Assembly (NCBI GenBank): GCA_002371625.1
Contig: DFFV01000068.1
Span: forward strand, 6,143 to 53,715
From: Ruminococcus sp. UBA3767
GTDB lineage: Bacteria > Bacillota > Clostridia > Oscillospirales > Ruminococcaceae
DNA length: 47,573 nt
Direction of reading: 5' to 3'
Under the pieces are notes generated by a model, which did not search any database, was not told the DNA's origin, and saw only the letters and a list, made by a program, of their open reading frames with translations. Positions 1-47,573 of this stretch are shown here, piece by piece. Made by a program: the position numbers and the translations under genes. How positions within the stretch are numbered: the stretch's first letter is position 1; each line of letters begins with the position of its first letter.

Positions 1-102
1 ATCAGAAGCGTGTCGGGCGACTGAGTGGTGTTGCGGCTGTCCGCAATTCCCTCGCCTTGTGTTTTGCAGCTGATACTTTCTGCGGAAAATTATGAATAAT
101 AG

Positions 103-131
103 TTGACGAAATTGTTTTTATCTGATAGAAT
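103..131 (+). promoter_or_regulatory. sigma-A promoter of the first LRR surface protein
   Basis: TTGACG at 103-108 and TAGAAT at 126-131 are separated by 17 bases. TGA directly before the -10 gives an extended -10. It lies about 75 bases before the chosen start at 205, which argues against the longer reading from 142. Confidence 0.65.
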
Positions 132-204
132 ATAATCAAGTATGCAGGGCACAAACAGCACTGCTTTAAGGGGAAACAGACAGACAAGAAAAGGGGTAAA
201 AGAA

Positions 205-2433
205 ATGAAAAGGAAAACACTATCGTTCGTTCTTTCGCTGCTGCTGCTGTTCGGCAGCGCAGCCTATCTTCCGCAGACACGGCCCGGACAGGACGGTATT
301 ATCACCGCAAGTGCCGATATCTCGGGGGATTATGAGTATAAGGAAAATGATGACGGTACGCTGCAGATAACAAAATACCAAGGCTCGGCAGCGACTGTTG
401 CGATACCTGCGGAGATAAACGGGAAAAAGGTAACGAGAGTGGGGAAAAATTCGTTTTATGGCAATACAACTCTCCGCAGCGTTACTGTTCCTGACGGTGT
501 AACCGAAATAGGCGATTATGCTTTTGAACGCTGCAGCGCACTGACGAAAGTGGTTCTGCCGAATTCACTGAAAAAGCTGGAAATGTGTGTGTTTAAGGAT
601 TGCAAGGAGCTTGCCTCGCTGGATATTCCCAAAACGGTGAACGATATTGACCGTGATGCGTTCGCAGGCACAAAATGGCTGAGCCTGCAGCAAGCAAAAG
701 ATCCGATGGTGTGTGTCAACAATGTTCTTGTGGACGGCAAGGGCTGCAAGGGCAAGGTAAATATACCCGCAAATATAACGATAATCGCTGAAGCAGCTTT
801 CAGAGATAATAAGAACATAACCGGGGTATCCTTCCCGAAGGATCTTGCTGAGATAAGGGGAAGAGCATTCAGTAATTGCACGGGGCTCAAAGAAGTCGTG
901 ATACCGGACAAGGTCACCGAGGTGGACTTTGAGGCGTTTGAGGACTGCACGGGACTTGTTTCGGCAACACTCGGAAAAAGTATGAAGGAACTTTGTCCGG
1001 GGACATTTTTCAGCTGCAAAAACCTTAAAAAAGTAACATTCAGATCGTGGATGTGGGTCATACATTCGGATGTATTCTATGACTGCAATTCACTCGAGGA
1101 TTTTGTATTCCCCGATGATCTCCAGGAAATAGGACGCTGGTCTTTCGTGCGCTGCAACGGACTTAAAAGCGTGAGCGTTCCTGAGACGGTATATGAGATA
1201 GGAAACGATGCTTTTGCTGAATGTCACAACATAGAAAAGGCTATGCTTTCCGAGCGGCTTGAAACGATAGGCGATTATGCTTTTTATCAGACTGAAAAGC
1301 TCAAAAGCATAGTCGTTCCCGATTCGGTAAAAACGATAGGGGAATATGCTCTGGGGTATACTTACGATCAGAAATTGAAAGATTACTGTTTTCTGCCGGG
1401 CTTCAAGCTGTATTGCTCAAAAGGCTCAAAGGCGGAGGCTTATGCAAAGCAAAACGGGTTAAGTGTAGGCTATGTTCCCAAAAAGAACAGGCTTTACGGA
1501 TATGACCGCTACGGCACAGCAGCCGATATATCGCTGAAGGTAAACACAGGCTCTGAAACTGTGATCCTTGCAAACGGGCTTAATTATGCCGATGCGCTTG
1601 CAGGCGTTCCGCTTGCGGCACAAAGCGAGATGCCCATACTTCTGACGGCTAAGAACTCTCTGCCTGATGATACCCGGGCGGCGATAAAGATTCACGAGCC
1701 GAAGAAAATAATCCTGCTCGGCGGCGAGGGCGTTATAGGCAAAAACGTTATCACTGAGCTGAAAAAGCTGGGCATACAGGAAAAGAACATAACAAGGATA
1801 GCAGGAGATACGAGATATTCTACCGCCGTTGAAATAGCAAAGAAGCTGACCAAGGCTCCCGGCGAGATATTCTTTGTTTACGGGCTCAATTACCCCGATG
1901 CGCTCTCGGCAGGTGCTGCGGCAGGTGTAAAGGGTGCGCCGATACTTTATCTTGGCAAGGACAGCATAGACAGTGATATACTGGCTTACCTCAAAAGCAT
2001 AAAGGGCAGCGTGAAAAAAGCCTACGTAATCGGCGGCAGCGGTATAATCAGCGATGCTGTTCTCAAACAGGCAGGCAGTGCGCTGGGGCTTACGGTGAGC
2101 ACAACGATAAAGGACAAGGCTATAACAAGGATAGCCGGTGCGAACAGATATGATACCTGCGCAGCGGTGAACAATGCATTCGCATCGGTGCTGACGGGAA
2201 AGAGCATCTGCGTTGCAAAGGGACTTGATTTCCCTGATGCGCTTTCGGGCGGAGTGCTGGCGGCTGTAATGAAAGCACCGCTTTTCCTTGCGGATAATGA
2301 GCTCAACGACGCTCAGAGAAAATACCTCAAGGGCAAGAGCTATAATAATCTTTATGCTTTCGGCGGCGTGGGAGCTGTAAGTGATTATACTATCTCAAGG
2401 ATAAACAATGCTATCGCAGGAATAGCCTTTTAA
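205..2433 (+). CDS. secreted BspA-like LRR protein with three C-terminal cell-wall-binding-2 repeats
   Basis: Predicted exported surface protein of 742 residues. I chose the ATG at 205 because AAGGGG lies just upstream and the next residues (MKRKTLSFVLSLLLLFGS) form a signal peptide that ends near residue 36; the frame stays open to 142 but lacks these marks. Residues about 40-420 are BspA-type leucine-rich repeats (LRR_5), seen as repeated 'I..YAF..C..L..V..P.S...I' units. Residues about 427-742 hold three cell-wall-binding-2 units with the typical R-Y-x-T-A-x, N-Y-A-D-A-L and I-I-L-G-G motifs. That repeat family anchors proteins non-covalently to the Gram-positive wall. The ligand of the LRR part is unknown. 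The C-terminal third closely resembles that of the 1475-residue protein at 14881-19308, so the two probably share an anchoring mode. No clear terminator follows. Confidence 0.9.
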   Translation: MKRKTLSFVLSLLLLFGSAAYLPQTRPGQDGIITASADISGDYEYKENDDGTLQITKYQGSAATVAIPAEINGKKVTRVGKNSFYGNTTLRSVTVPDGVTEIGDYAFERCSALTKVVLPNSLKKLEMCVFKDCKELASLDIPKTVNDIDRDAFAGTKWLSLQQAKDPMVCVNNVLVDGKGCKGKVNIPANITIIAEAAFRDNKNITGVSFPKDLAEIRGRAFSNCTGLKEVVIPDKVTEVDFEAFEDCTGLVSATLGKSMKELCPGTFFSCKNLKKVTFRSWMWVIHSDVFYDCNSLEDFVFPDDLQEIGRWSFVRCNGLKSVSVPETVYEIGNDAFAECHNIEKAMLSERLETIGDYAFYQTEKLKSIVVPDSVKTIGEYALGYTYDQKLKDYCFLPGFKLYCSKGSKAEAYAKQNGLSVGYVPKKNRLYGYDRYGTAADISLKVNTGSETVILANGLNYADALAGVPLAAQSEMPILLTAKNSLPDDTRAAIKIHEPKKIILLGGEGVIGKNVITELKKLGIQEKNITRIAGDTRYSTAVEIAKKLTKAPGEIFFVYGLNYPDALSAGAAAGVKGAPILYLGKDSIDSDILAYLKSIKGSVKKAYVIGGSGIISDAVLKQAGSALGLTVSTTIKDKAITRIAGANRYDTCAAVNNAFASVLTGKSICVAKGLDFPDALSGGVLAAVMKAPLFLADNELNDAQRKYLKGKSYNNLYAFGGVGAVSDYTISRINNAIAGIAF

Positions 2434-2562
2434 GGCATTGAAAAGCGGCTGCTATAACTGCCGGTTATACCTCTATGCAAAACAGTTATTTTACTTTTCG
2501 CAGTTTTTGTGTTATCATAATAGCAGCAGGGAAAGACTTTAAGGTAACACGGGAGGTGCGGT

Positions 2563-3288
2563 ATGAAAAGGATATCAGCGCTGGCAGCAGCGGTAGTTAT
2601 GACTTTTTCGGTAATGACAGCGTGCGGTGATACAAGCAGCTCGCAGAGCAGCAATTCATCGGGCAGCAGTACATCTTCGGCAAGCAGTGCTTCTTCAGCT
2701 GCGGCAGGGGAGAGCAGCAATGCATCGGGCGGCAGCAGCAACGCAAGTCAGAAAAGCTCGGATATACTCGTTGCATATTTCACAGCAGCCGAAAACGGCA
2801 AGGACGACGTTATATCATCTGCTTCAAAGGCAAATTTCAACGGCAGGGAAATGGGAAATGCAGCGGTGCTTGCGACCATTATCTCGGAAAAAACAGGCGG
2901 CGACCTGTTCTCGATAAAAACTGTAAAGGATTATCCGCTGGATTATGACGAGCTTGTGGATTATGCCAAGCAGGAGCAGAAGGACGGCGAGCTTCCCGAG
3001 CTTGAAACATCGGTGGATGTGAGCGCCTATAAGACGGTGTATGTTGTATACCCTGTGTGGTGGTATACCATGCCGCAGGCGATATACTCGTTCTTTGACA
3101 AGTACGATCTTTCGGGCAAAACGCTGATTCCCGTTACAACGCACGAGGGCAGCTCAATGGCTGATTCGGTGGACAAGTTCAAATCGCTCGAGCCTGATGC
3201 ACAGGTAAAGGACGGCTATTCGGTAAGAGGCGGTTCGGTAAGCTCTGCCAAGGAAGAGCTGGAAAAGTGGATAGACGAACAAGGCTGA
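2563..3288 (+). CDS. flavodoxin-fold lipoprotein
   Basis: 241 residues. The start has a GGAGGT site five bases upstream and is followed by a lipoprotein signal with lipobox V-M-T-A-C, so the mature protein should be lipid-anchored on the outer face of the membrane. Residues about 24-65 are a Ser/Asn/Ala-rich spacer. The rest has the flavodoxin fold: 'DILVAYFTAAENG' at the position of the FMN phosphate loop, 'YPVWWYTMPQAIYSFFD' as the aromatic flavin-stacking region, and a Gly-rich C-terminal strand. The phosphate loop is degenerate compared with the usual T/S-x-T-G-N-T, so FMN binding is likely but not certain. The family carries out one-electron redox reactions; the substrate cannot be read from the sequence. 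The gene stands alone and ends in a bidirectional terminator. Confidence 0.85.
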   Translation: MKRISALAAAVVMTFSVMTACGDTSSSQSSNSSGSSTSSASSASSAAAGESSNASGGSSNASQKSSDILVAYFTAAENGKDDVISSASKANFNGREMGNAAVLATIISEKTGGDLFSIKTVKDYPLDYDELVDYAKQEQKDGELPELETSVDVSAYKTVYVVYPVWWYTMPQAIYSFFDKYDLSGKTLIPVTTHEGSSMADSVDKFKSLEPDAQVKDGYSVRGGSVSSAKEELEKWIDEQG

Positions 3289-3300
3289 TATAAAAATCAA

Positions 3301-3338
3301 AAACTCGGATAAGCATTTGAAAATGCCTGTCCGAGTTT
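3301..3338. terminator. bidirectional terminator between convergent lipoprotein genes
   Basis: AAACTCGGA at 3301-3309 pairs with TCCGAGTTT at 3330-3338, and GCATTT pairs with AAATGC inside. T-rich sequence follows on the plus strand and A-rich sequence precedes it, so it can stop transcription from both sides. Confidence 0.85.
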
Positions 3339-3342
3339 TATT

Positions 3343-4494
3343 TTATCCATTTTCATTCTGCGTTTCCTGCTCGGTCTCCTCGTCGGAAGATTCCTCGTTT
3401 TCTGTTTCGCTTTGCTCTTCCTGCTCGGTCTCCTCGCCGGAAGATTCTTCGTCTTCTGTTTCGGTTTGTTTTTCCTGCTCGGTCTCCTCATCGGGAGTTT
3501 CTTCGTCTTCTGTTTCGCTTTGCTCTTCCCGCTGAGTCTCCTCGTCGGAGGTTTCCTCGCTTTCCGTTTCGGTTTGTTCTTCCCGCTGAGTCTCTTCGTC
3601 GGAAGATCCCTCGTTGTCTGTTTCGCTTTGTTCCTCCTGCTCGGTCTCCTCATCGGGAGTTTTATTTATCTCGGTGTCGTCTTGCTCGGTAGTTACCTGA
3701 GTGTTCTCGGTATCATCCTTCTCGGTAAGCGTGGTTTTTTCTTCTGTTACGGCAGTGGTGCTTTCTGTCGCTGTGTCGGCAGGAGCGGAAGGCTGCTGAG
3801 TCGTCTGCGAAGCGCTGCTGTCTGATGAAGCTGTGCTGCCTGACGAGTTTGATTTACTGCTGCCCGATGACGAGCTCGATTTTTTGCTGGCCGATGAAGA
3901 TGATGACGATGATGAGGACGACTTTGTTTTGCTCTTTTTGGAGTTTTTCCTGCTCACGCTGCTGCCCGAGCTGCTCTGTCCGCCCGAGGCGGAGGGCTTC
4001 TTGGAAGCCCCCGTTGTTGAGTCGCTGCTGCTGTCGGTTGAAGACTTGCTGCTGTCGGAGGAGGACTTTTTCTTCCTGCCCTTTGAGCTGCCCTTTGAAC
4101 TGCCGGACGAACTGTCGGAGCTGCTCCTGCTCTTTTTTGAGCCTGACTTTTTCTCGGAGCTGCTGTCAGAGCTTTCCGAAGAAGTGCTGTCCTTGTCGGA
4201 GCTGCTGTCGGTGCTGCTTTTCGTCTTCTTTTTGGAAGACTTTTCAGAGCTGCTGTCGGAAGCCGTATCCGAGCTTTCTCCGCTTTGCGAGCTGTCCTTT
4301 TTGTGCTTTGAGCTTTCGCTGCTCTCGCTGTTCTCGCTGTCTTCACTGCTGCTGTCCGTTTCGCTTTGCTGCGCCGAGTAGGAGCTTTCCTGCTCAGCCT
4401 GTGAAATGCTGCTGTCCTTTGAGCCTGCACAGCCCGTTGCCATGAGGCACAGCGCCATTATTGCAATAAGCGCCGAGTACTTTTTGTTTTTCAT
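3343..4494 (-). CDS. serine-rich lipoprotein with C-terminal Glu/Thr tandem repeats
   Basis: 383 residues. The N-terminus is a lipoprotein signal ending in lipobox M-A-T-G-C. Residues about 25-230 are almost entirely Ser with Lys, Asp and Glu, including a run of ten serines, and should be unstructured. The last ~102 residues are about 5.7 copies of an 18-residue acidic repeat of the type EETEQEEQSETENEESSD, coded by 54-base units at 3346-3651. No catalytic domain is visible. Such proteins usually act as flexible stalks or glycosylated surface spacers, which is an inference here. The low complexity produces long spurious open frames on both strands. A possible -10 (TACAAT on the minus strand, 4526-4531, with TGT before it) lies upstream, but no good -35 box is seen. 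Confidence 0.8.
   Translation of the reverse strand: MKNKKYSALIAIMALCLMATGCAGSKDSSISQAEQESSYSAQQSETDSSSEDSENSESSESSKHKKDSSQSGESSDTASDSSSEKSSKKKTKSSTDSSSDKDSTSSESSDSSSEKKSGSKKSRSSSDSSSGSSKGSSKGRKKKSSSDSSKSSTDSSSDSTTGASKKPSASGGQSSSGSSVSRKNSKKSKTKSSSSSSSSSSASKKSSSSSGSSKSNSSGSTASSDSSASQTTQQPSAPADTATESTTAVTEEKTTLTEKDDTENTQVTTEQDDTEINKTPDEETEQEEQSETDNEGSSDEETQREEQTETESEETSDEETQREEQSETEDEETPDEETEQEKQTETEDEESSGEETEQEEQSETENEESSDEETEQETQNENG
3346..3651 (-). repeat. 54-base tandem repeat inside the serine-rich lipoprotein gene
   Basis: About 5.7 imperfect copies of a 54-base unit encode 18 residues each, with the constant core D-E-E-T and the frame kept throughout. Differences are mostly conservative (Q/R, S/T, D/N). 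Confidence 0.8.
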
Positions 4495-4573
4495 TTTTAC
4501 CGCCCTCTTTCCTTGTACTGACCTAATTGTAACAGGCGTGCTTTAAATAAAGCTAAAATGAAAAATATTTTTT

Positions 4574-4605
4574 TGCGCAAAAAAACAGACAGCCTCGGCT
4601 GCCTG
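4574..4605 (-). terminator. terminator of the lipoprotein gene at 4617-5276
   Basis: On the minus strand CAGGCAGCC pairs with GGCTGTCTG (one G-U pair) and is followed by seven T residues. It directly follows the stop codon at 4617. Confidence 0.85.
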
Positions 4606-4616
4606 CTTTCAGGTTT

Positions 4617-5276
4617 TTACTTTATGCCGTAGGTGCTTTTGTAATCACCTATCTTGAGCGTTATCGGGAAATTCGTGCTGCCGATGTTTGATTTGTTCAC
4701 CGTGAAGATGTAGCCGTCCTCTTTGCCGTTGAAAAAGCGTGCGGTGCCCTTTGGAGTGTTTGTCTGCGCCTTTTGCTCCTTAACATCTTCGGGCAGCGAT
4801 TTTCTCAGGAATTCTATCAGCTTTTCAGCGATGTCGTTCGCCTTTACGCTCTTGTCCTCGTCATCGCCTATCGAGTACTGTATGAATGTGAGCTTTTCGT
4901 TCTTGTATGTCAGCGTACACTTAACGTCCAGCGGTGAACCCATGTCGAATTTTCCGCCGAAAAGCGATGATACCTTTCCGAATGAAAACGTGTCGAAATC
5001 ATTAGAAGTTTCAGCAGCGTTTTTCTTGTCAAAAGCGCCGCCCGTCTTTTCGCTCACCTGCTCACGGGTAAGCCCCATGAACTGCTCGCCGCCGCTTTTA
5101 AGGAATACGCCCAGCATATCCGTTTCCTTCACCTCTGCGCTTTTGAGCTGCGAAGGATCAACAGCCGAGCTGCTTACCGAAGCATCTCCGCCCTTGTCGG
5201 CAGCAGAGCTGTCACCGCAGGCAGCCAGTGAGAATACAAGTGCAGCTGCAAGTACCGCTGCGATAGTTTTTTTCAT
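4617..5276 (-). CDS. predicted lipoprotein of unknown function
   Basis: 219 residues. The first 20 residues form a lipoprotein signal with lipobox L-A-A-C, followed by a short Ser/Asp/Ala-rich linker, so the protein should sit on the outer face of the membrane. I recognise no domain in the remainder, which is a mixed alpha/beta sequence with a C-terminal part rich in strands (T-F-P-I-T-L-K-I-G). The start is fixed by GGGGAGGT just upstream. It has its own promoter (minus strand, 5310-5338) and its own terminator, so it is monocistronic. It is transcribed divergently from the phosphatase-kinase operon, with the two promoters about 30 bases apart; this could allow shared control, but no functional link is shown. 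Confidence 0.8.
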   Translation of the reverse strand: MKKTIAAVLAAALVFSLAACGDSSAADKGGDASVSSSAVDPSQLKSAEVKETDMLGVFLKSGGEQFMGLTREQVSEKTGGAFDKKNAAETSNDFDTFSFGKVSSLFGGKFDMGSPLDVKCTLTYKNEKLTFIQYSIGDDEDKSVKANDIAEKLIEFLRKSLPEDVKEQKAQTNTPKGTARFFNGKEDGYIFTVNKSNIGSTNFPITLKIGDYKSTYGIK

Positions 5277-5309
5277 GTAAAACCGACCTCCCCGTTATCG
5301 TTTTTGAAC

Positions 5310-5338
5310 AGTATACCACACTTTTACATACATTGCAA
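5310..5338 (-). promoter_or_regulatory. promoter of the lipoprotein gene at 4617-5276
   Basis: On the minus strand TTGCAA (5333-5338) and TATACT (5310-5315) are 17 bases apart, with TGG giving an extended -10. Confidence 0.65.
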
Positions 5339-5368
5339 TACAAAACCGCCATAAATTCAGTAAATTTG

Positions 5369-5397
5369 TTGACATTTATGCGCTTTGAGTGTATAAT
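5369..5397 (+). promoter_or_regulatory. consensus sigma-A promoter of the phosphatase-kinase-ABC operon
   Basis: TTGACA (5369-5374) and TATAAT (5392-5397), spacer 17: a perfect match to consensus. Because the -10 overlaps the open frame that begins at 5389, translation must start further down, at the GTG at 5437. Confidence 0.85.
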
Positions 5398-5436
5398 TAT
5401 TCTGGGTATGTATTAATGTATACGGAGGTGCTGCTC

Positions 5437-6153
5437 GTGAGCTGGATATATAACGCATATTCCGATATCGGCGACAGGGAGAAAAACGAGGACTGCTGTG
5501 ATGTAAGGCTCGTGGAGGATTCGCTGTTTGCGGTGCTTGCCGATGGAATGGGCGGCTTTCGTGGAGGAGAGATAGCCTCGGCGCTCGTTATCAGCACGTT
5601 TGAGGAAATGCTTGCTCACGGCAGGGCGCAGGAGCTGGATCAGGTGCTGAAAACGGCTAACGAAAAAATACTTGAACGCCAGCAGGAGCTGGGCTTTAAA
5701 ATGAAAACTACCGCAGCTGCGGTGTGCATAACCGACGACTCGGCGGTGACAGCCCACGTTGGCGACAGCAGAGTCTACGCATTCAGCAGAGGGCAGCTGG
5801 TTTTCAGAACGACCGACCACAGCGCTGCGCAGATGTGCGTTGACATGGGCGAGATAACCGAGGAGGGCATAAGGGAGCACCCCGACCGATGTGTGCTGAC
5901 ACGTTCGCTCGGCTCGGGGGAAGATATCAAGGTAGATGTGCATAAGCTTGAAAAGGGCAGCTTTGACAGCTTGCTGATATGCTCCGACGGTTTCTGGGGA
6001 AATGTTTACGAGCAGGAGATGTGCGATGCGCTCGCACAGGCACAGGCTCCGCTTGAATGGATAGAAAAAATGCTTGAAAAACGCAGACAAAGAACGAAAG
6101 ACGACAACGACAACAATACCGCCGTTGCGATAATGTATGGCAGGGAGGGATAG
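5437..6153 (+). CDS. PP2C-family Ser/Thr protein phosphatase
   Basis: 238 residues with a GTG start, chosen because GGAGG lies at 5424-5428 and the promoter -10 excludes earlier starts. It is a cytosolic metal-dependent phosphatase that removes phosphate from Ser/Thr residues. The PP2C motifs appear in order: R-E-K-N-E-D (residues 14-19), D-G-M-G-G (36-40), G-D-S-R (109-112), C-S-D-G (182-185) and D-N-x-N-N-T (225-228), which supply the metal-binding aspartates. It is a single-domain enzyme like bacterial PrpC/Stp. The stop is two bases before the kinase start, so the two are almost surely co-translated. By family precedent it should reverse the action of the neighbouring kinase on that kinase and on the FHA-ABC protein. 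Confidence 0.92.
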   Translation: MSWIYNAYSDIGDREKNEDCCDVRLVEDSLFAVLADGMGGFRGGEIASALVISTFEEMLAHGRAQELDQVLKTANEKILERQQELGFKMKTTAAAVCITDDSAVTAHVGDSRVYAFSRGQLVFRTTDHSAAQMCVDMGEITEEGIREHPDRCVLTRSLGSGEDIKVDVHKLEKGSFDSLLICSDGFWGNVYEQEMCDALAQAQAPLEWIEKMLEKRRQRTKDDNDNNTAVAIMYGREG

Positions 6154-6155
6154 CT

Positions 6156-9008
6156 TTGCTGTGTCCATACTGTTTGAATGAAATACAGCAGACTCAGGGC
6201 TTTTGCAGTAAATGCGGCAAAGAGCTTGAGGTCAGTGTGCCTGCACACAGGCTGATGCCGGGAACGCTGCTTTGCTCAAGGTACCTTGTCGGCGTGGCAA
6301 AGGGCGAAGGCGGATTTGGCATAACTTATGTCGGAAAGGATACCAGGCTTGACAGGCTGGTTGCGATAAAGGAGTATTTCCCTGCGGGCATAGTCAACCG
6401 CAACGGAGCTGCTTCGCCGAGCATCACCGAGGCAACAAGAACGAGCGAGCATGAGGCTTTCCTTAAAGGCAGAGAAAGATTTCTCAACGAAGCAAAAACG
6501 CTTGCAAGGTTTTCGGGCGAACCGGGAATAGTGCATATACTCGACTTTTTTGAAGAAAACAACACCGCATATATCGTAATGGAATATCTGGACGGAGTGA
6601 GCCTTTCGGATTTTCTCAAGCAGAACGGAACGATGAGTGCGGACGATGCTGTCACGATACTGATGCCCGTAATGCTCTCGCTGAAAAAAATACATAAGCA
6701 GGGACTTATCCACAGAGATATAAGCCCCTCCAACATAATGGTGCTCAAAAACAGCGTAAAGCTGATAGATTTCGGCGCTGCAAGGCACGCCGCAGGCAGA
6801 GCGGGAAAAAGCATATCGCTTATGCTCAAGCCGGGCTATGCCCCCGAGGAGCAGTACAGGAGCAGGGGTGAGCAGGGACCGTGGACGGACGTTTATGCAC
6901 TTTGCGCTACACTTTATAAATGCATCACAGGTGTTACACCCGAGGAGGCAAATGACAGGCTCCACAGCGATGAGCTGAAAAAGCCCTCGGAGCTGGGTGC
7001 ATCGGTAGATCCGAAATTTGAGGCTGCGCTGATGAAGGGCCTTAACATAATGCAGCAGGACAGATATCAGAGCGTTGATGATCTTTTGTCGGATATAACG
7101 GGCTATTCGGCAAACGGGCCTGCAAACACTGCGCCGGCCGCAAAAAGTGAGCCTGTACAGATGGATGATGACGAAAAAACAGTTGCATCAACAGGTTCTG
7201 CCTCGGCGGCAGCAGCCGATGACAGCGTTACACAGTATGCACCAAGGCAGCAGGAGCAGGCGCAGCAGGCTTACAGAGCACCCGTTCAGCCTGCCGTGCA
7301 GAACAATTATCCTGCACCGTATCAGCCGCAAATGCCGTCGTCATCAAACGACGTTGCAGCGCAGGTCGCAAAAAGGCTGCGCCAGCACAAGCGTAAAAAA
7401 GTAATGCTCGGACTGCTGGTTGCGGCGATAGTGATAGTTGTTGCGCTGGTGATAACTTTGCTGGTTTTAAGGGCAAAGGACAGCGAGGAAGCAAGCAGCA
7501 AGCAGGCAAGCACGTCACAGGACAGCGGAAAGATCACCAAAAGGACAGTAACGGGAAATAACGGCTACCGCAGCTTCTATAATGAGCCTGTCACCGTTGA
7601 CTCGATAAAGGAAATAAAGGATTCACCCGATGTAAGAAGCGTGTACATCAGCAAGTGCGAGGTAACGCAGGGTGCGATAGACGAGCTTGCGGAAATGGGT
7701 AATACCATTGAATATCTGAGCATTGAGGAAAGTGCGGGATTTGAAGATATTGCGCCGCTTTCCAAGCTGAGCAAGCTGCACAGCCTTACGCTCAGAGGCT
7801 GCGGACTTAAAAACGATCATATCGGCAAATTTGATATGAGCAAGCTGCCCTTGCTTACAAGCATCGACTTTTCGGGCAACCCTGATCTGAGCGATATTGA
7901 TTTTATAAAGGACAGCGCTAACAGGCTGTATTCACTGAAAATATCACTTACTGCGGTAAAGGATATATCCCTGCTTTCGGATTTCAAAAGGCTAAGCACA
8001 CTTTATGCACAGCAGTGCGGGATAAGCGATATCTCCGCTCTGAAGGACAGCAGGATAAGCTATCTGAAGCTGAGCAATAACGAGATAAGCGATATATCTG
8101 CGCTCAAAGGCAACAAGTCGGTAAAGCAGCTGGATATAGCGGATAACAAGGTAACCGATCTCTCGGCGCTGGAGGACAGCTCGGAGATAACAGAACTCAA
8201 TGTCAGCCGCAATAAGCTGTCAAGCCTGAGCGGACTTGAAAAGCTCATAAGGATCAAAAAGCTGGAATGTGCAGGCAACAGCATTTCAAGCCTTGACGGC
8301 ATAATCAACTGCACGGTGCTGGCTTACGTTAACATAAGCTCAAATAAGATAAGCGATATATCGGTGCTTTCAAAGAGCAGCGGTGAGCTGCAGGCGGTGT
8401 TCATGGACGAGAACAACGTCAGCGATCTTTCGCCGCTGAGCAGTGCAAAGAAGCTCAAATGCATCAGCTTCAATAAGAATAAAGTATCCGATATATCAAA
8501 GCTCAGCGAGTGCACCAAGCTGATAGCTCTCTCGGGCGATGAGAACAGCATAAGCACGCTGGACGGCATAACGAATATGACCGACCTTAAATGCATCAGC
8601 TTTGCGCATAACTCTATCTCGGATATGTCCCCGATAGAAAGGCTCTCCTCAAAAATGAGCGGAAAGCTCTATGTGCTGGATCTGAGCAGCAACAAGATAC
8701 AAAAGCTCGCTCTTGCAAGCGGAAAGACTTACGAGAACGTGCTCGTTTATAACGATCCTCTCACAACGCTTGACAACGTCAAGCAGATAAAGGGACTGAC
8801 GATCGCAGTATCGTATTTTGAGGGCATAAAGCTGAGTGAGCTGAAAGAGGGCTATCTGAAGCTGACGATAGTAGACTGTCCGCTCGATAAGCAGATGGCT
8901 ATCGAAAAGGAAGTAGGAAGATACTTTGTTACATTCGCAACAGCTGATGAAAAGGAAAAGGATACAAAGGAAAAGAAGGAAACAGTGTTCAAACAGATAA
9001 ATGTCTGA
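6156..9008 (+). CDS. membrane Ser/Thr protein kinase with N-terminal zinc ribbon and extracellular LRR domain
   Basis: 950 residues with a TTG start preceded by GGGAGGG at 6143-6149. Order of parts: zinc ribbon with C3, C6, C17 and C20; Hanks-type kinase domain about 42-315 with Gly-rich loop G-E-G-G-F-G (50-55), V-A-I-K (Lys72), H-R-D (186-188) and D-F-G (205-207); a Gln/Pro/Ala-rich linker with acidic Thr sites (about 325-410); one membrane helix (about 416-438); and an ectodomain of internalin-like LRRs of about 22 residues (about 500-880, repeated I-S-D-I-S-x-L). A cytosolic kinase joined to an outside sensor is the plain reading. It shares an operon with the phosphatase and the FHA-ABC protein, which are its likely antagonist and target. 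Bacterial Hanks kinases of clostridia more often carry PASTA repeats, so the LRR sensor is uncommon. Confidence 0.92.
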   Translation: MLCPYCLNEIQQTQGFCSKCGKELEVSVPAHRLMPGTLLCSRYLVGVAKGEGGFGITYVGKDTRLDRLVAIKEYFPAGIVNRNGAASPSITEATRTSEHEAFLKGRERFLNEAKTLARFSGEPGIVHILDFFEENNTAYIVMEYLDGVSLSDFLKQNGTMSADDAVTILMPVMLSLKKIHKQGLIHRDISPSNIMVLKNSVKLIDFGAARHAAGRAGKSISLMLKPGYAPEEQYRSRGEQGPWTDVYALCATLYKCITGVTPEEANDRLHSDELKKPSELGASVDPKFEAALMKGLNIMQQDRYQSVDDLLSDITGYSANGPANTAPAAKSEPVQMDDDEKTVASTGSASAAAADDSVTQYAPRQQEQAQQAYRAPVQPAVQNNYPAPYQPQMPSSSNDVAAQVAKRLRQHKRKKVMLGLLVAAIVIVVALVITLLVLRAKDSEEASSKQASTSQDSGKITKRTVTGNNGYRSFYNEPVTVDSIKEIKDSPDVRSVYISKCEVTQGAIDELAEMGNTIEYLSIEESAGFEDIAPLSKLSKLHSLTLRGCGLKNDHIGKFDMSKLPLLTSIDFSGNPDLSDIDFIKDSANRLYSLKISLTAVKDISLLSDFKRLSTLYAQQCGISDISALKDSRISYLKLSNNEISDISALKGNKSVKQLDIADNKVTDLSALEDSSEITELNVSRNKLSSLSGLEKLIRIKKLECAGNSISSLDGIINCTVLAYVNISSNKISDISVLSKSSGELQAVFMDENNVSDLSPLSSAKKLKCISFNKNKVSDISKLSECTKLIALSGDENSISTLDGITNMTDLKCISFAHNSISDMSPIERLSSKMSGKLYVLDLSSNKIQKLALASGKTYENVLVYNDPLTTLDNVKQIKGLTIAVSYFEGIKLSELKEGYLKLTIVDCPLDKQMAIEKEVGRYFVTFATADEKEKDTKEKKETVFKQINV

Positions 9009-9027
9009 ATGAAAAAGGAGCGTAGCT

Positions 9028-10506
9028 ATGGCAAACACGGTGTACTACAATGAGCAGTATAAGGGACCGCAGCTCGTTGTGGTGTGTATGGGCAGCATGA
9101 GAGCGGTGACTCTGAGCGGAGAGATGACGATGGGAAGATGCACCAAAGGCAATGTGGTGGATATTGACCTTGATGCTAACTTCGTTTCACGTTCTCACGG
9201 AAAGTTTATATGCTCGGATCAGGGCTGCTTTTATATGGATACAGGCAGCATGAACGGAACTTACTATAATGGCTCGCCCATCTATCCCAACGTTCCGCAA
9301 AGGCTGCTCAACGGCGATGTGCTGCATATATACAACGGCACGGCTGCAACTGCAAATGACGTAGTTACGATCGTTTTCATGTTCGATCACCCCGATGTGT
9401 TCACGGGAGAAACCATAATGCTCACCGATCAGACGGACAGCGTGAATATAGGCAGGAGCTTCCAGAAAGATGTTATGGTGGCTTCTCAGGCGGTTTCGGA
9501 AGATCATGCAGGCTTCATCAGGCAGCAGGGCGGCTGGGCAATACTCGATCACGGCAGCGTGAACGGTGTTTTCCTCAACAATATGCGGATAACTGCGCCG
9601 CTTTATATCAAAACGGGAGACTGTGTGAGGATAGTTAATACCAACTTCATTTTCCTTGGCGACAGGATAGTTTATCAGAATTACCGTGCGTCCTCCTCGC
9701 AGGGCTGCACACGGCTGGAGATACATATACAGCAAAGAACGGTGAGAACGCTGTTTAATGTCCACGCACTGCTCAGGGATATAAACGTCACATTCCACGG
9801 CGGCGAGATGATACTTATCCTCGGCGGCTCGGGTGCAGGAAAAACTACGCTTGTGAATGCGATACTTGGCTATGAGAAAGCCGACGGCAAGATAACCTAT
9901 AACGGAACGGACCTTTATACCGATGAAACAGGCTTGCAGCAGAAGATCAGCTTTGTTCCGCAGTCGGATCTGATGAGAGGGTTTGACAGCGTTTATTATA
10001 CCCTCAGGAACGCTGCGCAGATGAAGCTGCCCGACAGCCTTTCAGACGAGGAGATAGAGAAAAAGGTAATAGAGGCGCTCAAGCTGTTCAATCTCGATAA
10101 GGTAGCCGACAGCCTTGTTAAAAAGCTCAGCGGCGGTGAGCGCAAAAGGCTCAGCGTTGCGATAGAATATATCGCCGATCCCGAGGTGTTCTTCCTTGAT
10201 GAGCCTGACAGCGGTATCGACGGACACTATACGATACAGCTCATGGCTATACTGCGCAGGATAGCAGACCAGGGCAAGATAATAGTTATAATCTCGCACG
10301 GCGCAAACAGGATAGCAAAGAACTTTGACAAGGTGCTCGTGCTTGCAAAAAGCAAGCAGGATCAGTGCGGTTATGTCGCTTATTACGGCGATGTTGAAGG
10401 CTCGTACAGCTTTTTTGATACGGATAACCTTGAAGCGATAGTCGGAAAGGTGAATGACGAGCCCGATCTGTATATTCAGAAATTCAGAAGCAGTTACGGC
10501 AGGTGA
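9028..10506 (+). CDS. tandem FHA-domain ABC transporter ATPase (Rv1747-like)
   Basis: 492 residues; AAGGAG precedes the ATG. Two forkhead-associated domains come first: FHA1 (about 15-115) with G-R at 36-37, S-R-S-H at 54-57 and N-G at 76-77; FHA2 (about 125-212) with I-G-R-S at 141-144, S-E-D-H at 157-160 and V-N-G at 178-180. An ABCG-type nucleotide-binding domain follows: Walker A G-G-S-G-A-G-K-T (266-273), signature L-S-G-G-E (367-371), Walker B with D-E-P-D-S (391-395). FHA domains bind phosphothreonine, so activity should depend on the kinase upstream. Mycobacterial Rv1747 has the same FHA-FHA-ABC order but carries its membrane part on the same chain and is phosphorylated by PknF. Here the membrane part is the next gene. 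The transported substrate is unknown. Confidence 0.92.
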   Translation: MANTVYYNEQYKGPQLVVVCMGSMRAVTLSGEMTMGRCTKGNVVDIDLDANFVSRSHGKFICSDQGCFYMDTGSMNGTYYNGSPIYPNVPQRLLNGDVLHIYNGTAATANDVVTIVFMFDHPDVFTGETIMLTDQTDSVNIGRSFQKDVMVASQAVSEDHAGFIRQQGGWAILDHGSVNGVFLNNMRITAPLYIKTGDCVRIVNTNFIFLGDRIVYQNYRASSSQGCTRLEIHIQQRTVRTLFNVHALLRDINVTFHGGEMILILGGSGAGKTTLVNAILGYEKADGKITYNGTDLYTDETGLQQKISFVPQSDLMRGFDSVYYTLRNAAQMKLPDSLSDEEIEKKVIEALKLFNLDKVADSLVKKLSGGERKRLSVAIEYIADPEVFFLDEPDSGIDGHYTIQLMAILRRIADQGKIIVIISHGANRIAKNFDKVLVLAKSKQDQCGYVAYYGDVEGSYSFFDTDNLEAIVGKVNDEPDLYIQKFRSSYGR

Positions 10507-10511
10507 AAGTT

Positions 10512-11309
10512 ATGCAGTCATCAAGAGGCGAACAGATAAAGGTCTATTTCGGCAAATGCTGGAGAATATTCAGGAACGAGAACGGCTGGAAGGTGTTCCT
10601 CAGCTCAGCGATAATTACGTTCCTTATCAGCTGCGTAACGGGCGCAGATATGTTCAAGGGCTACCGTGCCACAAGAAACGGCGCATTTGCGCTGGTGTGC
10701 GCTTGTATATGGATAGGCATATTCAACTCTATCCAGTCGGTTTGCAAGGAAAGGGATATCATCAAGCGTGAGCACCGTTCGGGGCTGAGCATTTTTTCTT
10801 ACCTCAACGCACACGCACTTTTTGAGCTGATACAGTGTCTGCTCGAAGCGGTCATAGTTACGGTAATGACGCTGCTTTTCAATTCGGCAAATGTACCCTC
10901 GAGCGGCCCGATAATGCCTGTTGCGGTCGAGCTGACGGTGACGTTTTTCGTTATAATCTTCTCGTCGGATATGCTGGGGCTTATGATCTCCTGCATAGTT
11001 AAAACACCGCAGACGGCGATGACGGTAATGCCGTTCGTGCTGATACTTCAGCTGATAATGTCGGGAATGATATTCGAGCTTAAAGGCGCTACCGAGAAGA
11101 TATCATACCTGATGATCTCCAAATGGGGACTCAACGCAATATGCATAAGCGCAAATGTAAACGCAATGGCAGGCACCTCGGGCAATGAGGACTACGAATT
11201 CAAGGCTATGAACCTGCTTAAAATGTGGGGCATACCGATAGGCTACGCATTTGTGTATATACTTCTGGGAATAGCTTTCCTGTCGCTCGTTGACAGGGAT
11301 AAGAGATAA
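10512..11309 (+). CDS. ABC-2 type permease partner of the FHA-ABC ATPase
   Basis: 265 residues. About six hydrophobic segments are visible, beginning with V-F-L-S-S-A-I-I-T-F-L-I-S and ending with a helix before the C-terminal V-D-R-D-K-R. This is the size and topology of the ABC-2/ABCG membrane domain. I prefer the ATG at 10512 to the GTG at 10503, because AGGTGA (10501-10506) sits five bases before the ATG; with the GTG the gene would overlap the ATPase stop by four bases. Either way the two genes are coupled. The pair should form a half-transporter that dimerises, probably exporting a lipid, polymer or peptide. No substrate-binding protein is encoded nearby, which fits export rather than import. 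Confidence 0.85.
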   Translation: MQSSRGEQIKVYFGKCWRIFRNENGWKVFLSSAIITFLISCVTGADMFKGYRATRNGAFALVCACIWIGIFNSIQSVCKERDIIKREHRSGLSIFSYLNAHALFELIQCLLEAVIVTVMTLLFNSANVPSSGPIMPVAVELTVTFFVIIFSSDMLGLMISCIVKTPQTAMTVMPFVLILQLIMSGMIFELKGATEKISYLMISKWGLNAICISANVNAMAGTSGNEDYEFKAMNLLKMWGIPIGYAFVYILLGIAFLSLVDRDKR

Positions 11310-11351
11310 AGGATAAACTGCCGGACATTGCACGAAAGGGGAGTGGGACGG

Positions 11352-12005
11352 TTGAACAGAAGGAGAAATATCAGAAGGACCATATCGTTCATGCTTGTCG
11401 TGCTCATGCTGGCAGGGCTTGTCTACTGGCTGGTCTTCACCGGCGGAAGACAGCGTGCCGTTGCAGGACTTGGAGAGCCTGTTCAGACACAGACAACAGG
11501 CGGAACGAGAAAGAAAGTCGATGGCTTCACCGTTGATATAACCTATAAATACGAGTATGAGATAGAAGCGCTCGTGGTGCATACCAAGCACTATGACGGC
11601 TCCTCGCTCGCAGATGAATTAGCTCCCGTTGACCTTGCACTTGCGTGGGGAACGGTGGCTGAACATAACGAGGAGATAGATTTTAACTGGGAACAGCGTG
11701 GCAGATGGTATTACTGGTCTGTCAACGATGCTTCCGATCTTGCTCCGGTAGGCGGAACTGCAGGCGTGAACAGGCAGTCCGCAAACAACCATATCCTGCC
11801 CGCATTTTCAAGAGTGAAAGAAACGGTGCTGGATATAAAAACAGGCGACAGGATAAAGCTCAAAGGCTACCTTGTGAATATAAATGCACTCAAGTCAAAC
11901 GGCGAATCGTTCACCTGGGTGTCAAGTACCACAAGAGAGGATACGGGCGACGGTGCGTGTGAAGTGTTCTATGTGACTCAGGCGGAGATAATAGACCGTG
12001 CTTAA
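11352..12005 (+). CDS. membrane-anchored protein of unknown function, paralogue 1
   Basis: 217 residues with a TTG start at 11352, chosen for AGGGGAG eight bases upstream; the frame is open from 11328. Basic residues (N-R-R-R-N-I-R-R) precede one membrane helix (F-M-L-V-V-L-M-L-A-G), so the ~180-residue C-terminal domain should be outside. That domain aligns with the next gene over its full length: V-D-G-F-x-x-D-I-T, A-P-V-D-x-A-L-x-W-G, D-F-N-W-E-Q, N-N-H, G-Y-L-V-N and D-T-G-x-G-A-C-E. I recognise no named domain; from memory similar motifs occur in uncharacterised proteobacterial proteins, which I cannot verify. The position after the permease suggests a role in what is exported or in the sensing system. 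Confidence 0.75.
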   Translation: MNRRRNIRRTISFMLVVLMLAGLVYWLVFTGGRQRAVAGLGEPVQTQTTGGTRKKVDGFTVDITYKYEYEIEALVVHTKHYDGSSLADELAPVDLALAWGTVAEHNEEIDFNWEQRGRWYYWSVNDASDLAPVGGTAGVNRQSANNHILPAFSRVKETVLDIKTGDRIKLKGYLVNINALKSNGESFTWVSSTTREDTGDGACEVFYVTQAEIIDRA

Positions 12006-12019
12006 AAGGGGCGATCTCG

Positions 12020-12679
12020 ATGAAAAAAAGCAGGCTCGAGACAAGAGATAAACTTATAATATTTCTGGTCATCGTGGGTGCGGTCTTTCTTGCACTGTTC
12101 ATTGCGCACAGCATCTATATGAGCGGAACACGCAGGGGCATAGCAGGCATAAGAGAACCGCTGCAGGAAACGGTCAACGGCGGAGGTATGCACAGGAACG
12201 CAGACGGCTTTGAAACGGATATAACCTTTAAATGCTATTACGATATCGAGGCGCTCGTGCTCAGTACACATGATTATAACGGAAGCGAGTTGAGCGACAA
12301 ATTTGCACCTGTCGATGCCGCACTGGGCTGGGGCAAGGTGGCACAGTATAACGATATAATAGATTTCAACTGGGAGCAGTCGGGCAGATTCTGCCGGTGC
12401 GATCCGCTCTCTGCGGCAGATGTAAAGCTGCTGGGCAGCATCGAATATGTGCAGGAGCACTTTTCAAATAATCACCTTATCCCTGCCGAAAAGGATGTTG
12501 AAAAGAAAATAAAGAAAATACGCAAGGGTGACCATATACGCATAAGAGGCTACCTTGTGAATGTTGACGGCAGCAGCGAAGATGCCTCTTTCCACTGGCA
12601 TTCAAGCACTTCACGCAGCGATACCGGGAACGGTGCCTGCGAGATAATCTATGTGACCAATGTCGACTGGATAGAATGA
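12020..12679 (+). CDS. membrane-anchored protein of unknown function, paralogue 2
   Basis: 219 residues; AAGGGG lies nine bases before the ATG, and 14 bases separate it from paralogue 1. One N-terminal membrane helix (L-I-I-F-L-V-I-V-G-A-V-F-L-A-L-F) places the domain outside the cell. It shares with paralogue 1 the D-F-N-W-E-Q, N-N-H-L-I-P-A, G-Y-L-V-N-V and D-T-G-N-G-A-C-E motifs, but the middle differs: the segment after the W-E-Q motif has two close cysteines (F-C-R-C-D) where paralogue 1 has G-R-W-Y-Y-W. The two probably arose by tandem duplication and may work as a hetero-oligomer. It is the last gene of the operon; no terminator is visible before the next promoter. Confidence 0.75.
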   Translation: MKKSRLETRDKLIIFLVIVGAVFLALFIAHSIYMSGTRRGIAGIREPLQETVNGGGMHRNADGFETDITFKCYYDIEALVLSTHDYNGSELSDKFAPVDAALGWGKVAQYNDIIDFNWEQSGRFCRCDPLSAADVKLLGSIEYVQEHFSNNHLIPAEKDVEKKIKKIRKGDHIRIRGYLVNVDGSSEDASFHWHSSTSRSDTGNGACEIIYVTNVDWIE

Positions 12680-12706
12680 TCGGGCGAGGGGTCTGCGGAA
12701 ACGTGC

Positions 12707-12735
12707 TTGATTTTTGGGGAAGAATGTGTTATAAT
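12707..12735 (+). promoter_or_regulatory. promoter of the STAS/anti-sigma-kinase genes
   Basis: TTGATT (12707-12712) and TATAAT (12730-12735), spacer 17, with TGT giving an extended -10. It makes the STAS gene independent of the upstream operon and argues for the start at 12814 instead of the long open frame from 12676. Confidence 0.8.
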
Positions 12736-12813
12736 ACAAATGTGATGATCCGCATACGAAATGTATGTAAATTAAGCTGTATATCAAATAATCAAACCGA
12801 AAGGAAGATGTTC

Positions 12814-13110
12814 ATGAAAGTCGATAAGAAAACAAACGGAAAGAAGCTGACAGTAGCTATCGAAGGCAGAGTTGATACAACGACTGCTCCTGAGCTGGAA
12901 AAGGAGATAAAAGGCTCTATTGAAAATATCAGCGATCTGGTGCTGGATTTTGAAAAGGTCGAGTATATATCTTCCGCAGGTCTGAGAGTGCTCCTTTCTA
13001 CACAGAAGATAATGAACAGACAGGGAGAAATGTCACTTATCAATGTAAGCAGCGATATTATGGAGATCCTTGATGTAACGGGCTTCTCCGATATTCTTAC
13101 TATAAAATAA
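12814..13110 (+). CDS. STAS-domain anti-anti-sigma factor (SpoIIAA/RsbV type)
   Basis: 98 residues, the usual size of a single STAS domain. Start at 12814, six bases after AAGGAAG. The family works by partner switching: the unphosphorylated protein binds the anti-sigma kinase and frees its target; phosphorylation of one serine reverses this. The phosphorylation loop reads Y-I-S-S-A-G-L-R-V-L (residues 51-60), and Ser54 aligns with the phosphoserine of RsbV. The next gene is the matching kinase. No sigma factor of the sigma-B/F group lies in the window, so the controlled target is not visible. The nearby PP2C phosphatase at 5437 could act on it, but it lacks the SpoIIE or RsbU regulatory parts usually paired with STAS proteins. 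Confidence 0.9.
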   Translation: MKVDKKTNGKKLTVAIEGRVDTTTAPELEKEIKGSIENISDLVLDFEKVEYISSAGLRVLLSTQKIMNRQGEMSLINVSSDIMEILDVTGFSDILTIK

Positions 13111-13165
13111 GAAGTCTTGGCAGATTCCGGCAGGGCGCTATGCCCGTGCAGAACAAGGGGGAAGC

Positions 13166-13576
13166 ATGAAAGAACTTGAGATCAGCGCTTTGAACGAGAA
13201 TACCACTCAGGTGCTCGCATTTGTTGATGAACAGCTCGAAGCGGTCGGGTGTCCCATGAAGATACAGATGCAGATAGATCTTGCGGTGGAAGAGATATTT
13301 GTAAATATCGCCAACTATGCATACGATCCGGATGTGGGACCTGCAACAGTGAGAGTCTCGATAAGCGAAAAGCCACAGATAGTGGATATAACATTTATAG
13401 ATCATGGCGTGCCCTACGATCCGCTTGCAAAAGAGGATCCCGATATCACCCTCAGCGCAGAGGAAAGAGAGATAGGCGGGCTTGGCATTTTCATGGTCAA
13501 AAAGAGTATGGATGACGTTAAGTATGAATACCGTGACGGGCATAATATCCTGACTCTTAAAAAAGGTCTTGAATAG
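13166..13576 (+). CDS. anti-sigma factor Ser/Thr kinase (SpoIIAB/RsbW-type HATPase)
   Basis: 136 residues; GGGGGAAG lies just before the ATG. It is a GHKL ATPase: N-box E-E-I-F-V-N-I-A-N-Y-A-Y (42-53), G1 box I-D-H-G-V-P-Y-D-P (78-86), and G2 box G-G-L-G-I-F-M-V-K (104-112). This family binds either a sigma factor (or another target) or the unphosphorylated STAS protein, and phosphorylates the latter on serine. Here it lies 55 bases after the STAS gene and should be its partner. It could equally regulate a non-sigma target, as several RsbW relatives do. Confidence 0.88.
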   Translation: MKELEISALNENTTQVLAFVDEQLEAVGCPMKIQMQIDLAVEEIFVNIANYAYDPDVGPATVRVSISEKPQIVDITFIDHGVPYDPLAKEDPDITLSAEEREIGGLGIFMVKKSMDDVKYEYRDGHNILTLKKGLE

Positions 13577-13606
13577 TAAAGGACCGGATGATACGGAGCT
13601 GGGATA

Positions 13607-14281
13607 ATGGCGTTTACCGTCAAAGCACTTGAATTTCTTGATGAGAATTATGTGCGAAATGACAGAGAATGGTTCAAAGAACATAAACAGCAGTATAACG
13701 AGCTGGTGATAAAACCGTTTTGTGAGCTTCTTGAAAAGCTCGCTCCGCTGATGGAGAAAACGGACAGCGAGCTTGTTTGTACGCCCAAATGTATCTCACG
13801 GATCTACCGTGATGCAAGATATGTCAAGGGCGGTGCGATATTCAGGGATTCGGTGTGGTGTTCTATCAGACATAAACGCAGCGCATACGAGCTGATACCG
13901 GAGTTTTATTTCTATCTCTCGGTGAACGGCTACGGCTATGGCTGCGGATATTATAAAACTACAACAGCAGCAATGGAGCAGCTCAGAAAAATGGCATTTG
14001 AGGGCGATAAGGTGTTTACAGCTGCAAGGCGTGCTTTTGAAAAGCAGGACAGCTTTTACCTCGCAGGAGAGATGTATAAGAAAGATCACTTTCCGCAGGC
14101 GGATAAAAAGCTGTGGGACTGGGTCAACAGAAAAAGCATCTGCCTGTGCCGTGACTGCACCGATGCAAAGCTGCTGTTCAGCGATGAGCTTTTTGAAACC
14201 GTCGAGCGGGATTTTGAAAGCATAGTTCCCATTTATCGGCTTTTTAACGAAATGGAAAAAAGAGCTGCACAAAAGGATTGA
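13607..14281 (+). CDS. DUF2461-family protein
   Basis: 224 residues, matching the length of the DUF2461 (TIGR02453) family. The family marks visible are the early L-x-F-L-x-x-N-x-x-x-x-x-R-E-W-F segment (residues 9-23), S-R-I-Y-R-D-A-R-Y (64-72) and a conserved W-C-S-I-R-H patch. The biochemical function of the family is unknown. GGAGCTGG lies before the ATG. It follows the anti-sigma kinase by 30 bases and may be read from the same promoter, but nothing in the sequence ties it to partner switching. Confidence 0.8.
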   Translation: MAFTVKALEFLDENYVRNDREWFKEHKQQYNELVIKPFCELLEKLAPLMEKTDSELVCTPKCISRIYRDARYVKGGAIFRDSVWCSIRHKRSAYELIPEFYFYLSVNGYGYGCGYYKTTTAAMEQLRKMAFEGDKVFTAARRAFEKQDSFYLAGEMYKKDHFPQADKKLWDWVNRKSICLCRDCTDAKLLFSDELFETVERDFESIVPIYRLFNEMEKRAAQKD

Positions 14282-14317
14282 TACAGCCCGTTTTATTCAG
14301 TAACAGTTTCACGCATA

Positions 14318-14376
14318 TCACCTGCTGCCCGCTGTTTGCGACGGCACTGCAAAAGCGGCAAGAAAAAAACAGGTGA
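14318..14376. other. nested inverted repeat upstream of veg
   Basis: TCACCTG (14318-14324) pairs with CAGGTGA (14370-14376), and inside it CCGCTGTTTGC can pair with GCAAAAGCGG with one bulge. No T-run follows, so it does not look like a terminator. It could be a structured leader of the veg gene. I see no good promoter in 14282-14442. Confidence 0.4.
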
Positions 14377-14442
14377 GGGCGTGAGTTTTCAGGTCATATA
14401 CTTCTGCCGTGATGTGTTGTACCTTTTTAAAAGGAGGCAGAG

Positions 14443-14697
14443 ATGAGTCCGCTTGAACTGATAAGGGAAAAGGTCACAAGACTGCGTGACAGTGATCCGC
14501 ATATCCATGTAAACGTTTCTATCACACGCCCTAAGGTGAAGATAGACAATGAGCCTGCCGAGATACTCGGCGTTTATCCGAATGTGTTCAGGCTCAGGGA
14601 TATGAGCAGTAAGGACGGCAAGTCCTATACTATAAAGTACTCCGATATCCTTACCGGGCAGATAGAGATAGTTGAGCTTGGCAAGCTGACAGGCTGA
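14443..14697 (+). CDS. veg: Veg-family protein
   Basis: 84 residues; AAAAGGAGG precedes the ATG. It matches the Veg (DUF1021) family of Firmicutes in size and in the block that runs V-x-x-x-R-P-K-V-x-x-x-x-x-x-x-E-I-L-G-x-Y-P-x-V-F (about 28-47), followed by a hydrophobic strand and S-Y-T-I-K-Y-S-D-I-L-T-G. In Bacillus subtilis Veg is a small, highly expressed protein linked to biofilm control. It ends in a strong terminator and is probably monocistronic, although read-through from the genes before it is possible. Confidence 0.8.
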   Translation: MSPLELIREKVTRLRDSDPHIHVNVSITRPKVKIDNEPAEILGVYPNVFRLRDMSSKDGKSYTIKYSDILTGQIEIVELGKLTG

Positions 14698-14709
14698 CAA
14701 CGATTGTAA

Positions 14710-14750
14710 CGGTACGCTTAGAAATTTATCTTAAGCGTACCGCTTTTTTT
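14710..14750 (+). terminator. terminator of veg
   Basis: CGGTACGCTTA (14710-14720) pairs with TAAGCGTACCG (14732-14742), followed by seven T residues. Confidence 0.92.
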
Positions 14751-14785
14751 GTGCAATTTTAAGTATAATTTTTTTTATTAAACTA

Positions 14786-14814
14786 TTGAAAAATGGTCAA
14801 CAATATGATATACT
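14786..14814 (+). promoter_or_regulatory. promoter of the 1475-residue surface protein
   Basis: TTGAAA (14786-14791) and TATACT (14809-14814), spacer 17, extended -10 TGA. The leader of about 60 bases holds a small GGTC-GTAA-GACC hairpin and a strong AAGGAGGAG site. Confidence 0.8.
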
Positions 14815-14880
14815 AACTGTGTATAGCGGTCGTAAGACCAAAATTGGTAAAGGGAAACAAATAAGGAGGAGAATAATTAA

Positions 14881-17800
14881 ATGAAAAAAAGGATAGTAGC
14901 AGCGGTAATGGCGCTGCTGATGGTCGCTTCCTCAATGCCTATGGCTGAGATGTCACAGCTGGTGCCTGATTTTGGTATCAGTGCATCTGCAGCAATGCAG
15001 TCAGGAACAGTTGAGGTCAACGGCTTCAAGATCAATTACACTGCAGGACAGACTGAAAAAAACAATGAGAACGAAACCAAGGAGTATCTCAAAATAACTG
15101 TTCCTCCTGCATACTTCATTTCAGATGATAACTATTCATCGATAACTATCGATACAACTGCGATCAAGAATGCGCTTACCAAGGCAGGCGTTACAGCAGG
15201 ACCCAACGGAGTTATCCTTGATTGCAGATTCGGCGCAAGCGGCAGCCCCGTACAAGGTTCACTTGCCCATGTCGAGATAAGCGGCTCGGATAAATTCGTT
15301 ACCAAGCTGGGCGATGGTATGTTCCAGGGATGTTCTGTGCTCCAGACAGTAACACTGAACAACACTGTAACCGAGATCGGTAAGAATGTGTTCGCAGGCT
15401 GTAAGTATTTCGTGGGAACACGTAATAATAACAATATAATGAAGCTGAACAACGTTACCGAGATAGCAGCAAGTGCGTTCCAGAACTGCACAGAGCTTAT
15501 GGGAGTGGATCTGTCAAACAATAAGCTGGACAGCATAGGCGACAGTGCGTTCAGCGGCTGCACAAAGATCAAAGAGATAAGCATACCTGCGGCTACAAGA
15601 TTCATGGGCAACAATGTGTTCACTAATGATTCTGCACTTGAAAAGGTCACCTTTGCAGCAAAGTCTGTACTCAAGAGAGTCGGCAACAGCGTGTTCCAGA
15701 GCTGCAGTGCACTCAGCAAGGTGTATTTCGGCACGGTGGAGAATACACTTCCTTCATCACTCGTAGAAGCAGGAACATCAATGTTCTCGGGATGTAAAAC
15801 TATCCAGACATTCAGGATCCCCAAAGGACTGAAGTATATATCCGATATGATGTTCCAGAATTGCTCGGCACTCAATAAGGTAACATTTGAGAATGGAAGC
15901 GTTTGTAAGTGGGTAGGAATGTCAGCATTTGAAAACTGTACATCACTTACGGATATTACAGTTGCAGACAGTGTTAAAGGACTCGGCGCAAGTTCATTCA
16001 AGGGCTGTAGGGTGCTCAAGAACTGCGTGCTGCCTGACGGACTTGTGTATCTTTCTACATACAAGAACAACAGCTACAGAAACTATGTTGATACACCGGA
16101 TCTTGATCCTTATGTCGGAATAGACAGATATGATAAGAGCGATGATAACAGCTATAACGGAGATACAGCCGGAGGAGCATTCGCAGGCTGTGAAGTTCTT
16201 TCTATCAGCACTAAGTCTAAAAAGGCTGCTTCAAACCAGATAATCATTCCAAGCAAGGTCATCTATATCCCTCAGCAGACATTCTATGCGTGCACGGGTA
16301 TCACATCTGTTGATATGAGCGGTGTAAAGGATATCGGTAAGGCTGCATTCCAGAGCTGCATCAAGCTGCCAAAGGTTACAGTTCCCGATGCTGTAAGGAT
16401 CATCAGACCAAGCGTGTTCCAGGGCTGCTCAGCACTCAAGAGCGTAGTTTATTCAAAGAACCTGCTGTGGATCTATACACAGGCGTTCAAGGATTGTAAG
16501 GTGCTTTCTCAGGCTACACCAAGCAATTCAACGGCTATGACCAATACTATCATAGTTCCGTCAACACTTAACGGTATAGATAAGGAAGCGTTCGCTAACT
16601 GCGTTACATTCAAGTACCTCAATATCCTCGGCGGAGATAACAACGATAAGTTCGCAACCGTTGGTGAAAAGGCATTCCAGGGCTGTACCTCACTTGAGGG
16701 CTCGACCACAAACGGTACCTCCAGCGAAGAGCTGAAGTTCCCTAAGGGCTATGTAGTTGTTCAGAATAATACATTTGAAAAGTGCAACAAACTCAAATCA
16801 GTCAAGTTCGCAGGAAATGTATCATCAGTCGGTGACTATGCGTTCGCAAACTGCTCGGCTCTTAATAAGGTTGTTATGAACCCGACAATAACACAGCTGG
16901 GCAACTACGCTTTCCAGAACTGCACGAGCCTCAAGGATCTGCCTGTTACCGCTGCCGGAAAAACAGCTGTTACTCAGCTCCAGGATATCAAGAACTATAC
17001 ATTCGATGGCTGTACAGCACTTTCGACTGTTGATATATCAGAAGCTAAGAAGATAACTGCTATCGGCAAAAATGCGTTCAGCAGATGTACAGGACTCAAA
17101 AAGGTAGTTCTCCCGTCAAACGGCGCTGTTGCAACTATCGACGATAACGCATTCCAGAACGATACGGCACTTGCACTTATAGCTCCTTCAAAAACAGCTA
17201 CAAAGAGCTCGCTGCCTAACAGCATTTCAAAGATCGGTTCAAACGCTTTTGCAAATACCGCACTTACCGAAATGACTATCGTTAAGCCAAAGAATGCAAG
17301 CGAGCATAACGACCTGGGCACAGGCGTGTTCTCAAATTGCACCAAGCTGACAACTGTCGATTTGTCAGGCTCGAACGCTATCGAGGTACCAAAGAGCATG
17401 TTTATGGCCGATAAGGTGCTTACAAGCATAAAGCTCCCGACAACAGTTGAAACTATCGCAGAGTCTGCATTTGACGGATGCGAAAAGCTCAGCACGATAA
17501 ACAGCACGACCAAGGGCGAGGCTAAACTGCCCGCAAGTGTAAAGACTATCGGCAACTATGCTTTCAAAAATAACCACTGCATCTCGAGAATGGTGATACC
17601 TGCCGCAACAGATAACATCAGCCTCAGCGCATGGGACTTCAACCTTACATATAAGCAGGAGGATCTTGACAGCGGAAAGTATAATCCTCTCAAGGAATTT
17701 GTTGTTGACAGCAAAAATGCTGATTATATGAGCAAAAACGGCGTTCTTTACAGCAAGGACGGCTCGCAGCTGTTTATTTATCCTGTAATGAAGGCCGGCA

Positions 17801-19308
17801 AGTCATTCACAGTTCCTTCATCGGTAACAAGCATCACTCAGAGCGCTTTCTCATCCAACAATATTCTTGAAACTGTAACAATGCCTACCAATCTGAAAAA
17901 CATAGATAAGTTTGCATTCAACAGATGCGAGAACCTCAAGTCGATCTCGTTCGGCAATAACAAGACCGTTCAGTTCGATACCAACGCTTTCAGCGGACTC
18001 AAGACCAATCCTAAGCTCGTGTTCTACGCAGCAAAGGGCTCAACAGCCGAAAGCTACGCTAATGCTAATTCAAATTACATCACATTCGTTGATAACAATA
18101 TGCAGGCTGTAAAGGTAGTTGTTAAGCAGGGATCAAGCATCTCAATGGCTAAAAACACCTCAACTGTTCTTGAAGCTCAGCCGCTTACAGCTAATGGCGA
18201 AGTAACGACCGACGTTCTCACATGGACTTCAAGCGACAGCACGATAGCTTCTGTTGATAACTCGGGTAGAGTCACTGCAAGAGGCAATGACGGCGTTGCA
18301 ACACTTACCGTAAAGACAGCTAACGGATATACCGCTACCGTAACGGTCGAGGTCGGCGATAAGATAACACGCTTTGCCGGTGCAGGCAGATATGATACAG
18401 CTGCCAAGATCTCTCAGGGCGCATTCAAGGAGAATACAAAGTATGTCGTTCTCGCTTACGGCATGAATTCAGCCGATGCACTCGCAGGCGTTTCACTTGC
18501 AAAGGCGCTTAACGCTCCTATCCTTCTTACAAATAAGGATGAGCTGCCTCAGGAAACTATAAACGAGATAAAGAGACTTAAAGCTACCAACGTTATCATA
18601 CTTGGCGGTACAGGCGCTATAAGTGAAAAGGTAGAAAGCGCTCTCAAAAACAAAGCAGGTATAGGTGCCGCTAATATTGAGCGTATCGCAGGATCATCAC
18701 GTTTCGGCACAGCAACAGCTGTTGCAAACAAGCTGGAAGAGCTGAACGAAGGCAAGCCAACCGAGGTATTCTTCGTTTACGCATATAACTATGCTGATGC
18801 ACTCTCCGTAAGTACAGTTGCAGCCGTAAAGGGCGCACCGATCATCTACCTTGCTACAAAAGGAAGCATCGATGCAGATACAGCTGCTTATCTCAAGTCA
18901 ATAAAGGGCAGCGTTAAAAAGGCTTATGTAGTAGGCGGAGAAGGCGTTATCAGCGACGCTATGATGAAGTCGGCAGCATCTGCTATCGGACTTTCAGCAG
19001 GAAGCACTGTTGAGAGAGTCGCAGGCGCTAACAGATATCTTACCTGTAAGGCAGTAAACGAGAAGTTTGCAGACGTTCTTTCGGGCACAGCTCTGTGCAT
19101 CGCAAAGGGACTTGACTTCCCTGATGCACTTGCAGGCGGCGTTTACGCAGCTATGAAGAACGCTCCTCTGTTCCTTGCAGACGGAAACAAACTCACTAAT
19201 GAACAGACCGAGTACCTCAAGAACAAGAAGGCAACCAAGTTCTATGTATTCGGCGGAACAGGTGCAGTTTCTGATACACTTGTGGCTGTCATAAGCAACG
19301 TCAGATAA
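14881..19308 (+). CDS. large BspA-like LRR surface protein with Ig-like domain and three cell-wall-binding-2 repeats
   Basis: 1475 residues, the largest gene here. A signal peptide (MKKRIVAAVMALLMVASS...) ends near residue 38. Residues about 60-1070 are a long array of BspA-type LRR_5 units with the repeated 'A-F-x-x-C-x-x-L' signature. Residues about 1075-1160 form a Big_2-type Ig-like domain (T-W-T-S-S-D-S-T-I-A-S-V-D). Residues about 1162-1475 hold three cell-wall-binding-2 repeats, which anchor proteins to the wall. Promoter and ribosome site are strong and codon use favours the forms seen in the MsmX gene, which suggests high expression. The likely role is an abundant surface adhesin or layer protein binding host or plant material; the ligand is unknown. 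It is monocistronic with its own terminator. Confidence 0.92.
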   Translation: MKKRIVAAVMALLMVASSMPMAEMSQLVPDFGISASAAMQSGTVEVNGFKINYTAGQTEKNNENETKEYLKITVPPAYFISDDNYSSITIDTTAIKNALTKAGVTAGPNGVILDCRFGASGSPVQGSLAHVEISGSDKFVTKLGDGMFQGCSVLQTVTLNNTVTEIGKNVFAGCKYFVGTRNNNNIMKLNNVTEIAASAFQNCTELMGVDLSNNKLDSIGDSAFSGCTKIKEISIPAATRFMGNNVFTNDSALEKVTFAAKSVLKRVGNSVFQSCSALSKVYFGTVENTLPSSLVEAGTSMFSGCKTIQTFRIPKGLKYISDMMFQNCSALNKVTFENGSVCKWVGMSAFENCTSLTDITVADSVKGLGASSFKGCRVLKNCVLPDGLVYLSTYKNNSYRNYVDTPDLDPYVGIDRYDKSDDNSYNGDTAGGAFAGCEVLSISTKSKKAASNQIIIPSKVIYIPQQTFYACTGITSVDMSGVKDIGKAAFQSCIKLPKVTVPDAVRIIRPSVFQGCSALKSVVYSKNLLWIYTQAFKDCKVLSQATPSNSTAMTNTIIVPSTLNGIDKEAFANCVTFKYLNILGGDNNDKFATVGEKAFQGCTSLEGSTTNGTSSEELKFPKGYVVVQNNTFEKCNKLKSVKFAGNVSSVGDYAFANCSALNKVVMNPTITQLGNYAFQNCTSLKDLPVTAAGKTAVTQLQDIKNYTFDGCTALSTVDISEAKKITAIGKNAFSRCTGLKKVVLPSNGAVATIDDNAFQNDTALALIAPSKTATKSSLPNSISKIGSNAFANTALTEMTIVKPKNASEHNDLGTGVFSNCTKLTTVDLSGSNAIEVPKSMFMADKVLTSIKLPTTVETIAESAFDGCEKLSTINSTTKGEAKLPASVKTIGNYAFKNNHCISRMVIPAATDNISLSAWDFNLTYKQEDLDSGKYNPLKEFVVDSKNADYMSKNGVLYSKDGSQLFIYPVMKAGKSFTVPSSVTSITQSAFSSNNILETVTMPTNLKNIDKFAFNRCENLKSISFGNNKTVQFDTNAFSGLKTNPKLVFYAAKGSTAESYANANSNYITFVDNNMQAVKVVVKQGSSISMAKNTSTVLEAQPLTANGEVTTDVLTWTSSDSTIASVDNSGRVTARGNDGVATLTVKTANGYTATVTVEVGDKITRFAGAGRYDTAAKISQGAFKENTKYVVLAYGMNSADALAGVSLAKALNAPILLTNKDELPQETINEIKRLKATNVIILGGTGAISEKVESALKNKAGIGAANIERIAGSSRFGTATAVANKLEELNEGKPTEVFFVYAYNYADALSVSTVAAVKGAPIIYLATKGSIDADTAAYLKSIKGSVKKAYVVGGEGVISDAMMKSAASAIGLSAGSTVERVAGANRYLTCKAVNEKFADVLSGTALCIAKGLDFPDALAGGVYAAMKNAPLFLADGNKLTNEQTEYLKNKKATKFYVFGGTGAVSDTLVAVISNVR

Positions 19309-19326
19309 TTCGGAAATATAACATCA

Positions 19327-19359
19327 AACACCGTAGGTATTATGCCTGCGGTGTTTTTT
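19327..19359 (+). terminator. terminator of the 1475-residue surface protein
   Basis: CACCGTAGG pairs with CCTGCGGTG (19329-19353) and is followed by six T residues. Confidence 0.9.
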
Positions 19360-19373
19360 GCTGCATATAACAA

Positions 19374-19413
19374 AAGATCCGCAGGCAACATAAGTCTGCG
19401 GATCTTGTTTTTA
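19374..19413. terminator. second terminator between convergent genes, serving trpB as well
   Basis: AAGATCCGCAG (19374-19384) pairs with CTGCGGATCTT (19396-19406). T-rich sequence follows on the plus strand; on the minus strand the flank is less T-rich, but the stem is the only one downstream of trpB. Confidence 0.75.
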
Positions 19414-19444
19414 TTATTATGGAAGGGAAATTATTAACGGGGGA

Positions 19445-20815
19445 TCAGTCTACCTTTGGCATCTTTGCAACGCTTGCAGCTATCTCCTCATCTGTCGGGA
19501 TATAGTCGCTCATTTCACCGTCGTTGTACTTCTGGTAAGCGTACATATCAAAGTAGCCTGTACCTGTAAGACCGAACAGTATCGTCTTTTCTTCGCCTGT
19601 TTCCTTGCACTTGAGAGCCTCGTCGATAGCGACCTTGATAGCGTGGCTGCTCTCCGGAGCGGGAAGTATGCCCTCGGTCCTTGCAAATTTCTCGGCAGCC
19701 TCAAATACACTTGTCTGCTCAACAGAGCGTGCTTCCATCAGTCCGTCTGCATAAAGCTGTGAAAGAACGCTGCTCATGCCGTGGTAACGCAGTCCGCCTG
19801 CGTGGTTGGGTGAAGGCATGAAAGTGCTTCCCAGGGTGTACATTTTAGCCAGCGGGCAAACAGCACCCGTGTCGCAGAAATCGTAGCCGTAAGTTCCTCT
19901 TGTGAGTGAAGGGCATGAAGCAGGCTCAACAGCGATTATCTGATAGTCTGCCTCACCTCTGAGCTTTTCGCCCATAAACGGCGAGATAAGTCCGCCCAGG
20001 TTGGAACCGCCGCCTGCGCAGCCGATTATCATATCGGGCTTGATGCCGTATTTGTCCATAGCAGTCTTTGTTTCAAGACCTATAACAGTCTGGTGCAGAA
20101 GTACCTGAGAAAGCACCGAGCCCAGCACATATCTGTAACCCTCCTGTGAGGTCGCAGCCTCAACAGCCTCGGAGATAGCGCAGCCGAGTGAACCGTTTGT
20201 TCCCGGGAATTCAGCATTTATCTTTCTTCCCACGTTTGTGGTCATCGAAGGCGATGGTGTTACATTTGCACCGTATGTGCGCATAACTTCACGCCTGAAG
20301 GGCTTCTGCTCGTATGATACCTTTACCATGTATACCTGGCAGTCAAGTCCCAGGTATGCGCAAGCCATTGAAAGCGCTGTGCCCCACTGACCTGCTCCTG
20401 TTTCGGTGGTAACTCCCTTGAGCCCCTGCTTTTTAGCGTAGTAAGCCTGAGCGATAGCGCTGTTGAGCTTATGGCTGCCCGATGTGTTGTTGCCCTCGAA
20501 TTTGTAGTATATCTTGGCAGGTGTGCCCAGAGCTTTTTCAAGGCAGTATGCCCTTACCAGCGGAGAAGGTCTGTACATCTTGTAGAAATCCAGTATCTCC
20601 TGCGGAATGTCGATATAAGGCGTGGTGTCGTCAAGCTCCTGCTTTGCAAGCTCTGTGCAGAAAACATGGCTCAGCTCCTCGATCGTACATGGCTTGTGTG
20701 TAGCCGGGTTTATCAGCGGAGCAGGCTTGTTTTTCATGTCTGCACGCACGTTGTACCACTGCTTTGGCATCTCGTTTTCTTCAAGATAGATCTTGTAAGG
20801 TATTTTTTCGCTCAT
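19445..20815 (-). CDS. trpB: tryptophan synthase beta chain, TrpB2 type
   Basis: 456 residues. The start at 20815 is chosen because AAAGGA lies eight bases upstream; the frame stays open into the T-box leader. The enzyme is PLP-dependent and joins indole and serine to give tryptophan. The PLP lysine lies in N-T-S-G-S-H-K-L-N-S-A, and the phosphate loop is G-C-A-G-G-G-S-N. The extended N-terminus (Y-L-x-E-x-E-M-P-K-x-W-Y-N) and length mark the TrpB2 subgroup, which lacks the classic contact surface for TrpA. No other trp gene is nearby, so it probably salvages free indole. A Trp T-box leader controls it, so it should be expressed when charged tRNA-Trp is scarce. Confidence 0.92.
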   Translation of the reverse strand: MSEKIPYKIYLEENEMPKQWYNVRADMKNKPAPLINPATHKPCTIEELSHVFCTELAKQELDDTTPYIDIPQEILDFYKMYRPSPLVRAYCLEKALGTPAKIYYKFEGNNTSGSHKLNSAIAQAYYAKKQGLKGVTTETGAGQWGTALSMACAYLGLDCQVYMVKVSYEQKPFRREVMRTYGANVTPSPSMTTNVGRKINAEFPGTNGSLGCAISEAVEAATSQEGYRYVLGSVLSQVLLHQTVIGLETKTAMDKYGIKPDMIIGCAGGGSNLGGLISPFMGEKLRGEADYQIIAVEPASCPSLTRGTYGYDFCDTGAVCPLAKMYTLGSTFMPSPNHAGGLRYHGMSSVLSQLYADGLMEARSVEQTSVFEAAEKFARTEGILPAPESSHAIKVAIDEALKCKETGEEKTILFGLTGTGYFDMYAYQKYNDGEMSDYIPTDEEIAASVAKMPKVD

Positions 20816-20850
20816 AATACTCATCCTTTCTGTATTTTGCGGCACATAAA

Positions 20851-20884
20851 AACAAAAAACCTGCCCCATTCACAATGGGACAGG
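20851..20884 (-). terminator. T-box attenuator terminator before trpB
   Basis: On the minus strand CCTGTCCCATT pairs with AATGGGGCAGG (one G-U pair) and a T-run follows. It lies just after the T-box motif, so it is the regulated terminator. Confidence 0.88.
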
Positions 20885-21127
20885 ATATCATTCATTCCTG
20901 CTGTGCCACCCATGATCAGCTTTCGCTGCTGTTGACGTACCATCATACGCCGCACCCTTAACGCAGGTTCTACGTCTCGCCTAATCGGGTAGCAACCCTT
21001 TCGGTCCGCCCTCACGAGTCCATTCTCAATATGTCCGCATACCGTGATCTCACCGCCCACGGCTCTCTTTGAAACGGGTGCATAAAGTTACTTACTCTCG
21101 CTCAATGGTTTGTGGCTTTTATTTACG
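20851..21127 (-). promoter_or_regulatory. T-box riboswitch leader, Trp specifier
   Basis: The minus strand carries the T-box core GGGTGGCACAG (20901-20911), which binds the tRNA acceptor end, followed by the terminator at 20851-20884. In the stem I region the sequence GAATGGAC offers TGG (21020-21022) as the tryptophan specifier codon, which agrees with the trpB gene downstream. Uncharged tRNA-Trp would favour the antiterminator. The gene-free interval 20816-21185 is thus explained. Confidence 0.88.
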
Positions 21128-21133
21128 ATTATG

Positions 21134-21162
21134 ATAATAGCACATCTCGTTTGATTTGTCAA
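21134..21162 (-). promoter_or_regulatory. promoter of the trpB T-box leader
   Basis: On the minus strand TTGACA (21157-21162) and TATTAT (21134-21139), spacer 17, extended -10 TGC. Confidence 0.85.
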
Positions 21163-21185
21163 GCACTTTTTCAAAAAATCTTTTC

Positions 21186-21755
21186 TCAGTCCTCGGGCAG
21201 CCTGCCGTGATCGTTCCATTCACCGTACATCCTGCCGTTCCTTGTTTCCTTTATAAGCCGCTCCAGAGCTTTTTCGTAGCCCTCACGGTCACGCTTTCTC
21301 ATTGCCGCAAGATTGTATGCCCTGACTCTCTGGTACAGCTTTGGAAAGCTTCTGAACCTGCTCCACACCCGAGCCTTTTTAAGCTGCCCGGCTATCTCCT
21401 CGTCTATCTGAAAGCTCTGCTTCCTCATTTCGGGCAGCACCTTTTCTCCATGCTCTGTCATAAGTCCCAGTGCCTGCAGCCGCCTTACACGCTGCTTGTT
21501 GAGCTCTGTCCAGGGGCTGTTCTTTTTCCTCGGTGAAAACCGCTGCATCCGCCGCCCGTCGATTATCCCCAGCGTGCTGTCTATCCACCCGAAGCAAAGC
21601 GCCTCTTCAACAGCGTCTAAATACCACAGCTGCTTATCGTCTGTCGGTCTGCCTTTTTTCACCTGCACCCAGCATTCCTTTTCGCTCGTGCAGTTTTCGC
21701 TCAGCCATTTGCGAAATTCCTGCCGTGTGCTTATCTCAAGTATGTTTTCCGCCAT
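21186..21755 (-). CDS. YdeI/OmdA-family protein
   Basis: 189 residues. The pattern W-L-x-x-N-x-x-x-x-x-E-C-W-V, Y-L-D-A-V-E-E-A-L-C-F-G-W-I-D and R-F-S-P-R-K-K-N-S-P-W-T belongs to the YdeI family, whose C-terminal helical part is named OmdA or 'bacteriocin-protection' in domain databases. Its molecular function is not settled. The start is seven bases after the anti-sigma stop with only a weak AGGA site, so it is probably translated through coupling in the sigma/anti-sigma transcript. Its stop is close to the trpB promoter and I see no separate terminator. Confidence 0.82.
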   Translation of the reverse strand: MAENILEISTRQEFRKWLSENCTSEKECWVQVKKGRPTDDKQLWYLDAVEEALCFGWIDSTLGIIDGRRMQRFSPRKKNSPWTELNKQRVRRLQALGLMTEHGEKVLPEMRKQSFQIDEEIAGQLKKARVWSRFRSFPKLYQRVRAYNLAAMRKRDREGYEKALERLIKETRNGRMYGEWNDHGRLPED

Positions 21756-21762
21756 TTTGTTG

Positions 21763-22425
21763 TTATCCTATCTCTATCGTTTCGCTTGCGCCGTTTTGGT
21801 AAGTTATAACGCAGCTTAGCGTTTCTGCGTTTTCGCTGTTGTACTTAAAGCTGTAATCCTCAACATCGCCCGAGGCTTTCAGCTTCTTCAGCAAAGCCTC
21901 CAGCATATCCTTTCTGCCGTTTGTGTCAGCTGTGATATAACCCTTTGATACCGTCAGCTTTTTCACCTCTGTCCTTGCCGAAGTAAGCTCCTGTGTTTTT
22001 TCCTTGTCCCGTATCATAGCATTATCCGTTTCGGGCACGGCTTTGTTGGCAGTTCTTTTCTCATCAGCGGCAGCTTCCTTGTTATCGCCTGCAATGTCCT
22101 CTGTCTTGTATCCATCTGCGCTCTTTGCGCCATTGCTGTCGGCGCTTTTCCCGCTGAACGAGCTTTCCTGCGCTTTGTTATCGGTCTTTATGTCCTTGTT
22201 CATAACATTTGCAAATATCACCGCACCTGCCAGCACCAGCACCAGCGAAGCCGCAGCAGCGATGTATCTTATCTTTGAGTTCTTTTTGTGCGTGATAGCC
22301 TGAGTTCTTGTCTGCTCAGCCTGTCTGTTGTCTATCTCTCCCTCTATCCTTGCCCACAGTCTTTCCATGTCCGGTGAGGACTGCTGAACATGACTGTTGT
22401 AGCTTTTCTGTATTCTGTTAGCCAT
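21763..22425 (-). CDS. membrane anti-sigma factor partner of the ECF sigma
   Basis: 220 residues. A cytosolic N-terminal part of about 50 residues (with L-W-A-R-I-E-G-E-I) comes before one membrane helix (about 52-74, Y-I-A-A-A-A-S-L-V-L-V-L-A-G), followed by a Lys/Asp/Glu/Ala-rich outside linker and a small outside domain ending in S-C-V-I-T-Y-Q-N-G. No zinc-binding anti-sigma HxxxCxxC motif is seen, so assignment rests mainly on position: its ATG overlaps the end of the ECF sigma gene by eight bases, the usual arrangement for sigma/anti-sigma pairs. It should hold the sigma factor at the membrane until an outside signal releases it; the signal is unknown. Confidence 0.75.
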   Translation of the reverse strand: MANRIQKSYNSHVQQSSPDMERLWARIEGEIDNRQAEQTRTQAITHKKNSKIRYIAAAASLVLVLAGAVIFANVMNKDIKTDNKAQESSFSGKSADSNGAKSADGYKTEDIAGDNKEAAADEKRTANKAVPETDNAMIRDKEKTQELTSARTEVKKLTVSKGYITADTNGRKDMLEALLKKLKASGDVEDYSFKYNSENAETLSCVITYQNGASETIEIG

Positions 22426-22969
22426 ACCCTGAGTCCTCCTCGTAAGTTTTTTTCAGCTTTTCTATCGCCGTCCGGTAGTTCCATGCCACCGTTCCCATAG
22501 GCATTTCAAGCGCCTCGCTTATCTCTTTCAGCGTCATCTGCATACCTATATGCATATCAACTATCTGCCGCTGCCTGGGGTTAAGTGCCGAAAGTGCCTG
22601 CGCAAAGTTTATATGCGCCGAAACATCTTCCTCAACATTCTGCCCGTCAGCGACTGTCATCTCTTTTTCGTCGTCATCTATGTCAAAGCTCTGCCGTCTG
22701 CTTTTCCGCAGAAAGTCAAGCGCAATATTTCTTGCCATCACCGTCAGGTAGCGTTTGTGCCCGTTGCCTTTGCGGTATTGTGAAGCCGTATCCCACAGCT
22801 TCAAAAACAGGTCGGCAGTCAGATCTTCGGCATCGTGGGGATTTTTAACGATGCCTTCGATGACCGTGTAAAGCTGTTTTGCGTAAGCATCGTATATAGC
22901 CTTCAGTCCGTTCCTGTCACCACGAACGATCATTTCCGCCGCCATATCAAATTCACGGTCGGTCATCAT
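22418..22969 (-). CDS. ECF-type RNA polymerase sigma factor
   Basis: 183 residues. Region 2 spans about 20-95 (N-P-H-D-A-E-D-L-T-A-D-L-F-L-K-L-W is the core-binding part) and region 4 spans about 125-178 (L-N-P-R-Q-R-Q-I-V-D-M-H and an HTH, M-T-L-K-E-I-S-E-A-L). Regions 1 and 3 are absent, which defines the ECF group. GGGGG lies before two adjacent ATGs; the second, at 22966, has the better spacing and may be the true start. The gene is read from a housekeeping-type promoter at 23105-23133, and I see no obvious ECF-type autoregulated promoter. It forms an operon with its likely anti-sigma and the YdeI-like gene. Confidence 0.9.
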   Translation of the reverse strand: MMTDREFDMAAEMIVRGDRNGLKAIYDAYAKQLYTVIEGIVKNPHDAEDLTADLFLKLWDTASQYRKGNGHKRYLTVMARNIALDFLRKSRRQSFDIDDDEKEMTVADGQNVEEDVSAHINFAQALSALNPRQRQIVDMHIGMQMTLKEISEALEMPMGTVAWNYRTAIEKLKKTYEEDSGYG

Positions 22970-23104
22970 TATCCCCCTTTGTTATTTAATATACGTTTTA
23001 AGGCGCACAATTTTACTGTGTCATTTTTCACAAACTTTCGCCTGCCGTTTTGTGCGATGTGTGAAAAGCGCTGACCTTTCGCCCGTTTACTTTTCGATAA
23101 TTAG

Positions 23105-23133
23105 ATTATACAACATAAGCACCCGTATTGCAA
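23105..23133 (-). promoter_or_regulatory. promoter of the ECF sigma operon
   Basis: On the minus strand TTGCAA (23128-23133) and TATAAT (23105-23110), spacer 17. It lies just beyond the proS terminator and gives a leader of about 130 bases. Confidence 0.75.
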
Positions 23134-23161
23134 GTGTGTGGGCGGCAAATGGAAAATAAAA

Positions 23162-23190
23162 AGCGGAGACTCGTTTTGCGAGCCTCCGCT
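23162..23190 (-). terminator. terminator of proS
   Basis: On the minus strand AGCGGAGGCTCG pairs with CGAGTCTCCGCT (one G-U pair) and is followed by TTTTTATTTT. Confidence 0.9.
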
Positions 23191-23204
23191 GTATGTTGTT
23201 CATA

Positions 23205-24665
23205 TCAGTATGCCTTGCCCCAAAGCACCATTTTCTTTGCAGGCTTTCCGCAGCAAACGCAAACATCGCTTATCTGCTCCTGCTCATCGGGAATGCACCT
23301 TGAGCCAACGCCCGTTACCTCTTTCACCTTGTCCTCGCAAGCCTCGTCGCCGCACCACATAGCCTTGACAAAGCCGTCGCCCTTTTCTTCGAGCGCCTTG
23401 GTTATCTCCTCCATAGTCTTGCAGGAGTATGTCTTGTTCTTGCGGTTTTCAAGTGCCCTCTGATAAAGTCCGTCATGCACAGCCTTAAGTCTTTCCTTAA
23501 CAGCGCTCACAAAGCCCTCAAGTCCCTCATCAAGAGCGATGAAAGTCTTTTCTCTGTTGTGCCTTGTAACAGCAACGCACTGACCGTTCTCAATATCCTT
23601 GGGACCTATTTCAATGCGCACAGGAACGCCCTTCATCTCATACTCGGCAAACTTCCAGCCGGGTGAATTGTCGCTGTCGTCCAGCTTGACTCTTACGCCC
23701 GCAGCCTTCAGCTTTTCAGCAAGCTCGCCTGCCTTTTCAAGCACGCCTTCCTTGTGGAATGCGATAGGCACGATAACTACCTGAACAGGCGCAACAGCAG
23801 GCGGCAGAGCCAGTCCGTTGTCATCACCGTGAGTCATTATTATCGCACCGATAAGCCTTGTTGTAACGCCCCACGAGGTCTGGTACGGATATTGCAGCTT
23901 GTTTTCCTTATTGGTGAACTGAATGCCGAAAGCTCTTGCAAAGCCGTCGCCGAAATAGTGTGAAGTTCCTGCCTGCAAAGCCTTTCCGTCGTGCATCAGC
24001 GCCTCGATAGCGTAGGTGGACTCAGCGCCTGCGAACTTGTCGCTCTCGGTCTTTTGTCCCTTTACAACAGGTATAGCCAGCGACTCTATGCAAAAATCAG
24101 CATAGCAGTCCAGCATTCTCCTTGTTTCCTCGATAGCCTCCTCGGGCGTTTCGTGGATAGTGTGTCCCTCCTGCCAGAGAAATTCTCTTGAACGCAGGAA
24201 AGGTCTTGTCGTCTTTTCCCAGCGCACGACCGATACCCACTGGTTATACAGCTTGGGCAGGTCACGGTATGAGTGTATTATGTTGGCGTAGTGCTCGCAG
24301 AAAAGCGTCTCCGAGGTCGGTCTTACGCAAAGTCTGTCCTCCAGCTTTTCGCTTCCGCCCATAGTCACCCATGCGACTTCCGGCGCAAAGCCTTCAACGT
24401 GATCCTTTTCCTTCTGCAAAAGGCTTTCGGGAATGAACATAGGCATACAAACGTTTTCATGACCCAGCGCTTTGAAACGAGCGTCAAGATCCTTCTGGAT
24501 ATTCTCCCAGATAGCGTAGCCGTAAGGTCTTATGACCATGCAGCCCTTAACGCTCGTGTACTCGATCAGCTCAGCCTTCTTGCAGATATCGGTGTACCAT
24601 TTTGCAAAGTCCTCATCCATTGAGGTGATGGCGTCAACCATCTTTTCGTTTTTGTTTTTTCCCAT
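23205..24665 (-). CDS. proS: prolyl-tRNA synthetase, archaeal/eukaryotic-like type
   Basis: 486 residues from the ATG at 24665; the frame extends four codons further to a TTG that would touch the GGAG site, so the ATG is preferred. The enzyme charges tRNA-Pro in the cytosol. Class II motifs are visible (motif 2 around [27 protein letters not shown] near residue 115), then the anticodon-binding domain and a C-terminal extension with C-x-C-C-G and a final W-G-K-A-Y. The size, lack of an editing insertion and the C-terminal domain place it in the ProS type 3 group. It overlaps a small membrane-protein gene upstream by 32 bases and shares its promoter. Confidence 0.93.
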
Positions 24666-24927
24666 GCTTGAAATCAACTCCGTAAATATCCTTGTTATAA
24701 ATTTTGTAGTTCAGATCGTATTCGTCCAGCTTCTGCGGATCAAAAGGTCCCTGAACGGTGTAATCCGCAGGATCCGTGTTCTCTGCAGATCCCTCATTTT
24801 CGGGAAGACGTTTTTCGATCTTTCGGGCGATCTTTGGCGTAACAAGGCAGGCAAGCAGTATCAGTCCCATTACTATCGCAATGCCGCCCATGAATTTGAG
24901 CAGCAGAAAAACCAGCTCCTTGTTCAC
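24634..24927 (-). CDS. small single-helix membrane protein upstream of proS
   Basis: 97 residues from a GTG at 24927, chosen because TGAGGTGAG lies eight bases upstream; the frame is open to 24987 but that would cross the promoter. One hydrophobic helix ([18 protein letters not shown]) is followed by a basic patch and a hydrophilic C-terminal tail, so the tail is probably cytosolic. I do not recognise a family. The 32-base overlap with proS points to translational coupling. Function unknown. Confidence 0.65.
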
Positions 24928-24958
24928 CGATCTCACCTCACAAAATACATACACAAGT

Positions 24959-24987
24959 ATTATATCACATATTGTCGTAAATTGCAA
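24959..24987 (-). promoter_or_regulatory. promoter of the small membrane protein and proS
   Basis: On the minus strand TTGCAA (24982-24987) and TATAAT (24959-24964), spacer 17, extended -10 TGA. Confidence 0.8.
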
Positions 24988-25003
24988 GCATTCAGGGAAC
25001 TTT

Positions 25004-25510
25004 TCAATTCAATAGATATATCCCGGCGTTAAGATACAGCGCAAACAGCACCCACAGTGCGTAGGGTATCTGCAAATAAGCGGCAAGCGGCTTTATCCTG
25101 CGAAAAGCGAGTATCATAATGAATATCAGTATAAACAATCCGCACAGCCACACGAACGATACCAGAAAAGCCTCTGCCACGAAAAACAGTATGCTCCACA
25201 AAAAGTTAAATCCCAGCTGCATACCGTAAATGGTCAGCGCCTCCTTGGTGTAAGGACTTTTTTCTCTGTAAACAAGGTAGCTTGAAACGCCCATAAGCGT
25301 GAAAAGTATCGTCCACACAACAGGGAAAAGCCAGCCCGGAGGCGACAGCGGAGGGGATTTTATACGGTCGTAAATATCCATCGAGCCTCTTGTCGCAAGG
25401 TAGCTTGCCAGCTGAACTCCAAGCGGCACAGCCAGCGCTATCGCCAGCGGCTTAACCCTTATGTTTTCAATAAAACGCTTTATGCTGAATTTTCTTATGC
25501 TCAGTTCCAT
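25004..25510 (-). CDS. tspO: TspO/MBR-family membrane protein
   Basis: 168 residues with five predicted membrane helices, the standard topology of the TspO/peripheral benzodiazepine receptor family. Family marks are S-P-P-L-S-P-P-G-W-L-F-P-V-V-W-T-I-L-F in the loop and second helix, L-G-F-N-F-L-W-S-I-L-F-F and a final Y-L-N-A-G-I. TspO proteins bind tetrapyrroles and related ligands; their role in bacteria is still debated. GAGGTGA lies ten bases before the ATG. Six bases of that site (AGGTGA) can pair with TCACCT at 25540-25545 on the same strand, which might shield it. No promoter of good quality is seen between it and the gene upstream. Confidence 0.88.
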   Translation of the reverse strand: MELSIRKFSIKRFIENIRVKPLAIALAVPLGVQLASYLATRGSMDIYDRIKSPPLSPPGWLFPVVWTILFTLMGVSSYLVYREKSPYTKEALTIYGMQLGFNFLWSILFFVAEAFLVSFVWLCGLFILIFIMILAFRRIKPLAAYLQIPYALWVLFALYLNAGIYLLN

Positions 25511-25557
25511 AAAAATATCACCTCACATATTATTATGCAAGGTGAGTGCGGTTTTAT

Positions 25558-25764
25558 TCATTTTTCATATTTCAAGCCGTATTTTTCATAAAAATCCGCA
25601 ATGTCGCTGTCGCTCTGCACAAGCTCGCCGTATTTCAGCTCACGGGTGCGCCTGTCGTAAAAGCCTATCACTCTTTCACCCGTGCAGGTGCTTGAGGTCA
25701 CCTTTATCTCAAGTCCCTCGCACCCCTCGGGTATGGCCGCTTTGTGCTTTTTTCTCAAACTCAT
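25558..25764 (-). CDS. small protein of unknown function
   Basis: 68 residues. A clear GGAGG (25771-25775) six bases before the ATG supports it as a real gene, although that site lies inside the last codons of the FliB-like gene. The sequence is charged and has no membrane helix: basic N-terminus, then E-I-K-V-T-S-S-T-C-T-G-E-R-V-I-G-F-Y-D and an acidic C-terminus. I do not recognise a family. Its start lies one base past the upstream stop, so the two are translationally coupled. Confidence 0.65.
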   Translation of the reverse strand: MSLRKKHKAAIPEGCEGLEIKVTSSTCTGERVIGFYDRRTRELKYGELVQSDSDIADFYEKYGLKYEK

Positions 25765-25765
25765 C

Positions 25766-26884
25766 TTAAACCTCCGCTATCTTTGCGATCCTGTCTGCGC
25801 TGAGCCTGCTGTCCGTGTAAACACACTCCCACAGCGCAGAAGTGTTGTCCGAGTATTCCACTTCCTTTGAGTATTCCTTGACCGCATTTATCTGCGCCGT
25901 TATGCCAAAGCTCTCCCTGTCCTCCAGCCACATCAGAATGTCCCACATTCTTATGAACCACATATTCAGTATGCTGCTCACCATAATCGGCAGGCATTGT
26001 GCACCCGATGCACATTCGATAAAATACCTGAAAATGTTGTATATCCCAACTGCGCAAAGCTGCTTGCTCACCTCGGGGCAAGCCTTGTCAAACGCTCCTG
26101 CATTGGCGGTGATGCTGTCCAGCCTGCTTTTTATCCTGCCTATCGCCCCGGGGAAAACTCCTTTCATGTAGTCCAGCTCCTCAAAGCAGCTAAGTACATC
26201 AAAGCAAGCCACTGTTATCTCTTCCTGCGTGCTTTCGCCAAGCTGCCCGACAAGCTCCTTTACCTTTTCAATATCCGAGAAGATATGCGCAAGCTCGTCA
26301 TAGCACTCGGGTTCGTCCTCCGCCCCCATGTCCTGTGCGTTCAGTCCGAAGATCAGCAGTGCCTTCATCTTTTGCGAAAGCGTAAGCTCATCACACTGCA
26401 CAAGATCGAAAAGCACCTCTCTTGCGTTCCTTACCGCTTCCAGCATCTGTGCGTCAAATGCAAGGTCATCATCTTCCTCGTCAGTCTCCCATTCGCAGAA
26501 AGATATTTTCCCTGCGTGCTCCAGCCACAGCCTTGCCGATTCTTCACAGCAAAGTCCCGTGCCTGCCTCCTTGTTTGAGCCGAACCATTGGTAAAACCTC
26601 GGGTGCTGAGCGCATATCTGCGAGATGTGCTGTTCACCGTATTCAAGCAAAAGCGAGCAAAGCCCCTTTTCATTCAAAAAAGGACATTGCCCGTTTTCCT
26701 GCATTATGTAATGTTCTTTCCCGTCCGATGAAATGTGACCGCATATCCCATTGCCAATGGAGCTGTAATAGCTGTATGTGTCATCGTCTATCTCGATATC
26801 CCAGCCCATGCGGCAGCAGTTGTCAAGGCAGCTTGAGCCGATACAGTGAAAATCCTTGAAAAAATCAGGTCCGTAAACCTTCAT
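25766..26884 (-). CDS. FliB-like cysteine-cluster protein (flagellin lysine-N-methylase family)
   Basis: 372 residues from the ATG at 26884, with AAAGGAGA seven bases upstream. The N-terminal motif C-I-G-S-S-C-L-D-N-C-C-R-M-G-W (residues 14-28) and later C-P-F-L-N-E-K-G-L-C and L-C-C-E-E are the cysteine pattern of the FliB domain, expected to bind a metal or iron-sulfur cluster. In Salmonella FliB methylates flagellin lysines. No flagellar gene occurs in this window, and relatives in non-motile clostridia are common, so the substrate is probably something else. It has its own promoter (26916-26945) and leads an operon with the 68-residue protein. Confidence 0.8.
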   Translation of the reverse strand: MKVYGPDFFKDFHCIGSSCLDNCCRMGWDIEIDDDTYSYYSSIGNGICGHISSDGKEHYIMQENGQCPFLNEKGLCSLLLEYGEQHISQICAQHPRFYQWFGSNKEAGTGLCCEESARLWLEHAGKISFCEWETDEEDDDLAFDAQMLEAVRNAREVLFDLVQCDELTLSQKMKALLIFGLNAQDMGAEDEPECYDELAHIFSDIEKVKELVGQLGESTQEEITVACFDVLSCFEELDYMKGVFPGAIGRIKSRLDSITANAGAFDKACPEVSKQLCAVGIYNIFRYFIECASGAQCLPIMVSSILNMWFIRMWDILMWLEDRESFGITAQINAVKEYSKEVEYSDNTSALWECVYTDSRLSADRIAKIAEV

Positions 26885-26915
26885 GACAGTATCTCCTTTG
26901 CGCTTTACTGCCACT

Positions 26916-26945
26916 ATTATAGTACAAAACCACGCACCTTGTCAA
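26916..26945 (-). promoter_or_regulatory. promoter of the FliB-like gene
   Basis: On the minus strand TTGACA (26940-26945) and TATAAT (26916-26921), spacer 18. Confidence 0.75.
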
Positions 26946-26946
26946 A

Positions 26947-27417
26947 TCACTTCTTTTCGCTGTTTTTCAGCCCCTGCATGAACCCGTCCAGCTGCGTTGA
27001 GCACACATCTGCACCTATCAGCTTGTCGCCGCATACCATAAGATTGCATATAACATCGTTATCGTCCTCGTGCCCTTTGTAGTTCTTTATGCGGTAGGTG
27101 TAAACATCGCACGTTTTTCCCTTGTATTTGCTCAGGTCAAAGCCCTGCTGCTTCTGCAGCTCGTTGTAGCTGCTGTAAACCTCGTTGAATTCCTCGGGAA
27201 TGGTTATCTGCTTGCGGTCAAGCGGCTCATCGTCCGTTTCCCACCCCATCTCTTTAAGCAGCTCCTGACGCTGTTTCTCATTCTTCAGCTCGTATCCCGA
27301 GGGCTTGGCGTACCTGTAAGCCGTAAGTGCTATAACTGCCAGCAGGCAAACCGCCGCAGCGACCAGCGCAGCAGCCAGCAGTCCGGGCCTTTTTAATTTA
27401 ACAGTCTTTATAAACAT
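26947..27417 (-). CDS. DUF4830-type single-pass membrane protein
   Basis: 156 residues from the ATG at 27417, with GGAGG seven bases upstream. A basic N-terminus and one membrane helix (L-L-A-A-A-L-V-A-A-A-V-C-L-L-A-V-I-A-L) put the C-terminal domain outside. That domain has the DUF4830 pattern: I-P-E-E-F-N-E-V-Y-x-x-Y-N-E-L-Q-K-x-Q-G-F-D-L, a Y-T-Y-R-I-x-N-Y strand and the final G-A-D-V-C-S-x-x-L-D-G-F-M-x-G-L. The function of this family is unknown. It is transcribed toward the FliB-like gene, whose promoter overlaps its stop. Confidence 0.78.
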   Translation of the reverse strand: MFIKTVKLKRPGLLAAALVAAAVCLLAVIALTAYRYAKPSGYELKNEKQRQELLKEMGWETDDEPLDRKQITIPEEFNEVYSSYNELQKQQGFDLSKYKGKTCDVYTYRIKNYKGHEDDNDVICNLMVCGDKLIGADVCSTQLDGFMQGLKNSEKK

Positions 27418-27654
27418 ATCTCTGCCTCCGTTCTTGTCATGTTTGTACATATATATGTCCGCACAGCACGATTATTACACCGATAAAGCCCGCAGCCCTG
27501 CATTTTTCGCAAAAATGGCTTTAAAGCAGGCTTTTTGGGGCATTTTCAGCTGCGATTGTTGAAAGCGGTTTGATTTGCGTTGTGCATATTCACTAAAAGA
27601 TAAATGTTAAATTGATAGCAAATAACGATTTTGCACTTTTTATTGAATTTTGCT
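27418..27654. other. gene-free stretch between divergent genes
   Basis: No gene is supported here. At 27496-27530 a bulged inverted repeat (CCTGC with GCAGG, inner ATTTTT-CGC-AAAAAT) lies in the leader of the DUF4830 gene on the minus strand; it may be a structured leader. The minD promoter follows at 27655. Confidence 0.4.
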
Positions 27655-27682
27655 TTGACAATTTCAAAATATGTGGTAAAAT
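27655..27682 (+). promoter_or_regulatory. promoter of minD
   Basis: TTGACA (27655-27660) and TAAAAT (27677-27682), spacer 16, extended -10 TGG. The leader is about 140 bases. Confidence 0.75.
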
Positions 27683-27831
27683 AGAATGTAGGTAACACTT
27701 GAATTATGTGCGTTGCTGTTTTGTGTTGTAGTCGGGCAGGCAGGCTGTGCTTTTTGCAGCGTTTGCGTAAGTGCCTTATGATGCGGATGTCAGCGCTATG
27801 TATATTGCCATTTGAAAGGAGTAATGGGTCA

Positions 27832-28569
27832 ATGTCAAAAATTATAGCAGTTACTTCAGGAAAGGGCGGCACAGGTAAATCTTCGATCAGTGCGTGTCTC
27901 GGTTATGCTCTTGCAAAGCAGGGCAACAGAACTCTTATCATAGAGCTTGACTTCGGTCTGAGATGTATGGATATCATGCTCGGAATGCAGGGCAATATCA
28001 CATACGACCTGGGCGATGTGCTTGAGGGTACTTGTGATGTCAACAAGGCTACAACGACCGTAAGGCTCGCATCCAACCTGAGCGTGCTGTGTGCACCTTC
28101 AGATCCGTTCGTACAGCTCAAGGCTGAGGATATCGAAAGGATCACTCAGGAAATGAGAAAGTATTTTGAGTATATCCTTATTGATACATCAGCAGGTATC
28201 AACGGCTCGGTATTTGATATCGTGACCAACTCCGATCTTATCCTTATCGTAACAACACCTGATCCTGTGTGTGTAAGAGATGCGCAGATGATGAGCGATG
28301 AGTTCTATAAGAGAGGCAACCAGAAGCAGAGACTGGTAATAAATAAAGCTAATAAGAGAATATTTGAGTTTGATGAGATGGATGACCTTGATGCTATCAT
28401 CGATACAGTCGGCGTACAGCTTCTCGGAGTTATCCCCGAGGATTCGGCTATACCGCTTGCAACAGGAAAGGGCGTACCACTTTCATCGAGTTCAATGGGC
28501 TTCCTTGCATTCTCGGCTATCTCCCGAAGGATCAAGGGCGAGCATATACCGCTTTCAATAAAAATGTAA
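27832..28569 (+). CDS. minD: MinD-family septum-site ATPase
   Basis: 245 residues from the ATG at 27832; GAAAGGAG lies ten bases upstream. It is a deviant Walker-A ATPase (K-G-G-T-G-K-S-S, residues 11-18) with the MinD marker D-F-G-L-R-C-M-D-I-M-L-G (40-51). MinD dimers on the membrane recruit MinC to block division at the poles. The C-terminus (G-E-H-I-P-L-S-I-K-M) lacks an obvious amphipathic membrane-targeting helix, and no minC, minE or divIVA is next to it. It could therefore be a diverged MinD or another ParA/MinD-type positioning ATPase. mgsA follows 51 bases later, probably in the same transcript. Confidence 0.85.
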   Translation: MSKIIAVTSGKGGTGKSSISACLGYALAKQGNRTLIIELDFGLRCMDIMLGMQGNITYDLGDVLEGTCDVNKATTTVRLASNLSVLCAPSDPFVQLKAEDIERITQEMRKYFEYILIDTSAGINGSVFDIVTNSDLILIVTTPDPVCVRDAQMMSDEFYKRGNQKQRLVINKANKRIFEFDEMDDLDAIIDTVGVQLLGVIPEDSAIPLATGKGVPLSSSSMGFLAFSAISRRIKGEHIPLSIKM

Positions 28570-28620
28570 TAAATAAAGCCGTAACAGCGGCATAGTCTAA
28601 AAACGAACGGAGGGCTTGTT

Positions 28621-29028
28621 TTGAATATAGCACTTATCGCACACGATTCAAAGAAAGAATTAATGGTGCAGTTCTGCATTGCGTATTGCGGAATACTCAG
28701 CAAGCATCGCCTCTGTGCAACGGGAACGACAGGCAAACAGGTCTCTGAAGCAACAGGGCTGGCAATACAGTGCTATCTCAGCGGCTCTCAGGGAGGAGAT
28801 CAGCAGATCGCTGCAAGGATCTCCTGTAACGAGATCGACCTGCTGCTGTTTTTCAGAGATCCTATATCCGCAAAGCCGCATGAGCCGAGCGAGGCAAACC
28901 TGCTCAGACTGTGCGATGTGCACGATATACCTGTTGCAACCAACCTTGCAACTGCCGAGGCTCTGATACATTCTCTTGAAAGAGGAGATCTTGACTGGAG
29001 AGATATCGTTAATCCTACAAGATATTGA
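28621..29028 (+). CDS. mgsA: methylglyoxal synthase
   Basis: 135 residues with a TTG start; ACGGAGGG lies six bases upstream. The enzyme turns dihydroxyacetone phosphate into methylglyoxal and phosphate, a bypass of lower glycolysis under phosphate limitation. The fold markers are A-L-I-A-H-D (residues 4-9), the phosphate-binding A-T-G-T-T-G (33-38), [10 protein letters not shown] with catalytic Asp60, F-F-R-D-P (77-81) and H87. The length matches Bacillus MgsA. The minD-mgsA adjacency recalls the clostridial order in which mgsA follows the min genes. Confidence 0.92.
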
Positions 29029-29044
29029 TAATTTAATAGCATAA

Positions 29045-29275
29045 ATTGCTGAGAAGAGGAGAATAGCCTTGTTGTAAACGGCAAAGCGAGGGCGGATGGT
29101 GAGAGCGCCTGCGTGAGATAAGGTGAAGGACACCTCGGAGCGTCCCGTTTGATAAAAAAATCGGGCGTAGGGTCTGCGTTAAAGACTGATAGAGTGACCG
29201 AACGGCTTTTGCTGTTTGGTAATTAGGGTGGTATCACGATCACGGTCGTCCCTTTGGGGTGGCCGTGTTTTTTGT
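29045..29275 (+). promoter_or_regulatory. T-box riboswitch leader upstream of hisS
   Basis: The T-box core is GGGTGGTATCACG at 29226-29238, followed by a terminator stem. Upstream, GGCGGATGGTGAGAGC fits the conserved stem I apex. The likely specifier stretch GAAGGACACC contains GAC (Asp, 29129-29131) overlapping CAC (His, 29131-29133), and both hisS and aspS lie downstream. No convincing promoter is seen just before it, so it may be transcribed from the minD-mgsA unit. Confidence 0.85.
29241..29273 (+). terminator. T-box attenuator terminator before hisS
   Basis: CACGGtCgtCCC pairs with GGGgtGgCCGTG (29241-29267) and is followed by six T residues. It overlaps the region the antiterminator would use. 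Confidence 0.85.
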
Positions 29276-29285
29276 TTTTGGTGTG

Positions 29286-29314
29286 TTGACTTATTATTGA
29301 AAATAGGTTATTAT
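29286..29314 (+). promoter_or_regulatory. promoter between the T-box terminator and hisS
   Basis: TTGACT (29286-29291) and TATTAT (29309-29314), spacer 17. It lies downstream of the attenuator, so transcripts from it would escape T-box control. Confidence 0.65.
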
Positions 29315-29375
29315 ATATTGTTGTAGTTATCTCGATGCGGAGTTTTTCCGTGTTATTAAGGAAAGGAAGAGAAAA

Positions 29376-30707
29376 ATGGCGTTATCTGTTAAAAAACCAA
29401 AGGGAACTGCCGACGTTGTACCGAGCAAGTCGTATATGTGGCACACCGTCGAAAAGATAACCTCCGAAACTGCCCAGCAGTTCGGCTTTAAGGAAATAAG
29501 AGTGCCTACCTTTGAGGATACAGGGCTTTTTGTGCGCTCGGTGGGCGAAACTACCGATGTAGTGCAAAAGGAAATGTATACCGTCACCGCAACGGGAGAT
29601 TCTCAGTTCACCCTGCGTCCCGAGGGCACTGCGGGCGTTATGAGAGCTATGCTCGAAAACGGCGTTGTGAACGAGGGATTTCCGCAGAAGGTGTATTATA
29701 TCCTCTCCTGCTTCCGTCATGAAAATGTTCAGGCAGGCAGATTGAGAGAGTTCCACCAGTTCGGCTGCGAAATGGTCGGCACAGCAAGCCCGAGAGCCGA
29801 TGCCGAGGTCATTGCACTCGCAAAGACGGTGCTTGACAGAGTAGGGCTGAGAAATATCGAGCTGAATATAAATTCTATCGGCTGCCCCGAGTGCAGAGCA
29901 AAGTATCACCAGGCTTTAAAGGAATACTTTTCTGCCCGTAAGGACGAGCTTTGCCATACCTGTCAGGAAAGACTTGAAAAAAACCCTATGAGATTGCTCG
30001 ATTGTAAATCTCCCGAGGATCAGGCTATCGCAAAGGACGCTCCGCTGATACTTGATTATCTCTGCGATGATTGCAAGGCGCACTTTGAAAAGCTCAAGGA
30101 GTACCTCACCGAAATGGGCATACAGTTTACCGTAAACCCACGCATCGTAAGAGGACTTGATTATTATACAAGAACAGTGTTTGAGTTCATCACTACCGAG
30201 ATAGGTGCTCAGGGCACCGTCTGCGGCGGCGGAAGATATGACGGGCTTATCGGGGAGCTTGGCGGCGCTCAGACCCCTGCCCTTGGCTTTGGCATGGGAC
30301 TTGAAAGACTGCTGCTGGTAATGCAAAAGCAGGAATGTGATTTCATCGAGGATAAAAAGTGCGACCTCTATATCGCCACAATGGGTGAAGCGGCAGTCAG
30401 AAAAGCACTTTCGCTCACAACTGCGCTTCGTGATGAGGGCTTTTTCGTTGAGTATGACCTCGTTGAAAGGGGCATAAAGCCTCAGATGAAATATGCCGAT
30501 AAAATAGGCGCAAGGTTCGTTATCGTGCTGGGCGATAACGAGATAGAGTCGGGCAGCGCAAAGCTGAAGAATATGGCAACGGGCGAGCAGAAGGATATCA
30601 CGCTGGGCGAGGGCTTTATTGATGCCTTTACACAGGAAATGGTAAACGAGATGTTCAGCGGACTTGAAGACGAGCTTGGCGGCATTGTAGGAAAGGACGG
30701 AGTTTAA
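29376..30707 (+). CDS. hisS: histidyl-tRNA synthetase
   Basis: 443 residues, the usual length of bacterial HisRS; GGAAGAG precedes the ATG. It charges tRNA-His in the cytosol. Class II motif 2 is C-F-R-H-E-N-V-Q-A-G-R (around residue 112), the His-specific loop R-G-L-D-Y-Y-T-R-T-V-F-E is at about 260, and motif 3 is G-F-G-M-G-L-E-R-L at about 307; the C-terminal anticodon-binding domain follows. A small cysteine cluster (C-P-E-C ... C-H-T-C ... C-D-D-C) lies in the insertion between the motifs. Control comes from the T-box leader, and possibly from a second promoter after it. Two small genes and aspS follow. Confidence 0.95.
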   Translation: MALSVKKPKGTADVVPSKSYMWHTVEKITSETAQQFGFKEIRVPTFEDTGLFVRSVGETTDVVQKEMYTVTATGDSQFTLRPEGTAGVMRAMLENGVVNEGFPQKVYYILSCFRHENVQAGRLREFHQFGCEMVGTASPRADAEVIALAKTVLDRVGLRNIELNINSIGCPECRAKYHQALKEYFSARKDELCHTCQERLEKNPMRLLDCKSPEDQAIAKDAPLILDYLCDDCKAHFEKLKEYLTEMGIQFTVNPRIVRGLDYYTRTVFEFITTEIGAQGTVCGGGRYDGLIGELGGAQTPALGFGMGLERLLLVMQKQECDFIEDKKCDLYIATMGEAAVRKALSLTTALRDEGFFVEYDLVERGIKPQMKYADKIGARFVIVLGDNEIESGSAKLKNMATGEQKDITLGEGFIDAFTQEMVNEMFSGLEDELGGIVGKDGV

Positions 30708-31025
30708 ATGGCAGTAAGATGTGAACAGTGTGATATGATACCGCTGGTGATGATACACAATCCTGCGGAGTATGCGATGTGCATAGATTCTTTTCAGAGA
30801 ATGATAGATAAAGGCGAAATGGAGCTTGTGTATGCTACCTGTCCGCTTGATATGATAATCGACGATGACGGAAAATTCTATACAAGAAAGCTCTTTCACC
30901 AGTTCAGGTGCACCTCCTGCTCAACTGTCTACGGAATGTATGTAGATGCAACACAGGGCGGAGAGATAAAGATAAACGATAAGATATTCGATCCGGACGA
31001 ATACGAAGAGAAGGCAGAGGACTAA
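30708..31025 (+). CDS. unknown 105-residue protein with two CxxC pairs
   Basis: The ATG directly follows the hisS stop and GGAG lies in the end of hisS, so the two are coupled. C-E-Q-C (residues 5-8) and C-T-S-C (64-67) could form a zinc-binding site. The rest is acidic with no membrane helix. I recognise no family. Placement between two tRNA synthetase genes does not by itself prove a translation role. Confidence 0.65.
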   Translation: MAVRCEQCDMIPLVMIHNPAEYAMCIDSFQRMIDKGEMELVYATCPLDMIIDDDGKFYTRKLFHQFRCTSCSTVYGMYVDATQGGEIKINDKIFDPDEYEEKAED

Positions 31026-31538
31026 ATGCTTCTGATAATACCTAAGAAGTATGAGTTTGAAACTACCCTTACCCCGAAGCGCTTCGCAAGAAAGCTCGAC
31101 GGTGAGCTTACCGAGCTTCGCCCGTCGATGAACGTGCTGTCAACAGGAAAGTTCATGCGTGCGCATAAGTTTGAAAGTCTTTATTACGGCAGGCGTGAGG
31201 GAGATAGGTTTCAGGTCTACTATCATAAATTCAAAAAACGTGACGGCGGAGAGACCGGGTTTTTCGGCACCTACGAAAAATCAGAGCACGGAACTCTCGT
31301 AAAAGGCAAGATACGCAAACCCATAGCAGCGTACATTTTCGGAGCGATATGGACATTGTTGACGCTTCTTAGCGCACTTGTCTGTCTTTCGCTGGAGCAG
31401 AAATACGGAGCGCTGGTGTGCGTGGCAGTGTTCTGTCTGGGTGTTTTCTTTATGTTCTGGGACACTAAAGCGCCGTTTCTTTATAGCTTCCTCGAACGGT
31501 TTCCCAGAGCCGGGGAGCAGGAAAAACAGGAGCAATAA
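31026..31538 (+). CDS. unknown membrane protein with two C-terminal helices
   Basis: 170 residues; the ATG directly follows the previous stop. The first ~95 residues are a soluble, basic domain (F-E-S-L-Y-Y-G-R-R-E-G-D-R-F). Two adjacent membrane helices (I-A-A-Y-I-F-G-A-I-W-T-L-L-T-L-L and G-A-L-V-C-V-A-V-F-C-L-G-V-F-F-M-F-W) follow as a hairpin, so both ends should be cytosolic. No family is recognised. It belongs to the hisS transcript. Confidence 0.68.
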   Translation: MLLIIPKKYEFETTLTPKRFARKLDGELTELRPSMNVLSTGKFMRAHKFESLYYGRREGDRFQVYYHKFKKRDGGETGFFGTYEKSEHGTLVKGKIRKPIAAYIFGAIWTLLTLLSALVCLSLEQKYGALVCVAVFCLGVFFMFWDTKAPFLYSFLERFPRAGEQEKQEQ

Positions 31539-31576
31539 GAACAATAAACTATAATACAGTAAAGGAAGTAATCAGA

Positions 31577-33358
31577 ATGCTTGATACAATGAAAGGTCTG
31601 CGCAGAACACATTACTGCACACAAGTACCGCAGCAGGAGGGCAGCGAGGTCGTAGTATGCGGCTTTGCCGACAGGGTGAGAGATATAGGAAATCTCCTGT
31701 TCATCAACCTGCGTGACCGCACAGGTCTGCTGCAGCTCGCTTTTAACGACAATACCGATAAAGAGATATTTGAAAAGGCAAGGACCGTCAGAGCCGAGGA
31801 CGTGCTGCTCGCAAAGGGCGTTATAAGACCCAGAGAAAGCGTCAATCCAAAGCTGCCGACAGGTCTTATCGAGGTCGATGTAAAGGAGCTCCGTATCCTT
31901 TCAAGAGCCGAAACTACGCCTTTTGAGGTGACCAATTCCGATAAGGTAAGGGACGAGCTGAAGCTCAAATACAGATACCTTGACCTGAGAAATCCAAAGC
32001 TCCAGAATAACCTCATCATGCGCCATAAAATAGCAAAGGTCGTAAGGGATTATTTCTACGAGAACGACTTTCTTGAGATAGAAACACCTATGATGATGCG
32101 TTCAACGCCAGAGGGCGCAAGAGATTACCTTGTACCTTCAAGAGTACATCCCGGCAAGTTCTATGCGCTTCCGCAGTCACCGCAGATCTATAAGCAGCTG
32201 CTCATGATCTCCGGCTACGACAGGTATATCCAGCTCGCAAGATGCTTCAGAGATGAAGACCTGCGTGCCGACAGACAGCCCGAATTTACGCAGATAGACC
32301 TTGAAATGTCCTTTGTTGACGTTGAGGATATCCTCGTAATGGCAGAGGGAATGGTTCAAAGGCTCTTCAAGGAGCTTGTCGGCGTTGATATCCCGCTGCC
32401 GCTGCCGAGAATGACTTTTGCCGATGCGATGAACAAGTACGGCTCGGATAAGCCCGATACACGCTTTGATATGCAGATCCAGGACATTACCGAAACGGTA
32501 AAGGATATCGACTTTGTTGTGTTCAAGTCGGCTGTTGAAAACGGCGGCTCGGTAAGAGCGATAGTTGCCAAGGGCGGAGCTGAAACATACACAAGAAAAG
32601 AAATAGATAAGCTCGTTGAGCACGCAAAGGGCATCGGCGCAAAGGGACTTGCTTATATCCGCTGGGCAGATGAGCCTAACTGCTCGTTCAAAAAGTTCCT
32701 CGGTGAAGGCGACCTTGAAAAGATACTTTCAGCCGTTGGCGCTGAAAAGGGCGACCTTGTGCTTATCTGTGCCGACAGAAACAAGGTAGTGCTCAATACT
32801 CTTGGCGCAATAAGACTTATCTGCGGCAAGCGTCTTGGACTTGTAAAGGAAGGCTATAACTTCCTTTGGATAACCGAAATGCCGTTCTTTGAGCAGGATG
32901 AGGAAACAGGTGAGTGGGTAGCAGCTCATCACCCGTTCACGATGCCGCTTGAAGAGTGCATAGAGTTCCTTGACAGTGCGCCCGAAAAGGTAAGAGCAAA
33001 GGCGTTTGACCTTGTCCTCAACGGCACTGAGCTTTCATCAGGCTCAATGAGGATCACCGACCCTGCACTTCAGAAGAAGATGTTTGAATCGCTGGGAATG
33101 ACCGATGAGGAGATACAGGCTAAGTTCGGCTTCCTCGTAGATGCGTACAGGTACGCTTCACCGCCGCACGGAGGAATGGGCATAGGACTTGACAGACTTG
33201 CAATGATAATCTGCGGCGCAGATTCGCTGCGTGACGTGGTTGCCTTCCCTAAGGTGCAAAATGCAAGCGAGCTTATGAGTGCCTGCCCTGCCGAAGTCGA
33301 TGACAAACAGCTTGAGGAGCTGTATATCAAAACTATCCCTGCCCAGCAGGAGCAGTAA
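31577..33358 (+). CDS. aspS: aspartyl-tRNA synthetase
   Basis: 593 residues, typical of bacterial-type AspRS, with an N-terminal OB anticodon-binding domain, a class II core and the inserted GAD domain. Motif 2 lies around C-F-R-D-E-D-L-R-A-D-R-Q-P-E-F-T-Q and motif 3 is G-G-M-G-I-G-L-D-R-L-A-M near residue 535. AAGGAAG precedes the ATG with a longish spacing. It is probably co-transcribed with hisS and so under the same T-box, an order shared with Bacillus. Whether the enzyme also charges tRNA-Asn cannot be told from sequence alone. A good terminator follows. Confidence 0.95.
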   Translation: MLDTMKGLRRTHYCTQVPQQEGSEVVVCGFADRVRDIGNLLFINLRDRTGLLQLAFNDNTDKEIFEKARTVRAEDVLLAKGVIRPRESVNPKLPTGLIEVDVKELRILSRAETTPFEVTNSDKVRDELKLKYRYLDLRNPKLQNNLIMRHKIAKVVRDYFYENDFLEIETPMMMRSTPEGARDYLVPSRVHPGKFYALPQSPQIYKQLLMISGYDRYIQLARCFRDEDLRADRQPEFTQIDLEMSFVDVEDILVMAEGMVQRLFKELVGVDIPLPLPRMTFADAMNKYGSDKPDTRFDMQIQDITETVKDIDFVVFKSAVENGGSVRAIVAKGGAETYTRKEIDKLVEHAKGIGAKGLAYIRWADEPNCSFKKFLGEGDLEKILSAVGAEKGDLVLICADRNKVVLNTLGAIRLICGKRLGLVKEGYNFLWITEMPFFEQDEETGEWVAAHHPFTMPLEECIEFLDSAPEKVRAKAFDLVLNGTELSSGSMRITDPALQKKMFESLGMTDEEIQAKFGFLVDAYRYASPPHGGMGIGLDRLAMIICGADSLRDVVAFPKVQNASELMSACPAEVDDKQLEELYIKTIPAQQEQ

Positions 33359-33369
33359 ACGTTGATAAC

Positions 33370-33402
33370 AGAGAGCTTGTGGCTTCACAGGCTCTCTTTT
33401 TT
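33370..33402 (+). terminator. terminator of aspS
   Basis: AGAGAGC pairs with GCTCTCT and GTG with CAC within 33370-33397; six T residues follow. Confidence 0.85.
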
Positions 33403-33422
33403 GCACTTTAACAAAATACGCC

Positions 33423-33451
33423 TTGAAAAAGCACTGTATTTGTGCTATAAT
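33423..33451 (+). promoter_or_regulatory. promoter of the MATE exporter gene
   Basis: TTGAAA (33423-33428) and TATAAT (33446-33451), spacer 17, extended -10 TGC. Confidence 0.85.
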
Positions 33452-33489
33452 AATATATTGTGTGATATGTTTAGTAAGGATGTGTAAAT

Positions 33490-34851
33490 GTGGAAAACGT
33501 ACAGGAAAACAAAATGGGTACTCAGCCCGTCGGTAAGCTGATGATCTCAATGTCGCTGCCGATAATGATATCTATGCTCGTTCAGGCGCTGTATAATATC
33601 GTTGACAGCATTTTCGTTGCAAAGATAGACGAGGATGCCCTTACCGCAGTTTCGCTCGCCTTCCCTATACAAACGCTGATGATAGCTCTGGGAGCAGGCA
33701 CGGGCGTGGGAATAAATGCCCTGCTGTCAAGGTCGCTGGGTGAAAAGGACTTCAAAAGCGCAAATAAAGCCGCAAACAACGGACTGTTTCTTGCATTGCT
33801 CAACTTTCTGATATTCGTGCTCGTGGGCATTCTCACTACCGATATCTTTTACAGGTACCAGACCGATTCCGAGGTCATCCGTCAGTACGGAAAGGACTAC
33901 CTCTATATCGTAACTATCGCAAGCCTCGGGCTTTTTACGCAGATGACCGCAGAAAAGCTGCTCCAGTCCACAGGCAAGACTATATATTCAATGTACACCC
34001 AGGGACTTGGTGCGATAGTAAATATCATTCTTGATCCCTGCCTTATCTTCGGATTAGGACCTTTTCCAAAAATGGGCGTTGCAGGCGCTGCCGTTGCTAC
34101 CTGTATAGGACAGTTCCTCGCTGCCACGCTGGGAATAATACTCAATATAAAGGTCAATAAGGAGATAGAGATAGCGCCTGTAAAATATCGCCCCGAGTTT
34201 ACGACCATAAAGCGTATCTATGCGGTCGGACTGCCGTCGATCATTATGCAGTCCATAGGCTCGGTGATGACATACTCGCTCAATAAGATACTTATAAGCT
34301 ATTCGAGCACAGCCGTTTCGGTGCTCGGCGTTTACTTTAAGCTCCAGAGCTTCATCTTTATGCCCGTTTTCGGACTCAACAACGGCTATATCCCCATAGT
34401 TGCGTATAATTTCGGCGCAAGAAAAAAACACAGGATAGTCCAGGCGTTCAGGTACGGCTCGGTCTATGCCGTGTCTATCATGGCAGTGGGAATGGTGCTT
34501 TTCCTGACGATACCGGGTACATTGCTCTCAATGTTCGATGCAAGCGAGGAAATGCTCGCAATAGGTATCCCTGCGCTGAGGATAATCAGCCTGCACTTTG
34601 TTATAGCTTCGTTCAGCATTATGATGATCTCAACTTTGCAGGCGCTTGGCAGGGGAGTCGATTCCATGATAGTTTCATTCTCCCGTCAGCTCATAGTGCT
34701 GCTGCCTGCCGCATATCTGCTTTCACATTATATGGGGCTGAGCGCTGTCTGGTGGGCTTTCCCGATCGCAGAGGTAGTTTCACTGACATTGTGCGCCGTG
34801 TTCGTGAAAAGAGCGTACAACAGGCTCGTAAAGCCGCTTCAGGAAGCGTAA
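33490..34851 (+). CDS. MATE-family efflux transporter
   Basis: 453 residues with about twelve membrane helices, the standard MATE topology; GTG start at 33490 with AAGGA nine bases before. These carriers expel cationic drugs or metabolites in exchange for Na+ or H+. Family signs are L-M-I-S-M-S-L-P-I-M-I-S-M-L-V-Q-A-L-Y-N near the N-terminus and V-D-S-I-F-V-A, with a repeat of the same fold in the second half (L-P-S-I-I-M-Q-S). The substrate cannot be read. It has its own promoter, and the RNA-modification gene follows ten bases later in the same transcript. Confidence 0.9.
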   Translation: MENVQENKMGTQPVGKLMISMSLPIMISMLVQALYNIVDSIFVAKIDEDALTAVSLAFPIQTLMIALGAGTGVGINALLSRSLGEKDFKSANKAANNGLFLALLNFLIFVLVGILTTDIFYRYQTDSEVIRQYGKDYLYIVTIASLGLFTQMTAEKLLQSTGKTIYSMYTQGLGAIVNIILDPCLIFGLGPFPKMGVAGAAVATCIGQFLAATLGIILNIKVNKEIEIAPVKYRPEFTTIKRIYAVGLPSIIMQSIGSVMTYSLNKILISYSSTAVSVLGVYFKLQSFIFMPVFGLNNGYIPIVAYNFGARKKHRIVQAFRYGSVYAVSIMAVGMVLFLTIPGTLLSMFDASEEMLAIGIPALRIISLHFVIASFSIMMISTLQALGRGVDSMIVSFSRQLIVLLPAAYLLSHYMGLSAVWWAFPIAEVVSLTLCAVFVKRAYNRLVKPLQEA

Positions 34852-34861
34852 CGGAGGTAAT

Positions 34862-35599
34862 ATGGGCGAAAAAATAAGACTCGACAGGCTCGTAGCTTCG
34901 CAGCTGCCCGATGTATCAAGAGCAGATGTCAAAAAAATGTGCCTCAAAAAAAGGCTCGCTGTCAACGGCAAGCTCATGGCACGCAGCGATGTGCGTGTCG
35001 ATACCGATGACGAGATAACCCTTGACGGAAAAAGGATAGAGTATAAAAAGCATATCTATATCATGATGAATAAGCCTCAGGGCGTGGTCTGCTCAACTAA
35101 GGACGGCGAAAGTACGACAGTTCTTGAGCTTGTGCCGGAGAATATGCGCCGCAAAGGGCTTTTCCCCGCAGGAAGACTCGATAAGGATACCGTCGGCTTT
35201 GTGCTGCTCACCGACGACGGAGAGCTTTCCCACAGAATGCTCTCGCCTAAAAGCCATGTGCCCAAAACCTACCACGTCCGCCTTGAAAGACCCTGGGAGG
35301 AAAACTATAAGCAGCTCTTTGCTCAGGGCATGACCATAGACGGCGGTGAAAAATGCCTGCCCGCAGAGTTTGAAGGCTCACCCGAAAATGAGCTGGAGTG
35401 CACCCTTGTTCTGCACGAGGGCAAATACCACCAGGTTAAAAGAATGTTCACAAAGCTGGGAAATAAAGTGGTGTTTTTAAAGCGTACAGCCATCGGAGAA
35501 CTCCCTCTTGACGAAAAACTTGCCCCGGGAGAGTGTTTGGAGATAATGCACAAAGATGTTGAAAGATTATCGACAATATGCGAGATGCCCTGTAAATAA
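34862..35599 (+). CDS. RsuA-family rRNA pseudouridine synthase
   Basis: 245 residues. An S4 RNA-binding domain (about 5-62, I-R-L-D-R-L-V-A-S-Q) comes first, followed by the catalytic domain with G-R-L-D-K-D-T-V-G-F (104-113); Asp107 is the expected catalytic residue. Enzymes of this group convert a uridine of 16S or 23S rRNA to pseudouridine. The layout is closest to RsuA (16S position 516), but RluB/RluE-type specificity cannot be excluded, so I give no symbol. GGAGG lies just before the ATG. It follows the MATE gene closely and no terminator is evident. Confidence 0.88.
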   Translation: MGEKIRLDRLVASQLPDVSRADVKKMCLKKRLAVNGKLMARSDVRVDTDDEITLDGKRIEYKKHIYIMMNKPQGVVCSTKDGESTTVLELVPENMRRKGLFPAGRLDKDTVGFVLLTDDGELSHRMLSPKSHVPKTYHVRLERPWEENYKQLFAQGMTIDGGEKCLPAEFEGSPENELECTLVLHEGKYHQVKRMFTKLGNKVVFLKRTAIGELPLDEKLAPGECLEIMHKDVERLSTICEMPCK

Positions 35600-35668
35600 A
35601 TGTAAGTTTCCTGTGAAAATTCGTCAATATTTATAATATCATATAATAAAGTTTAGTTAAAAAAACTC

Positions 35669-35697
35669 TTGAAGATACGTACGAAATTTGGTACAAT
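35669..35697 (+). promoter_or_regulatory. promoter of the MsmX-like ATPase gene
   Basis: TTGAAG (35669-35674) and TACAAT (35692-35697), spacer 17, extended -10 TGG. Confidence 0.75.
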
Positions 35698-35754
35698 AGG
35701 TTCATAGCTAATGTGTAATATTAGTAATACATTTTTATAGGAGGTCCTCTTAAT

Positions 35755-36897
35755 ATGGCAAGTGTATCATTGAGAGAAATTTATAAGAAATACTCCGGCG
35801 GAGTTATCGCCGTATCCGATTTTAATATCGAGATACAGGATAAGGAGTTTATAATCCTGGTAGGTCCTTCGGGCTGTGGTAAGTCTACCACACTGAGAAT
35901 GATCGCAGGACTTGAAGAGATCAGCGAAGGTGAGCTTTACATCGGCGACAGACTCGTTAACGATGTAGCACCTAAGGACAGAGATATCGCAATGGTATTC
36001 CAGAGCTACGCTCTTTATCCTCACATGACCGTGTTTGAGAACATGGCATTCGGACTCAAGCTGAGAAAAGTTCCTAAGGATGAGATAGCAAGAAAGGTTG
36101 AGGAAGCAGCAAGGATCCTTGACATCGCACATCTGCTCGACAGAAAGCCAAAGGCTCTTTCCGGTGGACAGAGACAGCGTGTTGCTCTTGGTAGAGCTAT
36201 CGTTCGTAACCCACAGGTATTCCTTCTTGACGAGCCTCTTTCAAACCTGGACGCTAAGCTGAGAGCACAGATGAGAACTGAGATCTCCAAGCTCCATAAG
36301 AAACTGGGAACAACATTCATCTATGTAACACATGACCAGACAGAGGCTATGACAATGGGTGACCGTATCGTAGTTATGAAGGACGGTTATATCCAGCAGA
36401 TAGATACACCAACAAACCTCTATCAGAACCCTGTAAACCAGTTCGTTGCAGGATTCATCGGATCACCTCAGATGAACTTCATCGACGCAACACTGCGTAA
36501 GTATGGTGAGAAGTATGTTGTAGAGTTCGGCAGAGCAGCTACAAGAAATGAAGAGGGCGTAACATATTCTGTTGAGATCCCTGAGGGCAAGGTAGACGAA
36601 GAGGTTCTCTCACCGCTGGTAGATCAGGAGATCGTACTTGGTGTAAGACCTGAGTGTCTGCATGATGAGCCTGCATTCCTCGCACAGGCTTCAACAGGCG
36701 TAGTTGACGCAGTAGTTGAGGTTACTGAAATGATGGGTGCTGAAACTTATCTGTATCTTGACTGCGTAGGTATACCTCTTACAGCAAGAGTATCACCTCG
36801 TACAACAGCTCGTTCTGGCGATCAGATCAAGATCGCTCTTGATCCTAACAGGATCCACATCTTCGATAAGGAAACTGAAAAGTCTATTCTTAACTGA
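35755..36897 (+). CDS. msmX: MsmX/UgpC-type sugar ABC transporter ATPase
   Basis: 380 residues. ABC motifs: Walker [10 protein letters not shown] (37-45), signature L-S-G-G-Q-R (135-140), Walker B V-F-L-L-D-E-P (155-161), switch histidine in V-T-H-D-Q-T-E-A. A regulatory TOBE/OB region fills the C-terminal third (from about 235), as in MalK, UgpC and MsmX. GGAGG precedes the ATG. No permease or binding protein is adjacent; in Bacillus and streptococci MsmX-type ATPases serve several sugar importers encoded elsewhere, and the same is likely here. The codon choice (AAG, GTA/GTT, AGA, ACA) and strong signals suggest high expression. It has its own promoter and terminator. Confidence 0.88.
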
Positions 36898-36910
36898 TAA
36901 GATGCTAATA

Positions 36911-36940
36911 AAGGGTACGGAATTGATCCGTACCCTTTTT
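36911..36940 (+). terminator. terminator of the MsmX-like gene
   Basis: AAGGGTACGGA (36911-36921) pairs with TCCGTACCCTT (36927-36937); the T-run continues to 36940. Confidence 0.92.
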
Positions 36941-36990
36941 CATTTCTTATGTATTTGGATCTGCAAAGTGTCGCTTGGGGCAGCTTTTTG

Positions 36991-37022
36991 ACCTGTTAGT
37001 GCTTAAAATTAACCTGTTAGTG
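36991..37022 (+). promoter_or_regulatory. LytTR-type direct-repeat operator
   Basis: ACCTGTTAGTG occurs exactly twice, at 36991-37001 and 37012-37022, with 21 bases from start to start, two helical turns. This is the layout of LytTR binding sites, and GTTAGT fits the core of their consensus. The second copy ends eight bases before the -35 of the LytTR gene, so autoregulation is likely. Confidence 0.75.
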
Positions 37023-37030
37023 AAAAATGC

Positions 37031-37059
37031 TTTACAAAAATCGGGGACTGTATTAAAAT
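37031..37059 (+). promoter_or_regulatory. promoter of the LytTR/LiaF-like operon
   Basis: TTTACA (37031-37036) and TAAAAT (37054-37059), spacer 17. Neither box is perfect, which fits an activator-dependent promoter. Confidence 0.65.
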
Positions 37060-37080
37060 GTCCATAGTGGAGGTGGAGAT

Positions 37081-37539
37081 GTGAAAGTAAGGATAGAGAT
37101 AGATGACAGCGTCACACAGGACGAGGTCGTTATCAGATGCCGCAGCTTTGACAGCAACACCGCCAGAATACAGCAGGCACTTGCGGAGCTTGACGACCAT
37201 CCGCCGCAGCTGACCTTTCTGAAGGACAATACAGAGTATTTTATGCCAACCGACAGGATACTTTATTTTGAGACCTCAGAACAGGGCATAGATGCCCATA
37301 CCACCGATGAGGTGTACACTATAAAGAAAAAGCTGTATGAGCTTGAGGAAATGCTGCCAAGATGCTTTATGAGAGTTTCAAAATCAGCTATACTCAATCT
37401 CGATAAGGTCTTTTCTGTTGAAAAAAATATCACCGCTTCAAGCCTTGTAAGATTTATGGGCACCGATAAGTTCGTATATGTTTCAAGGATATATTATAAG
37501 GCGATGAAGCAGCGGCTCGAGGAAAGAAGACACCTTTGA
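37081..37539 (+). CDS. LytTR-domain transcriptional regulator
   Basis: 152 residues with a GTG start; GGAGGTGG lies just upstream. The LytTR DNA-binding domain covers about 44-148 (I-L-Y-F-E-T at 60-65, C-F-M-R-V-S-K-S-A-I-L-N-L near 100, final Y-V-S-R-I-Y-Y-K-A-M). No receiver domain is present; the first 40 residues are short strands and helix, so it is a stand-alone regulator without a histidine kinase nearby. The adjacent membrane protein probably modulates it, as in known LytTR-regulator/membrane-inhibitor pairs. It likely binds the repeats at 36991-37022 and controls its own operon. Confidence 0.9.
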   Translation: MKVRIEIDDSVTQDEVVIRCRSFDSNTARIQQALAELDDHPPQLTFLKDNTEYFMPTDRILYFETSEQGIDAHTTDEVYTIKKKLYELEEMLPRCFMRVSKSAILNLDKVFSVEKNITASSLVRFMGTDKFVYVSRIYYKAMKQRLEERRHL

Positions 37540-37574
37540 TAAATAGATAAATACATAAGAAAGGAAGATGATAT

Positions 37575-38324
37575 ATGAAAAAGTTTACCATTAAAAACGT
37601 CCTCTGGGGACTGCTCTTTATCGCTATCGGCGCAATGATAATCTGCCGAGCTGCAGGACTGCTGCCGGACTTTGCAAGCATAAATATCTGGTCGCTGCTG
37701 TTTGCGGCACTGCTTATACCGCTGTTCGTGGTGGGCTGTATGCACCTTGTGTTCTCTGCGATATTCTTCCCCATGGCTTTCTGGGCGATCATATTCAGCG
37801 AGCAGCTGGGCATTCAGAAGTTCACTCCGTGGCCTGTGCTTGGCGCTGCATTGTTCCTCAGCATCGGTTGTGCGCTGCTTGTTCCAAGGAATATCAAGTG
37901 GGCTAAAAGCGTCTGGAGCGGTGACGACGCCTTCACAAAGCACGAGGGAACAGAGCACTGGTCCGATGAAGATGTCGGCGGCGGCGCAGCAAGTGACCTG
38001 AGAATGAATACCAGCTTTTCAGGCTCAAGCAAGTATATAAACAGCGAGGATTTCAGAAGCTGCGATATCGCCTGCTCGTTCGGAGGAACTAAGGTGTACT
38101 TTGATAAAGCGGTCATTCAGGGCAGATCCGCTACTATCAATCTCAAAGCCGAGTTTTCGGGCGTTGAACTGTATATCCCTAAGGAGTGGACAGTGAAGAA
38201 TATGCTGCGCTGCAAAATGGGCGGCGTTGAGGAAAAAGGCGCAAAGGACGCAGCAAAGAGCGGAAAGTTCGTTGTACTTACAGGAGATACCTCTTTCAGT
38301 GGGGTAACAATACATTATTGCTGA
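37575..38324 (+). CDS. LiaF-like membrane protein paired with the LytTR regulator
   Basis: 249 residues. Four hydrophobic segments fill the first ~105 residues (N-V-L-W-G-L-L-F-I-A-I-G, W-S-L-L-F-A-A-L-L-I-P-L, A-F-W-A-I-I-F, L-F-L-S-I-G-C-A-L-L-V-P). A soluble beta-rich C-terminal domain (about 140-249, with F-G-G-T-K-V-Y-F-D-K-A and T-S-F-S-G-V) resembles the C-terminal domain of LiaF/VraT-type proteins, which react to cell-envelope stress. It follows the LytTR gene by 35 bases and shares its promoter and terminator. It may sequester or signal to the regulator. Confidence 0.8.
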   Translation: MKKFTIKNVLWGLLFIAIGAMIICRAAGLLPDFASINIWSLLFAALLIPLFVVGCMHLVFSAIFFPMAFWAIIFSEQLGIQKFTPWPVLGAALFLSIGCALLVPRNIKWAKSVWSGDDAFTKHEGTEHWSDEDVGGGAASDLRMNTSFSGSSKYINSEDFRSCDIACSFGGTKVYFDKAVIQGRSATINLKAEFSGVELYIPKEWTVKNMLRCKMGGVEEKGAKDAAKSGKFVVLTGDTSFSGVTIHYC

Positions 38325-38355
38325 GCAAAGCAAGAGAAATTATGTGGGAGAAGCA

Positions 38356-38386
38356 AAAAGACCGATGTTTATCATCGGTTTTTTTG
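38356..38386 (+). terminator. terminator of the LytTR/LiaF-like operon
   Basis: ACCGATG (38361-38367) pairs with CATCGGT (38373-38379), flanked by A residues before and seven T residues after. Confidence 0.88.
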
Positions 38387-38467
38387 CGTCCGCACGAAAC
38401 AACAAAAGAAAAAAGGGATCGCTGCATAACTCCTTTTTGAGTGATTTGCCGAACTATATAGAACCCC

Positions 38468-38518
38468 GACCGTCCTTATTAGGGGGCTTTCCGATCGCCC
38501 CCTATGCCCCCTTCGGTC
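38468..38518. repeat. structured intergenic element with nested inverted repeats
   Basis: TAGGGGGC (38480-38487) pairs with GCCCCCTA (38497-38504), and GACCG (38468-38472) pairs with CGGTC (38514-38518) outside it. Just after it, TTGATAA (38528-38534) pairs with TTATCAA (38541-38547). No gene is supported in 38387-38551. It looks like a small repeat element or a structured RNA. Confidence 0.5.
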
Positions 38519-38551
38519 AAAAAACTGTTGATAACATAGTTTATCAATAAC

Positions 38552-38579
38552 AAAAGGGACTGCAAAAGCAGTCCCTTTT
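38552..38579. terminator. bidirectional terminator of secDF
   Basis: AAAAGGGACTGC (38552-38563) and GCAGTCCCTTTT (38568-38579) form a perfect 12-base stem with a four-base loop; T-rich on both exits. Confidence 0.92.
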
Positions 38580-38585
38580 TATAAC

Positions 38586-39563
38586 TTATCTTCTCTGAGC
38601 CTTCTTAGCGTTCTTAGCGGCTCTGCCCTTGCCCTTTTTAGCCTTGTGCTTTTCCCATGTTACCCACAGCGTAGGAGCTATGCAGTTTGATGAGTAAACA
38701 CCTGCGATCATACCGATGATAAGCGGGAATGCGAAGCTGATTATCGAGGAAACGCCTGCGATGAAGCAAACCACGCATACAGTTGCCATTGCAAGAACAG
38801 TCGTTACGGTCGTGTGTATCGAACGTCCCATAGTCTGTGTGATAGAAAGGTTCACCAGCTGGTCAAGCTCGTATTTGCTGCCCACAAGTCTTTCATTCTC
38901 TCTGATACGGTCGTAAATAATGATCGTAGCGTTGATAGAGTAACCGAGTATCGTAAGCAGAACAGCCATAAAGTTTGCGTTGATGTCAAATCTGCATATC
39001 ACAAAGCAGCCGTAAACCATGCACATATCGTGCAGCAGCGCAACTACCGAGAATACACCAGCGGATATACCGCCGATCTTTCTGAATCTGAATCCGATGT
39101 AGATTATCGTGATAACAGCGGCAAATGCGCACGCTACCAGACATTTCAGGAAAAAGTCCAATCCGTTTGAAGCAGCAACGTCAGTCGATTCAAGTACCTT
39201 TATATCGTTGTCCTTGAACTTATCCGTAAGAGCAGTTTTTATATTGTTCTGCTTTTCGTCGCTTATTCCTTCCTTAGAGGAGAACTGGATCTTGATCGTT
39301 GTTGAATCCGAAGCGGTATCCTCACCGAGCGTAACGGTGCACTTATCAGATACCGTGTCAGCAACAGCGCTTTCGATCTCGTCTGCTTTAATGTCGCCCG
39401 TGTAGGAGTAGGTCAGTATAGTACCGCCCTTGAACTCGATAGCCACATTGAGCTTTATAATAAATGTCAGTGCCACAAAGGCAGCTATAAGGATGCAGGA
39501 GATAGCATAGAATATCTTGCGCTTCTCATAGACCTTGAGGATCTTTACTTCTTTCTTATCCAT
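38586..39563 (-). CDS. secF: protein translocase subunit SecF
   Basis: 325 residues. An N-terminal helix, an outside domain (with V-A-I-E-F-K-G-G-T at about 40-48, the SecF hallmark), then five helices from about residue 135 with L-G-Y-S-I-N-A-T-I-I-I-Y-D-R-I-R-E-N and a Lys/Arg-rich cytosolic tail. SecD and SecF form a proton-driven complex that helps the Sec channel release exported proteins. The ATG overlaps the secD stop by eight bases (39556-39563), so the two are translated together at a fixed ratio. A perfect terminator follows. Confidence 0.93.
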   Translation of the reverse strand: MDKKEVKILKVYEKRKIFYAISCILIAAFVALTFIIKLNVAIEFKGGTILTYSYTGDIKADEIESAVADTVSDKCTVTLGEDTASDSTTIKIQFSSKEGISDEKQNNIKTALTDKFKDNDIKVLESTDVAASNGLDFFLKCLVACAFAAVITIIYIGFRFRKIGGISAGVFSVVALLHDMCMVYGCFVICRFDINANFMAVLLTILGYSINATIIIYDRIRENERLVGSKYELDQLVNLSITQTMGRSIHTTVTTVLAMATVCVVCFIAGVSSIISFAFPLIIGMIAGVYSSNCIAPTLWVTWEKHKAKKGKGRAAKNAKKAQRR

Positions 39564-40968
39564 CTATCTTAGCACCTCCATACAGTTTGCGGTTTCTGAG
39601 GAACTTGAACTTTGAAAGAGATGCCAGCATAAGTCTTGAACAGAAAATACCGAATACAAAGTTGAGTATGATACCAACCATAAGTGTGTAGCCCAGCGAG
39701 TAGATAGTACCTGCTGTTGAAGCGCCGAAAGCAGCGAACAGCGGGCTGAGCAGTGTTCCGAACACGCTGTCTGTCGGTCCGAAAGCACCCATGAGGATAA
39801 CTGCCACGAAAACTACCGTGATGTTACCGTCGAAAACTGCGCTCCATGCACGCTTATAGCCAAGCTCGATAGCGCCGTTGAGGGTCTTGCCGTTGTTAAG
39901 CTCTTCCTTGATACGCTCTGCGGTGATAACGTTAGCGTCAACGCCCATACCGATAGCAAGTATGATACCCGCAATACCCGGTATCGTCAGCGTGAAGCTG
40001 TCCATGTTTCCGAAGAAGCCCGAAATGCAGGCGACAGTTCCGACTACCTGACCGAAAAGTGCGATAGCAGCAACAAATCCTGGGAGCCTGTAAAAGATTA
40101 TCATGTATACCGCAATAATGCAGAATGCGATAACTCCTGCGATAAGCATAGCGTTCAGCGCACCTTCACCGAGTGAAGCCGAAATAATGCTCGTGCTCGT
40201 GGTCGAGAGCTTGAACGGGAGCGCACCGGCGTTTATCTTGTTAGCCAGCGAATTGGCCTCGTCCCATGTAAAGTTACCTGTAATGCGGCAGTTGCCGTCT
40301 GTGATAGCTGTCTGAACAGTCGGAGCGGAAATGCAGGTCTCGTCCATCCATATAGAGATCTGTCCCTTTGTTGCAGCAAGCTCTGTCGTTGCAGCACCGA
40401 AAGCGGATTTACCGCTGTCGTTCAGCTCCAGGCTCACGGCGTAACCGGAGTTTCCTGTTCCCTCGTCCTTGTCGGCATAAGCCGTTGCCTTCTTAACGTC
40501 CTTACCCGAAAGCACCTGCTCGCCCGTAGCCTCAGAACCCTTACGGAACGTCAGCATAGCGGTCTCACCAAGTTCAGCCACAGCAGATTCTGGGTCAAAG
40601 TCCTCCTCGCCTGCCTGCCACGGGAAAGAAACCATTATTCTCTTTTTGGTGTAATCAACATAAACCTCACTGTCGGTGATGTTGAGTCCTACAAGTCTCT
40701 GCTCAATGATCGCCTTAGCAGCGTCCATATCGTCCTTTGAGATGTCGCCCAGCTCAGGCTGGTCGCTTCCCTCACTCGGAGCAGCAGGCTCAAACGTAGC
40801 ATTTACACCGCCCTGGATATCTATGCCCCAGCGTATCTCGTCTGCGCCTTTGATGTAGGTGTGTTTGGTGTCGCCAAAGTAGGTATGCACCCCGAAGAAT
40901 GTTACATAAGCAAATCCCAGGATACATATCAGTACGATGAAGAACACCGGCTTTTTAACTTTCTTCAC
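39556..40968 (-). CDS. secD: protein translocase subunit SecD
   Basis: 470 residues from a GTG at 40968, with AGGAGG seven bases upstream; the frame is open to 41013 but has no ribosome site there. It carries an N-terminal helix, the D-I-Q-G-G-V-N-A motif near residue 50, a large outside domain (P1) and five helices in the C-terminal half with I-L-A-I-G-M-G-V-D-A-N-V and a conserved E-R-I-K-E-E. It acts with SecF in the membrane. Its size is typical of separate, not fused, clostridial SecD proteins. It has its own promoter at 41082-41110, divergent from tex. Confidence 0.93.
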   Translation of the reverse strand: MKKVKKPVFFIVLICILGFAYVTFFGVHTYFGDTKHTYIKGADEIRWGIDIQGGVNATFEPAAPSEGSDQPELGDISKDDMDAAKAIIEQRLVGLNITDSEVYVDYTKKRIMVSFPWQAGEEDFDPESAVAELGETAMLTFRKGSEATGEQVLSGKDVKKATAYADKDEGTGNSGYAVSLELNDSGKSAFGAATTELAATKGQISIWMDETCISAPTVQTAITDGNCRITGNFTWDEANSLANKINAGALPFKLSTTSTSIISASLGEGALNAMLIAGVIAFCIIAVYMIIFYRLPGFVAAIALFGQVVGTVACISGFFGNMDSFTLTIPGIAGIILAIGMGVDANVITAERIKEELNNGKTLNGAIELGYKRAWSAVFDGNITVVFVAVILMGAFGPTDSVFGTLLSPLFAAFGASTAGTIYSLGYTLMVGIILNFVFGIFCSRLMLASLSKFKFLRNRKLYGGAKIDG

Positions 40969-41081
40969 CTTAAATCCTCCTAATATATTAGTGCTCTGTT
41001 TTCCGCAAAGCAAACGGTTTTACATCTGCAAAAACAAGTACCGCAAACAAACGATACTTTTACAGATACATTCACTTTTAA

Positions 41082-41110
41082 ATTATATTACTTTTTTCGC
41101 AAAAAGTCAA
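41082..41110 (-). promoter_or_regulatory. promoter of secDF
   Basis: On the minus strand TTGACT (41105-41110) and TATAAT (41082-41087), spacer 17. The leader is about 110 bases and shows no clear structure. Confidence 0.8.
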
Positions 41111-41215
41111 TAGTTTGGCGGTATTATTATCAATTTGCACAGCATTTTAGTTTTTGGGCAGGGTATTGGCAGAAAGTATGTCAATGAGGCTGAGCGGTGC
41201 GAAAACAGCTGCTGC

Positions 41216-41244
41216 TTTACAAAATGTCACAAATGTGATATAAT
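41216..41244 (+). promoter_or_regulatory. promoter of tex with a palindrome in its spacer
   Basis: TTTACA (41216-41221) and TATAAT (41239-41244), spacer 17, extended -10 TGA. The spacer holds TCACA-AA-TGTGA (41227-41238), which could be an operator. With the secDF promoter it accounts for the gene-free stretch 40969-41279. Confidence 0.8.
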
Positions 41245-41279
41245 AATTATATAAATTCTTAATGAAACGGAGCATTGTA

Positions 41280-43424
41280 ATGGATATAAACAGCACCATA
41301 GCCAAGGAATTCAACCTTAAACAAGAGCAGGTAGACAATACCGTAGCGCTCATTGATGACGGAAAAACCATACCTTTTATCGCCAGATACAGAAAAGAGG
41401 TCACAGGCTCACTCGATGATCAGGTACTTCGTGAGCTTTCAGACAGGCTCAACTATCTGCGCAACCTTGAAAAGCGCAAAGAGGAGGTGCGTGCCTCAAT
41501 AACCGAGCAGGAGAAAATGACCGACGAGATAGCTCAGGCTATCGACAACGCAGTTACGCTTGTCGAGGTCGAGGATATTTACCGCCCCTTTAAGCCAAAG
41601 AGAAAAACAAGAGCAAGCGTTGCAAGAGAAAAGGGACTTGAAGAGCTTGCTGCGTTCGTGCTTGAGCAGGGAAGCGGCGACCCGTCAGCAGAGGCTGAAA
41701 GGTTCATCAGCGAGGAAAAGGGCGTTGCAAATTCCGAGGAGGCGCTTCAGGGCGCAATGGATATCATTGCCGAGGACGTTTCCGACAGCGCCGAGCTGAG
41801 AAAGTATCTCAGAACGCTTTTCAGCCAGATAGGCAAAATAACCTCCGCAGCATCGGGCGATGATGCAGATACCGTTTATCAGAACTATTTTGAGTTCTCC
41901 GAGGGCGTTTCAAGAATTGCAGGGCACCGTGTGCTTGCGATAGACAGGGGCGAAAAAGAGGGCGCTTTGAAGGTGAGCATAGATGTTCCCGAGGGAGCAG
42001 GCGAAAGAGCCGTGACCTCACGCTATGTCAAAAATGAGTCTGCCTGCGCAAAGCTGGTCGAGCAGGCGTGCGTTGACAGCTATAAGCGCCTTATCTATCC
42101 GTCTATCGAGCGTGAGATACGTTCCGAGCTTTCCGAAAAGGCGCAGGAGGGCGCTATCAAGGTGTTCTCGTCAAATCTCCGCCAGCTTCTTATGGCACCG
42201 CCCGTTAAGGGCACAGTCACCCTCGGTCTTGATCCCGGGTATGCTCACGGCTGCAAGCTCGCAGTTGTGGACGAAACAGGAAAGGTGCTCGATACAAGTA
42301 TAGTTTACCTTACCCCGCCGAGAAAGGAGACCGAAAAGGCTAAGCGCATAATTTCAAGAATGATAGAAAAGTGCGCTGTTACGACTATCGCTATCGGCAA
42401 CGGCACCGCTTCAAGAGAGTCCGAGCAGTTCATTGCCGAGCTGCTTAAAGAGATACCGCAGAAGGTTTCCTATATGGTCGTTTCCGAAGCGGGCGCTTCC
42501 GTTTATTCCGCTTCCAAGCTCGCTGCCGAGGAGTTCCCCGATTACGACGTTTCGCTGCGTTCGGCAGTTTCCATCGCACGAAGAATGCAGGATCCGCTTG
42601 CCGAGCTTGTAAAGATAGACCCAAAGGCTATCGGCGTGGGACAGTATCAGCACGATATGCCCAAGGCACGCATGGACGAAGCGCTCAGAGGTGTTGTCGA
42701 GGATTGCGTGAACTCTGTCGGCGTTGACCTTAACACAGCATCATATTCGCTGCTTTCCTATATTTCGGGAATAAACAGCACGGTTGCAAAAAACATCGTC
42801 GCTTACCGTGAAGAAAACGGCGCATTTACTGATAGAAAACAGCTTATGAAGGTCGCAAAGCTCGGCGCTAAAGCCTTTGAGCAGTGCGCAGGCTTCCTGC
42901 GTGTGCCCGGTGCAAAGGATCCGCTGGATAACACAGGTGTGCACCCCGAATCTTACAGCGCAGCAAAAGCGCTGCTTACGCAGTGCGGCTTTGCAGTTAC
43001 CGATATGGGCAATAAGGAGCTTATCGAGCAGAAGGTAAAAGCTGTCGGAGTCAAAAAGCTCTCGCAGGATATCGGCGTGGGAATACCAACGCTTGAGGAT
43101 ATCGTGAAGGAGCTTGAAAAACCCGGCCGTGACCCCCGTGACGAGCTGCCGCCGCCGCTTATGAGAAGCGGAGATGTAATGGAGCTTTCCGACTTAAAGG
43201 AAGGCATGGAGCTTATGGGCACTGTAAGAAATGTAATTGATTTCGGCGCATTCGTTGATATCGGCGTGCATGAGGACGGGCTTGTACACATTTCACAGAT
43301 GAGCAATAAGTTCATCAAGCACCCACTTGAAGTCGTCAAGGTAGGCGATGTTGTTAAGGTCTGGGTGCTCGGCGTTGACCTCAAGCGCAAGCGCATCTCG
43401 CTGACGATGAAACAGCCTAAATAG
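41280..43424 (+). CDS. tex: Tex-family RNA-binding transcription accessory protein
   Basis: 714 residues from the ATG at 41280, eight bases after ACGGAG; six codons upstream are also open. Order of parts: N-terminal helical Tex domain, YqgF/RNase-H-like domain (G-L-D-P-G-Y-A-H-G-C-K-L-A near residue 320), helix-hairpin-helix domain (D-L-N-T-A-S-Y-S-L-L-S-Y-I-S-G-I near 490) and a C-terminal S1 domain (about 640-710, G-A-F-V-D-I-G-V-H-E-D-G-L-V-H-I-S). Tex binds nucleic acid and affects transcription and toxin-gene expression in several bacteria, but its exact reaction is unsettled. It is monocistronic, ending in a terminator shared with the nitroreductase gene. Confidence 0.93.
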   Translation: MDINSTIAKEFNLKQEQVDNTVALIDDGKTIPFIARYRKEVTGSLDDQVLRELSDRLNYLRNLEKRKEEVRASITEQEKMTDEIAQAIDNAVTLVEVEDIYRPFKPKRKTRASVAREKGLEELAAFVLEQGSGDPSAEAERFISEEKGVANSEEALQGAMDIIAEDVSDSAELRKYLRTLFSQIGKITSAASGDDADTVYQNYFEFSEGVSRIAGHRVLAIDRGEKEGALKVSIDVPEGAGERAVTSRYVKNESACAKLVEQACVDSYKRLIYPSIEREIRSELSEKAQEGAIKVFSSNLRQLLMAPPVKGTVTLGLDPGYAHGCKLAVVDETGKVLDTSIVYLTPPRKETEKAKRIISRMIEKCAVTTIAIGNGTASRESEQFIAELLKEIPQKVSYMVVSEAGASVYSASKLAAEEFPDYDVSLRSAVSIARRMQDPLAELVKIDPKAIGVGQYQHDMPKARMDEALRGVVEDCVNSVGVDLNTASYSLLSYISGINSTVAKNIVAYREENGAFTDRKQLMKVAKLGAKAFEQCAGFLRVPGAKDPLDNTGVHPESYSAAKALLTQCGFAVTDMGNKELIEQKVKAVGVKKLSQDIGVGIPTLEDIVKELEKPGRDPRDELPPPLMRSGDVMELSDLKEGMELMGTVRNVIDFGAFVDIGVHEDGLVHISQMSNKFIKHPLEVVKVGDVVKVWVLGVDLKRKRISLTMKQPK

Positions 43425-43433
43425 GATAATATC

Positions 43434-43480
43434 AACAAAAAAAGCACTTCCTGTAATATCTGCCGGGAAGTGCTTATTAT
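43434..43480. terminator. bidirectional terminator between tex and the nitroreductase gene
   Basis: AAGCACTTCC (43442-43451) pairs with GGAAGTGCTT (43466-43475). The minus-strand exit has seven T residues; the plus-strand exit is TT-ATTATTAT. Confidence 0.85.
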
Positions 43481-43492
43481 TATGCCATTGTA

Positions 43493-44008
43493 TCAAATGT
43501 AGAAAATGCGTCCGTCTTTTCTCGGGGCAGCCTGCTTGCTCTGTGCAGGGTGTCCGAGTATGCAAAAGCCTACGCCGATAAGCTCGCCCGTAACGCCCCA
43601 TTTTTTCAGCAAAGCCTTTCCCTGCTCGCTTTCAAACACCTGCCTGCACCTGTGTATCCAGCAGGAGCCGAGCCCGAGCGAGTGCGCCGCAACGCACATA
43701 TTCCCTATAACAAGGCTGCCGTCCTCCACCGCAGTTGACCTGCCTGCATCAGCAAGCACGCAGACAACGCAGGGAGCGCCGTAGAAAGGATCGCCGTCAA
43801 AGCCCATTACCTGCGCATTCAGCGCTGATAAAAGGTCTCTCGTTTCCTTGTCCCTCACAGCTATCACAACAGGTGCCTGCGCACCCATGCCGTTGGGCGC
43901 ATAAAGTCCGCATTCAAGGATCTGTTCAAGCTCGCTGTCGCTTACCTGCTCATCGGTGTAAGCCTTTATGCTGCGCCTTTCGAGCAGTGCCTTAATAACC
44001 TCGTTCAT
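43493..44008 (-). CDS. nitroreductase-family FMN oxidoreductase
   Basis: 171 residues. The early R-R-S-I-K-A-Y-T-D motif (residues 11-19) and A-P-N-G-M-G-A-Q-A-P (37-46) bind FMN, and L-G-L-G-S-C-W-I-H (110-118) is a later family block. These enzymes use NAD(P)H to reduce nitroaromatics, quinones or flavin-linked substrates; the real substrate is unknown. It is at the short end for the family. The start lies 17 bases inside the regulator gene upstream (43992-44008), so it depends on the same promoter and may be the regulated function of that unit. Confidence 0.88.
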   Translation of the reverse strand: MNEVIKALLERRSIKAYTDEQVSDSELEQILECGLYAPNGMGAQAPVVIAVRDKETRDLLSALNAQVMGFDGDPFYGAPCVVCVLADAGRSTAVEDGSLVIGNMCVAAHSLGLGSCWIHRCRQVFESEQGKALLKKWGVTGELIGVGFCILGHPAQSKQAAPRKDGRIFYI

Positions 44009-44612
44009 CTATCTGTACCTCCTGTTTCATCTCACGTCTTATCTCAAGAACTTTTCCGATAACTATGATCTCGCTGTGGTAATCATCAAGATATATCGTA
44101 GGTGCGGTGTTTTCGCCGCTGAGCACAAGCACTTCGCCGTTGAAACGTGGTCTGCGGAAAGTTATCTTTCCGTCCTTGCGAATGGCGTAAATATGGTTTT
44201 CGTCCTCAAAATCGGCGCATTTTTCAACCAGCACCCTGTCTCCTGTTTTTATCCCGGGAAAGTTGTTGCCGTCGCTGCATATGTAGAAAGTCAGCTTGTT
44301 AGCGTGGTCGGCACTTGTGTAAACAACGGGCAGGTGTGCGCTGACTTTGCCGCTGCTGTCTTTAACGGGGATCTTTGCGACATTTTCCGAGCCGTAGCAG
44401 TATTTCACCGAGTTCTCGTAACCCATCAGCCACCCCTCCGAAACGCCGAGGGCACGGGAGATCGCAGCCAGCTTATCGGCTTTGGGGGCAAACCTTCCGG
44501 CAAGATATGAGCTGATGAAAGATTTTGAAATGCCCGTGAGCTTGCAAAGCTCGTGCTGGCGCATATTTTTTTCTTTCATCACGCTTTCCAGCCGCTGCGC
44601 AAATGTACTCAT
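43992..44612 (-). CDS. HTH (Xre) regulator with S24/LexA-like C-terminal domain
   Basis: 206 residues; AAGGAGG lies before the ATG. Residues 7-64 form a Cro/C1-type helix-turn-helix (R-Q-H-E-L-C-K-L-T-G-I-S-K-S-F-I-S-S-Y). Residues about 90-205 resemble the LexA/CI S24 domain, with I-K-T-G-D-R-V-L-V-E (121-130). Where self-cleaving members have G-D-S-M, this has S-D-G-N-N, and the position of the catalytic lysine (V-K-R in LexA-like proteins) reads F-R-R. It is therefore probably not cleaved and senses by another route. It heads an operon with the nitroreductase and has a long leader that contains parS and a perfect palindrome. Confidence 0.85.
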   Translation of the reverse strand: MSTFAQRLESVMKEKNMRQHELCKLTGISKSFISSYLAGRFAPKADKLAAISRALGVSEGWLMGYENSVKYCYGSENVAKIPVKDSSGKVSAHLPVVYTSADHANKLTFYICSDGNNFPGIKTGDRVLVEKCADFEDENHIYAIRKDGKITFRRPRFNGEVLVLSGENTAPTIYLDDYHSEIIVIGKVLEIRREMKQEVQIDERGY

Positions 44613-44648
44613 GCCCTGCCTCCTTTAAATTTTGTCTGTGCTTTAATA

Positions 44649-44664
44649 AAACAATGCATTGTTT
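44649..44664. promoter_or_regulatory. 16-base perfect palindrome upstream of the regulator gene
   Basis: AAACAATGCATTGTTT is its own reverse complement. It lies in the leader about 20 bases before the ribosome site of the HTH regulator, a plausible self-operator. Confidence 0.5.
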
Positions 44665-44709
44665 CGGTGTGCACCCGAAAGCCTCACTTGGCAGCTTGCC
44701 GAGAACAAA

Positions 44710-44725
44710 TGTTTCACGTGAAACA
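44710..44725. other. parS centromere site
   Basis: TGTTTCACGTGAAACA matches the ParB/Spo0J recognition sequence of Firmicutes at all 16 positions and sits in a 22-base perfect palindrome (44707-44728). ParB loads here and spreads, and SMC is recruited. parS sites cluster around the replication origin in many bacteria. Confidence 0.9.
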
Positions 44726-44780
44726 TTTACACCGCGGAAAGCACCTGAGTTTTTATGAAAAATGCCGTTATTTCAAAAAT

Positions 44781-44809
44781 ATTATACCATAGCAAATAAC
44801 AAAAGTAAA
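44781..44809 (-). promoter_or_regulatory. promoter of the HTH regulator/nitroreductase operon
   Basis: On the minus strand TTTACT (44804-44809) and TATAAT (44781-44786), spacer 17, extended -10 TGG. The leader of about 160 bases runs through parS. Confidence 0.8.
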
Positions 44810-44836
44810 GAAAAAGTTTTGAAATCTGTACCGATG

Positions 44837-46906
44837 CTATATTTTCACATTTATTTTAATGCACTTTGAACCGCAAAGCTGCTCACTCAGCTCATCGGGC
44901 TGGCAAACGCCCGCAAACAGCGAAAATTCAGAGGAAAACACCTTGCGCTCTCCGCTTTCGTCAACGGCGGTGAACATATCTCTGTCAAGACTCAGTGTAA
45001 TTTTTTTCATTTCGCCTTTTTCAAGATGCACACGCTCAAAACCGCACAGCTTGCAGTTCGGCACTGCCTGCTCGCAGGTGTCTTTGATGTAGACCTGAAC
45101 TACCTCATCGGTTGCGGCGCTGCCCGTGTTTTTCACCTCTACCGTTGCGGTAAAGTCCGAATATGCGAGGTTTGAGCACTCCACTGATGAGTAGGTCAGC
45201 CCGTAGCCGAACGGGTAAAGGATATTGCCCTGTGCATAACGGTAGGTGCGGTTTTTCATTGAATAGTCCTCGAAATCGGGCAGCAGCTGAGCGTTTTTGT
45301 AAAAGGTGACAGGCAGCTTTCCCGACGGCGAGATATCTCCGAAAAGTATTTGTGCAAGGGCTTTTCCGCCCTCAGAGCCGGGGTACCATGCATGGATAAC
45401 GGCATTTGCATCAACGAGCGTGTTAATTGCGCTGCCTGCGGTGCAGACAACGATAAGCGGCTTGCCTGTGGCTTTCAACGCAGATAACAGCTGCTGCTGG
45501 CTTTCGGGGAGGTAAAGGTCGGGCTTATCGCCTGAGGAATACTCGTTTCCTGCGTCGCCCTGTTCGCCCTCGATAGTAGAATCAAGTCCCACGCAAGCCA
45601 CGATGACATCGGAGTTTTCGGCTGCTGCGAGCGCCTCGGATATCCTGTCGCCTGCAAGGCTTATCTGCGAAACTCTGTCCCGATAGAGATGACAGCCCTC
45701 AGCGAAGATGACACGCCCTGTGAACCTGTCCTGAATGCCTTCAAGCAGGGTGATGTACCTGTCGGCTTTTGGGGTGTAATTTCCCTCAAGGGCAAGTCTG
45801 CTGTCCGCCTCGGGACCGATAACTGCGATAGTAGTGAGCTTTTTCTCATCAAGCGGCAGAATGCCGTCGTTTTTCAGCAAAACGATACTTTTCTGCGCAG
45901 CCTCAAGCGAGACAGCCTTGTGCTGCTTGCAGGAAACTATGCTGTAAGGCAGGTCAAAATGCTCCTTGCTGTCGAGCATACCGAGCCTTATGCGTGTGCG
46001 CATAGCGTGAATGCACGCCTTTCTGATAGGCTCTTCATCGATAAGTCCCTCGTTGTAGGCTTCAAGCAGGTGCTCGTATACGCAGCCGCAGTTGACATCG
46101 CAGCCTGCCTTTATCGCCATTGCTGCAGACTCCACAGCCGAGGAGGTTATTTTGTGAGCCTCGTGAAAGTCCCTTATCGCCCAGCAGTCTGAAACGAAAT
46201 AGCCGTCAAATCCCCACTGCGAGAGCTTTTCCATAAGGTGGCTGCTTGCGCAGGAGGGTTCGCCGTTGACTGCGTTGTATGCGCCCATAACGCCCTCGAC
46301 CTTAGCTTCCTTTACAAGCCTTTCAAATGCAGGAAGATAGGTCTCGTTAAGGTCCTTTTCGCTGACCTGAGCGTTGAAGCCGTGACGTGTTTCCTCAGGA
46401 CCGCTGTGCACTGCAAAATGCTTTGCGCAGGCTGCAAGCTTAAGGTTGTCTTTGTCATCTCCCTGAAGGCCTTTTACTGCTGCAACGCCCATTCTGCTTG
46501 TAAGATATGGATCTTCTCCAAAGGTTTCCTGGCCACGGCCCCATCTTGGGTCCCTGAAGATATTGATGTTTGGAGTCCAGAAGGTAAGGCCGCGGAATTG
46601 TCCGTAGTCTCCTACCTTCTGAGCTTCGTTGTATTTTGCACGGGCTTCATCCGAAATTACTTCGTATTCTTTTTGAACAAGTTCTGTATCAAAAGTAGCG
46701 GCAAGGCCTATTGTCTGAGGAAATACCGTTGCGTAACCGGCTCTGGCAACTCCGTGTAAGGCTTCATTCCACCAGTTGTAAGGTTTTATTCCAAGTCTTT
46801 CAACTCCTGGACTTTCATGTAACATAAGGCTTACTTTCTCTTCCAGAGTCATTTCGCTTATTAAGGCATTAATTTCTTCTTTTCTTTCCTCTTCTATTTT
46901 TGACAT
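44837..46906 (-). CDS. glycoside hydrolase family 3 beta-xylosidase/beta-glucosidase
   Basis: 689 residues; AGGTGG lies nine bases before the ATG. It hydrolyses beta-linked oligosaccharides from the non-reducing end. The TIM-barrel domain (about 10-320) contains N-W-W-N-E-A-L-H-G (44-52), R-D-P-R-W-G-R-G-Q-E-T-F-G-E-D-P (118-133), K-H (162-163) and the nucleophile Asp240 in V-S-D-C-W-A-I. The alpha/beta sandwich and a C-terminal fibronectin-like domain (from about 600) follow. No signal peptide, so it is cytosolic and acts on imported sugars. N-W-W-N-E-A-L-H-G is commoner in xylosidases. Base composition changes near residue 140: the first part is AT-rich and the rest is like the neighbours. 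Confidence 0.92.
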   Translation of the reverse strand: MSKIEEERKEEINALISEMTLEEKVSLMLHESPGVERLGIKPYNWWNEALHGVARAGYATVFPQTIGLAATFDTELVQKEYEVISDEARAKYNEAQKVGDYGQFRGLTFWTPNINIFRDPRWGRGQETFGEDPYLTSRMGVAAVKGLQGDDKDNLKLAACAKHFAVHSGPEETRHGFNAQVSEKDLNETYLPAFERLVKEAKVEGVMGAYNAVNGEPSCASSHLMEKLSQWGFDGYFVSDCWAIRDFHEAHKITSSAVESAAMAIKAGCDVNCGCVYEHLLEAYNEGLIDEEPIRKACIHAMRTRIRLGMLDSKEHFDLPYSIVSCKQHKAVSLEAAQKSIVLLKNDGILPLDEKKLTTIAVIGPEADSRLALEGNYTPKADRYITLLEGIQDRFTGRVIFAEGCHLYRDRVSQISLAGDRISEALAAAENSDVIVACVGLDSTIEGEQGDAGNEYSSGDKPDLYLPESQQQLLSALKATGKPLIVVCTAGSAINTLVDANAVIHAWYPGSEGGKALAQILFGDISPSGKLPVTFYKNAQLLPDFEDYSMKNRTYRYAQGNILYPFGYGLTYSSVECSNLAYSDFTATVEVKNTGSAATDEVVQVYIKDTCEQAVPNCKLCGFERVHLEKGEMKKITLSLDRDMFTAVDESGERKVFSSEFSLFAGVCQPDELSEQLCGSKCIKINVKI

Positions 46907-46928
46907 CTTAAATATCCACCTGCTTAAA

Positions 46929-47573
46929 TTATTCTACTTTCCATGATTCAATTTCTGAATTCTGGTCAAATACTATATAAATATTACAAACCAAGTTTAA
47001 AGATTTTGCAATAGGCATTTTTTCCTTAAAGCTTCCTTTACCCTTTGTTTTTACCTGGCAGAGAAGCTTTTCGCTGGAAATAGAATCTTTATAAATTTTT
47101 ACAAGAGATTTTTTGTTTGCGGCTCCTGTATTTATGGTTATGCTTTCTGCACCTTTAGAAAAATCCACATTTTTAAGGTAAACATAAGATTCTGCAGCAA
47201 TTCCGGCTAAAGTCTGATTATTTGTTGAGACTGCATTTTTACTTGTGGCATAAGTTGGTCCCTTAACAAGAGAGTATGGATCAAAGTTAGCTACAGCTTT
47301 TACTCCGCCGTTACTGGCAGTCTGAATCGGCCAGCTGCCGTCTTCGTTAATTTTAAAATCTGCAAGACATATATTTCTGTAGCCGCCTTTTTCAAAGCCA
47401 AGCTTCTTTTCCATCTGCTGGGCATGGAAGGCAATGTAATGTTTTCCCTTAAATTCAAAAATCCAGTGATGGTTGTTACCCCAGGCACCAAAATAATTTC
47501 CAGGATTTTTTAAGGTGTAGCCTGCATATTTAAATGGTCCTAAAGGAGATGATGAAGTCATATAGGCAATTAC
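46929..47573 (-). CDS. glycoside hydrolase family 43-type enzyme with C-terminal CBM6-like domain, 5' end outside the window
   Basis: Partial: the last 214 codons are present and the frame is open through the window edge (V-I-A-Y before the first visible ATG at 47561). The start of the visible part, G-N-N-H-H-W-I-F-E-F-K-G-K-H-Y-I-A-F-H-A, is the C-terminal part of a GH43 five-bladed propeller, as in bacterial xylosidases and arabinofuranosidases. From about 90 visible residues on, a beta-rich domain (Y-V-Y-L-K-N-V-D-F-S-K-G-A-E-S-I-T) resembles carbohydrate-binding module 6. It ends 22 bases before the GH3 gene, so the two form a xylan-degrading operon. The gene is markedly AT-rich compared with the window up to 46.4 kb. 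Confidence 0.82.
   Translation of the reverse strand, partial: VIAYMTSSSPLGPFKYAGYTLKNPGNYFGAWGNNHHWIFEFKGKHYIAFHAQQMEKKLGFEKGGYRNICLADFKINEDGSWPIQTASNGGVKAVANFDPYSLVKGPTYATSKNAVSTNNQTLAGIAAESYVYLKNVDFSKGAESITINTGAANKKSLVKIYKDSISSEKLLCQVKTKGKGSFKEKMPIAKSLNLVCNIYIVFDQNSEIESWKVE

Follow-up and report, generated by a model that had tools for sequence, protein, structure and literature searches.

The window analyzed here is the whole 47,573-nucleotide stretch of DNA from Ruminococcus sp. UBA3767. Between its positions 5,369 and 12,679, six open reading frames (ORFs) lie head to tail, all on the + strand, and were confirmed at the coordinates that a preliminary description of this DNA had given. 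That account had called the genes tightly spaced, and the intergenic gaps agree, ranging from -4 to 19 bases (PP2C/kinase, 2; kinase/ATPase, 19; ATPase/permease, -4; permease/ectodomain protein 1, 18; ectodomain proteins 1/2, 14). It had also placed a perfect consensus promoter ahead of them, which we likewise find at 5369. The features of the cluster are as follows.

5369..5397, +: consensus sigma-70 type promoter TTGACA-17-TATAAT (12/12 match)
5437..6153, +: PP2C-type Ser/Thr phosphatase (PF13672, PP2C_2, 8e-14)
6156..9008, +: membrane Ser/Thr kinase, 950 aa (Pfam Pkinase, 3e-32; LRR_4, 3e-28)
6162-6227, +: putative zinc ribbon at the kinase N terminus (Pfam match weak at 7e-4, under the curated cut-off)
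6303-6959, +: kinase domain (Pfam Pkinase)
about 7086-7412, +: variable linker of the kinase (alignment)
7179..7181, +: codon for T342 of the kinase (DDDEKTV), a second candidate for phosphorylation that is not invariant (sequence)
7230..7232, +: codon for T359 of the kinase (DDSVTQY), a candidate site for autophosphorylation and for docking of FHA (invariance; enriched motif class)
about 7413-7469, +: transmembrane (TM) helix of the kinase
about 7842-8705, +: LRR ectodomain of the kinase (Pfam LRR families)
9028..10506, +: FHA-FHA-ABC ATPase (PF00498, 5e-24, in two stretches; PF00005, ABC_tran, 1e-25)
9127-9330, +: FHA1 (Pfam PF00498)
9433-9654, +: FHA2 (Pfam PF00498)
9772-10209, +: ABC domain (Pfam PF00005)
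10503..11309, +: ABC-2 type permease, 268 aa, a separate gene (PF01061, ABC2_membrane, 5e-18)
11328..12005, +: ectodomain protein 1 (N-terminal TM anchor, extracellular OB-fold-like domain), facultative (family alignment)
12020..12679, +: ectodomain protein 2, paralog of protein 1, facultative (predicted model, fold comparison)

For the PP2C gene, a GTG start at 5437 behind GGAGG was preferred to the mechanical ORF, which begins at 5389; its product scored 172.6 bits against NF033484 (Stp1), under the cut-off of 230. About six hydrophobic segments were visible in the permease by hydropathy. The ABCG/ABC-2 pairing is present, with an ABC2_membrane permease next to an ABCG-like ATPase; TIGR00955 is the top NCBIfam match for both proteins, yet under its cut-off, and ABCG structures are among the Foldseek matches listed. 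A 12/12 TTGACA-17-TATAAT site was found near the PP2C start in 9/9 loci scanned, window included, so the recurrence of this promoter is more than chance. Sites of the 10/12 kind stand before ectodomain gene 1 (11290) and before a STAS gene (12707), which makes internal transcription starts possible there; these are consensus matches only, of a kind that the scan yielded 14 times versus 11.5 +/- 3.7 in shuffles.

The FHA-FHA-ABC gene was detected in 9/29 same-genus genomes (own included), the other eight copies being 72 to 78% identical. At all nine loci, the PP2C, kinase-LRR, FHA-FHA-ABC, and permease genes follow one another in identical order on one strand, and the permease, 73 to 88% identical in the eight relatives, is a separate gene there too. 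The preliminary description had proposed the six-gene order as a test of the cluster: the four-gene core recurred (9/9), whereas the ectodomain pair did not, the eight relatives having 0, 1, or 3 copies. Two further, divergent clusters in genome G020 are ordered kinase, FHA-FHA-ABC, permease, PP2C; in one of them, a glyoxalase-family gene separates the ATPase from the permease. Nine other same-genus genomes encode, next to a permease, a related ATPase whose alignment is confined to the ATPase part; FHA was not found in L046, the one ATPase-only relative run through Pfam.

Across the class, 17/391 genomes (own included) matched the FHA-FHA-ABC protein at E<=1e-30, with G235 and G367 among the 17 aligning over the ATPase only, and across the order, 4/394 genomes (own included) had a kinase match at E<=1e-110. 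One of these four, genome G829 from another family, encodes an LRR kinase of full length (38% identical), with genes for FHA-FHA-ABC and permease (59%) directly after it; PP2C was not found on the contig of this cluster. The class also holds fused FHA-FHA-ABC-permease proteins. In a tree of the ATPases, the split, LRR-linked, and FHA-less forms fell on one branch (100/97) and the fused ones outside it, the finer order being unsure; the split permease pointed out previously is a trait of this larger branch. As for the earlier suggestion that such a system may be undescribed in clostridia, we found no description in Clostridia in the literature searched, a body that leaves most subscription papers outside, but FHA-FHA-ABC genes themselves are not rare at 17/391 genomes.

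The kinase begins with a zinc ribbon that the preliminary description lacked, and its cysteines (C3, C6, C17, and C20) are invariant in 9/9 kinases, as are K72, HRD, N193, and DFG. The nearest solved kinase domain is that of PpkA (5hnv, 2.6e-49). The identity of a PASTA Ser/Thr kinase (PknB/Stk1) was not supported: the ectodomain matches LRR families, and the score against NF033483 was 179.8 bits, far under the cut-off of 450 and covering the kinase part only.

In the PDB sequence comparison, the FHA region was matched best by two entries for mycobacterial Rv1747 (6cah, 1.1e-8; 6ccd, 2.3e-7; both over FHA2), in line with the analogy to Rv1747 drawn earlier. The preliminary description had also named loss of the phosphothreonine-binding residues as a sign against its reading; judged from the alignment, these residues are conserved. 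The GR, SxxH, and NG blocks, by which PMC1262709 defines the FHA pocket, can be recognized in both FHA domains of 9/9 orthologs. Among 70 wider homologs, individual pocket positions were retained in 61 to 70 proteins (FHA1: G36, 70; R37, 70; S54, 70; H57, 68; N76, 61; FHA2: G142, 70; R143, 67; S157, 69; H160, 67; N179, 65). ATPase motifs are conserved in the nine orthologs. The AlphaFold model of the ATPase (pLDDT 91.3, pTM 0.60) is confident within domains. The stretch between the FHA domains is short (median of 34 residues, range 25 to 36, in 70 proteins), and the two ATPase linkers combined hold 2 acidic-T-x-[YF] sites across the same 70 proteins.

Residues 311 to 404 are highly variable across the nine kinases, with D356 and T359 as the sole invariant positions; the motif around T359 reads [ED]-D-x-[SV]-T-[RQ]-[FYC], with D-[DN] at the second place. 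An upstream acidic-K/R-T site of the T342 kind occurs in 6/9 kinases, in a looser form in L039, and is absent from L038 and L041. We surveyed the linkers of the best 120 of 973 LRR kinase matches, reduced to 104 dissimilar linkers, and counted 129 occurrences of acidic-T-x-[YF] in 73/104 of them, versus 11.1 +/- 3.2 across 200 shuffles that preserved composition. With serine in place of threonine, there was no enrichment (13 versus 12.4 shuffled). FHA domains read phosphothreonine, not phosphoserine, so this threonine-only pattern fits an FHA partner. With a slightly wider motif definition, at least two sites were present in 49/104 linkers, at a median spacing of 14. As a control, we took 25 linkers from related class-genome kinases that have no LRR match, and 1/25 had sites. 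The sole positive among these, L220 from genome G274, carries three near-identical repeats; G274 also holds a split-type FHA-FHA-ABC gene, on a different contig. What is new here is the abundance of acidic-Thr-x-Tyr/Phe sites in the variable membrane-proximal linkers of LRR kinases.

To gauge linkage of kinase and ATPase, we took identical longest-contig size in bases between kinase and FHA-FHA-ABC clusters, a proxy and not a map. Exact equality was observed for 20/120 kinase clusters (best 120 of 973); when sizes were shifted by 1 to 300 bases either way, the mean was 0.47 and the maximum 4. The motif is present in 18/20 contig-matched kinases and, among the matches listed, in 57/86 unmatched nonredundant LRR kinases. 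Since two matched kinases lack it while most unmatched ones have it, the motif goes with LRR kinases no less closely than with FHA linkage. It is absent from the G829 kinase, although this lies directly beside FHA-FHA-ABC, from both kinases near the G450 split gene (by eye), and from kinases beside fused FHA-ABC genes.

Among known systems, the closest in content is PknF-Rv1747. Rv1747 shares an operon with pknF; PknF phosphorylates the transporter and modulates it positively, and both FHA domains are required for this interaction in yeast two-hybrid assays (PMC3908365). Its FHA I spans residues 29 to 92 and the FHA II construct 201 to 310 (PMC5549992), and phosphorylation of its FHA-FHA fragment, with a disordered linker, leads to condensation that PstP reverses (PMC9312465). 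The Ruminococcus cluster resembles this pair in having a kinase gene adjoining FHA-FHA-ABC on the same strand (9/9 loci and G829), two FHA domains of related sequence before an ABC ATPase, and an ABCG-like ATPase and permease. In contrast to Rv1747, which is one polypeptide of ATPase and permease with a disordered linker joining its FHA domains (PMC3908365, PMC9312465), the cluster has a gene of its own for the permease and a short stretch between the FHA domains. Also unlike PknF-Rv1747, the operon includes a PP2C gene, and the kinase carries an LRR ectodomain and candidate phosphothreonine sites. Given that both the fused permease and the long inter-FHA linker are missing, our best reading of the sequences is that the cluster is a variant of the PknF-Rv1747 kind and not a member of it.

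Other systems share some of these parts. The fused FHA-FHA-ABC-permease proteins of other Clostridia (such as L055, L096, L099, and L100) have the same domains, several of them near kinase and PP2C genes, but they are single polypeptides outside the split branch of the ATPase tree, and the kinases beside the fused genes L099 and L100 show neither an LRR match nor the linker motif. In type VI secretion, the PpkA-PppA-Fha threonine phosphorylation pathway, as abstracts describe it, likewise brings together a Ser/Thr kinase, a PP2C, and an FHA protein; in the present cluster, the FHA reader forms one protein with an ABC ATPase. The kinase PknB, unlike that of the window by the score given above, is of the PASTA type, and FhaA is not known to be a transporter. 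The docking step proposed below nevertheless resembles that of this pair, in which the phosphorylated juxtamembrane region of PknB binds the FHA protein FhaA (as cited in PMC12077195). The activation loop of a kinase can also be the binding site, as for an FHA protein and PknQ in M. ulcerans (PMC4238996).

With an ATPase that lacks a long linker, a kinase that carries the sites, and the precedent of PknB-FhaA, we propose a receptor-kinase-controlled ABC exporter, PknF-Rv1747-like but rearranged, for which we judge the chances to be even on sequence and comparative analysis. The LRR ectodomain would sense something outside the cell, and the active kinase would phosphorylate threonines of its own membrane-proximal linker, T359 and probably T342 as well. 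Binding of these phosphothreonines by the tandem FHA domains could then bring kinase and transporter together, and the docked kinase would switch the ATPase-permease dimer and so gate the exporter. PP2C would strip the phospho-tag and reset the system, the OB-fold-like ectodomain proteins being optional add-ons. Phosphorylation, docking, and gating, like the cargo and the direction in which transport would change, are what we infer. A more elaborate version, in which the kinase is a regulatory subunit whose two autophosphorylated threonines, about 14 residues apart, clamp both FHA domains, such that an LRR receptor directly gates the exporter in an arrangement recurrent in rumen and gut Clostridia that puts the phospho-tag on the kinase rather than the transporter, seems doubtful to us.

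On the side of the exporter model are the core order and the promoter (9/9 each), the kinase-ATPase-permease triad in G829, the FHA pocket conservation, the Thr-specific linker motif, the 20/120 contig-matched clusters, and the precedents of PknF-Rv1747 (PMC3908365) and PknB-FhaA (PMC12077195). Against it stand the lack of the motif in G829, G450, fused-gene kinases, and 2/20 matched kinases, and the G829 cluster without an adjacent PP2C. In addition, FHA specificity usually lies at +3, whereas the linker enrichment lies at +2 and in upstream acids.

The linker sites could instead serve kinase activation or dimerization only, or recruit some other FHA protein, with the FHA domains of the ATPase reading another partner. 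The presence of the motif on LRR kinases without a visible FHA-ABC link (57/86 unmatched) speaks for this, as does StkP of Streptococcus pneumoniae, the juxtamembrane domain of which is phosphorylated though streptococci are without FHA domains (PMC12077195). We nonetheless regard it as unlikely: kinase and FHA-FHA-ABC are neighbors in 9/9 loci and in G829 and are linked in 20/120 clusters, and the unmatched kinases may differ in their longest contig or be missing from the matches listed.

It appears quite unlikely that the system works strictly in the Rv1747 mode, with the kinase phosphorylating the transporter, the FHA domains binding phosphothreonines of the same or a neighboring transporter to cluster it, and the linker sites incidental. 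The same domains and a neighboring kinase are present here, and the Rv1747 precedents, PknF phosphorylation (PMC3908365) and a PstP-reversible condensation (PMC9312465), belong to this mode; however, the inter-FHA stretch is short and acidic-T-x-[YF] sites are nearly missing from the ATPase linkers, although the transporter may carry sites of another kind. More remote is a signaling hub with a main role other than export, in which ATPase and permease would serve as a sensor or a scaffold, much like PpkA-PppA-Fha. The closest solved kinase domain is indeed that of PpkA, and a kinase, a PP2C, and an FHA protein again occur together, but ATPase and permease match ABCG-like transporter families, the ATPase motifs are conserved, and no type VI component caught the eye among the mapped genes, leaving this very improbable in our estimation.

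Little is understood of what Rv1747-type exporters carry or how they are controlled, and this operon of a rumen Ruminococcus sets out sensor, kinase, phosphatase, phospho-reader, and pump in separate genes. If the receptor-kinase-controlled exporter is correct, a signal sensed outside the cell would act on an ABC pump directly, bypassing transcription, and one set of parts would come in two arrangements, with the tag on the transporter in mycobacteria and on the kinase in these Clostridia. The kinase linker sites yield short peptides amenable to direct testing.

The two ectodomain proteins are paralogs (43% identical), a relation absent from the preliminary description. Each combines a single TM helix with a short tail in the cytoplasm, whereas some relatives have a longer tail, partly with a zinc ribbon; strongly conserved motifs (WG, W-x-x, NNHxxPA, GD, GYLV, and CE) mark the extracellular part. 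Neither protein had a Pfam or NCBIfam match, and a 12-sequence family profile had no PDB sequence match at E<=1. The predicted model of ectodomain protein 2, a confident one (pLDDT 95.1), is OB-fold-like, and fold comparison gave no distinctive match for it. The family counts at least 1124 proteins (7996 candidates scored). Copies beside the permease number 2 in the window, 1 in each of L036, L037, L041, and L042, 3 in L040 and L043, and 0 in L038 and L039, and the FHA-ABC cluster holds 6/76 mapped loci of the family (best 80 of 253 kept, 76 of which gave a mapped copy). These numbers speak against the earlier placement of the pair within a conserved unit; the family is an optional partner of the FHA-ABC cluster. 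It occurs in 20/29 same-genus genomes, including G008 and G009, whose clusters have none. In several genomes, two named R. albus strains among them, an ectodomain gene follows a response regulator and histidine kinase.

Directly 3′ of the transport cluster in the window lie a STAS gene and an HATPase_c_2 gene, with a promoter-like site of their own at position 12707. Judging from their domain matches, the two products are anti-anti-sigma-like and anti-sigma-kinase-like, respectively. Both genes are present likewise in two of the same-genus relatives carrying the cluster (loci L036 and L037). The cluster is flanked on both sides by genes for large surface proteins.

Further features of the window
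142-2433: large surface protein, BspA-type LRR_5 repeats and CWB2 cell-wall-binding domains
3343-4494, minus strand: lipoprotein-like protein, 383 aa
12814-13576: STAS and HATPase_c_2 genes (domain matches)
14881-19308: large surface protein, BspA-type LRR_5 repeats and CWB2 cell-wall-binding domains
29042-29256: T-box leader (RF00230, 110 bits)

In five of the eight relatives, the region 3′ of the cluster encodes a lipoprotein-like protein containing TSP3 calcium-binding repeats; none was seen at loci L036 to L038.

TSP3 lipoprotein-like proteins in the relatives
L039, 13345-14652 (Pfam)
L040, 5096-6445 (Pfam)
L041, 6221-7357 (Pfam)
L042, 236-1576 (similarity)
L043, 4294-5550 (Pfam)

Other arrangements of these components were also observed. 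In nine same-genus genomes (L046 to L054), a subfamily ATPase aligned over the ATPase part only, and the permease was a separate gene; Pfam returned no FHA match in the L046 ATPase, whose gene is preceded by an adenosine deaminase gene. At L055, from another family of the same order, genes for PP2C, three kinases (two with DUF6273 and YARHG ectodomains), and a fused FHA-FHA-ABC-permease share a single run (7728-17854) with an Amidase_3 gene; here, the transporter is adjoined by an envelope enzyme. A 467-aa kinase at L220 (7303-8706) has no LRR match, and its linker contains three near-identical repeats (DPGETVYQ/DPGETIYQ); its genome encodes a split-type FHA-FHA-ABC protein on another contig.

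Relatives of the two ectodomain proteins were found 3′ of response regulator and histidine kinase genes at nine loci (L066, L069, L070, L071, L073, L138, L152, L162, and L176; neighbors assigned by Pfam at L066 alone), with Ruminococcus albus AR67 and KH2T6 among the genomes showing this order. At these loci, the same extracellular module adjoins a different signaling system.

Elsewhere in the window, the T-box leader precedes a histidyl-tRNA synthetase gene; a gene for a class II tRNA synthetase of the D, K, N type lies farther 3′. Runs of Ser, Thr, Lys, and Glu make up most of the minus-strand lipoprotein-like protein, and degenerate acidic repeats form its C-terminal end.
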